A stretch of DNA of 39,799 bases. Source: an uncultured bacterium (GTDB lineage: Bacteria; Bacillota; Clostridia; Christensenellales; Borkfalkiaceae). The stretch spans positions 1-39,799 of the forward strand of contig CATKAP010000219.1 in the NCBI GenBank assembly GCA_949746255.1. The letters run 5' to 3'. The notes below the pieces were generated by a model. That model had not been told where the DNA came from, searched no databases, and saw nothing but the letters and a program-made list of their open reading frames with translations. Both the position numbers and the translations under genes were made by a program. Position 1 is the first letter of the stretch. The number at the start of each line of letters is the position of its first letter. Shown piece after piece: positions 1 through 39,799 of this stretch.

Positions 1-3000
1 ACTACGGAATCGGAGGAATTGTTTGAGTTTGATTCAAGCGCTCCTTCGGCCAGCGCGCTTACCGCGCTGTTGTCCGCGCTCAATGCGGACAACGATAATA
101 CTTATGCGGAGTTGAGAAAAGCCGTTAACGAAAACGGCGGATATCTTGACGCGGAACAAATACGCGCCAACAACGGCGGCAAAGATATCGTTGTATATCT
201 TCGCGGCAGACAGTGGTACGTGCCTTTCGTTTCAAAAGACAAGTCGGGCAATATAATAGCCACTCTTTGGCTTAAAGACGGCGGAATGGGAGATTTGGTT
301 CCTTACGCCGCGGGATGGTATTCCGACGACCATACTTTGAGTTATCCCGGACACATGTATTCTACAAGTTACGTGCGCTCCTATCTTAACGGCACGCCTT
401 TCGTTACTACGGAGGGCGCGGTAGCCGGAGAAACAAACATCAACGTTACTTCCAGCAGTAATCTTTATATTGACTATAACGGCGCGCAGTCAGAAATGTG
501 GAAGAACTTCCTTTCGGGCAGTATTACCGATTATTTGGTGCAACCTAAAAATATCGATTGGCAAAACGACGGTACAGTGGCGTTTGACGCTCTCGGCTGG
601 TCGAAAAGCCGTCAGTGCCCCAACAGCTTTGTAAATAACAATAAAATTCCGTTCGCGGGCAATCACAACTATACCGACAGGGGCGCGGGCGTTACGGCAT
701 ATTCTGCATGGGGCGACGACTTTTTGTACCTTCCTTCGTTTTATGAAGTAGGTTTGGTTACCGGCAGCGTTCCTTACAGCGGGCTTTGGAACGCACCGCT
801 TTCAATGAGAACAAACGATACCGGATCCTCCGCCAGCAAAGTCCACGGTGAACCGGCGGAGGGCGAAGTCAGCCCCGTTAGTGATATGAACAGTTATTGG
901 TCGTGTCTCGGCTCGTCCTGGGATACCGCCGGCGTAGGTTTTTCCTCGGCTGCGAGAGCGTATATGTGGGAAGCTTCCTCTTCGGGAATAGGCAATAATC
1001 TTCATGTATTTCATAATTTGTCTTTGCGTCCCGCAATCAATTTCAACATAACCAAAGCTGTAGGCGGCGAAGAATCGGAACTCGATTTGGCGCAATTATG
1101 GAACGAAGCCGTTCAGAAGAGCCTTGATACCGGTAAACAGGTTGAATTTATTCTACCTGAAAATTGGTATGCTCAGCATAGTAATACTATTAACGCCAAT
1201 TCGTTCGGAGAGGGCGTAGGCTTCGATACGGGCAGAATTTACGTCCCCGCCGGAGCGAATATAAAATTAAGATTAAACGGGCACAGTATTGACCGAAATT
1301 TAACTTCGTTCATCGATAAAGGCAACGTAATTTTTATCGACGGCGGCACGTTGGAAATAGTTGATCAAACCGTGTCGCACGGAGGAAAAATAACGGGCGG
1401 TTATACCAACGCGGGAATTGATGTGGACGGAAGCAGAGTCAATACGGGCGGAGGTATACTCGTTTTAAACGGCGGTAGGCTCGTTCTGTCGGGCGGTACC
1501 GTAACGGGCAATTATTCCAGAGAAACCGCGAAAGACGACGCGTCGGCAATGTTCGGCGGCGGAGGCGTAACCGTAGACGGCGAGGGCAGCACATTTATAA
1601 TGAACGGCGGCGAAATAAGCGGCAACGGCGGAATAATAGACGGCGGAAAATATTTAATGGGCGGCGGCGTGTATTTGACCCGCGGCGCGTCCTTTGTAAT
1701 GAACGGCGGCGACATAGTCCGCAACGAAGCTACGCTCGGCGGAGGCGTAGGCGCTATAGACCATGTCAAATTGGAAATAAACGGCGGAAACATATCGTAT
1801 AACGCTTCGAGCCAATTTGCCGGAGGCATTTATTTAAATTCCGAGTGCGAAGCCGTTATAAATAATGCGGTAATAAAAAACAATCAATCGTTAAACTACG
1901 GCGGCGGCATAATGGTAAACGGCGGTTCCGTCCTTGTAATCAACGGCGGTTCGGTTTCGTACAACACCACCCAAACCAACGGCGGCGGCATACATGTTTT
2001 CAACAGCTCTGCTTTGGAAATAAACGGCGGCGAAATTTCCGATAACTACGCCGAAGGCGACGGCGGCGGTGTAGCCTTAGAAGCCGTTCAAAAAGAAAGC
2101 GGCGGCTCCGCTTTAAAAATAAACGGCGGCAAAATATGCCGCAACAGCGGCGACAGGTGCGGCGGTTTATTTGTTTGGGGCGACGAAACAGGCAAAGACA
2201 TGTCTTTAGCTGTTATAGATTTGCTCGGCGGCGAAATATCGTACAATACCGCGAGAAATCCGTCCGGCTGGGGCGGCGGCGCGGGGCTTTTCGGTTACTG
2301 CACGATTAATTTGGACGGCTGTAACGTTATAAACAACTTAAGTAATTTTGCCGCAGGCGGTTTACATGTGGTTTACGACAGCGTGTTCAACATGTATTCC
2401 GGAAATATTTCCGGTAACGAAAGTCTGGCTTCTTCGGACTGGGGCGGCGGAGGTATACTCGTTTCGGGCAGTTCCGAAGCGTTTGAAAAAACCGTATTTA
2501 ATATGTACGGCGGTAAAATTTCCGGCAACAAAAGCAATTGTAGCGGCGGCGGCGCGTATTTCGGCGGTGCCACGGTTAATTTATACGGCGGCGAAATCAG
2601 CGGTAACACAGCGGAATATGCCGGCGGCGGAATTTATATAAGATACAGTGCAATGCATATCGCCAACGCAAAAATAAACGATAATAAGGCTTTGTCTATA
2701 GGCTCCGCGGGCGGCGGAATATATTCTCAGAGTACTAATATTATAATGGACGGCGGCGAAATAAACGGAAACCGTAATTACTCTACCGGAAGAAACGGCG
2801 GCGCGGGCATAATGTTCAACACAACGACCGGTAAGAGTAAAGTTACTTTTGTAATGAACGGCGGCGAAATTTGCTATAATGAAAGCACCTGGGCCGGCGG
2901 AGGAATATTTATAGGCTACAATTCCGAATTTATACTTAACGACGGACTTATGGCTTACAATAAAGACGGCGGCGGTTTTTACGGCGGCGGCGCGGTTTTT

Positions 3001-6000
3001 GCGCAGACCGAAAACGCGATGTTTACCATGAACGGCGGGCTTATTACCAAAAACGAGTCTTCCGGGCAAGGCGGCGGCGTTTATATTCAGGTTCAGGCTA
3101 TAATGAATATGAACGGCGGCAGAATTGTAGAGAACGTAGCTCCGCTTCACGGCGGCGGCATATCTGTAGCCAATGCGGCGGTTTTGCATCTTTCCGGCGG
3201 TATCGTCGCGCGCAACACAAAACCGAACGGTTCGGCGGATAACGTTTATCTGCAAACCATAGAGAACAGAATAGATATAACGGGAACGCTCCGCGGTGAC
3301 GGCGAAACGTCTTATATAGGGGTCAATCTCGGTTTCTCGGGTCAGTTTACAGTCAATTATAAAACGCATAACCCCGTTTACAGTCCTTTGACTTATTTCT
3401 TCTCGGACGACACAACATACGGAGTTATCTACGTCGGCAACGAAGCGCATTTAAGTTCTTCCGTTAACCGCGAAACTCTCTTATGGGAATATTCGTCCGA
3501 CGGCGGTTCTACGTGGAAAAAAATAGAAACCACTCAGATTACCGTTAATTATACCGGAAGCAATTATCGTGTGCGCGCTATGTATAACGGCTCGGTTATA
3601 ATCAGCAAGCCTACTTCTACAAGCATAGAGGGCGACGACGAAACAAATCTTCCCGAAGCGTTTTCGGCTGTGGGTTCTTATGCCTATACGCTTGCAAACG
3701 CAACGAGCGGCGGCGTTACTTTCGCAAATCCTACTCTTATATTCGAAATTGTTCGTTCGGAGTTGGTTTGGCAGTACAGAGTGCAAGGCGGGGAATGGCA
3801 GGATATTTCGAATAACGAGCTTATGTTTACGGGCAGCGTTTACGAAATACGTGCGTTAAACGGCGATACTCCCGTAGCGCTTGCGGACGATATAAAAATG
3901 CGTTCGGCGGGTTCTTACGAGTTCGAAGTTGCGGATAACGCTTCCGGCAATTATGAAAACGGAAGTTTAACCTTTACCATTATTTCGCGTACAATAACTT
4001 TTAATTGGAATTTCCCCGGCTGGAGCGGTGATTTATACAACGGCTTCAAGATTAAGTACGACGGTCTGGAACATTATCCGGTATTTACGGTTGACGGAAT
4101 CGACAATGAAATAATAGGTCAACTGAAAATAAGGGCGGACTATTTTTACAACGGTTCGCAAATTTACGTAAATCCTAAAAACGCGGGCGTTTACGACGCA
4201 AAAGTGGTGTTTGCAGACGACAGCAGTTTCAAAGACGACCTCGGCGTTAACATATTCTTCCTTAACCACAATATAAGGTTTAATATTACGCCCATAGAAT
4301 TGAGCGTGGCTTGGCGCAATGAAACGGATATGCCCATAGAGGAGGCGGAATACGTTTATAACGGCGAAGAGCGTTCGGTAGGCGTAAGATTACTCGGGCT
4401 GAGAGAAGGCGATAACGGCATAACGCCTGTTTTAAACTATTATCTCAACGGTTCGCCGATGGCTAACGCACCCGAAAACGTAGGTAAATATCTTGCCCGC
4501 GTAAGTCTGCCGGAGTCTTGCGTAAACTATATTTTGGACGATAACTACGCTTGTCAGATAAATATTTCCAAAATGGTAATTTCGCCGCAGTTTGCTGGCA
4601 ACGAAAACAACAGCGGACTTTTCGTGTGGACGTATAACGGCAAAGTTCAGGCGCCTTCGGTTACAATTCTGGGCGCGAAAGGCGAATTGCCCGCTTCGGA
4701 GTACACGGTAACGGGTAACGACAAAATCAACGCCGGCACTTATACCGTAAGCGTGGCGCTCGGCGCGGAAGCCGCTAAAAATTACGTGCTTGAAGCGTTT
4801 ACAAAGTCTTACACTATTGCCAAGGCGGGCGTGAACATAATTTGGAACGGAACCACAGACGGCTCGACCGACGCGGCGGATAATATATCAGACGGCGTAA
4901 TCGTTTGGACTTACGATAAACTTTTGCACTCGGTAACCGCGCAAGCCGTTCCCGAAAATACCGACCTTGCGCCTTTTGCTCTGAATCTTTCGGGAGTTGA
5001 CGGACTGACGGACGTAGGCGCAAAAACGGCTACCGCAACTTTAAATTTAACCGACGCGCAAAATTACGTGTTGCTCGCTTCTGCGCCCCTTTCGCAAAAG
5101 TACAGGGTAGACAAATTTATCATAACTTCCGTTACGTGGAAGAGAGGCGACGTGACAAATTCTTCTCACGACAGACCGCACTATTCGCACGGAACTATAA
5201 CGGGCGCGGGTCCCGCTTACGCGGTCAGCGCGCAGGGCGTCGATTCCGAAACGCTTTCGTTTAACGTAACTTATTCGTTTGCGGGTACGGCGGAAGGCGT
5301 TGCGTGGCCAGAAGACAACGTAAACGGTTACAAAGCGTTTGCGGCTTTGAGCGCGGATCAGTTCAAAAATTACGCGTTTGCGGAAAATATTTCTTCCGAC
5401 GGCGGAAAAACGGCGTTTATAGTCTTCTATATAGACCCTATATCGGGAGAAAAAACTTCCGTAACTCCCGTTTGGGTTATTTTCACCAAGGAATCCGTGG
5501 GTGTGGGTTCGGGTTCCGACTCCTATCAGACTCTCACGCAGTTTATACAGGCAAACGGCGGCGACAGATTTGTGTTCGAGTATTCGTTCGGCGTTAAACG
5601 CAATATATACGCAGTTTGGCTTAACGACGACGGCACGATAAAAGAAATTTTAAACACCGTTACAACCGGCGAGGGGACTAACGCGGGCGACTATGTTTCA
5701 AGGCTGCTTCCCTCCGTAGAGTACGATTACAGCGGTAAACTGGAGTGTTCTTTCAGAATAATTCCTAAAAAACTCACCGTACAGTGGACGGCGGGAGCGT
5801 TGACGTACGACGGCACGGAAAAAGTTCCCGAAAGTAAAGTTTATTATAACGGCGTTCTTTTAACGGCGGACGAACTTGCCGAAGCCGGTTTCTCGGCGCA
5901 TGGCGCATATAACGCGGGACCGCATATTGCTATAGCTTCGGTTAACGGCAATTACGAAATTACGGGCGGCGGAGACAGGTTTGAGTTTACTATTACGCCT

Positions 6001-9000
6001 AAGCCGTTCTCCGCGGCGGATATAGTTTGGGAAAACACCGTGCTTGCGGAAAACGGCAGCGAACAAGCGCCCACGGCGAAGTTTAAAATAAAAACCGATG
6101 CCCCCGACGAGCAGGCGGACGCGTGGATTACTCTTCGCGTTCTCGGCGCGGCGAAAGGCGCGGGCACTTATACGGCGTATGCGGTTTTGGACAGCACAAA
6201 TCTTACGCATTCGAATTATGTGATTTCCGACCCGGATAACGCAACCAAAGTTTTCAAAATAGTTCTCGTTCGAATCGACGTGAACAACGTTTATTGGAAA
6301 ATTACGGAAGGCGGCGCGACGGTTTCCCAATCTTCTCCCGCCGAGTACGTTTATACGATAGGCGCCGAGCAGGGACCCGTGGCTTATTATACGGATTCCG
6401 AAGGCAACGAAATAGCGCTTGCCGTTGTCGGTAAAATGACCGACGCCGGCAAATATGTGGCTTCGGTTGCGGCGGGATACGACTTTGTTGACGGTTCGGA
6501 TAGCGTTGCGGCTCCTACGTGCGCGTTTGAAATAAAAGCTAAACAAATTACCGTGCAATGGGACGCGGATTCGCTTAAAGTTACTTATAACGGCGCGGAA
6601 AGAAAACCCGTTTTCAGTTTCGGCGGAAATCTTACCGACGCGGATAGAAACGCTTTGAACGGATTGTATACTCTTACGGGATTTACAGACGCGGGCAAAT
6701 ATACCGCGCAGATAACGCTTGTTTCAAACAACGCGGGCAGTAACTATATATTCGAAACAAACGGCGTCGACGGTTCTACGATTTTAACCGATACTTTGGA
6801 AACCGCGTTTGAAATAGAAAAAATATCTCTTACCGAAAATGTAAACTTTACTTGGGATACCGTGGTTTCATGGGTATACGACGGCGTCGAACACGCGCCG
6901 GCGCTGAATCAACTTACGTTTAATCTCGGTTCTGGTACGGTTACTTTTAAGATTTCCTATACGGGTAAAACGGCTAACGCCGGAGTTCACTACGTTACCC
7001 CCGTTCTTGTTTCGGCTATTTGGGACGTGGACGGCGGACAGAAAAACATAACTTCCAACTTTGTGCTCAATATAGGCGCGAAAGAGTATACCATTACTGC
7101 CAAAACGGTTAACGTTGAGTGGGATTGGGACGGTTCCGTGCTGAACGGAACCATTCACGAATGGAAATACAACGGCACCGAGCGCGGTCCCGCGGCTTAT
7201 ATGACGGATAGCAACGGCGACCGTATTCAAAATGAAAACGGCGATTGGGCGCTTGACGTTTACGACAAGGGCGTTAACGTCGGCGAATATACCGCACGCG
7301 TTTTCGCACCCGACAATTACGTGTTTACGGGCGGAGTGTTCGCCGTAGAAACCGATTACAAAATAGCCAAAGCCGACGTTACTATAGAATGGGACGATAA
7401 CGGCGGTACGGATGAAAACGGCGTAACCGTTTGGATATACGACGGCGCCGAACATTTCCCCAAAGCGTATATAGTCGTAGACGGCGTGCGCGGAGGAGAA
7501 GTTAAAGTTACGGGTTCGGCAACCGACGCGGGCGAGTTTACGGCGCGCGCCGAAGAGGAAAGTTCCAACTATACCATAGTGGGCGGCAACGTTACCCGTA
7601 AATGTAAAATAAACGCCGCGGAAGTTTACCTTATTTGGCAGGGTTATAACAATACCCAATCCTTTGATTGGCAATATGCGGGAGGAAGCTATGTAGGGCC
7701 TACCGCAGTGCTTGCCACAAAAGATGCCGACGGTAATATTGTGGCAATAGTAAAAGACGGCGGATATATTTCCGTAACGGTAACCGGCGCAATGTCGCAG
7801 GTATGCGCCGACGGTGAAAATTACGTTGCAACCGCAGTTGATAATTTTGTAAATTATGACTTTGCGGCGGACGCCGAAATCACAAAAGAATTCAGAATAG
7901 TTCCCAAAGAACTTTCCGGTTCGGGATATCAGTTCAAGTGGAATTCCGGCTCGGTTATTCCCGTGCTCGGCGGCGAATTCCCCGTATATAACTACGTTTA
8001 TAACGGCGAAGCGCAGTCGCCTTCGCCTGAAACCGAGGAAGCGTTCGACAGAGTTTTCGTAACCATTTTCTACAAGGTGGAAAGCGACGGCACTCTTACG
8101 CTCGTCCCCGAAAACGCTGTGACGGACGCCGGTAAATATCGGCTTGTTACCGCTTCTGCGGACGGCAACTACGTTGTGCCCACGGGTATGGAAACTATCG
8201 AAGTGGTTATAGCCGCTATGGAAGTTGAAGTGGTTTGGAACGTAGACGGGCTTGTATATAAAGGAGCGAACGTAGAACAGGTTCCCGAAGCGCATTATCT
8301 TGACGTTAACGGAAACAAGGTTACTTTAAACGTATTGGTCAACGGCGCGCACGCAAACGCGGGTGAATACGAAGCTTCCGCAAGTTTCACGGCGCAGGTA
8401 ACTAATTATACGCTTAAAGCAAGCACGGTAAAACATAAATATAAGATTGCCGCGCGTGAAATTCCCGTAACGTGGGATTGGACGGGCTGGACGGCTAAGG
8501 GCGTAACATACGACGGAAAAGCTCATTTGCCCGTTGTGCTGCCCTATTTGGAATTTGCCGATTCCGACGACGTACAGAACGGCGGACTTACTGTCAACCG
8601 CACTCTTACGTTTAACGGAAACGCTGTGACGGAGGCGGTGAACGCAGGCGCTTATAAGCTTGCGATAACGCTTAGCGGAAGCGCGGCGGGCAACTATAAA
8701 CTTACCAATGCGGAGGACAGTTTCATCATAGCTAAACGTTCGCTTACCATAACGGCGGAAAGCGCTACGGTGGCTTACGGTTCGCCTGCTCCCGCATATT
8801 CGGCGGTATTCAGCGGATTTGCGGACGGAGAGGATGAAAATACTTTCAATCTTTTGGACGCTGCCGTTAAGAGCAATTGGCTAACTTGCAGCTATAACAA
8901 ACGTTCGCAGCCCGGTACTTATGCAATACGTTTAAACAAAATATGGCTTGAAAATACGCTTAAAAACTATCGCTTAACTCTCGGCGACGGAACTTTGACG

Positions 9001-10854
9001 GTAACGGCGGCGGAACGCATGGTTATATGGCGCGGAGAGCTTGAAGATTTGGGCGCGTATTACGACGGTTTGGAATACAAACCCACGGCGGTATATTACA
9101 AAAACGGAACAACGGGAACGCCCACTCAGCTTACCGTTGTGTACGCGACTTACGATTCGGCAACCGGCACGTATACGCCGCTTAACGATAACGATTTCAG
9201 AGCGATTGACGCCGGAACATATTATGTTATGGCTTTGGACGAAAGCGGAACGGCTACTTTGACAAATTCTTGTATCAGTTATGAAATATATAAGCGCGAA
9301 GTTGTCGTAAATATAAATTCTGTCAAGGGTCAAGTGTTCGGCGACGTGTTTAAAACCACGGGTGAAAACGGCGAAAACATTACGCATAAATTCCTTTCCT
9401 GGAGTTTCGGCGACGTTAAACCCGTACTCGGTCACGACCTTAAAATATCTCTTTCCGTGGAATTTGATTTCGATTCGCACGGATATGCGAACGCGGGCGA
9501 ATACAACATTACAGGCAGCTGGGACGAAGATAATTTCTCCGCTAATTATAAAGTAACGTTCTCCGGCGAAGCCGAGGATCAGGACGGCGCAAACACAATG
9601 GGCGTTTATGAAATTCAGCTTGCTAAGATAAGTATTCTTAAACGCGACGATATAATGTCGGAAGGCGATTTCCAATTCCACGTGGGTAACGTGGGCGGCG
9701 GAAAAGCCTGGTACATACGTCTTGGCGACTATTCGGAAGTGGACGGAGTCGAGCAGTACACCTTTATAGGCAGCAACGGTTACAGGGGCAGAGACGAAGT
9801 GCACGTATATTACAGTAGAGGCGCGTACGATTTGCTTGCGCCCGACGGAACGGTAAATATACCCGCTCCCGAGGACGAAACCGATTGGGTTACCGAAAGA
9901 GTAGGGCTTCGCGTAGTGGGCAAATATGCTATCAACTTTAAAATAGAAATAGCAAACCATGAAACGCTTTACGGTACTTGGCGCGTGATTATACTTCCAG
10001 AAAACCAGATTGTGCGCGTAATATTCACAAAGCCTTACGAAACAGAGTACGGTAAACCCGTTCCCGAAAACTTTGCGCAATATTTGTACAGAGAAGGATA
10101 TATAACGTTCGACAATATAGGAATAGACAGCTTTAACAGCCGCGTAACGGCTACCGTGGACGACGGATTCGGAGGAACGGTGGATTCCAAAACGGGCGTA
10201 GGCAAATATACCGTGAATTTTGCGATAGACAATACGGGTTCCGATATAGAGTATACAATCGTTTACAATACTTTGCAGTCGCTGGAAGAAACCAATGTCA
10301 ACGCCTATGTGATAAAGCCTAAACGTATATACGTCGAATGGGGAGAAAAGGAATACGAGTACAACGGGCAGTTGAACGCTCCGTCCGTAAATCTTTCGGG
10401 GTGGATTACCGCCAACGACCGTATTATTACCCCCGACCAGCTCAGATTTGTTTCGGAAGGCGACGGTTACGAATATGCGGCGTTCAAGGTGTTCGATAAC
10501 GGCGCGGATGTTTCCGTTGTTATCACCACCCGCGGAAACTTTACCGCGGTGGGCGGTCACATGATGCGCGTTACCGTGGAGGATAAAAACTATACCGTTA
10601 AAGCGGGAGAGGACGAAGCGGTTATTTCCATAGTCAACGGCTCTGATCCCGATCCCGTTATTACCGAAGGGCTTCCGCAGTGGCTTTTGTGGGCGCTTAT
10701 AGCGGCGGGCGCGTTGCTTTTGATTCTCTTAATAATAATTTTTGTACTTGCGTCAAAACGCAATAAAGCGGGGGTTACCGTTTTCGGCGGTTATGACGAG
10801 GGATTCGGCGACGATACGGAAGAGTATCCCGACGAATCGAATGACGAGGAATAA
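1..10854 (+). CDS. Giant surface protein: DUF6273-like domain, beta-helix, MBG/Ig-like repeats, C-terminal TM anchor (5' partial)
   Basis: Cell-surface protein, probably an adhesin or matrix protein; that role is inferred. The frame is open to base 1, so the track's TTG at 19 is not a credible start: GGAGG lies only 2 nt before it, and the downstream paralogue aligns with 50-60 more N-terminal residues, including a signal peptide. Using track numbering, residues about 58-345 resemble DUF6273 (STSYVRSYLNG, ending in LRPAINFN). A linker shared with the paralogue follows (FGEGVGFD, VPAGANIKL). Residues about 470-1070 are a right-handed beta-helix of NGG-x-I-x-x-N and GGG-I/V motifs. About 1155-3540 hold some twenty Ig-like repeats of the W..YDG..H.P.A..AG.Y.A..NY type, including one clear MBG module (YGSPAPAYSAVFSGF). 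A single TM segment at 3555-3577, a basic SKRNK stop-transfer and an acidic tail follow. No LPXTG or SLH motif is seen. The architecture is certain; the binding target is unknown. Confidence 0.85.
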   Translation, partial: TTESEELFEFDSSAPSASALTALLSALNADNDNTYAELRKAVNENGGYLDAEQIRANNGGKDIVVYLRGRQWYVPFVSKDKSGNIIATLWLKDGGMGDLVPYAAGWYSDDHTLSYPGHMYSTSYVRSYLNGTPFVTTEGAVAGETNINVTSSSNLYIDYNGAQSEMWKNFLSGSITDYLVQPKNIDWQNDGTVAFDALGWSKSRQCPNSFVNNNKIPFAGNHNYTDRGAGVTAYSAWGDDFLYLPSFYEVGLVTGSVPYSGLWNAPLSMRTNDTGSSASKVHGEPAEGEVSPVSDMNSYWSCLGSSWDTAGVGFSSAARAYMWEASSSGIGNNLHVFHNLSLRPAINFNITKAVGGEESELDLAQLWNEAVQKSLDTGKQVEFILPENWYAQHSNTINANSFGEGVGFDTGRIYVPAGANIKLRLNGHSIDRNLTSFIDKGNVIFIDGGTLEIVDQTVSHGGKITGGYTNAGIDVDGSRVNTGGGILVLNGGRLVLSGGTVTGNYSRETAKDDASAMFGGGGVTVDGEGSTFIMNGGEISGNGGIIDGGKYLMGGGVYLTRGASFVMNGGDIVRNEATLGGGVGAIDHVKLEINGGNISYNASSQFAGGIYLNSECEAVINNAVIKNNQSLNYGGGIMVNGGSVLVINGGSVSYNTTQTNGGGIHVFNSSALEINGGEISDNYAEGDGGGVALEAVQKESGGSALKINGGKICRNSGDRCGGLFVWGDETGKDMSLAVIDLLGGEISYNTARNPSGWGGGAGLFGYCTINLDGCNVINNLSNFAAGGLHVVYDSVFNMYSGNISGNESLASSDWGGGGILVSGSSEAFEKTVFNMYGGKISGNKSNCSGGGAYFGGATVNLYGGEISGNTAEYAGGGIYIRYSAMHIANAKINDNKALSIGSAGGGIYSQSTNIIMDGGEINGNRNYSTGRNGGAGIMFNTTTGKSKVTFVMNGGEICYNESTWAGGGIFIGYNSEFILNDGLMAYNKDGGGFYGGGAVFAQTENAMFTMNGGLITKNESSGQGGGVYIQVQAIMNMNGGRIVENVAPLHGGGISVANAAVLHLSGGIVARNTKPNGSADNVYLQTIENRIDITGTLRGDGETSYIGVNLGFSGQFTVNYKTHNPVYSPLTYFFSDDTTYGVIYVGNEAHLSSSVNRETLLWEYSSDGGSTWKKIETTQITVNYTGSNYRVRAMYNGSVIISKPTSTSIEGDDETNLPEAFSAVGSYAYTLANATSGGVTFANPTLIFEIVRSELVWQYRVQGGEWQDISNNELMFTGSVYEIRALNGDTPVALADDIKMRSAGSYEFEVADNASGNYENGSLTFTIISRTITFNWNFPGWSGDLYNGFKIKYDGLEHYPVFTVDGIDNEIIGQLKIRADYFYNGSQIYVNPKNAGVYDAKVVFADDSSFKDDLGVNIFFLNHNIRFNITPIELSVAWRNETDMPIEEAEYVYNGEERSVGVRLLGLREGDNGITPVLNYYLNGSPMANAPENVGKYLARVSLPESCVNYILDDNYACQINISKMVISPQFAGNENNSGLFVWTYNGKVQAPSVTILGAKGELPASEYTVTGNDKINAGTYTVSVALGAEAAKNYVLEAFTKSYTIAKAGVNIIWNGTTDGSTDAADNISDGVIVWTYDKLLHSVTAQAVPENTDLAPFALNLSGVDGLTDVGAKTATATLNLTDAQNYVLLASAPLSQKYRVDKFIITSVTWKRGDVTNSSHDRPHYSHGTITGAGPAYAVSAQGVDSETLSFNVTYSFAGTAEGVAWPEDNVNGYKAFAALSADQFKNYAFAENISSDGGKTAFIVFYIDPISGEKTSVTPVWVIFTKESVGVGSGSDSYQTLTQFIQANGGDRFVFEYSFGVKRNIYAVWLNDDGTIKEILNTVTTGEGTNAGDYVSRLLPSVEYDYSGKLECSFRIIPKKLTVQWTAGALTYDGTEKVPESKVYYNGVLLTADELAEAGFSAHGAYNAGPHIAIASVNGNYEITGGGDRFEFTITPKPFSAADIVWENTVLAENGSEQAPTAKFKIKTDAPDEQADAWITLRVLGAAKGAGTYTAYAVLDSTNLTHSNYVISDPDNATKVFKIVLVRIDVNNVYWKITEGGATVSQSSPAEYVYTIGAEQGPVAYYTDSEGNEIALAVVGKMTDAGKYVASVAAGYDFVDGSDSVAAPTCAFEIKAKQITVQWDADSLKVTYNGAERKPVFSFGGNLTDADRNALNGLYTLTGFTDAGKYTAQITLVSNNAGSNYIFETNGVDGSTILTDTLETAFEIEKISLTENVNFTWDTVVSWVYDGVEHAPALNQLTFNLGSGTVTFKISYTGKTANAGVHYVTPVLVSAIWDVDGGQKNITSNFVLNIGAKEYTITAKTVNVEWDWDGSVLNGTIHEWKYNGTERGPAAYMTDSNGDRIQNENGDWALDVYDKGVNVGEYTARVFAPDNYVFTGGVFAVETDYKIAKADVTIEWDDNGGTDENGVTVWIYDGAEHFPKAYIVVDGVRGGEVKVTGSATDAGEFTARAEEESSNYTIVGGNVTRKCKINAAEVYLIWQGYNNTQSFDWQYAGGSYVGPTAVLATKDADGNIVAIVKDGGYISVTVTGAMSQVCADGENYVATAVDNFVNYDFAADAEITKEFRIVPKELSGSGYQFKWNSGSVIPVLGGEFPVYNYVYNGEAQSPSPETEEAFDRVFVTIFYKVESDGTLTLVPENAVTDAGKYRLVTASADGNYVVPTGMETIEVVIAAMEVEVVWNVDGLVYKGANVEQVPEAHYLDVNGNKVTLNVLVNGAHANAGEYEASASFTAQVTNYTLKASTVKHKYKIAAREIPVTWDWTGWTAKGVTYDGKAHLPVVLPYLEFADSDDVQNGGLTVNRTLTFNGNAVTEAVNAGAYKLAITLSGSAAGNYKLTNAEDSFIIAKRSLTITAESATVAYGSPAPAYSAVFSGFADGEDENTFNLLDAAVKSNWLTCSYNKRSQPGTYAIRLNKIWLENTLKNYRLTLGDGTLTVTAAERMVIWRGELEDLGAYYDGLEYKPTAVYYKNGTTGTPTQLTVVYATYDSATGTYTPLNDNDFRAIDAGTYYVMALDESGTATLTNSCISYEIYKREVVVNINSVKGQVFGDVFKTTGENGENITHKFLSWSFGDVKPVLGHDLKISLSVEFDFDSHGYANAGEYNITGSWDEDNFSANYKVTFSGEAEDQDGANTMGVYEIQLAKISILKRDDIMSEGDFQFHVGNVGGGKAWYIRLGDYSEVDGVEQYTFIGSNGYRGRDEVHVYYSRGAYDLLAPDGTVNIPAPEDETDWVTERVGLRVVGKYAINFKIEIANHETLYGTWRVIILPENQIVRVIFTKPYETEYGKPVPENFAQYLYREGYITFDNIGIDSFNSRVTATVDDGFGGTVDSKTGVGKYTVNFAIDNTGSDIEYTIVYNTLQSLEETNVNAYVIKPKRIYVEWGEKEYEYNGQLNAPSVNLSGWITANDRIITPDQLRFVSEGDGYEYAAFKVFDNGADVSVVITTRGNFTAVGGHMMRVTVEDKNYTVKAGEDEAVISIVNGSDPDPVITEGLPQWLLWALIAAGALLLILLIIIFVLASKRNKAGVTVFGGYDEGFGDDTEEYPDESNDEE
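1440..3270 (+). repeat. Beta-helix coding repeats (NGG..IS.N..GGG-I)
   Basis: About twenty-five degenerate 20-30-residue rungs recur here, with MNGG or INGG followed by a short spacer, an Asn, and then GGG-I/V. At the DNA level AACGGCGG recurs many times. The pattern recalls the GGA-I/FxxN rungs of chlamydial Pmp proteins and other right-handed beta-helices. It is a protein-level repeat, not a CRISPR or satellite. Confidence 0.8.
3480..10630 (+). repeat. Tandem MBG/YDG-like Ig repeat array in the first giant protein
   Basis: About twenty modules of roughly 80-110 residues. Each opens with a Val/Ile-rich strand and Trp, then Y-D/N-G, a Pro, an AG-x-Y turn and an NY near the end, and is joined to the next by a K-containing linker. 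Modules are strongly diverged in sequence, so the array is old rather than freshly amplified. It probably forms a long stalk carrying the beta-helix away from the cell. Confidence 0.8.
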
Positions 10855-10874
10855 CGGAAAATTTTAGGCAAAGC

Positions 10875-10906
10875 CTCGGGCTGAAAGTTTTTCAATTCAG
10901 CCCGGG
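10875..10906 (+). terminator. Intergenic hairpin, possible weak or partial terminator
   Basis: CGGGCTGAA pairs with TTCAGCCCG across a 10-nt loop, and the stem extends by further pairs at its base. No U-tract follows (GCGCCAAAATT), so efficient intrinsic termination is doubtful. No convincing promoter lies between it and the next start. It may attenuate read-through into the second giant gene or mark an mRNA processing point. Confidence 0.45.
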
Positions 10907-10966
10907 CGCCAAAATTCCTTCAAACAAAAACTCAAATCACACTAAGTTTAATAGTGAGGAAAAACT

Positions 10967-13900
10967 ATGAAAAAAACAAATTCCAACGGCGTTACAGCCG
11001 CGGTAAAATTCAAAAAAATCAGAAGCGGCGCTTTGGGTACGCTTACTTTGAGCTTTTTATGTTGTCTTACGGCGGGGCTTGCGGGTATTTTCGGCGTTTC
11101 CGCGGCAGGTCTGCCGTTTGCACGCGCGGACGCTTCGGGCAACATAAACGTAGGCTCGCTTTTCAAAGGTAATAATCCGGACAGGGCGGTCTTGGAAAAG
11201 TTTTATAACGCGCTTTCCGAAGATAAGTCGGTAAGCAGTATAGCGGAAGTAGAACGTTCATTAACCAACAGCAAAGGCACGTTGGATTCCGAGGAGCTTC
11301 GCGCGTTAAACAATAATAACGATACTTTGGTCACTATGGGCGCGGATATGGAGTGGACGGTTACATACGTTTCCCACGACGCTAACGGCAATGTTATTGC
11401 CACATTGTGGTTAAACGACGGCGGACACACTTTTCTCAGCCCTTATTCCGGCGGTTATACCGGCGGAAGAAAGCTGCAGTATCCCGGGGATTTGTATTCT
11501 TCCAGTTATATTCGTTCTTTGTTAAACGGTACAACATACATAACGACAACAAGTACAAGTACAGTTCTTAATTCGGCGTATACGGTAACTTCCGCTTCGC
11601 AGTATTTTATAAATAGTACCGGTAAAGGGCAAAATGCGAAGTATAAAAGCTTTATAGAAAATTTCGGCGAGTATATGGTTACGCCGAAGGACGTAAGCTG
11701 GCAAATTAATCCCACTGAGGAATCGAACGAAAAGTGCGGCTGGCTGGGAGGTTCTGTTCCGTCTAACTCCTTGTTAAATTCAACTTTTGCAATATACGGT
11801 AACGCTACCAACGGAGACAAAACAAGCAACGATTACACCGCAAAGGGAAACGCGGCAAACGGCACGCAATACGACGCGTGGGGCAACGACTATTTTTGGC
11901 TTCCTTCACGCGGAGAAGTAGGACACGGCGAAGACGGTTCGCATTATATCGGTCTTTGGGCTACTTCGATAAATCAAAGAAAAAGCGATACGGGAGTTAA
12001 AAGCGGCAATTTAAATACAAGCACCGTAAACGGTTCTTATAATCATTATTGGCTCAGATCCGGAGCGGTTGCTACGGAAAATTACGTGCATTGGGTTCAA
12101 GCAAACGGTACGGTGGGCGCAAGCGGCGATCCCTACGTTTGCTGTGCGGTTCGTCCTGCGTTCCACCTCAATTTAACCGCGCTCGAAAACGCCACCAAAC
12201 AGGCGCAGGATAATAAAGATTTGGAAAACGCATGGAACAACGCCGTTAACGAAAGTCTTATAAGCGGCGGAAAGCAGGTTGCCTTCAACCTTACCCACGA
12301 TTGGATTGCAACCGAAAAGACCGACGGCGCGGAGGGAAGAACGTATTTCGGCGAGGGCGTAGGCTTTGACGAATTCGGCAGAATCTTTGTTCCCGCGGGC
12401 GCAAACGTAAAAATCAACTTAAACGGTTACACAATAGACAGAAATTTAATAAGCAAAGAAGCTCAGGCTAACGGCAATGTAATGTACATAAACGGCTCTC
12501 TGGAAATAGACGACTCTACGGGCAGAGGCAGAATTACCGGCGGCAATTCAAATATGGTTGATGTCGGTTCAGAGGGTTGGGGCGGATGTATTTGTGCGGA
12601 CGGAGGCACGCTTGTAATAACAAACGGAAATATAACCGGTAACTGGGGTAGATTCGGAGGTGGCATATTCGCCGCTAATAAAGCTAAAATTATAATTAAC
12701 GGCGGTACGGTTTCGTATAACAAATCGTTACAGCACGGCGGCGGGATTTATGTTTTTGCGGATTGTATTTTAGAGCTGAACGGCGGTACAATTTCAGGTA
12801 ATACGGCTTTGGGCGACGGTGGCGGGATTGCTTTTTCCGATGCATACGGCGTGATTAACGGCGGTACGTTACATGGTAACTCTGCGCGCGACGGCGGCGC
12901 TATGGACTTAGTGCGTACTACCTGCGTAATGAACGGCGGCGTAATAACGGACAACGTTGCGCGCGACGGCGGCATATACATACACATTAAAAATGAATTT
13001 ATATTAAACGGCGGTACAATCGGCAAAAATCGCGCGGTACAGGGCGGCGGAGTGTATGCCGATAAAGAAGGTAATTCTATTACCATAAACGGCGGTGAAA
13101 TCAGCCAAAACACTGTGCAAAAACGCGGCGGAGGCATTTATTCCGAAAGTCCTCTTACCATAAACGGCGGTAAAATAAGCGAAAACAATGCCATGATGTC
13201 CAACGAATTCCGTCCCGATTCCGAAAAAGTGTACGGCGGCGGAGGCGTTTTTATCGACGGCGCGCCAATGTTAATGTATAACGGCGAAGTTTCTGAAAAC
13301 AACGCGGACGCGGGCGGCGGTTTTTATCTGATGGGTGAAGACTGCAAATCGGTTATTTACGGCGGGAACATAACTTATAATTTTTCCACGCGTTCTCAGG
13401 GCGGAGGTATTTATACGATAGAAAGCGCGACGCTTACTGTTTGGGACGGCAATATATCTTATAATTACATTAAAAATGCCCAGGAAAATGTCGGCGGCGG
13501 CGCAATATATTTGACCGGTTCGTCTACGGTTACGGTAAACGGCGGTACTTTTACCGGAAATCATACCGATAATACCGGTTCCGCAATATGTATCAGTAAA
13601 GGCGCAAAGGCGCTTAATTTCAACGGCGGCATTGTTTCCGGAAATTATTCAACTAACAGCCCTACAAACACCGCCAGCGTAGCCGTTTATCATATGACGG
13701 GACCAACGTCTACAAGTCAGGTAAATATATCGGGCGGAGTTATCGCGGGTAACTATAATCAAAACAATAAAAACGCGGATTTTTTCCCCGGCGGAGCAAG
13801 AAATACGTTCAATGTGAGCGGCAAACTTGCAAGCGGTACGAAAATAGGTTTATATCCCAGCCTTTGGGGCGCGGCAATTTCAAGCGGTTATACTACCAAA

Positions 13901-16900
13901 GGCAACGCGGTTTCGGACGCTTCCAAATATTTCTTTGCGAACGTGGGTGTTCTTTCCAATGCCGGCGGGGAAGTGGTGCTTACTACCGGCGGAGATAATT
14001 CTTTCTCAAACGCTGTCTGGACTTATACCGACGGAACCGAAACGGTTACGGCAAACGGTAACTACGTTTCCGTTCCTTATCAGACGGGTAAAGTTTGGAC
14101 GGTGACAAGCACGGCCGCCATAACTTCGGTTAAAGACGCTGCGGGAAGACCCGTTTCCGTTTTAACCAACGTAGGCAAGTATACATTTATTACAAATACG
14201 AATATTTATTTCACTTTTGAGATTCTTCCCGAAGATATCAGCGGGGCCGAAGTAAACGTTGCAACGCTTGTTTATAACGGCGAAGCGCTTACGCCCAAAA
14301 CCACGGTAACGCTTAACGGAGTTACGCTTACAAAAGGAACCGATTACGCGCTTGAATATTCCAATAACGTAAACGCGGGCGATAATGCCGTGGTTACGGT
14401 AAGAGGCTTGGGAAATTATTCCGGCGTTATAAACAAAAAATTTACTATTGAACAGCGCAACCTGAATTTGCGTTGGGGCAATTTACAGGCGATGTTCGAC
14501 GGAACCGCGAAGTCTGCCACGGCGATAGTGGAAGGCGCGGTGCAGGGCGATCCGGTATCGGCGGTTCTTGCGTATACTACCGAAGAAGACGAGTACGTTT
14601 CTCCTGTAAACGCCGGTTTCTATTATGTATACGCAACTTTCAGCGCCGGCAAAAATTATAAGCTTGCCCAAAACGTTTCGTTCAGACAGTCGTTTGAAAT
14701 AAAACGCCGTCCCGTTGACGTTTATCTGGAATCCGATTCCGGAGTGTATACGGGAGAAAGTCAGGAAATCAACGCGTATTATACCGACGTAAAAGGCGAT
14801 AAACAGAATATAGGCTATACTTTGTCGGGAGATATCACGGGCGGTTTTGCCGTTAAACCGGGCGTTTACACCGTGAACGTTGCTGCGGTTTCGTCCGACG
14901 GCAATTATATAGTTTCCGGCGCTACGCAAAAAATTTCTTACGAGATAAAGCGCGCGCCTTTGACGGGAACATGGGGCGACGTTTCGTTTGTTTACGACGG
15001 TGAAATCAAAGAACCCGTTTTAACGCTTGACGGCGGCGACGGAACGGTTTCCTATCAGTATTATATCGGAATTGAGGATTCCAGATTTGACGTAAAAGAT
15101 TCCGTTTCGTACATAAAAGACGCGGGAACTTATACAGTACGAGCTTTTCTTTCAAGTTCCAATTACGTTTTGACCGACGACAAAGGCGAAGAAGTTGAAT
15201 TTTTACAGCAAATTATAACCGTTGAAAAAGGCACGCTTGCCCCCGACGTAGCAGCTTCGGCGGAATATAGCGGAAACGCTCTTTCTCCTTTTACTGAAAC
15301 GCTCGGTTCAGGGTTTATAGTAACTTTTGAAAAAGACGGCGCGGAAATAGAGGGGTTGCCGGTTGACGCGGGAGAATATTCTTATACCGTAACAGACGAA
15401 AAAGGCAATTATAACGACTATAACGGAACGTTTACCGTTACGCGGAAAACCATTGTCGTAGATTGGTCGCACGACGGTTTTGCAATGGAGCAGGACGGAA
15501 AGTTTACATGGCTTTACGACGGAAAATATCATTTGCCCAAGGCAACGATTACCGACGGTAACCGCGAAGTTCCGGGAATTAAGGTTGACGTTGAACAGAA
15601 GTCGGTAGGCGATTATACGGCTACGGCGACGTTGCCTGAAAACGGTAATTACGTTTTGCAAAACGCAACAAAGAGTTTCGGAATTATAAAAAGCCGCGTA
15701 ACGGCGTTACAGTGGCGGCAAAAAGACGGTTCGGCTATTGCCGATAGAGATAAACTCAGTTATCAATGGATAGCGGTGTACGGCGCGAACGGTCCGGGAC
15801 TTAAAGCGTTCGGTGTGCTTACGGCGGCAGGTTCCGGCGTTTCGTTCGTATCGGAAAAACAAGCCGTTATAGAGCTTGACGTAAAATATAACGAAAACGA
15901 CGGGTATAACCCCGGCGGATATTGGGTGACGGAAGAAACCGCCGACGCGGAAAAGCAGTACGTTGCGAAAGTTGCGCTTAAATCGGGAGATACGGCAGAT
16001 TGCAACATGACCAATCAGTTTATTGCCGACAATACCCGCGGGTTCAACGTGACCAAGCTTGTTATTTCGACGGATATAAAATACGCTACCGTTTACTGGA
16101 TTATCGAAAGCGTTGTCGGCGGGGTACCCAAACATACCGTGCTCGGAGAAATAGAGGAAACCGACAACGGCGACGGAACAAAGAGTTACAGTCTGAAAAT
16201 AAACGGAGAATGTAAATTCAAGTACAACGGTTCGGAACAGGCGCCGAAAGCGATAGTTGCGTTCGAGGGGTACGACCCCGAAGCTCCTTCGGCAGGTTCG
16301 TTCGCAGTGTTGGAAGTACACGGCGGGCAGACGGACGCGGGCGTATATCATGCGTTTATTTCTTCAGACGTTCAGTATAACGTCCGTCCCGAAATAATGA
16401 TGTTCGGGTTTGAAATAGAAAAACTTATTATAACTTCTATAGAGTGGAGCGGCAACGCGGATAACGGCGGTAAATTCGAATGGCAGTATGACGGACTTAT
16501 GCACGGACCTACGGCGCAGGGCAGAACGGACGACGGCGTGGCTTGCCCCGTAACGGTTACGGGCGCAATCAACGCGGGAGTGTACCGCGCAAGACTTACG
16601 GCGGGCCGTAACTATGAGTTTGCCGCGGAAGTGGAAGGCGGTTTGGAGCATGAATATACCGTAAATAAGTTTAATATCGATAAAACGCAGATAGTATGGG
16701 ATACTACGGGTGGAACGGCAAAAACGGACGAGAACGGAACGTATTACGAATATATTTACGACGGCGTTACATTGTTCGGACCTACCGCAAGTTTCACGGT
16801 CGAAATAAACGGCGCGAAGATAGGCGGAACGCTTACCGTAATCGGCAGAACCTCCGCGGAGGGCATGCATTATGTTTATGCGTTTATTCCCACAACGGCA

Positions 16901-19066
16901 AACCCGGTTTTTGCAAATCTTTCTCTTGAAATGAAAGACGCTACATGCCGCTTCAGCGTGCGCCGCGCATCGAAACACGAAGTACATTGGTCGTTAAGCG
17001 AGGGCGGCGCGGAAGAAACGGGCAACCTTTTCTTTACCTACGACGGAGTTACCGATTTCAAGCCTTACGCTTATTTTATAGATGACGAAGGAAATAAAGT
17101 CGGTTTAAACGTGCTCGGTTCGGGTATGCAGGCGGGTGTATATACGGCGGAAATTTTCGATAACGATTACCCGTTTGCAAACGGCGTGAAGAAAAATTTC
17201 ACCGTTTTGCGCGTGACGGTTAAAGTCAATCTTGTAAACGGCTCGTTCGTTTACGACGGCAAAGCGCATTCTCCGGAAATTACTTTGAGTATAGTAAACG
17301 GAGAACCTACGGCGGAACGCTTGGATTTACATTTTGAAATAACTTCGGCGATTGAAGCCGGCGCGCATACCGCGGTCGTTACTTTGCTTGACAGAAATTA
17401 CGTTTTGCAGAGCAATACCGTCGAGTTCAATATAGCCAAACAAAGTTTGCAAATAGTTTGGGATGAGAAGGTTACTTTCGAATATAAAGATACCGTGTAT
17501 AAGCCCGGAATTTCCGCAATTAATATGAACGGCGCGGCGGTTAATCTTCCCGACGCGACGGTTACGGTTACGGGCGCTGAAAAGAACGTGGGCGTTTATA
17601 CCGCGCATGCCGTTATCGATAATCCCAACTATGTCCTTAATAACGCCGACATAGAGTTTGAAATTACTCCGTTCGAAATTACTGTTGAATGGACGGGTAC
17701 GGGCGAAGACGGCGACGTTTTCGAGTGGCAATACGATTCCGAAAAAATAAATAAACCCACTGCTTCGTTCACCGACTGGAAGGGCGATAAAACAGACTTA
17801 ACGGTTGTCGGCGGAGGCATAGACGCAGGCGAATATACCGCGACGGCAATCGCTCCCGTAAATTGTAAGTTCAAATTTACTACGGGTGAAAACGCGTCGG
17901 AGCGCGCGTATAAGATTATTGCAGGTAAAATAACTTCTATTATCTGGGAAGCGGGCGCGGGATTGACAGACGACGGCGAAGGCGGATATTATTACGAATA
18001 CGACGGCAACACGCCTGTAATAGAGGCCTATGTGGACAACGGCGGCGTTAAGGGCGAGAAGCTTGTTATTACCGGCGTGGGTATCGACGCTAATACATAC
18101 ACGGCGACGGCGCTTCCCCGCAACGCGGCGAATATTGCTTTCGACGGCGTATCCAACACGTTAAAGATCACGGTTAACCCCAAAGAAGTTTCGGTTGAAT
18201 GGACTGCGAGCAAAGACGTAACCGTATCTGCTTCCGGCGAATATATCTGGGCTTACGACGGAGCCGTTCATACTCTTACCGCCTCGATAGAAGGCGTTAA
18301 CGGCAAAATACAGGTGCCTGTAAGCGGCGGCGAGGTTTCCGCAGTAGGAGAATATACCGCCACGGCAGTTGACGTATTGAACAATTATTCGTTTACCGAA
18401 GCCAGCGCGGAAAAGCAGATTATCGTTAAAGCCAAAACGGTAGAATTCGAATGGACCGCGCAGGACGGAACGTATAATGCGGACGACGATTCTTACGAGT
18501 TTGTTTACAACGGCAGGGCGCAGATTCCTACCGTTAACGTAACAACCGAAGGCGTTTCCGGATTGACGTTGGTTTACAGAATTTACGACGACGGTTTCAA
18601 TCCCGTAAAGGCGGCTATAAACGCGGGTACATACTACGTTTACGTAAGTGCGGCAATTCCCAGCAATTACGCTTTCGACGAAAATGATGCAGATGAAAAC
18701 GGCGATATTTCTGTAACTATTATCATTAAACGTAAAGAAGTAAGCGTAAAATGGGGAGCTTTGCGGCTCGTTTACAGCGGTTCGGCTCAAGCGCCGGAAG
18801 CCTGGTTTACCGACGTAAACAATCAATTGGTTAAACTTGCAGTAAGCGGCGCGCAGACGGAAGTTGGAACGGGTTACTCCGTAACGGCGGACTTTGTTAA
18901 CGCTTCGCTTGCGGAAAACTACTCGTTAACGGACGAACAGTCGACGTTTGCCATCGAAAAACAGTTTATGGATAAAGTTGAATGGGATTGGGAAAACGGC
19001 GAATGGAAAGACGCGCCGCAGAAAACTGACCCTGACGACGAAGAACAAACAACTTCCGGCAATTAA
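10967..19066 (+). CDS. Giant secreted surface protein: signal peptide, DUF6273-like domain, beta-helix, MBG/Ig-like repeats, no C-terminal anchor
   Basis: Paralogue of the preceding gene, 2699 aa. The ATG is set by GAGGA 6 nt upstream. A long signal peptide (basic start, hydrophobic residues about 21-47) leads to a probable cleavage near ARA-D at residue 54. Residues about 128-404 form a clear DUF6273-like domain (SSYIRSLLNG, HYWLRSG, VRPAFHLNL). The shared FGEGVGFDEFGR linker follows, then a shorter beta-helix at about 540-940 and about eighteen Ig-like repeats from about 1089. The protein stops just after a new repeat begins (MDKVEWDWENGEW) and ends in a polar acidic tail without TM, LPXTG or SLH. 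It may be released, or held by its anchored sister or by the wall. It shares order and linkers with the first protein but is diverged at DNA level, so the duplication is old. Function is unknown; adhesion is inferred. Confidence 0.88.
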   Translation: MKKTNSNGVTAAVKFKKIRSGALGTLTLSFLCCLTAGLAGIFGVSAAGLPFARADASGNINVGSLFKGNNPDRAVLEKFYNALSEDKSVSSIAEVERSLTNSKGTLDSEELRALNNNNDTLVTMGADMEWTVTYVSHDANGNVIATLWLNDGGHTFLSPYSGGYTGGRKLQYPGDLYSSSYIRSLLNGTTYITTTSTSTVLNSAYTVTSASQYFINSTGKGQNAKYKSFIENFGEYMVTPKDVSWQINPTEESNEKCGWLGGSVPSNSLLNSTFAIYGNATNGDKTSNDYTAKGNAANGTQYDAWGNDYFWLPSRGEVGHGEDGSHYIGLWATSINQRKSDTGVKSGNLNTSTVNGSYNHYWLRSGAVATENYVHWVQANGTVGASGDPYVCCAVRPAFHLNLTALENATKQAQDNKDLENAWNNAVNESLISGGKQVAFNLTHDWIATEKTDGAEGRTYFGEGVGFDEFGRIFVPAGANVKINLNGYTIDRNLISKEAQANGNVMYINGSLEIDDSTGRGRITGGNSNMVDVGSEGWGGCICADGGTLVITNGNITGNWGRFGGGIFAANKAKIIINGGTVSYNKSLQHGGGIYVFADCILELNGGTISGNTALGDGGGIAFSDAYGVINGGTLHGNSARDGGAMDLVRTTCVMNGGVITDNVARDGGIYIHIKNEFILNGGTIGKNRAVQGGGVYADKEGNSITINGGEISQNTVQKRGGGIYSESPLTINGGKISENNAMMSNEFRPDSEKVYGGGGVFIDGAPMLMYNGEVSENNADAGGGFYLMGEDCKSVIYGGNITYNFSTRSQGGGIYTIESATLTVWDGNISYNYIKNAQENVGGGAIYLTGSSTVTVNGGTFTGNHTDNTGSAICISKGAKALNFNGGIVSGNYSTNSPTNTASVAVYHMTGPTSTSQVNISGGVIAGNYNQNNKNADFFPGGARNTFNVSGKLASGTKIGLYPSLWGAAISSGYTTKGNAVSDASKYFFANVGVLSNAGGEVVLTTGGDNSFSNAVWTYTDGTETVTANGNYVSVPYQTGKVWTVTSTAAITSVKDAAGRPVSVLTNVGKYTFITNTNIYFTFEILPEDISGAEVNVATLVYNGEALTPKTTVTLNGVTLTKGTDYALEYSNNVNAGDNAVVTVRGLGNYSGVINKKFTIEQRNLNLRWGNLQAMFDGTAKSATAIVEGAVQGDPVSAVLAYTTEEDEYVSPVNAGFYYVYATFSAGKNYKLAQNVSFRQSFEIKRRPVDVYLESDSGVYTGESQEINAYYTDVKGDKQNIGYTLSGDITGGFAVKPGVYTVNVAAVSSDGNYIVSGATQKISYEIKRAPLTGTWGDVSFVYDGEIKEPVLTLDGGDGTVSYQYYIGIEDSRFDVKDSVSYIKDAGTYTVRAFLSSSNYVLTDDKGEEVEFLQQIITVEKGTLAPDVAASAEYSGNALSPFTETLGSGFIVTFEKDGAEIEGLPVDAGEYSYTVTDEKGNYNDYNGTFTVTRKTIVVDWSHDGFAMEQDGKFTWLYDGKYHLPKATITDGNREVPGIKVDVEQKSVGDYTATATLPENGNYVLQNATKSFGIIKSRVTALQWRQKDGSAIADRDKLSYQWIAVYGANGPGLKAFGVLTAAGSGVSFVSEKQAVIELDVKYNENDGYNPGGYWVTEETADAEKQYVAKVALKSGDTADCNMTNQFIADNTRGFNVTKLVISTDIKYATVYWIIESVVGGVPKHTVLGEIEETDNGDGTKSYSLKINGECKFKYNGSEQAPKAIVAFEGYDPEAPSAGSFAVLEVHGGQTDAGVYHAFISSDVQYNVRPEIMMFGFEIEKLIITSIEWSGNADNGGKFEWQYDGLMHGPTAQGRTDDGVACPVTVTGAINAGVYRARLTAGRNYEFAAEVEGGLEHEYTVNKFNIDKTQIVWDTTGGTAKTDENGTYYEYIYDGVTLFGPTASFTVEINGAKIGGTLTVIGRTSAEGMHYVYAFIPTTANPVFANLSLEMKDATCRFSVRRASKHEVHWSLSEGGAEETGNLFFTYDGVTDFKPYAYFIDDEGNKVGLNVLGSGMQAGVYTAEIFDNDYPFANGVKKNFTVLRVTVKVNLVNGSFVYDGKAHSPEITLSIVNGEPTAERLDLHFEITSAIEAGAHTAVVTLLDRNYVLQSNTVEFNIAKQSLQIVWDEKVTFEYKDTVYKPGISAINMNGAAVNLPDATVTVTGAEKNVGVYTAHAVIDNPNYVLNNADIEFEITPFEITVEWTGTGEDGDVFEWQYDSEKINKPTASFTDWKGDKTDLTVVGGGIDAGEYTATAIAPVNCKFKFTTGENASERAYKIIAGKITSIIWEAGAGLTDDGEGGYYYEYDGNTPVIEAYVDNGGVKGEKLVITGVGIDANTYTATALPRNAANIAFDGVSNTLKITVNPKEVSVEWTASKDVTVSASGEYIWAYDGAVHTLTASIEGVNGKIQVPVSGGEVSAVGEYTATAVDVLNNYSFTEASAEKQIIVKAKTVEFEWTAQDGTYNADDDSYEFVYNGRAQIPTVNVTTEGVSGLTLVYRIYDDGFNPVKAAINAGTYYVYVSAAIPSNYAFDENDADENGDISVTIIIKRKEVSVKWGALRLVYSGSAQAPEAWFTDVNNQLVKLAVSGAQTEVGTGYSVTADFVNASLAENYSLTDEQSTFAIEKQFMDKVEWDWENGEWKDAPQKTDPDDEEQTTSGN
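12590..13790 (+). repeat. Beta-helix coding repeats in the second giant protein
   Basis: Roughly fifteen rungs of the same INGG..IS.N..GGGIY type as in the first paralogue, about two thirds as long. Rung number therefore differs between the paralogues while the flanking linkers are kept, which fits gain or loss of rungs by slippage or recombination. Confidence 0.78.
14230..19000 (+). repeat. Tandem Ig-like repeat array in the second giant protein
   Basis: About eighteen modules. The first is of a different sub-type (LVYNGEALTPK, NAGDNAVVTVRG, GNYSG) that is common in clostridial surface proteins. The rest follow the W..YDG..P.A..AG.Y.A scheme of the first paralogue. The last module is cut short after its opening strand. 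Confidence 0.78.
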
Positions 19067-19106
19067 CTGAACGCCGGCTTAAAAAATTTGACGTAATTAT
19101 TAAAAC

Positions 19107-19149
19107 AGTCCGCTATTTTCTCAATCGAAATATAGCGGGCTATTTGTTT
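19107..19149 (+). terminator. Intrinsic terminator after the giant gene pair
   Basis: AGTCCGCTAT pairs with ATAGCGGGCT with one G-U pair, and the stem continues through a mismatch with two more pairs. A T-rich tail (ATTTGTTTG) follows. It ends the giant-gene unit just before a new promoter. Confidence 0.75.
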
Positions 19150-19203
19150 GCAAAAGAAATTACCGTATGGCGGTTTAATTAATTCGGTATTTTAAATTTA
19201 CCG

Positions 19204-19232
19204 TTGACATCGGGATTATTCAGGCGTATAAT
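19204..19232 (+). promoter_or_regulatory. Consensus sigma-A promoter for the SDR/flavoprotein pair
   Basis: Perfect TTGACA, 17-bp spacer, perfect TATAAT, 32 nt before the start codon. The site is preceded by a terminator, so the pair forms its own, probably strongly expressed, transcript. Confidence 0.88.
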
Positions 19233-19264
19233 TTATTTAAATATAAATTAAAAAGAGGTGTTTT

Positions 19265-20065
19265 ATGGCTGATTTGAAGGGAAAAACCGTAATTATTACA
19301 GGTGCGGGAAGAGCTGTTTTAAAGGACGGCAGGTGCGGGTCCATAGGCTACGGCATCGCCACGGCTTTTGCGAAAGAGGGCGCGAATTTGGTTATTACGG
19401 GCAGAAACGTTAAAAAATTAGAGGACGCGAAAGAAGAATTGGAAAGACTTTACGGCGTTAAGGTTTTGTGCGTTCAGGCGGACGTTTCCAAAGAAAACGA
19501 CAATGAAACAGCCGTTAAAAACGTAGTGCAAAAGACGGTTGAAGCGTTCGGAAGAATTGACGCGCTTATCAACAACGCGCAGGCTTCGGCTTCGGGCGTT
19601 ACCCTTGCAGACCATACTCTCGAACAATTCGATTTGGCTGTATATTCGGGACTCTACGCCTCATATCTCTATATGAAATTCTGCTACCCCTATCTCAAGG
19701 AGAGCAAGGGCACGGTTATAAACTTCGCTTCGGGCGCGGGACTTTTCGGAAATTACGGTCAGTGCGCTTACGCCGCCGCAAAAGAGGGTATACGCGGACT
19801 TTCACGCGTTGCCGCAACCGAATGGGGAAAGGACGGTATTAACGTAAACGTCATATGTCCGTTGGCGTGGACGGCGCAGCTTGAAAATTTTCAGCTCGCA
19901 TATCCCGAAGCGTTCAAGGCGAACGTTAAAATGCCGCCTATTGGACATTACGGCGATTCCGAGCTTGAAATAGGCAGAGTGTGCGTTCAGCTTACTTCTT
20001 CCGACTTCAAGTACATGAGCGGTGAAACCATTACTCTCGAAGGCGGCATGGGGTTAAGACCGTAA
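19265..20065 (+). CDS. Short-chain dehydrogenase/reductase with an expanded nucleotide-binding loop
   Basis: NAD(P)-dependent oxidoreductase of the classical SDR fold, 266 aa, cytosolic. An AAGAGGTG ribosome site sets the ATG. The cofactor loop is unusual: TGAGRA (12-17) and GSIGYGIA (25-32) are separated by about seven extra residues, which recalls the split loop of FabI-type enoyl reductases. Arg47 after strand two favours NADP(H). The structural NNAG motif reads NNAQ (103-106). The catalytic triad is intact: Ser156, Tyr169 and Lys173 in YAAAK. The C-terminus has the usual SGETITLEGG. The stop overlaps the next start (TAATG), so it is translationally coupled to a geranylgeranyl-reductase-like flavoprotein and may act on the same lipid or isoprenoid substrate, which is inference. 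The exact substrate is not recognisable. Confidence 0.88.
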   Translation: MADLKGKTVIITGAGRAVLKDGRCGSIGYGIATAFAKEGANLVITGRNVKKLEDAKEELERLYGVKVLCVQADVSKENDNETAVKNVVQKTVEAFGRIDALINNAQASASGVTLADHTLEQFDLAVYSGLYASYLYMKFCYPYLKESKGTVINFASGAGLFGNYGQCAYAAAKEGIRGLSRVAATEWGKDGINVNVICPLAWTAQLENFQLAYPEAFKANVKMPPIGHYGDSELEIGRVCVQLTSSDFKYMSGETITLEGGMGLRP

Positions 20066-21117
20066 TGGTTTATGAAAAATACGGAACGGTTATAGTGGGC
20101 GCGGGACCTTCGGGTCTTGCCGCCGCGCTTACACTGCTTGAAAACGGTTACGATAACGTTTTGGCGGTTGAAAAAGCTGCTTTCCCGCGCAGCAAATGCT
20201 GCGCGGGATATATAACCGAAAAGACCAAAAAAGCGTACGGTGATTTCGGACTTGACGTAAGTGAGTGCGGGTATTCGCTGATAAAGGATTTCAACATAAT
20301 CCGCCGCGGAGAAAAACGGCTGGGGATCATAAATAAATTTTTGTATACAAACCGAAAAATAGACAGAACGGAGCTGGATTTCGGTTTTTTTAATCTCGCT
20401 TTGGAAAAGGGATTGAACGTGCGGCAGAATACACATATAATTTCGCACGATGTTAAAAACAATACTCTTGTTTTTTCGGACGGGCGCGGCGTAGAGTACG
20501 AAAATTTAATTTTTGCCGACGGAACTTCTGGTTTCGGTTGCAGATATCAGAAAAACAAAAGAAAAAATATCGCTATGCAACTCGTGTTTCCGAGCGGCGC
20601 GCCGGAAAGTATTGAAATTCATTTCGGAGTAACCAAACGCGGATACGCTTGGGTGAGTTCGTGCGGCGGCGTTACAAACGTCGGAATAACCGACGTTTTC
20701 AAGTGTAAAAAAGATTATAAATCCGTATTTGAAAACTTTCTAAAAGAACGCGGTTTTTCGACGGATACGCGGAATTTGAAATCTTCGTTTACGCCGATCG
20801 GCACAAGAAAACCTGTAATAAACAAAAATGTATTTTTTGTAGGCGACGCCGTAGGCGCATGCGACCCGCTGACTCTTTCTGGATTGCGGTACGGTTTGCA
20901 AAGCGGAAAAAAGTGCGCGCAGGCAATCGTTAAAAATAGCGGCGGAATTTACCGCCGCTATATATCCGGATTAAAATTCAGGTTCTTATTAATGAAAACT
21001 ATGCAAAAAATTTTTTATTTAAAGCCCGTTCAGTTTTTGGTGTTCAACGTATTCTGTAAATTTTTCGGCGGTTTCGTTTCGCGTGTGTTCAATAATTTTT
21101 TCGTCAATAAAAAGTAA
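20065..21117 (+). CDS. FAD-dependent oxidoreductase of the geranylgeranyl reductase family
   Basis: Flavoprotein of 350 aa, start coupled to the SDR stop by TAATG. A Rossmann GAGPSG (12-17) binds FAD, with Glu36 at the end of strand two. PRSKCCAG (41-48) matches the PxxKxCGG signature of geranylgeranyl reductase-like proteins. GDAVGACDP (260-268) is the second FAD-binding motif, followed by SGLRYGLQSG. The family reduces isoprenoid double bonds or performs related hydroxylase-type chemistry. The last 60 residues are rich in Phe and Leu with basic residues, which suggests membrane association. Together with the SDR it probably forms a two-step redox module on a lipophilic substrate. It converges on the amidase gene 18 nt away. 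Family assignment is firm; the substrate is unknown. Confidence 0.85.
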   Translation: MVYEKYGTVIVGAGPSGLAAALTLLENGYDNVLAVEKAAFPRSKCCAGYITEKTKKAYGDFGLDVSECGYSLIKDFNIIRRGEKRLGIINKFLYTNRKIDRTELDFGFFNLALEKGLNVRQNTHIISHDVKNNTLVFSDGRGVEYENLIFADGTSGFGCRYQKNKRKNIAMQLVFPSGAPESIEIHFGVTKRGYAWVSSCGGVTNVGITDVFKCKKDYKSVFENFLKERGFSTDTRNLKSSFTPIGTRKPVINKNVFFVGDAVGACDPLTLSGLRYGLQSGKKCAQAIVKNSGGIYRRYISGLKFRFLLMKTMQKIFYLKPVQFLVFNVFCKFFGGFVSRVFNNFFVNKK

Positions 21118-21124
21118 TTTATTG
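21105..21124. terminator. Possible weak hairpin between convergent genes
   Basis: CAATAAA pairs with TTTATTG around the flavoprotein stop codon. The stem is AT-only with no good U-tract on either strand. It is the only hairpin I see between these convergent genes, so termination here is doubtful. Confidence 0.25.
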
Positions 21125-21135
21125 CTGAAAAACGT

Positions 21136-21618
21136 TTATTTTCGTACGCCTAAAATATGTATACCGCGAGCCTGCGCGTAGTTGTAAGAAGAAAGAGGTT
21201 TATTGTAAACGTCGTAAGAGTGCGCGGCTACTAAAATTCTTCCGCGGTTAAATCCCACAACCACGGGCGAATGGTAAAAATCGCCCGTTTCTGTTCCTAA
21301 CTGAACTACATCGCCTATTTCCAGTTCGGAAAGGGGAACTTGTTTTGCAAAAGGTCCCGCGCCTTCGTTGTTTATTAAAAAATTATATAAATATTCCACG
21401 CCCGTCCAGGACGCCGTGCGGTCGTTTGCGGATTTGTAGAACCAACCGTATACGGGTGTAAAATTCATTACTCCGGCGCCCGCATATATGCATTGCGAAG
21501 CGAAGTTTGTACAGTCTCCTCCGATTTTGCTGAAATCATAAAAGGCGGGGTTTCTTTTATAAGCCCATTTCCTCGCATAGTTTACCGCTGCTTGGCGGTT
21601 ATATTCCAAAATTTCCAT
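21136..21618 (-). CDS. Amidase_6 domain protein (putative peptidoglycan or peptide amidase)
   Basis: About 160 aa from the chosen start. The family hallmark YNRQAAVNYARKWA is followed by RNPAFYDF and the catalytic-type GGDCTNFASQC, then a YAGAGVMN stretch. Later His and Asp residues (YHSPVVVG, AAHSYD) fit a papain-like NlpC/P60-related fold. The ORF track starts 36 codons upstream at a TTG without a ribosome site. I prefer the ATG at 21618 because the family begins here and a candidate promoter (21650-21678) overlaps the longer forms, but no clear Shine-Dalgarno precedes any option. No signal peptide is visible, so the protein may stay cytosolic or be a domain used in spore or wall contexts. 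Confidence 0.8.
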   Translation of the reverse strand: MEILEYNRQAAVNYARKWAYKRNPAFYDFSKIGGDCTNFASQCIYAGAGVMNFTPVYGWFYKSANDRTASWTGVEYLYNFLINNEGAGPFAKQVPLSELEIGDVVQLGTETGDFYHSPVVVGFNRGRILVAAHSYDVYNKPLSSYNYAQARGIHILGVRK

Positions 21619-21649
21619 AATATACGATATGCCGAAAGTTTTAAATATG

Positions 21650-21678
21650 TTTGTAAAATAAGTTTGCATAATTGTAAA
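21650..21678 (-). promoter_or_regulatory. Candidate promoter for the amidase gene
   Basis: On the minus strand TTTACA, a 17-bp spacer and TACAAA precede the preferred ATG by about 30 nt. The -10 box is a 4/6 match. If it is used, translation cannot start at the longer ORF-track options. Confidence 0.35.
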
Positions 21679-21688
21679 AAACTTTTTA

Positions 21689-21717
21689 TTGCTTTCGTTC
21701 TCCGTGATCGCTATAAT
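21689..21717 (+). promoter_or_regulatory. Promoter for the membrane protein/XRE unit
   Basis: TTGCTT, 17-bp spacer and a perfect TATAAT, 20 nt before the GTG start. It is divergent from the amidase promoter and shares the same short intergenic space. Confidence 0.65.
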
Positions 21718-21736
21718 TAAAGACAAGGAGGCGAGT

Positions 21737-22009
21737 GTGGATAAAATGATTAAAAAAGTAAACGTATTTTTGGTAACTCTTATGATAATAACTTTTGTTG
21801 CGGGCGCGGCGCACGTACTTGCGGAGTATGTTACTCTTTTAAAAGCAAACGCCGATATGGCGACAAGTTTCCCGCCATATGCGGCGGTTTTGTACGCAAT
21901 ACCTTATTCGTTGGTTTTGTTTGTGTTGGGCGTTATATCGGTTACGTTAAATTTGGTCAATAAATTTTGCAGGGAGAAGCTTAATGACGACGGGCGAAAA
22001 GATTTGTAA
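21737..22009 (+). CDS. Small two-TM membrane protein of unknown function
   Basis: 90 aa from GTG at 21737, chosen because AAGGAGG lies 5 nt upstream; the ORF-track start at 21689 falls in the promoter. Two hydrophobic segments are visible: roughly residues 8-28 and 51-75. A short loop between them carries an NADMATSFPPYA stretch, and the C-terminus is charged. The 3' end overlaps the XRE gene by 26 nt, so the two are co-translated and probably work together, for example with the membrane protein affecting the regulator. I do not recognise the family. Confidence 0.7.
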   Translation: MDKMIKKVNVFLVTLMIITFVAGAAHVLAEYVTLLKANADMATSFPPYAAVLYAIPYSLVLFVLGVISVTLNLVNKFCREKLNDDGRKDL

Positions 22010-22436
22010 ATTGAGAGAAAGCGCTTGTATGTCGCAGGATGAAATGGCGGAAAAGCTTGACGTATCGCGGCAGACTGTTTCCAATTGGGAAAACGATAAA
22101 AATAAAATAGATTTGGAAAAAGTCAAACTTATCTGTTCGATTTTTAAAATAAGTTTAGACGAACTCTGCTCCGATGAAGAAATAAAAACCGTTAAAACTT
22201 CCGAGAATACGGGACGCGGCAACAAACCTGTTATAATTTTTTCGTCGGTTATGCTTATAGTTTCTTTCGCCGTTTTAATTACGGCTTTGGTTTTTGCGTT
22301 TACGTCGGAAAAAAACGGGCAAATTTCCTCTGCGGTAACTTTGAGCGGAGTATTCGGCTGGATTTCGGTTGCCGTTATAAGTTTAGCGGTAGCGGCTGTC
22401 GCGTTGTTTATAATATTTAAGTCGCGCGGTAAATAA
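21984..22436 (+). CDS. XRE-family HTH regulator with two C-terminal TM segments
   Basis: 150 aa. An N-terminal HTH_3 domain spans residues about 5-60 (MSQDEMAEKLDVSRQTVSNWEN, with a consensus recognition helix). A linker of about 25 residues leads to two TM helices near residues 77-100 and 112-142. A GGGAG ribosome site lies before the ATG. Membrane-tethered XRE regulators of this layout are common in Clostridia, often paired with a membrane protein gene as here. The target promoter may be its own, at 21689. Whether it senses a membrane signal cannot be told from sequence. A terminator overlaps its stop codon. Confidence 0.85.
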   Translation: MTTGEKICKLRESACMSQDEMAEKLDVSRQTVSNWENDKNKIDLEKVKLICSIFKISLDELCSDEEIKTVKTSENTGRGNKPVIIFSSVMLIVSFAVLITALVFAFTSEKNGQISSAVTLSGVFGWISVAVISLAVAAVALFIIFKSRGK

Positions 22437-22452
22437 ACCGCGTTAAATTTTT
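22424..22452 (+). terminator. Intrinsic terminator overlapping the XRE stop codon
   Basis: CGCGGT pairs with ACCGCG around a 6-nt loop that contains the TAA stop, with one G-U pair at the base. The tail TTAAATTTTT follows. It separates the XRE unit from the feo operon. Confidence 0.6.
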
Positions 22453-22461
22453 ATGAAAAAT

Positions 22462-22477
22462 ATTAACTTAGGTTAAT
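22462..22477. promoter_or_regulatory. Feo operator 1 (ATTAAC-TTAG-GTTAAT)
   Basis: A 16-bp palindrome located 8 bp upstream of the feo -35 box. The core TTAAC-N4-GTTAA occurs again at 22530 and 22796. Position and symmetry fit an iron- or manganese-sensing DtxR/MntR/IdeR-type repressor site; the regulator gene is not in the window. Confidence 0.7.
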
Positions 22478-22485
22478 TATTTTTG

Positions 22486-22514
22486 TTGACAACCAAATTT
22501 TTACAGCGTATAAT
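22486..22514 (+). promoter_or_regulatory. Consensus feo promoter
   Basis: Perfect TTGACA, 17-bp spacer, perfect TATAAT, 33 nt before feoA. Operator palindromes flank it on both sides, so a bound repressor pair could block both polymerase binding and escape. Confidence 0.88.
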
Positions 22515-22529
22515 GCTTAATGAAATAAG

Positions 22530-22543
22530 TTAACCGAGGTTAA
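22530..22543. promoter_or_regulatory. Feo operator 2 (TTAAC-CGAG-GTTAA), overlapping the ribosome site
   Basis: Second copy of the palindrome, about 16 bp downstream of the -10 box. Its GAGG centre is also the only Shine-Dalgarno-like sequence for feoA, 8 nt before the ATG, so operator and ribosome site are the same bases. Confidence 0.7.
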
Positions 22544-22547
22544 TATT

Positions 22548-22760
22548 ATGCCTATTACAATCGCGCCCTGCGGGGCGGAACTTACCGTTCGCAGAGTGGG
22601 GACGGAAGCGCAAGTTAAAAAACGCTTACATGAAATGGGTATCGTCGAAGGCGGTAAAATTACGGTGATTTCTTCCGATAGCGGAAGTGTTGTGGTCAGC
22701 GTAAAGGAGTGCAGGCTTTGCCTTGACGGAAATACCGCGCGAAAGATTTTGGTGGCGTAA
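22548..22760 (+). CDS. feoA: FeoA-domain protein (first copy)
   Basis: 70 aa, SH3-like FeoA fold. The family pattern is seen in VKKRLHEMGIVEGGKITVI and in the C-terminal strand region where canonical FeoA has RGYELSLR. Here that region reads VKECRLCLDG, with two cysteines not usual for FeoA. FeoA proteins act with the FeoB GTPase in ferrous iron uptake at the inner membrane. It is the first gene of feoA-feoA-feoB-FeoB-associated protein, transcribed from the palindrome-flanked promoter. It is more diverged than the second copy, so it may have a distinct partner or regulatory role. Confidence 0.85.
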   Translation: MPITIAPCGAELTVRRVGTEAQVKKRLHEMGIVEGGKITVISSDSGSVVVSVKECRLCLDGNTARKILVA

Positions 22761-22795
22761 TTTTCGGATTACGTCAAAAAATTTTATTAAAAAAC

Positions 22796-22809
22796 TTAAC
22801 TATAGTTAA
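22796..22809. promoter_or_regulatory. Feo operator 3 (TTAAC-TATA-GTTAA)
   Basis: Third copy of the same palindrome, in the feoA-feoA gap and 27 nt before the second feoA. I see only a poor promoter candidate nearby (TTATTA, 17 bp, TAATAT), so it may control an internal promoter or act as a roadblock. Confidence 0.65.
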
Positions 22810-22836
22810 TATTTAAAATAATACAAGGAGTTTTAT

Positions 22837-23064
22837 ATGATTAAATTATTGAGCGATTTTTCAATCGGTGAGAGCGGAAAAATCAAAACCGTTACAGGCG
22901 AAGGTAAAATCCGCAGAAGGCTTTTAGATATGGGCGTAACTCCGGGCGCGGAATTGATTATGAAAAAGAAAGCGCCGCTTGGCGATCCTGTAGAAATAAC
23001 TATTAGAGGATACGAGCTTACGCTGAGAAAGTCTGAAGCGGCTTGCGTGGCGGTAGAACTTTAA
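22837..23064 (+). CDS. feoA: FeoA-domain protein (second copy)
   Basis: 75 aa and a canonical FeoA. KIRRRLLDMGVTPGAEL is followed by APLGDPVEITIRGYELTLRKSE, the family's best-conserved block. AAGGAG 6 nt upstream fixes the ATG. It lies 53 nt before feoB and is the copy most likely to partner the FeoB channel. The third operator palindrome precedes it. Confidence 0.92.
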   Translation: MIKLLSDFSIGESGKIKTVTGEGKIRRRLLDMGVTPGAELIMKKKAPLGDPVEITIRGYELTLRKSEAACVAVEL

Positions 23065-23117
23065 GTTTATATGCCGCGCAACGCGGAATAAAAATTAATA
23101 TTCGTTAAGGAGTTATT

Positions 23118-25442
23118 ATGAAAACATTTGCATTGGCGGGGAATCCGAATTGCGGAAAAACTACGCTTTTTAACGCGTTGACGGGAGCGACGGCGCACGT
23201 AGGCAATTGGCCCGGGGTTACTGTGGATAAACGCGAAGGCGTTTATAAAAACGGTTCGGTTAAAATATCGGTGGTGGATTTACCCGGCATCTATTCGCTT
23301 TCCCCTTATACGCCGGAAGAAGTTATCGCCCGAAATTTTATTTTGGACGAATGCCCCGACGGAATTATTAATATAGTGGACGCAACAAATTTAGAGAGAA
23401 ATTTGTATTTAACTACTCAATTGCTTGAAATCGACGTGCCTGTGATTGTTGCGCTTAATATGATGGACGAAGTGGAAAAATCGGGAGATAAAATCAACGT
23501 GAAAAGTTTGGAAAACGCGTTGGGCGTTCCTGTTGTCCCGATATCGGCGCTGAAAGGCTCGGGGATAAGACAATTGATGGAACGTGCGGCGGCAATGTCT
23601 TCGGAGCGTAAAGGCGTTACCGTTCTCGAAAAAGCGCTTTCGGCGCAGATTGAAACGGCTTGCGCATATTACAGGGAAGAAAAAACCGCCTCTCCGTTGT
23701 TTCATGCCGTAAAGCTGTTGGAGGGCGATGAGATCGAACTCGAAAGAAAGGGCGCCGCAGAAACTTTTAAAAAAGCTTCGGGCGGCGAGGATTTAGAAGC
23801 GGTTATAGCGGACGAAAGATATAAATACATATCTTCTGAGGTGAGTTCGATTAAAATAAAGGCGAAGAGAGAAACCATGACCCGTTCAGACAAAATAGAC
23901 AAAGTGCTTACGCACAAAATCTGGGCTATTCCTTTATTTATAGTCGTTCTGTTTTTTATCTTCCATCTGACTTTTTCGGAAAATCTTTTTTATCTGAACG
24001 GATTTACCAACGAACAGGCGTGGATGCCCTCGCTCGTTGATCTGGGGCTTGCTGCCGAAGAGGAAGGAGAGGTAATATATAACAACTTCGGCGTTGAGCT
24101 GCTTGCCGTACTGTACGACGGTGCAGTTTATTCTCCGGGCGTAATTTTGACTAATTTCCTTAATCTGTTTCTTAACCATATTTCGGACGGAGTCGTATCG
24201 CTTATGGAAAGCGGCGGCGCGGCGGAGTGGTCCGCCGGACTTGTGGGCGACGGTATACTCGGCGGCATATTTGCCGTCTTGGGGTTTCTTCCTCAAATAC
24301 TCGTGCTGTTTATGTTTTTTTCAGTTATGGAAGATTCGGGATATATGGCGCGTGTCGCTTTCGTGCTCGACAGAATATTCCGCCGTTTCGGTCTTTCGGG
24401 CAGAGCTTTTATGCCCATGATAATGGGCTTCGGTTGTTCCGTTCCCGCGGCAATCAATACCAGAACTCTTGCAGACGAAAAAGAAAGAACGGCAACCATA
24501 AGAGTCATTCCTTTCTTCTCGTGCGGGGCAAAATTACCGATACTTACGGCTTGCGGCGGCGCGCTCTGCGCAATGGCGGGTATGACTAACGTAGACGTTA
24601 TTACCATGGGTATGTATCTTCTTGGAATAATTTCCGCTATAGTTTGCGTACTGTTAATGCGTAACACAACGTTAAAGGGTGAAACTCCTCCGTTCATTAT
24701 GGAGCTTCCCGTGTACCGTTTCCCCAAATTCAAAAATTTGATGCTTCACCTGTGGGATAAGACTAAACATTTCGTTAAAAAGGCTTTTACCATTATTTTT
24801 GCTTCTACTGTTATAATCTGGCTGTTCTCGCATATTAGCTGGAACTGGCAGTATGTTGCAGACGAGGAAATGAATAAATCGGTTTTGGCTTCTTTGGGAA
24901 TGTTGGTTCAACCTATATTTACGCCTATCGGGTTCGGCGCCCAGCTGGGAGAATACGGATGGGTATTCGCGGTTGCGGCAATTACGGGTCTGGTTGCCAA
25001 AGAAAACGTTATTGCTACGTTTGCAACTCTTGCCGCCTGCATATCTTCTATGGGCGCACATGTGGGAAATATTAATATTCCCGACGCCATAGCCGGAATA
25101 GAGGGCATAGAAGAGGTTGCGGCAATGGTGTCGGCAACGGGAATTTCGGGAGCGGGAATAATAGCTTTTATAGCTTTCAATATGACTACGATTCCTTGCT
25201 TTGCGGCATGCGCTACAGCCAAAGCCGAACTTGCAAAAGGTAAATTCAAATGGACGCTTTTGTTCTGGCTTGCTTCAAGCTACGTAATAAGCGCTATGGT
25301 TTATACTGTCGGAGAATGGTGGTGGACGCTGTTTATTTGGTTAGCTGTAATCGGTGCGACTGTTACCTTGATTGTGTTGAAAAATAAAGGCGTTTTAGAC
25401 ATAACGGCGTTGTTTAAGCGTAAACATAACAAGGAGGATTAA
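23118..25442 (+). CDS. feoB: Ferrous iron transporter FeoB
   Basis: GTP-driven Fe(II) importer of 774 aa in the cytoplasmic membrane. The N-terminal G domain is complete: G1 GNPNCGKT (8-15), the G2 region GNWPGVTV, G3 DLPG (54-57), G4 NMMD (114-117), and a G5-like PISALKGSG. A helical GDI-like domain follows, then a polytopic permease with both conserved Gate motifs (EDSGYMARVAF with GFGCSVPA, and the later GLVAKENVI block). The conserved permease cysteines in GCSVPA and SCGAKLP are present. Length is usual for clostridial FeoB. AAGGAG sets the start. The stop overlaps the ribosome region of the next gene. Confidence 0.97.
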   Translation: MKTFALAGNPNCGKTTLFNALTGATAHVGNWPGVTVDKREGVYKNGSVKISVVDLPGIYSLSPYTPEEVIARNFILDECPDGIINIVDATNLERNLYLTTQLLEIDVPVIVALNMMDEVEKSGDKINVKSLENALGVPVVPISALKGSGIRQLMERAAAMSSERKGVTVLEKALSAQIETACAYYREEKTASPLFHAVKLLEGDEIELERKGAAETFKKASGGEDLEAVIADERYKYISSEVSSIKIKAKRETMTRSDKIDKVLTHKIWAIPLFIVVLFFIFHLTFSENLFYLNGFTNEQAWMPSLVDLGLAAEEEGEVIYNNFGVELLAVLYDGAVYSPGVILTNFLNLFLNHISDGVVSLMESGGAAEWSAGLVGDGILGGIFAVLGFLPQILVLFMFFSVMEDSGYMARVAFVLDRIFRRFGLSGRAFMPMIMGFGCSVPAAINTRTLADEKERTATIRVIPFFSCGAKLPILTACGGALCAMAGMTNVDVITMGMYLLGIISAIVCVLLMRNTTLKGETPPFIMELPVYRFPKFKNLMLHLWDKTKHFVKKAFTIIFASTVIIWLFSHISWNWQYVADEEMNKSVLASLGMLVQPIFTPIGFGAQLGEYGWVFAVAAITGLVAKENVIATFATLAACISSMGAHVGNINIPDAIAGIEGIEEVAAMVSATGISGAGIIAFIAFNMTTIPCFAACATAKAELAKGKFKWTLLFWLASSYVISAMVYTVGEWWWTLFIWLAVIGATVTLIVLKNKGVLDITALFKRKHNKED

Positions 25443-25443
25443 T

Positions 25444-25632
25444 GTGAATACGGTGGATATAATTGTTTTGGCGATAGTTTCGTTTGCCGTTATCGGCGCT
25501 GTCGCGGCGATAATAGTAAATAAAATAAAGTCTGAAAAAAGCGGCGGCTGTAACTGCGGTTGCGAAGGTTGTTCGTTTGCGGGTAAATGTAATTCTGTAA
25601 AGGCTGAAAAAACCGAAGAAAACAAACTGTAA
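25444..25632 (+). CDS. FeoB-associated Cys-rich membrane protein
   Basis: 62 aa with one N-terminal TM helix (residues 4-27), a basic KIKSEKSGG hinge and a five-cysteine cluster (CNCGCEGCSFAGKC), typical of the FeoB-associated family found directly after feoB in Firmicutes. It may bind iron or shape the FeoB complex. AAGGAGG ends 6 nt before GTG 25444, which opens this frame. The ATG two bases earlier is in another frame and runs at once into TGA (ATGTGA), so the GTG must be used. Confidence 0.9.
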   Translation: MNTVDIIVLAIVSFAVIGAVAAIIVNKIKSEKSGGCNCGCEGCSFAGKCNSVKAEKTEENKL

Positions 25633-25649
25633 AATTAAATTTTAAAATT

Positions 25650-25687
25650 GATAAGTCCGTCCGCCGATCAAAAAGGACGGACTTATC
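25650..25687. terminator. Strong hairpin after the feo operon
   Basis: A perfect 13-bp stem (GATAAGTCCGTCC with its complement) and a 12-nt loop. The plus-strand tail is not T-rich (ATATTGTAAA) although the stem is very stable. It probably ends feo transcription. Confidence 0.65.
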
Positions 25688-25728
25688 ATATTGTAAAAAA
25701 AAACTAAATTTTATATTAGGCTAACAAA

Positions 25729-25750
25729 AAATTTACTTGCATGTAAATTT
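25729..25750. other. Inverted repeat upstream of the aminotransferase promoter
   Basis: AAATTTAC and GTAAATTT flank TTGCAT, ending 11 bp before the -35 box. The placement and symmetry suit a regulator binding site. There is no U-tract, so a terminator is less likely. Confidence 0.4.
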
Positions 25751-25761
25751 ATTCCAAACAA

Positions 25762-25790
25762 TTGCAAAAATTCGGGCTATAATATATAAT
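25762..25790 (+). promoter_or_regulatory. Promoter for the aminotransferase
   Basis: TTGCAA, 17-bp spacer, TATAAT, 32 nt before the preferred GTG start. A second TATAAT at 25778 lacks a matching -35 box. Confidence 0.65.
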
Positions 25791-25822
25791 TATGCTCGAA
25801 CAAAAGTTAAATGGAGGCAATT

Positions 25823-27025
25823 GTGTTTCAGGTTTCCGAAAGAATAAAGGCGATAGCGCCTTCTATGACTCTTGCCATTTCGGCAAAGGCAAACGAATTG
25901 AAAGCTGCGGGAGAACATGTTATAAATTTCGGCGTTGGAGAACCCGATTTTAACACTCCGGAACATATTTGCGTAGCGGCAAAAGAGGCGTTGGACAAAG
26001 GATATACAAAATACGTTGCGGCGGCGGGGCTTCCGGCGTTAAAAAAAGCCATTGTTAAAAAGCTGAAAAAAGACAATAATCTTGACTATGAAGCTTCTCA
26101 GATAATTGTTTCCAACGGCGCCAAACATTCCATTTTCAACGCTATTTTCGCCGTAATCAATCCGGGCGACGAAGTGCTTATTCCAAAACCTTATTGGTTA
26201 ACATATCCGGAAGTTGTTAAAAGTTGCGGCGGAATTCCGGAATATATATACGCAACGCCCCGTCACGGTTATAAAATAACGGCGGCTCAGGTCAAGGCGG
26301 CTATACGCCCTCAGACCAAAATGCTTATTTTTACAAGCCCCAACAATCCCACGGGAGCGGTCTATACGGAAGACGAAATCCGCGCGATAGCCGAAGTTTG
26401 CGTTAAGCACAATATAGTTGTGCTTTCCGACGAGATTTACGAAAAACTTATTTACGGCGGCGAAACGCATTTTTCCATAGCGCAGTGTTCGCCCGAAATG
26501 AAGGATTTGACTATTGTTGTAAACGGCGTTTCCAAAAGTTACGCCATGACGGGTTGGCGTTTGGGTTACCTTGCGTGTCCCGAACATCTTGCAAAAGCTA
26601 TTTCTTCTTTTCAGAGCCATTCCACTTCCAACGTAAATACAATGACTCAGTACGCCGCCGTCGCCGCGTTGGAAGGCGATGTTAAACCTATGAACGAAAT
26701 GATAGAAGCGTTCGGAAGGCGCAGAAATATTATGCTTGAAAAACTTGACGGCATGAAAGCTTTGGGATTGGATTACGTTAAACCGGACGGAGCTTTCTAC
26801 GTTATGTTGTTGTGCGACAAATTATACGGCAAGCGGTATAAGGGTGTTAAAATTCGCGGAAGCATGGATATTGCGGATATGTTGCTTACTCATAAAAAAG
26901 TAGCGTTAACTCCGGGCGTTTGTTTCGGCGACGACGACGCAGTGCGATTGTCTTACGCTCTTTCCGCAAAAGATATGTTGGAGGGGCTGGAAAAGATAGC
27001 GGAATTTGCGAGTGAAGTCGAATAA
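25823..27025 (+). CDS. Class I/II PLP aminotransferase, aspartate-aminotransferase type (Ib)
   Basis: Transfers amino groups between amino acids, typically aspartate or aromatic substrates, and 2-oxoglutarate. GTG 25823 is preferred: TGGAGG ends 5 nt upstream, the protein then begins as family members do (SERIKAIAPSMTLAISAKA), and the ORF-track ATG at 25811 is part of that ribosome site. From this start the protein is 400 aa. Visible motifs are FGVGEPDFNTP, the SPNNPTGAVY substrate/PLP loop, SDEIYEKL with the PLP-ring Asp and Tyr, the Schiff-base Lys near residue 238 in SKSYAMTGWRLGY, and a C-terminal RLSYA Arg. It stands alone after its own promoter. Precise substrate is uncertain; threonine synthase nearby makes an amino-acid role natural. 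Confidence 0.9.
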   Translation: MFQVSERIKAIAPSMTLAISAKANELKAAGEHVINFGVGEPDFNTPEHICVAAKEALDKGYTKYVAAAGLPALKKAIVKKLKKDNNLDYEASQIIVSNGAKHSIFNAIFAVINPGDEVLIPKPYWLTYPEVVKSCGGIPEYIYATPRHGYKITAAQVKAAIRPQTKMLIFTSPNNPTGAVYTEDEIRAIAEVCVKHNIVVLSDEIYEKLIYGGETHFSIAQCSPEMKDLTIVVNGVSKSYAMTGWRLGYLACPEHLAKAISSFQSHSTSNVNTMTQYAAVAALEGDVKPMNEMIEAFGRRRNIMLEKLDGMKALGLDYVKPDGAFYVMLLCDKLYGKRYKGVKIRGSMDIADMLLTHKKVALTPGVCFGDDDAVRLSYALSAKDMLEGLEKIAEFASEVE

Positions 27026-27070
27026 AAAATGAATTTTTAAAGAAAATTAAAAAGAATTTTGAAAAAGGTA

Positions 27071-27099
27071 TTGAAATTCGCCGCAATTATTGATAGAAT
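27071..27099 (+). promoter_or_regulatory. Promoter for the P-loop protein gene
   Basis: TTGAAA, 17-bp spacer, TAGAAT. The same hexamers and spacing recur at 36240. Confidence 0.65.
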
Positions 27100-27108
27100 A
27101 TAAGTAAC

Positions 27109-27127
27109 GATAAGTATAAATCTTATC
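27109..27127. other. Short inverted repeat in the P-loop gene leader
   Basis: GATAAG and CTTATC flank 7 nt, beginning about 10 nt after the promoter -10 box and ending just before the ribosome site. It could be an operator or a small leader hairpin. Confidence 0.3.
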
Positions 27128-27141
27128 ATGGAGGATTTTCA

Positions 27142-27549
27142 ATGATTAAAATTATTTACGGACCCAAAGGCACAGGCAAAACAAAACAGCTTATTTCTGC
27201 GGCTAACGCGGCGGCGGAAGACGCCAAAGGGCTGAGCGTATTTATTACGGATAACAAACGTTGCATGTACGACGTCGCCCGTAATATAAGATTTATAGAC
27301 GTTAAAGATTGGGCTATCGCCGGCGAAGAGGCTTTGTGCGGATTTGTTAAAGGCGTTGCCGCGTGCAACAGCGACCACGAATATATTTATATAGACGGTG
27401 TTGCGCGTATTTCGGGTAAAAAAATCGAAGAACTTGCGGGTATATTTTTTATGCTCGATAAAATATCTGCCGAAAACGATATAACTATAACCATTACGTG
27501 CAGTTGCACTGAAGCGGAACTGCCGGATTTCGTAAAGAAATATCTTTAA
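27142..27549 (+). CDS. Small P-loop NTPase-like protein
   Basis: 135 aa, cytosolic. A Walker A motif (GPKGTGKTK, residues 7-15) opens the protein directly after the first strand, and a Walker B-like YIYIDG stands near residue 90. A last strand (TITITCSC) precedes the C-terminus. Related short clostridial ORFs are often labelled as PilT-like, but nothing here indicates pilus retraction: it lacks the size and the His and Asp boxes of PilT. A GGAGG ribosome site lies 7 nt before the ATG. It has its own promoter and is followed by a hairpin and thrC. Function unknown. Confidence 0.75.
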   Translation: MIKIIYGPKGTGKTKQLISAANAAAEDAKGLSVFITDNKRCMYDVARNIRFIDVKDWAIAGEEALCGFVKGVAACNSDHEYIYIDGVARISGKKIEELAGIFFMLDKISAENDITITITCSCTEAELPDFVKKYL

Positions 27550-27575
27550 GTTTTTAAGATTATAAAAAGTTTTTG

Positions 27576-27612
27576 ACGGCGGCATAGCGGTTTTTTCGTG
27601 CCGCCGTTATTT
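27576..27612 (+). terminator. Terminator or attenuator between the P-loop gene and thrC
   Basis: ACGGCGGCA pairs with TGCCGCCGT around a 14-nt loop, followed by TATTTA. It ends only 23 nt before the thrC ATG and I see no promoter in that gap, so thrC may depend on read-through. Confidence 0.6.
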
Positions 27613-27630
27613 ATAAAGCGAGGATGTATA

Positions 27631-29115
27631 ATGAACTTTTTAAGCACCAGAGGCGGGGAAAAAGCGACGGGAGCGCAGGCGATAGTAAAAGGATTGTCTG
27701 CGAACGGCGGGCTGTTCGTTCCCGAAAAATTTCCCGTTGTAACGACGGAAGAATTTGAAGAAATGCTCGCTCTCGGATATGCCGAACGCGCGGCGAAGAT
27801 ATTGAAAAAATATTTCGACGAGTACGACGAAGAGTTTCTTCTCAAATCGTGCGAGAGCGCTTATTCGAAATTCGAAGGGGGAGACCCCGCGCCTGTGGTA
27901 AAACTTGACGACGGCGTTTATATGCTTGAATTGTGGCACGGCCCTACCTGCGCTTTCAAAGACATGGCGCTTACCATTTTGCCGTATTTGTTGCGTAAAG
28001 GTTGCGATATATGCGGCATTAAAGAGGATATTCTCATTCTCGTTGCGACTTCCGGAGATACCGGCAAAGCTGCTCTGGAAGGTTTTAAAGACGCCGAAGG
28101 AATAAAAGTTACCGTCTTCTATCCTTCGGACGGCGTTTCCAAAATGCAAAAACTGCAAATGTGTACTCAGGAAGGAAAAAACGTCGACGTGGTTGCGGTA
28201 AAAGGAAATTTTGACGACTGCCAAACTGCGGTAAAAGAAATATTCGCAAGTAAAGAATGCGAAGAAAAATTGCTTGAACGCAACGTAAAGCTATCTTCGG
28301 CTAATTCAATCAACTTCGGAAGGCTTGCGCCTCAGATCGCTTATTATTTTTCGGCTTATCTCGACCTTGTTTCTTCCGATCAAATAGAAATGGGCGAAGA
28401 AATAGATTTTTGCGTTCCCACCGGAAACTTCGGCAATATTCTTGCGGCTTATTACGCCAAACAAATGGGGTTGCCGGTAAGAAGATTGCATTGCGCTTCC
28501 AATTCCAATAACGTTTTAACGGATTTCCTCGCTACCGGCGTTTACGATATGCGGCGTGAGTTCTATAAAACGACGTCGCCGTCCATGGATATTTTACTGT
28601 CTTCCAATCTTGAAAGGCTGATATTTGAAATTTCTGGCAGAAACGCAAAGTTGACGGCTAAAAGAATGGCTGAACTGAAAACTACGGGTAAATATGAAAT
28701 AACTCCCCAAGAGCTGGAAAAAATTTCTGAAACTTTCGACGGCGGATTTGCCGACGAGGACGGTTGCGTGGAAGCCATGTACGACGTATTCGTAGATACC
28801 GGATATACAATGGATACCCATACGGGCTGCGCTATGAAAGTTGCGGTGGATTGGTTTGAAAAACATAAAAAAGACGAAACCAAAACGGTTATAGTTTCTA
28901 CGGCCAACCCCTATAAATTTCCTCAGGACGTGCTTTACGCCGTTACGGGAAACGACGTTAAAGACAGTTTTAAGGGTATTAAAAGGCTTCATGCGGCGAC
29001 GGCAATGGCTGTGCCGAAGCAGCTTAAAGAATTAAGGGACAAGCCTGCAAGATTTACGAAAACCGTAGACGGTTCAAAACTTTTTGACGAAGTTTTGGAA
29101 TTCGTTTCAAAATAA
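27631..29115 (+). CDS. thrC: Threonine synthase
   Basis: PLP enzyme converting O-phosphohomoserine to threonine, cytosolic, 494 aa. The start is ATG 27631 behind GCGAGGA. The ORF-track start at 27598 lies inside the terminator hairpin. The N-terminus STRGGEKATGAQAIVKGLSANGGLFVP is of the bacterial long-form type. The PLP Lys is near residue 110 in GPTCAFKDMAL. ATSGDTGKAALEGF is the phosphate-binding region, followed by SANSINFGRLAPQI and PTGNFGNILAAYYA. Length fits the family. No homoserine kinase or dehydrogenase gene is next to it. A strong terminator follows. Confidence 0.95.
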   Translation: MNFLSTRGGEKATGAQAIVKGLSANGGLFVPEKFPVVTTEEFEEMLALGYAERAAKILKKYFDEYDEEFLLKSCESAYSKFEGGDPAPVVKLDDGVYMLELWHGPTCAFKDMALTILPYLLRKGCDICGIKEDILILVATSGDTGKAALEGFKDAEGIKVTVFYPSDGVSKMQKLQMCTQEGKNVDVVAVKGNFDDCQTAVKEIFASKECEEKLLERNVKLSSANSINFGRLAPQIAYYFSAYLDLVSSDQIEMGEEIDFCVPTGNFGNILAAYYAKQMGLPVRRLHCASNSNNVLTDFLATGVYDMRREFYKTTSPSMDILLSSNLERLIFEISGRNAKLTAKRMAELKTTGKYEITPQELEKISETFDGGFADEDGCVEAMYDVFVDTGYTMDTHTGCAMKVAVDWFEKHKKDETKTVIVSTANPYKFPQDVLYAVTGNDVKDSFKGIKRLHAATAMAVPKQLKELRDKPARFTKTVDGSKLFDEVLEFVSK

Positions 29116-29121
29116 AATTTA

Positions 29122-29152
29122 AAAACGCCGCGGTTAATCTCCGCGGCGTTTT
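29122..29152 (+). terminator. Strong intrinsic terminator after thrC
   Basis: AAAACGCCGCGG pairs perfectly with CCGCGGCGTTTT across a 7-nt loop; the T-tract is in the stem end. The A/T symmetry would allow function on both strands. Confidence 0.85.
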
Positions 29153-29175
29153 ATGGATAACAGGTGAACGATATA

Positions 29176-29187
29176 ACATAATTATGT
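29176..29187. other. 12-bp perfect palindrome upstream of trpS
   Basis: ACATAATTATGT, about 30 bp before the trpS -35 box. It could be an operator but is AT-rich and could be chance. Confidence 0.25.
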
Positions 29188-29199
29188 GATTATGACGGT

Positions 29200-29226
29200 A
29201 AAGCAATTAAAAAACTTTGCTTTTTT
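29200..29226 (+). terminator. Small T-tailed hairpin overlapping the trpS -35 box
   Basis: AAAGCAA pairs with TTGCTTT around 10 nt and runs into a T-tract of six. It would back up the thrC terminator. The right arm is also the -35 box of the next promoter. Confidence 0.4.
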
Positions 29227-29245
29227 AACGGCTTTATGTTATGAT
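29217..29245 (+). promoter_or_regulatory. Candidate promoter for the trpS operon
   Basis: TTGCTT, 17-bp spacer, TATGAT. An additional TATAAT at 29272 lies only 3 nt before the ATG but has no -35 partner. Confidence 0.5.
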
Positions 29246-29280
29246 TAATAAGTAAAAGTTTATATTTTCGGTATAATAAT

Positions 29281-30285
29281 ATGGTGGAAGAGGCAAAAAA
29301 AATACTTTATTCGGCGGTTCAGCCCACTAACAATCTGACTATAGGCAACTATGTCGGGGCCATAAGGAACTTTGTTGCGTTGCAAAACGATTACGATTGT
29401 TTTTTTGCAATTGCAAATATGCACGCGATAACCGTAAGGCAGAATCCCGCAGAATTAAGGCAAAGAACGCTTTCTCTTTTAGCGCTGTATCTTGCTTGCG
29501 GTATAAATCCGGAAAAGTGCGTTATTTACGTACAGTCCCACGTGCCCGCGCATGCGGAACTTTGTTGGACTCTCAATACGTTTACTTACGTAGGCGAAAT
29601 GGAGAGAATGACGCAGTTCAAGGATAAGAGCGCGCGCCATGCCGATAATATCAATATGGGATTGATGGATTATCCCGTACTGATGGCGGCGGATATATTG
29701 TTGTATCAAACCGATTATGTTCCCGTGGGGTTAGACCAGCGCCAACACGTTGAGATTGCGCGGGATATCGCGCAAAGATTCAATAACGTTTATTCGCCGA
29801 CTTTTAAGGTTCCAGAGGCTATGTTTATGAAAGTCGGGGCAAAAATAAACGATTTGCTCGACCCTTCCAAAAAGATGTCCAAATCTTCGGAAAATGTAAA
29901 CGGTTCTGTATTTTTGTCCGACGATAAAGATACGGTAATCCGCAAATTCAAAAGGGCTGTTACGGATAGCGAAGCTTGTATAAGATACGATTCCGAAAAT
30001 AAGCGCGGAGTAAGCAATTTGCTTTCTGTTTATTCCGCGTTTACGGGAAAAAGTTTGGAAGAAGCAGAGCGCGAGTTTGCCGGTAAAGGGTACGGCGATT
30101 TCAAACTTGCGGTGGGTGAAGCCGTGGCGGAAAAGCTTGCGCCTATACAGAAGAAACAGGCGGAATTGTTCGCGGATAAAGAATATTTAAACGCAGTTTT
30201 GCGTTCGGGGGCGGAACGCGCTGCAAAGGCCGCAAACAGAACGCTTGCAAAAGTTTATAAAAAAATAGGATTTTATCAGATATAA
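29281..30285 (+). CDS. trpS: Tryptophanyl-tRNA synthetase
   Basis: Charges tRNA-Trp, class Ic synthetase, 334 aa, normal length. The HIGH-like TIGN follows SAVQPTNNL. Further motifs are FAIANMHAIT, MGLMDYPVLMAADILLY with the tryptophan-pocket region, GLDQRQHVEIARDIA, and KMSKS at residues 198-202. No recognisable Shine-Dalgarno precedes the ATG at 29281 or the GTG at 29284, which is odd for this window. A TATAAT 3 nt upstream raises the possibility of a leaderless transcript. No T-box fits in the short leader. The stop overlaps the next start (TAATG). Confidence 0.95.
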   Translation: MVEEAKKILYSAVQPTNNLTIGNYVGAIRNFVALQNDYDCFFAIANMHAITVRQNPAELRQRTLSLLALYLACGINPEKCVIYVQSHVPAHAELCWTLNTFTYVGEMERMTQFKDKSARHADNINMGLMDYPVLMAADILLYQTDYVPVGLDQRQHVEIARDIAQRFNNVYSPTFKVPEAMFMKVGAKINDLLDPSKKMSKSSENVNGSVFLSDDKDTVIRKFKRAVTDSEACIRYDSENKRGVSNLLSVYSAFTGKSLEEAEREFAGKGYGDFKLAVGEAVAEKLAPIQKKQAELFADKEYLNAVLRSGAERAAKAANRTLAKVYKKIGFYQI

Positions 30286-31148
30286 TGTTCGGTTATATTA
30301 ATCCCGACGCGCCCTATCTTTTTAAAAAGGACGAGATTTTATATAAGGCGTTGTATTGCGGGCTTTGTAAGAGTATAGGCGCCGGATGCGGACAAATGGC
30401 GCGTACTGCGTTAACTTACGATATGGCGTTTACTTCGGCTCTCGTTCATAATATAAAAGGAGAGGACGTACAAATAAAAAAGGCGCGTTGCGCTTTGCAT
30501 ATGCTCAAAAGACGACCTGTCGCATTAGTCGACGCGACCACCGTTTTACTCGGATGCGTTAATACGGCGCTTGCGTATTTTAAACTTTGCGACGATAAGG
30601 CGGACGGCGAAAAACGGGGTATATTACGGCATTTATATAAAAAAGGTTATAAAAAAGCGCTAAAACGCGAACCTAAAATAATAGAAATTATAGAAAAGCA
30701 AACGCGAGAACAAGCCCGATTGGAAAAGAGCGGGTGTTCGGTTATGGATATGGCGGCGGAACCGACAGCCGTTATGATGAAAGAGCTTTCGGATATTATG
30801 TTAAAGGAATTTTCCAGCGAACATACGCAAAAACTTTTTTATAGTTTGGGTAAATGGGTTTATCTCGTGGACGCGCTCGACGATTACGACAAAGACGTAA
30901 AAAAGGGAAGATTCAACGTTTTATATAACGCTTACGGCGAACCCGATAAAGAGAGGGCGGTAAAAAAAGGGGAAAAGGAACTCAAATTCGTTTTCGATAT
31001 TATATTCGCCGATATGCGTGAAAGTCTGTTTAATATAAAATTTCATTTTAATCACGATTTAACCGATAATATAATTTTGCGGGGAATACCGCTGAAAACC
31101 AGAAGTCTTTTTTACGGAAAAGAAAATAAAGGGAGTTTAAATGAATAA
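30285..31148 (+). CDS. DUF5685 family protein
   Basis: 287 aa, helical, no signal peptide. The N-terminus MFGYINPDAPYLFKKDE, then YKALYCGLCKSIG and LTYDMAFTSAL match the DUF5685 family of Firmicutes. Conserved cysteines (CGLC, and Cys in KARCALH) suggest metal binding. YLVDALDDYDKDVKKGRFN resembles an Asp-rich metal or prenyl-diphosphate motif of isoprenoid-synthase-like folds; that link is my inference. It is coupled to trpS by a 1-nt overlap and to the J-like gene by an 8-nt overlap. In my recollection this family is often found beside such J-like genes. Biochemical function is unknown. Confidence 0.82.
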   Translation: MFGYINPDAPYLFKKDEILYKALYCGLCKSIGAGCGQMARTALTYDMAFTSALVHNIKGEDVQIKKARCALHMLKRRPVALVDATTVLLGCVNTALAYFKLCDDKADGEKRGILRHLYKKGYKKALKREPKIIEIIEKQTREQARLEKSGCSVMDMAAEPTAVMMKELSDIMLKEFSSEHTQKLFYSLGKWVYLVDALDDYDKDVKKGRFNVLYNAYGEPDKERAVKKGEKELKFVFDIIFADMRESLFNIKFHFNHDLTDNIILRGIPLKTRSLFYGKENKGSLNE

Positions 31149-31776
31149 AAAGAATCTTGAAATACTCGGACTTACCGAAGAAGCGAGCGTAGAAGAAGTT
31201 AAAACTGCTTACGAGGCGTTGAGGGCTAAATATTTGGAAGAGCGTTTTATGGACGGAGACGTCGGAAATAACGCTGCGAATATGCTTACAAAAATCGACA
31301 ACGCTTATAACGAACTTATGAACGAAATGCGCGAAAGCTCCGACGGAACCGGTGAAAACAGCGACGATTTGTTTTTGCAGGTTGAAGAGCTTATAAAACA
31401 GGGAAATATTACCGAAGCTCAGCGTGTTTTGGACGGATTTAACGAACGCGGCGGAAGGTGGCATTATTTGCAAAGCGTTGTGTTCTACCGTAAAAGTTGG
31501 ATTAACGAAAGTAAAAAGCAGTTGGAAATAGCCATTCAGTTGGAGCCTGATAACGCAAAGTATAAAGAGAGCTATGCAAAATTAAACGAAAAAATTAATT
31601 ACGACGCTTCAACGGGGTCAAATGCGGGAACGGGTAACGGCAGCGCGTACCGCGGTCAGACTATGGACAGTTCTGCCGGCGACGGACAAATGGGCGGAAA
31701 TTTCTGCGCGCAATGTTTGGATTGCTGTTATACTTATATGTGTTTAAGCTGTCTTTGCGACGGTTGTTGCCGTTAA
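31141..31776 (+). CDS. J-domain-like/TPR protein with Cys-rich C-terminus
   Basis: 211 aa. Residues 4-60 have the J-domain frame (LEILGLTEEASVEEVKTAYEAL, then IDNAYNELM), but the HPD tripeptide that stimulates DnaK is missing (KYLEERFMDGD), so classic co-chaperone action is unlikely. Residues about 78-135 form a TPR-like helical pair (IKQGNITEAQRVLDGF, RWHYLQSVVFYRKSW, IQLEPDN). A Gly/Ser linker leads to a tail with nine cysteines in the last 24 residues (CAQCLDCC, CLSCLCDGCC), which may bind metal or be acylated. It starts inside the DUF5685 gene. A partner function with DUF5685 and the following membrane protein is inferred. Confidence 0.82.
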   Translation: MNKKNLEILGLTEEASVEEVKTAYEALRAKYLEERFMDGDVGNNAANMLTKIDNAYNELMNEMRESSDGTGENSDDLFLQVEELIKQGNITEAQRVLDGFNERGGRWHYLQSVVFYRKSWINESKKQLEIAIQLEPDNAKYKESYAKLNEKINYDASTGSNAGTGNGSAYRGQTMDSSAGDGQMGGNFCAQCLDCCYTYMCLSCLCDGCCR

Positions 31777-31791
31777 TTGTACGGCGGTAAG

Positions 31792-32349
31792 ATGAAGAAC
31801 AGAAGGTCGGCTTTCGAAATAGCGCTTTCGGGTATTTCCTGCGCGGTTGCCGTAACATTTTTATCGCTCGGCATAATGACCGGCTTAGGGCCATTAACTT
31901 CTTTCGGCTATGTTGTAGGTATACTTGCGTTGATGATGCCGCTATCAAGACAGTTTTATATTGGCGGCTTTTTGTCTTACGCGGGCACGTGTATACTTGC
32001 TTTCGTTTTAGGGGCGGCGGCGAATTTTTGGGATCTGATTCCGTTTGCAATGTTTTTCGGCGTACATCCCCTTGTCAACGCGTTGCAAATTCGTTTTAAA
32101 ATAAATAAATGGCTTGCTTTTGCCGTTAAAGCCGTATGGTTCGACTGTACTTTGCTTGCGGGATATTTTCTTGTTTTCGGCGGAGTTGTAGGCGGTACTT
32201 TTTTACCTGCCGAGGTTTACGAGGTTATCAATAAATATATTTATATTTTTGTTTTTACGTTAGGCAGCGCTATGTTTCTTATATACGATTTTCTGATTTT
32301 CAGATGTCAGAATACCGTCAATTATTTTGTGGCGCGCATCAAAAGGTAG
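31792..32349 (+). CDS. Polytopic membrane protein, ECF S-component-like
   Basis: 185 aa from ATG 31792. The ORF-track TTG at 31777 adds five residues and directly abuts the previous stop. A short basic N-terminus (MKNRRSAFEIALSGISCAVA) is followed by five or six TM helices. The opening helix pattern resembles integral membrane proteins related to ECF transporter S components, but no vitamin-binding signature is visible. It is the only gene of the window ending in TAG. It lies in the DUF5685/J-like cluster, so a shared membrane-linked function is plausible. Confidence 0.72.
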   Translation: MKNRRSAFEIALSGISCAVAVTFLSLGIMTGLGPLTSFGYVVGILALMMPLSRQFYIGGFLSYAGTCILAFVLGAAANFWDLIPFAMFFGVHPLVNALQIRFKINKWLAFAVKAVWFDCTLLAGYFLVFGGVVGGTFLPAEVYEVINKYIYIFVFTLGSAMFLIYDFLIFRCQNTVNYFVARIKR

Positions 32350-32351
32350 TT

Positions 32352-32459
32352 ATGGACGAATTTTCTGCGGAAGCGGAAAGGTACATAAACGAAGGTAATA
32401 CGGAAGAAGCCCAAATAATTTTGGACGACATCGTCGATAAAAACGCCGAACGGCACTGA
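32352..32459 (+). pseudogene. TPR-fragment ORF, likely remnant of a J-like/TPR paralogue
   Basis: A 35-codon ORF (ATG 32352, TGA 32457) begins 2 nt after the membrane gene stop. Its YINEGNTEEAQIILDD and KNAERH align with IKQGNITEAQRVLDG and GGRWH of the J-like protein 1 kb upstream. The similarity breaks at the TGA. In the other frame just beyond, DLGAICEAKVAER could continue a TPR helix, which suggests a one-base frameshift. It is either a short surviving ORF or decay of a TPR gene. Confidence 0.45.
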
Positions 32460-32495
32460 TTTAGGAGCGATATGCGAAGCGAAGGTTGCTGAAAG

Positions 32496-33863
32496 ATGAT
32501 ACTTAAAAACGCAGAATACGAAGGAATGGTCGTCGGTTTGGGAACCGACGGCGAAGGAATAATAAAAACGGAAGGCGCAACGGTGTTTGTGCCTTTTTGT
32601 CTTGTAGGCGAAACGGTACGTTTTAAGGTGTTGAAAGTTAAGGGCGAAATCGCTTACGGTAAACTATTACACGTATTAAAACCCGCATATTCGCGTGTTA
32701 ATCCGCCATGTCCCGTGTTCGGTAAATGCGGCGGATGCGATTTACAACATATGAGTTATGAGGCTCAGCTTGAATTCAAACGCGATTCCGTTTGCAGGGC
32801 TTTAAATAAATTGGGCGGCATATATACGGAAATTAACGATACTATCGCCTGTTCGGTGCCGTTCGGTTACAGAAATAAAGCCGTATTGCCTATTGGTAAA
32901 GACGCGGACGGAAACATAGCCGTAGGATTTTTTGCCCGTCACAGTCACCGTATTGTCGGAATAGATTGTTGCGCAATTCAATCGGAATGGTTTAGCAGTG
33001 TGGTTTCGGCGGTTAAAAGTTTTGCGCAAACTGTTAAAGCCGACATATTGCGGCATATAGTGGTGCGGGAAATCAAAGGGAAATTTATTTTTGCGCTTGT
33101 TTCGGCTGAAACGGTCAATGTAAAGCCGCTTATTGCCGAACTTGAAAAGAGTTTTGACGATTTTACTTTTTTATTGAACATTAATGCAAGCCAAACGAAC
33201 GTTATTTTCGGTAAAGAGTGGCATATATGCCGCGGCGAAGGTTTTTTTCAAGCGGAAGAATGCGGAATTAAGTATAAAGCGGGCGCAAATACTTTTTTAC
33301 AGGTTAACGACGACGTTCGCGCAAAGCTGTATGAAAGAATACTTGAAGAGATAAAAGAAAATTCGGTTGCGGTGGATTTGTACAGCGGCGGAGGTATGTT
33401 GACGGCTATGCTCGCAAAAAAATGTGGTAAAGCTTACGGTATTGAAGTTGTGGAAGAAGCCTCGCTGTGCGCAGACGAACTTAAATCTGCGAACGGTCTG
33501 AATGAAAAAATGTTCAACGTTTGCGGAAAAGTTGAGGAAAAAATAGACTACGTATTCGGTAAAACGGAAGGTAGAGCGCGGGTTATCGTATGTGATCCGC
33601 CGCGAAAAGGTATGGAACGAAGCGTTGTCAAAACTATTGCAAATTCCTCGGCCGAAAAAATAATTTTGGTTTCATGCAACCCCGCAACGCTTGCCCGCGA
33701 TATGGGTTTGTTGCTTGGAACGCTTACGGAAAGCGGTGGCGCTCTTGAAAAATGCGATTCTCCCCAGTCCGATTACATATTGGAAAGCGTAACGCCTTTC
33801 GACATGTTTCCGCAAACAAAGTGGTGTGAGACCGTTGTGGTACTCAAGCGCAAACCACGTTAA
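32496..33863 (+). CDS. rlmD: 23S rRNA (uracil-C5)-methyltransferase, RlmD/RumA type
   Basis: SAM-dependent m5U methyltransferase of the TrmA/RlmD/RlmCD family, 455 aa. Residues about 1-60 are a TRAM RNA-binding domain. CPVFGKCGGCDLQHM with a further Cys in IDCC supplies the [4Fe-4S] ligands. The catalytic half has FLQVN, the SAM loop DLYSGGGMLTAMLA, CDPPRKGM, and SCNPATLARD with the nucleophilic Cys. The usual FPQT-x-H-x-ET motif reads FPQTKWCET: the common His is Trp while the catalytic-base Glu is kept. The ribosome site is weak (GAAAG), so it may be translated mostly by coupling. Last gene of the trpS operon, followed by a strong terminator. Confidence 0.93.
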   Translation: MILKNAEYEGMVVGLGTDGEGIIKTEGATVFVPFCLVGETVRFKVLKVKGEIAYGKLLHVLKPAYSRVNPPCPVFGKCGGCDLQHMSYEAQLEFKRDSVCRALNKLGGIYTEINDTIACSVPFGYRNKAVLPIGKDADGNIAVGFFARHSHRIVGIDCCAIQSEWFSSVVSAVKSFAQTVKADILRHIVVREIKGKFIFALVSAETVNVKPLIAELEKSFDDFTFLLNINASQTNVIFGKEWHICRGEGFFQAEECGIKYKAGANTFLQVNDDVRAKLYERILEEIKENSVAVDLYSGGGMLTAMLAKKCGKAYGIEVVEEASLCADELKSANGLNEKMFNVCGKVEEKIDYVFGKTEGRARVIVCDPPRKGMERSVVKTIANSSAEKIILVSCNPATLARDMGLLLGTLTESGGALEKCDSPQSDYILESVTPFDMFPQTKWCETVVVLKRKPR

Positions 33864-33879
33864 AATATTATAATCTGGT

Positions 33880-33911
33880 AAAAATGCCGAACCTTTAGGT
33901 TCGGCATTTTT
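33880..33911 (+). terminator. Strong intrinsic terminator after rlmD
   Basis: A perfect 14-bp stem, AAAAATGCCGAACC with its complement, a 4-nt loop and five T residues. It closes the trpS-rlmD operon. Confidence 0.92.
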
Positions 33912-33957
33912 AAACGTTGCGCCTTTGATTATTTTTTGTAATTAAAAAATTTGGCTA

Positions 33958-33986
33958 TTGACAACCTTATAAAAGGGTTTCATAAT
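33958..33986 (+). promoter_or_regulatory. Promoter of the two-component system
   Basis: Perfect TTGACA, 17-bp spacer, CATAAT. The start point would lie close to 33993, just before the first leader hairpin. Confidence 0.82.
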
Positions 33987-33996
33987 TAAAGAGCGT

Positions 33997-34046
33997 CGGG
34001 GCGGGTCCCCGCCCCGTTTCGTTTGCAGACAAAGCAAACGAAACGG
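33997..34046 (+). promoter_or_regulatory. Structured leader: two overlapping GC-rich and 13-bp hairpins
   Basis: CGGGGCGG pairs with CCGCCCCG (33997-34016) and CCGTTTCGTTTGC pairs with GCAAACGAAACGG (34014-34046). The last three bases of the first hairpin are the first three of the second, so the full forms compete. There is no U-tract after either, and the ribosome site lies 20 nt further on. It may control stability or translation of the regulator mRNA. Confidence 0.6.
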
Positions 34047-34075
34047 TCTTTAACTGTTGGCGAGGGAGGGAACAA

Positions 34076-34783
34076 ATGAATTTCAGAGTGGCTATCGTAG
34101 AGGATAATCCCGAGGCGAGTAATCAACTCGGCTGTTTTCTTACGGAATACGGTAAACAGCGGAACTGTAATTTCAGCGTTTCGGTTTACGGCGACGCGCT
34201 GGATTTTTTGGAAAATTTCCGCGGAAATTTCGATATGATTTTTATGGATATCGAACTTCCTCATCTAAACGGAATGGACGCGGCAAAACGAATACGCGAA
34301 AAGGATAAGAAGGTGATAGTGATTTTCGTAACCAATATGGCGCAGTACGCGGTGAAAGGTTACGAGGTCGACGCGCTGGATTTCATAGTTAAGCCGTTGG
34401 TTTATTCGGGTTTTGCCATGAAGCTGGACAGAGCCGTCGAACGCTTCAACGCCATGCAGGATAAGTACGTTTGGATAAACGACTATAAAAATAAACGCCG
34501 GTTGCTCGCTTCGGAAATTAAGTATATAGAAGTTGTTCATCACAGCGTGGTTTACCATACGGTAAGCGGTAAATTTACTACATACGACCAACTTAAAAAT
34601 ATTTTGGAAACGTTTGAAAATCTGCCTTTTGCGCTCTGTAACCGTTGTTATTTGGTCAATTTGAATTACGTTACCGCTATAGACGAATATTGCGTAACCG
34701 TAGCAGGGGAAAAGTTGCAGATTTCCCGTAATAAAAAGAAAAGTTTTCTTCTCAGCTTAAACGAACACCTCGGGGGCAAATAA
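34076..34783 (+). CDS. LytTR-family response regulator
   Basis: 235 aa transcription factor of the AgrA/LytR type. The receiver domain (1-125) has acidic Glu9/Asp10, phospho-acceptor Asp58 in MDIELPHLNG, Thr86 and Lys106 in IVKPL. The LytTR DNA-binding domain covers about 130-232 (YIEVVHHSVVYHT, FALCNRCYLVNLNYV, ISRNKKKSF). GGAGGG lies 5 nt before the ATG. It is read from a strong promoter with a structured leader and followed at once by its GHKL kinase. No agrB/agrD-like peptide genes are visible. Target genes are unknown; cell-surface genes in the window are only a guess. Confidence 0.94.
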   Translation: MNFRVAIVEDNPEASNQLGCFLTEYGKQRNCNFSVSVYGDALDFLENFRGNFDMIFMDIELPHLNGMDAAKRIREKDKKVIVIFVTNMAQYAVKGYEVDALDFIVKPLVYSGFAMKLDRAVERFNAMQDKYVWINDYKNKRRLLASEIKYIEVVHHSVVYHTVSGKFTTYDQLKNILETFENLPFALCNRCYLVNLNYVTAIDEYCVTVAGEKLQISRNKKKSFLLSLNEHLGGK

Positions 34784-34784
34784 T

Positions 34785-36116
34785 ATGCCCATGCTTTTGT
34801 TTTACCGTCTATTATTTACGGCGGAATTATTTACGGCGGAATTTTTGTTCGTTTACAGATTACGCAAAAGAAAGCTTTTTATTTTGCGTTTTGCCGGGTG
34901 TTTGTGTTTAGGCTTTGCATTTGCCGCAGTGTTGCCGCTGTTTTATAACGCTTTTTATACAACCTTTACCTTTTTGTTGCTTTCGGCGGCTACGGTTCCT
35001 ATGCTTGCGTTTTGTTGCCGCACTTCCTGGAAAAACGTTTTTTTCTGCGTTATTGCCGCCTATACAATGCAGCATTTTGCTTACGGCGCCGCTAATTTTT
35101 TATTGTCGGTAGTCAGGCAGGGTATAAGCCCTATATTCGGTATGTATTTCGAAGGCAATATCAGTTTCGAAAATTTCGACGGGTTTACCGTAATAATGAT
35201 TTTGCTGTATATCCTTGCGTACTACGTTTCTTACGTGCTTTTTTATGTAATTTTCGTGCGTAAAATTAAGCGGGGCAAAGATTTCAGAATAAGAAATGCC
35301 GCCGTTATGGGCCTCGTGGGACTGGGTTTGGTGGTAGACGTCATACTGAATGCAGTTTCCGTCTTTTACAGCGACAGTACTAATTTCGTAACCGTTCTCA
35401 TGAATACTGTATATGAAAGTCTTTGTTGTATTTTTCTTATGTATATACAATTCGAACTTATCAGAACCGGCGATTTAAAAAACGAGCTGTACATTACTCA
35501 AAGTCTTTTGCGCGAAAAGGAAAGGCAGTACAATCTTTCCAAAGAGAACGTGGAACTAATAAATTTAAAATGTCACGATTTACGGCATCAAATCCGTGCG
35601 GTAGGTAAAGGTAAGGGGCTTTCTGCCGAAACTGTACGTGAAATAGAGCGGACGATTTCTATTTACGACGCGGAAGTGCGTACCGATAACGAGGTTTTGG
35701 ATATAATTCTCACGGAAAAAAGTTTGAAATGTAAGATGAACGATATTTCGCTCACTTGTATAGCCGACGGTAAATCTCTCGCGTTTATGGAAGATACCGA
35801 TGTTTACGCATTGTTCGGAAACGCTTTGGATAACGCTATAGAGGCTGTTATGCGACTTGAAAAGGATAAAAGAAATATAGGCGTGGTCGTTCGCGCGAAA
35901 GACGGAATTGTTTCCGTAAGCGTACGCAACAATTATCAGGGAGAAATAAGATTAAACGAGGACGGACTTCCTTTAACGGGAAAGCAGGATAAAAATTTTC
36001 ACGGTTTCGGAATGCGCTCAATGTGCCAGATAGCGGAAAAATATCACGGCGCCTGCTCCGTGAGTTTGAATAATCAGACATTTAATTTAAATATTTTGCT
36101 TTCAAACGTTGTTTAA
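34785..36116 (+). CDS. GHKL sensor histidine kinase, AgrC-like
   Basis: 443 aa. Six or seven N-terminal TM helices (about residues 3-220) form the sensor. A coiled linker (ITQSLLREKERQYNLSKENVELINLK) leads to the phosphorylation motif CHDLRHQI with His264, the AgrC-type HD-x-RH box. The ATPase part has NALDNAIEAV (N box) and GFGMRSM (G box), as in HATPase_c_5 proteins. The start follows the regulator stop by 1 nt. It most likely senses a peptide or envelope signal and phosphorylates the LytTR regulator. The ligand is not predictable. A terminator follows, so the GH3 pair is a separate transcript. Confidence 0.92.
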   Translation: MPMLLFYRLLFTAELFTAEFLFVYRLRKRKLFILRFAGCLCLGFAFAAVLPLFYNAFYTTFTFLLLSAATVPMLAFCCRTSWKNVFFCVIAAYTMQHFAYGAANFLLSVVRQGISPIFGMYFEGNISFENFDGFTVIMILLYILAYYVSYVLFYVIFVRKIKRGKDFRIRNAAVMGLVGLGLVVDVILNAVSVFYSDSTNFVTVLMNTVYESLCCIFLMYIQFELIRTGDLKNELYITQSLLREKERQYNLSKENVELINLKCHDLRHQIRAVGKGKGLSAETVREIERTISIYDAEVRTDNEVLDIILTEKSLKCKMNDISLTCIADGKSLAFMEDTDVYALFGNALDNAIEAVMRLEKDKRNIGVVVRAKDGIVSVSVRNNYQGEIRLNEDGLPLTGKQDKNFHGFGMRSMCQIAEKYHGACSVSLNNQTFNLNILLSNVV

Positions 36117-36132
36117 CCGAACGACCGGTTTT

Positions 36133-36161
36133 AGCCGCCGCTATTTTTTATAGCGGCGGTT
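36133..36161 (+). terminator. Intrinsic terminator after the kinase gene
   Basis: AGCCGCCGCTAT pairs with ATAGCGGCGGTT (one G-U) around five T residues, followed by TGGTTTATGG. The tail is only moderately T-rich. Confidence 0.75.
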
Positions 36162-36239
36162 GGTTTATGGTTTAAATTTGCGTATTTTGCCAAACGTTTA
36201 CAGAAAAGGACGAAAAATTGCGCTTTTAGGACGGCTTTG

Positions 36240-36268
36240 TTGAAAAAACGTGCAATTCATAATAGAAT
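36240..36268 (+). promoter_or_regulatory. Promoter for the small membrane protein/GH3 pair
   Basis: TTGAAA, 17-bp spacer, TAGAAT, about 88 nt before the first ATG. AATTGCGC occurs on both sides (36216 and 36284) as an 8-bp direct repeat, possibly a regulator site. I found no clear LytTR-type direct repeat. Confidence 0.65.
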
Positions 36269-36355
36269 TTCCGTGGGTAGAAGAATTGCGCAGTTTCCGC
36301 CCGTAAATTTCCGCTCGGCACGTGGCGAGGGAAAAAATTTAAGGAGGAATTCTTG

Positions 36356-36649
36356 ATGAATTCATTGTTTAAAAAAATTCCTTGGGGAATTATAGCCGGA
36401 ATTTGCGGCGTTCTAGCTTTTTATACTTTGGCGGGCACGATCGGGGCTTTGATAGCGATGAATGCAATTACGTCCATAGTGGAAGGCGCCGCCGGCTTAT
36501 TCGGAACATGGTGGCAAACGTTATTATTTTCGTGCGCCGTTATTTTTTCGATTTTGTTTTTATGCTCTTTGGTAATGTTTATACTTGTCAAGGTCGGCTT
36601 ATTCGGGAAAAAGGTAAGTAAGGAGGAAATAGAAAATGAAAATGCTTAA
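36356..36649 (+). CDS. Small two-TM membrane protein preceding GH3
   Basis: 97 aa from ATG 36356, 8 nt after AAGGAGG; the ORF-track TTG one codon earlier is less likely. Two TM helices lie near residues 9-37 and 52-82, separated by a short GAAGLFGTWWQ loop, and the C-terminus is charged (KKVSKEEIENENA). The end overlaps the GH3 start by 14 nt, and the GH3 ribosome site AAGGAGG is inside this gene, so translation is coupled. It probably assists or regulates the membrane-bound GH3 protein. Family not recognised. Confidence 0.75.
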   Translation: MNSLFKKIPWGIIAGICGVLAFYTLAGTIGALIAMNAITSIVEGAAGLFGTWWQTLLFSCAVIFSILFLCSLVMFILVKVGLFGKKVSKEEIENENA

Positions 36650-39600
36650 AATAATATTCAAGCGTTCGGTTTGGACGGTTATTTCTTTGTTTTTCGTCAT
36701 ATTGCTCGTAATCGCGGTAGTAGCGGAGGGCGCGGTTAAGCCTTATGAAAGATGGATAGACAGATATTTCGGCGTAAGACGTACATTCCTTGTAGACGAC
36801 GAACCCGAAGAGGGTGCGGAGCCGGTAGATACCAATTACTATCCTACAAAATTCAGCCAGGACCTCGACGGATCGTATAAAATGCATAAAGAAAATTACG
36901 ACGTTACCCGCAGGGTAAACGAAGAGGGAATGGTTTTGCTTTGGAATAAAAACAACGCTCTTCCCGTTAATCCCGCTACAGAGAAAAACGTTTCCACTTT
37001 CGGAATAATGGGCTTGTCCCATAAAGACGGTAAAGGCACGTGGGTTGATAACTGGGCTTATCATCCCACCGGAAGCGCTAACGTGGATTTGCGTAATCAG
37101 ACCGACGAAACGCACGACGGCGTGAGCATACTTCCCAATGTGGAAGGCTATCCCGAGCTTAACGTAGGACCTAGATTGCAGATGTCGCTTGAAAAACATA
37201 AATTCAACGTCAATCCCAAGGTTATAGAGTCTACGTGGGTAAACGGCGACCAGTCCCAAATGAACGGATACGAAAAAAGAAAATTCACTAAAACAGAAGT
37301 TACCTGGGATAAGCTTCAAAACGATACCGCCAACGACCCCATAGGCGCTACTACAAGTCAATACAACGACCTTGTGTTGTACACGGTAGGCAGATGGACG
37401 GGCGAAGGACAGACGGTCGGCGGAACATGGAAAAACACTACGAATCTTTTGGTTCTTTCCGAAGAAGAAAAAAGTGTTTTGAAAGGTTTAAGCGATTTGA
37501 AAAACGCCGGTCAGATTAAAAAATTAGTAGTTCTTATCGCCTTTTCCAATCCCATGGATATGAACGATTTCAAAGACTATAATATCGACGCGGCGCTTTG
37601 GGTGGGCAACGGCGGAAACACTTCCACCGATTCTATCGTAAACGTACTTGTCGGCAACGCCAATCCTTCCGGAAAGCTTCCCGATACGTGGGCGTATAAA
37701 GCGGATTCCGCTCCCGCTACGGTAAACGACGGCTGGTATTCCACATATGAAGACCCAGATAAATTGATTTATAACGATTTCCAGGAAAATATAGACGCAT
37801 ATTTGGTATATCAGGAAGGTATATACGTCGGCTATCGTTATTATGAAACCCGTTACGAAGATTTGGTTCTTGGGCAGGGCAACGCAAATTCTTCGAAAGG
37901 AGTTATTGCAGGCAGCGGAAATTGGAATTACGGTAAAGAAGTTGCGTATCCTTTCGGTTACGGCATGAGCTATACGACTTTCGAATACTCGGATTACAAA
38001 GTGGAGCATAGAGACGGTAAATACGAAATTTCTCTCAAAGTAAAGAATACGGGGGGAAAGGCGGGTAAGGAATCCGTTCAGATATATTTGCAGAAACCTT
38101 ACACAGAGTTCGATAAAACCAATAAAATAGAAAAGTCCTCAGTAGAGCTTGTGGGCTATGCGAAAACCGGGTTGTTGCAACCTGACGCTTCGGAAACCGT
38201 AAAAATTTCCGTTTCTGAATACGAATTCAAGACGTACGACGCAAACGTTAACAAAACGTATATTTTAGAAGCCGGGGATTATTATCTCGCGGCGGGAGCA
38301 AACGCGCACGACGCTGTTAACAACATACTTGCCGCCAAAGGTAAGACTAAAGCCGACGGTATGGACGCCGAAGGCAACGGCGCAATGGTTTACAAAACGC
38401 ACGTATCGAGAACCGAAAACTACGCAAACCCTTACGGCGAAACGGTAACCAATCAATTTGACGATATAGATATCAATAAATTCGACGGGCAGACAAATAA
38501 GGTTACTTATCTTTCGCGCAACGATTGGAACGGCACGTATCCTACCCTCGTAGAGCTTAAAGCAACAGCAAAGATAGCTGCGGGACTCAGCAACGAAAAA
38601 CCGGCGGAAAAAAATTCTTCCGATACTTTGCCTAAAATGGGCGACGGTAAAGCGGAAAGCTATAAACTTAAACTCATTCAACTTAAAGGCGTGCCTTTCG
38701 AAGATCCTCTGTGGGACGACTTGCTGGATACTCTGACTTATGAAGATATGCTCGGGCTTTTAAGAGGAAGCATGATTGAAATAGAGGGTATAGCGGCGCC
38801 CGAAGGCAACGTATACGACGGACCTCTCGGATTGAGAGATTCTTATAACAGCGAAGTCGGAGCGCGTTGCGCGTTGCCGTGCGCGCCCATATTGGCGGCG
38901 ACTTTTAACGACGAACTTATCGCGGAAATGACGGATTCGTTCGGGGAACTGTCGCTTCAGGACGACCGCGACGGACTTTGGGGCGTAAGCACAAATATTC
39001 ACAGAACTCCTTACAACGGCAGAAATAACGAATATTATTCCGAAGACGGTTTTCTTTCGGGTAAAGTTTGCGCCGTACAAGTAAAAACGCTCAACAAACA
39101 CGGACAAATTGTATATACGAAGCATTTTGCGCTCAACAACAATGAAATGGTTCGCGCAGGCGGAAACACATGGGCTAACGAACAGTCCGTACGCGAAATT
39201 TATTTGAAGGCTTTCGAAGCAAGTATTACCGAGGCTAAAGGCAACGGAATAATGACTTCTTACAACCGTATAGGCACAACCTGGACGGGCGCGCACAAAG
39301 GACTTTTGACGGGCGTGTTGAGAAACGAATGGAGTTTCAAAGGCGTGGCGTGCACAGACTATTGCGCGGACGCGTTCGCTTACGCGGGCAATGCAAGCCA
39401 TCCTAACGTTGTGGTAAACGCGGTTATAGCGGGGCAGGACGAATGGATTGCCGGTTTGTATCCCGAAGCGGCTTTAAAAACCGACGAGTATAAGACGAAC
39501 GCAACTTTCTGCAACGCTCTCAGAAAATCCGCGCACAGAAATCTTTATTCGCGTATATATACTTCCGCAATGAACGGCGTAAGTTCTACAACGCGCGTCG

Positions 39601-39746
39601 TGGTAATTATACCCGAATGGCAGCAGACTATAACTTCGCTTAAAATTGCCGCCGCCGTATTGACTTCGGTTTGTCTTGCTTTAACCGTCGCCGGTTGGGT
39701 CGTGTGGTTTATCGACAGAAAGGTAAACGGTAAATCTACTATTTAA
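36636..39746 (+). CDS. Membrane-anchored GH3 glycosidase with permuted domain order
   Basis: 1036 aa beta-glucosidase/beta-xylosidase-family protein. The order is reversed relative to most GH3 enzymes. The alpha/beta C-type domain comes first (EEGMVLLWNKNNALPV, about residue 95; GNANPSGKLPDTW; FGYGMSYTTFEYS near 455). The FnIII-like domain follows at about 460-560, and the TIM-barrel N-type domain comes last (DGPLGLRDS, GRNNEYYSEDGFLSGK, KHF at 829-831, CTDYC with nucleophile Asp908 in the SDW position). TM helices occur at residues about 10-32 and about 1005-1028, so the catalytic part is held outside between two anchors. Permuted GH3 enzymes are known from rumen bacteria such as Butyrivibrio and Ruminococcus. 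Substrate is unknown; wall glycans or plant glucans and xylans are possible. Confidence 0.9.
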   Translation: MKMLKIIFKRSVWTVISLFFVILLVIAVVAEGAVKPYERWIDRYFGVRRTFLVDDEPEEGAEPVDTNYYPTKFSQDLDGSYKMHKENYDVTRRVNEEGMVLLWNKNNALPVNPATEKNVSTFGIMGLSHKDGKGTWVDNWAYHPTGSANVDLRNQTDETHDGVSILPNVEGYPELNVGPRLQMSLEKHKFNVNPKVIESTWVNGDQSQMNGYEKRKFTKTEVTWDKLQNDTANDPIGATTSQYNDLVLYTVGRWTGEGQTVGGTWKNTTNLLVLSEEEKSVLKGLSDLKNAGQIKKLVVLIAFSNPMDMNDFKDYNIDAALWVGNGGNTSTDSIVNVLVGNANPSGKLPDTWAYKADSAPATVNDGWYSTYEDPDKLIYNDFQENIDAYLVYQEGIYVGYRYYETRYEDLVLGQGNANSSKGVIAGSGNWNYGKEVAYPFGYGMSYTTFEYSDYKVEHRDGKYEISLKVKNTGGKAGKESVQIYLQKPYTEFDKTNKIEKSSVELVGYAKTGLLQPDASETVKISVSEYEFKTYDANVNKTYILEAGDYYLAAGANAHDAVNNILAAKGKTKADGMDAEGNGAMVYKTHVSRTENYANPYGETVTNQFDDIDINKFDGQTNKVTYLSRNDWNGTYPTLVELKATAKIAAGLSNEKPAEKNSSDTLPKMGDGKAESYKLKLIQLKGVPFEDPLWDDLLDTLTYEDMLGLLRGSMIEIEGIAAPEGNVYDGPLGLRDSYNSEVGARCALPCAPILAATFNDELIAEMTDSFGELSLQDDRDGLWGVSTNIHRTPYNGRNNEYYSEDGFLSGKVCAVQVKTLNKHGQIVYTKHFALNNNEMVRAGGNTWANEQSVREIYLKAFEASITEAKGNGIMTSYNRIGTTWTGAHKGLLTGVLRNEWSFKGVACTDYCADAFAYAGNASHPNVVVNAVIAGQDEWIAGLYPEAALKTDEYKTNATFCNALRKSAHRNLYSRIYTSAMNGVSSTTRVVVIIPEWQQTITSLKIAAAVLTSVCLALTVAGWVVWFIDRKVNGKSTI

Positions 39747-39799
39747 AGATTTTACTTAAATTATTCATTGTTTTTCTCCCCCTTGTTTCCGTACGATAC

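Follow-up and report, generated by a model that had tools for sequence, protein, structure and literature searches.

Two adjacent giant genes of an uncultured Borkfalkiaceae bacterium as candidate partners of one stalked surface adhesin

The window, a 39,799-nucleotide stretch of DNA from an uncultured bacterium of the Borkfalkiaceae, contains two adjacent giant genes, A and B, whose products are probably the two partners of a single giant surface adhesin, a fixed-tip cousin of a family hypermutated in related species. In the proposed mechanism the C-type-lectin-like heads at the tip would bind ligand at the face preceding an RPA motif, and a rigid beta-helix neck together with about 16-18 Ig-like modules in fixed order would hold this tip tens of nanometres out. 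A would be held at the cell by its C-terminal transmembrane helix, and the unanchored B would probably be retained at the surface with A, perhaps via a C-terminal strand stub. In sister-species relatives with the same head type, chromosomal diversity-generating retroelements (DGRs) would hypermutate the ligand-binding part of the head, and the window pair would represent the fixed-tip version. We infer ligand binding, stalk length and the physical pairing of A with B, whereas sequence comparison supports the domain order, the presence of an anchor in one partner and its absence in the other, the conserved pairing and the module-for-module orthology.

Organisation and predicted folds of the two proteins

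Both genes are located on the forward strand, 112 bp apart. Because the window opens at a contig edge, gene A (window positions 1..10854) is without its start; its 5'-truncated product of 3617 aa comprises a head, a linker, a beta-helix, 17 modules, a transmembrane helix and an acidic tail. The head is C-type-lectin-like, of the DUF6273 type (37..1029, aa 13-343; homology and profile), and the linker with the pattern FGEGVGFD..G.I.VPAGAN (1084..1377, aa 362-459) was recognised by profile and homology, its fold being assigned by analogy with the model of B. A right-handed beta-helix with 34 rung motifs (1447..3258, aa 483-1086) was delineated by a profile built in the analysis, and is followed by a stalk of 17 detected MBG/Ig-like modules (3967..10626, aa 1323-3542), found by profiles, in part by Pfam, and by module comparison. 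Hydropathy and sequence indicate a C-terminal transmembrane helix (10672..10764, aa 3558-3588) and, after it, an acidic tail of cytoplasmic type. Contig C212 of the same genome ends with a 285-aa fragment that corresponds to residues 1-272 of the sister protein N1; the match of A to N1 begins at residue 344. Since the fragment and A match successive parts of N1, the missing piece of A would be another head; this alignment suggests that A probably has a second head and that C212 and the window probably adjoin in the genome.

Gene B (10967..19066) is complete and encodes 2699 aa. An N-terminal hydrophobic segment of signal type (11042..11098, aa 26-44) precedes a C-type-lectin-like DUF6273 head (11174..12154, aa 70-396; Pfam, model and Foldseek), a linker (12218..12523, aa 418-519; homology, profile and model), a right-handed beta-helix with 20 rung motifs (12602..13795, aa 546-943; profile and model) and a stalk of 16 detected modules (14210..18973, aa 1082-2669; profile and module comparison). 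Unlike A, B has no C-terminal transmembrane helix according to hydropathy. A promoter scan of the gap between the genes found neither a sigma-70-like site nor a terminator, which is compatible with co-transcription but does not prove it. A GC-rich inverted repeat (GGGCTGAA...TTCAGCCC) without a T tract is present between the genes, at 10860-10920.

In the Pfam search DUF6273 was recognised in B (2e-5, 25 bits against a curated cut-off of 23.5), while the head of A alone remains under the cut-off, yet aligns with that of B over its full length. MBG_2 (MBG YGX type, PF18676) matches two stretches of A with 44 bits and none of B, the remaining modules of both proteins being detectable only by the profile made within the analysis, and the beta-helix has no Pfam match. 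Because curated libraries detect so little, the anatomy given here was established largely by homology of the copies with one another and from the structure model. The HMM check proposed in the sequence-only reading, run here with Pfam, thus confirmed DUF6273 in B and MBG_2 in A and detected little else; the order of head, linker, beta-helix and MBG/Ig modules which that reading gave for both genes was borne out by profiles, alignment and model.

An AlphaFold2 model of B residues 58-700, based on 40 aligned sequences, has a mean pLDDT of 84.5 and a pTM of 0.80. In the model the head is an alpha/beta domain, the last strands of which immediately precede the RPA motif and coincide with it. The best PDB match of the model, by Foldseek, is 9qa6, the IgA protease of Thomasclavelia ramosa (prob 0.98, with a modest E-value of 0.009), and phage DUF6273 models are among the best viral matches of the head (prob up to 0.99, likewise at modest E-values). 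The N-terminal domain of 9qa6 was described as C-type lectin-like, its authors suggesting a function different from that of canonical C-type lectins (PMC12237041), and in the tentaclins of phages the C-lec domain corresponds to DUF6273 (PMC10743442). The head of B is accordingly modelled with a C-lec core fold. The ‘linker’ consists in the model of an alpha-helix of 30 residues and, after it, the cap at the N-terminal end of the right-handed beta-helix, the stacked rungs of which occupy model residues of about 420-640 (about 477-700 of B) with regular short strands and pLDDT mostly >90. Pectate-lyase-like structures were matched by Foldseek at weak E-values only, and the alignment profile of head, linker and helix gave no usable match among PDB sequences; the folds of head and helix are those supported by the model.

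The stalk was modelled poorly (pLDDT 56), with a strand-rich part at about residues 200-400 that came out best, and since only part of the model is usable its Foldseek matches are read as ‘Ig-like chain’ only. Fragments of GhpA are among them, and giant stalks with beta-sandwich chains would also suit a contact-dependent attack or capture device that holds other bacteria, like the grappling hooks of Aureispira. However, the GhpA match is generic for Ig-like chains, and no toxin domain, export machine or GhpA-type sequence was seen at the window pair, so that we consider such a device quite improbable.

Conservation and history of the anchored/unanchored pair

The genome containing the window encodes a second pair on contig C212: the anchored C, with 3927 aa and two heads, comes first, and the unanchored D, with 3209 aa and three heads, second. 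It also encodes E, an anchored protein of 6373 aa with one head, and the headless F of 826 aa. The pair of the sister species G184 consists of proteins of 3941 and 3187 aa with two and three heads, and that of G272 of a 3926-aa protein and a second gene interrupted by a contig break, with two heads and one. Further pairs, headless or helix-less, occur in G159, G317, G194 and G308, again with the anchored gene first and the unanchored one second. In all eight loci with visible upstream DNA, from seven genomes, the anchored gene precedes the unanchored one on the same strand at a distance of 74-417 bp; in three of these (G272, G194 and G308) the contig ends within the second gene, whose unanchored state is deduced from relatives or from another contig. 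The named relatives are Clostridia MAGs, the closest of which are labelled uncultured Christensenella.

The sequence-only reading had proposed a long stalked surface device and named many two-gene loci in related genomes as support for it, and both agree with the results; the head-linker-helix-stalk order is kept in the second pair and in sister species. The conserved domain order that it asked to test for is seen in the pair lineage (C212, G184 and G272), where the full order is stable. Elsewhere the domains are recombined, with heads on MBG stalks without a helix, or linker and helix in up to 12 repeats without a head, so that the contrary evidence named by that reading, a random combination of the domains, is in part borne out.

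Other genes recur near the giant pairs. Enzymes with two GH3 domains in swapped order were found in three loci (window 36636-39746; L022:9709-13041 and 15290-18373; L099:13535-16885), the window copy having hydrophobic segments at both ends. A LytTR response regulator and a GHKL sensor kinase are encoded 15 kb after B (window 34076-36116) and directly after D (C212:38503-40547), and it is possible that this system regulates the giant pairs.

The order of the stalk modules reveals the age of the pair. Comparison of A with C gives 16 rising steps of 16, B with D 15 of 15, C with M1 17 of 17 and D with M2 16 of 16, while A and B are not collinear (9/16) and their stalks are about 31% identical. 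Since A and B are not collinear with each other but each is collinear with its counterpart in the second pair and in sister species, the pair is old and was duplicated as a pair. The earlier proposal of a tandemly duplicated and diversified device is therefore wrong in its timing, and a recent tandem duplication is rejected on the basis of the module order. That A and B are recent duplicates serving as a recombination reservoir for antigenic variation might be suggested by the same domain order occurring side by side and by the variable numbers of rungs and repeats among other family members. This is highly improbable, given not only the missing collinearity and low stalk identity but also the one-to-one module orthologues of A and of B in other species; stalk length and module order, as compared at the sequence level, are held constant within each lineage.

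Along the protein, conservation between orthologues is highest in the linker, intermediate in the stalk and lower in most heads. Between the LPS motif and RPA, conservation falls below that of the head scaffold in six of seven orthologous head comparisons, the exception without a faster tip being that of the B and N2 heads. This fast-varying stretch before RPA is the same one that is mutated by DGRs in relatives. A mainly structural role, in which the proteins form an S-layer-like array or sheath and the heads are fold-stabilising caps rather than ligand binders, would be in line with the resemblance of the stalk model to the Ig-like chain of the Bacillus Sap S-layer, and with the IgA protease studies, which saw no part for the N-terminal domain in IgA cleavage (PMC12237041). 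It is nevertheless unlikely, since heads are present in one, two or three copies per protein, most of them evolve faster than the stalk with the tip fastest, a mutagenic retroelement acts on exactly that tip in relatives, and the distribution is patchy, B-type stalks occurring in only 10 of the 93 genomes of the genus.

The two-partner adhesin reading leaves B to be retained without an anchor of its own. B ends in a stub (18974..19063) that looks as if the first strand of one more module were present and the rest missing (DKVEWDWENGEW...). This resemblance emerged from visual comparison with the module consensus; no module start was recognised in the stub by a position-weight scan. All ten unanchored proteins whose end is visible terminate in a VEW-type stub or a variant of it. 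The likeness of the stub to a first strand suggests strand exchange of B with A. Docking of B on A, for which the evidence consists of co-location, the missing anchor of B and the stub, is proposed tentatively, and B could instead be secreted or wall-bound.

Diversity-generating retroelements acting on giant heads

A chromosomal DGR lineage (RT 64-72% identical), distinct from the phage DGR of the window's genome, was found in 14 of the 93 genomes. In nine of them, which have an RT and a bAvd-type accessory gene, template and variable region could be paired, the template matching the head of members of the giant-stalk family, and 138 of 146 mismatches fall at template adenines. Template and variable region share a contig in G194 (L129:6382-14131), G312 (L183), G128 (L117), G326 (L186), G306 (L187) and G104 (L203), and are located on separate contigs in G184 (L130 and L114), G291 (L190 and L194) and G214 (L197 and L200). 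No convincing variable region was detected in the stretches examined from the other five genomes with an RT of this type (G311, G234, G285, G316 and G229). The accessory protein bAvd (PF22296) and RVT_1 were confirmed in G194. Reverse transcriptase, bAvd, template and variable region, together with the adenine-specific differences, indicate that giants of sister species are targets of DGRs.

In most targets the variable stretch has the form WLRSG-(NNNNANNA...)-AVRPAL. The five complete targets are chromosomal and encode proteins of 1673, 2439, 2718, 3267 and 3517 aa with an N-terminal hydrophobic segment, a head, MBG-type modules and a C-terminal transmembrane helix; the remaining ones are cut by contig ends. 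In one G291 copy (L194, G291:C94) the variable region is interrupted by an in-frame stop codon, an outcome to be expected if adenines are mutagenised at random. The genes seen around the DGR loci are of bacterial type; at the G194 locus, for instance, they include dnaK- and grpE-type genes. In four loci a tyrosine integrase adjoins the RT, which makes a mobile origin of the cassette possible. A tyrosine integrase of the same kind is encoded on C212 (26473-27408; L022:6473-7408), 439 bp upstream of E, with no RT or template nearby, and may be a relic of a DGR element.

On contig C237 (L028:6438-9662) the window's genome carries a phage DGR, with a template at 8180-8311, a variable region at 7182-7313 and an RT at 8535-9662. 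Its variable region lies in a tail-type phage protein with Mtd_N and DUF6273 domains, with 22 of 23 mismatches falling on adenines of the template. A second phage-type DUF6273 gene, on contig C115 (L029:4309-5478), is 89% identical over 37 bases at its end to the C237 template and is possibly a second target of this DGR.

For the window pair itself to be a DGR target is exceedingly improbable. The head of B does keep the WLRSG...AVRPA frame, with the same 27-residue spacing as the template of G128, and its stretch equivalent to the variable region of relatives, WLRSG...AVRPAF, is located at 12050..12160 (aa 362-398). However, the codons of this stretch lack the DGR signature: the share of pyrimidine-ending codons in the tip-equivalent stretch is 0.48-0.67 in heads of the window's genome, compared with 0.74-0.85 in real DGR targets, and most of these heads carry tip residues that AAY codons cannot yield. 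Moreover, none of the templates from the genus fits the window heads, and the only RT found in the genome, which is 86.5% complete, is the phage one. On the codon signature and the template scan the window heads were thus rejected as DGR targets. A wider repertoire of the genus may be envisaged with some hesitation, in which DGR-hypermutated tips, diversified in cis or in trans, would give adhesins varying from cell to cell, alongside fixed-tip pairs docked by the strand stub.

Relation to known systems and biological meaning

C-lec heads, Ig stalks, beta-helices and cellular DGRs are each already known. Tentaclins resemble the giants in having an N-terminal DUF6273/C-type-lectin head followed by Ig-like domains, and a hypermutable beta-hairpin near the end of the head is a further likeness (PMC10743442). 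However, tentaclins are phage proteins with 1-4 Ig-like domains (PMC10743442), whereas the giants are cellular, about 2,700 aa or more in length, membrane-anchored (A) or paired (B), with a neck formed by a beta-helix, and the copies in the window show no hypermutation. Searches of PHROGs and phage records gave no match to the giant heads, that of B included. Identification of the window pair as a tentaclin was rejected in view of this result, the bacterial neighbours, the 16-17 modules and the absence of a variable-region signature.

Cellular DGR targets such as the variable proteins of Legionella and Treponema display a C-lec domain at the surface, like the sister giants, and RT, bAvd, template and variable region are all present in the sister genomes, as in the cellular systems surveyed (PMC8144416). 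The variable region of such targets is typically C-terminal (PMC8144416), but the sister DGR giants have theirs close to the N-terminus (aa 300-480 in proteins of up to 3,517 aa), opposite the end that bears the anchor, and the window pair has none. The IgA protease of T. ramosa (PDB 9qa6) is likewise a multi-domain surface protein of a gut Firmicute with an N-terminal DUF6273 domain and a C-type-lectin-like core; there the domain precedes a protease, whereas in the giants it tips a beta-helix and Ig stalk, and no enzyme domain was seen. SiiE, adhesins of the MpAFP/LapA type and PfbA present a binding tip on a chain of Ig-like modules or use a beta-helix as adhesive or neck element, as the giants would, but with different modules and anchors. 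To our knowledge, no large stalked adhesin has a two-gene anchored/unanchored arrangement of the A/B kind. In open-licence papers we found no description of this domain combination in Christensenellales, of a conserved pair of anchored and unanchored giants, or of hypermutation at the N-terminal tip of chromosomal giants of such size.

A bacterial DUF6273 family thereby gains a likely function as a binding tip. The pair defines a conserved two-gene architecture of giant adhesins among uncultured gut Clostridia and connects it with the hypermutation, driven by retroelements, of giant surface proteins encoded on the chromosome. This raises the question of whether gut commensals may possess variable tips that are comparable to antibodies and directed at mucus, particles of the diet, phages or neighbours.
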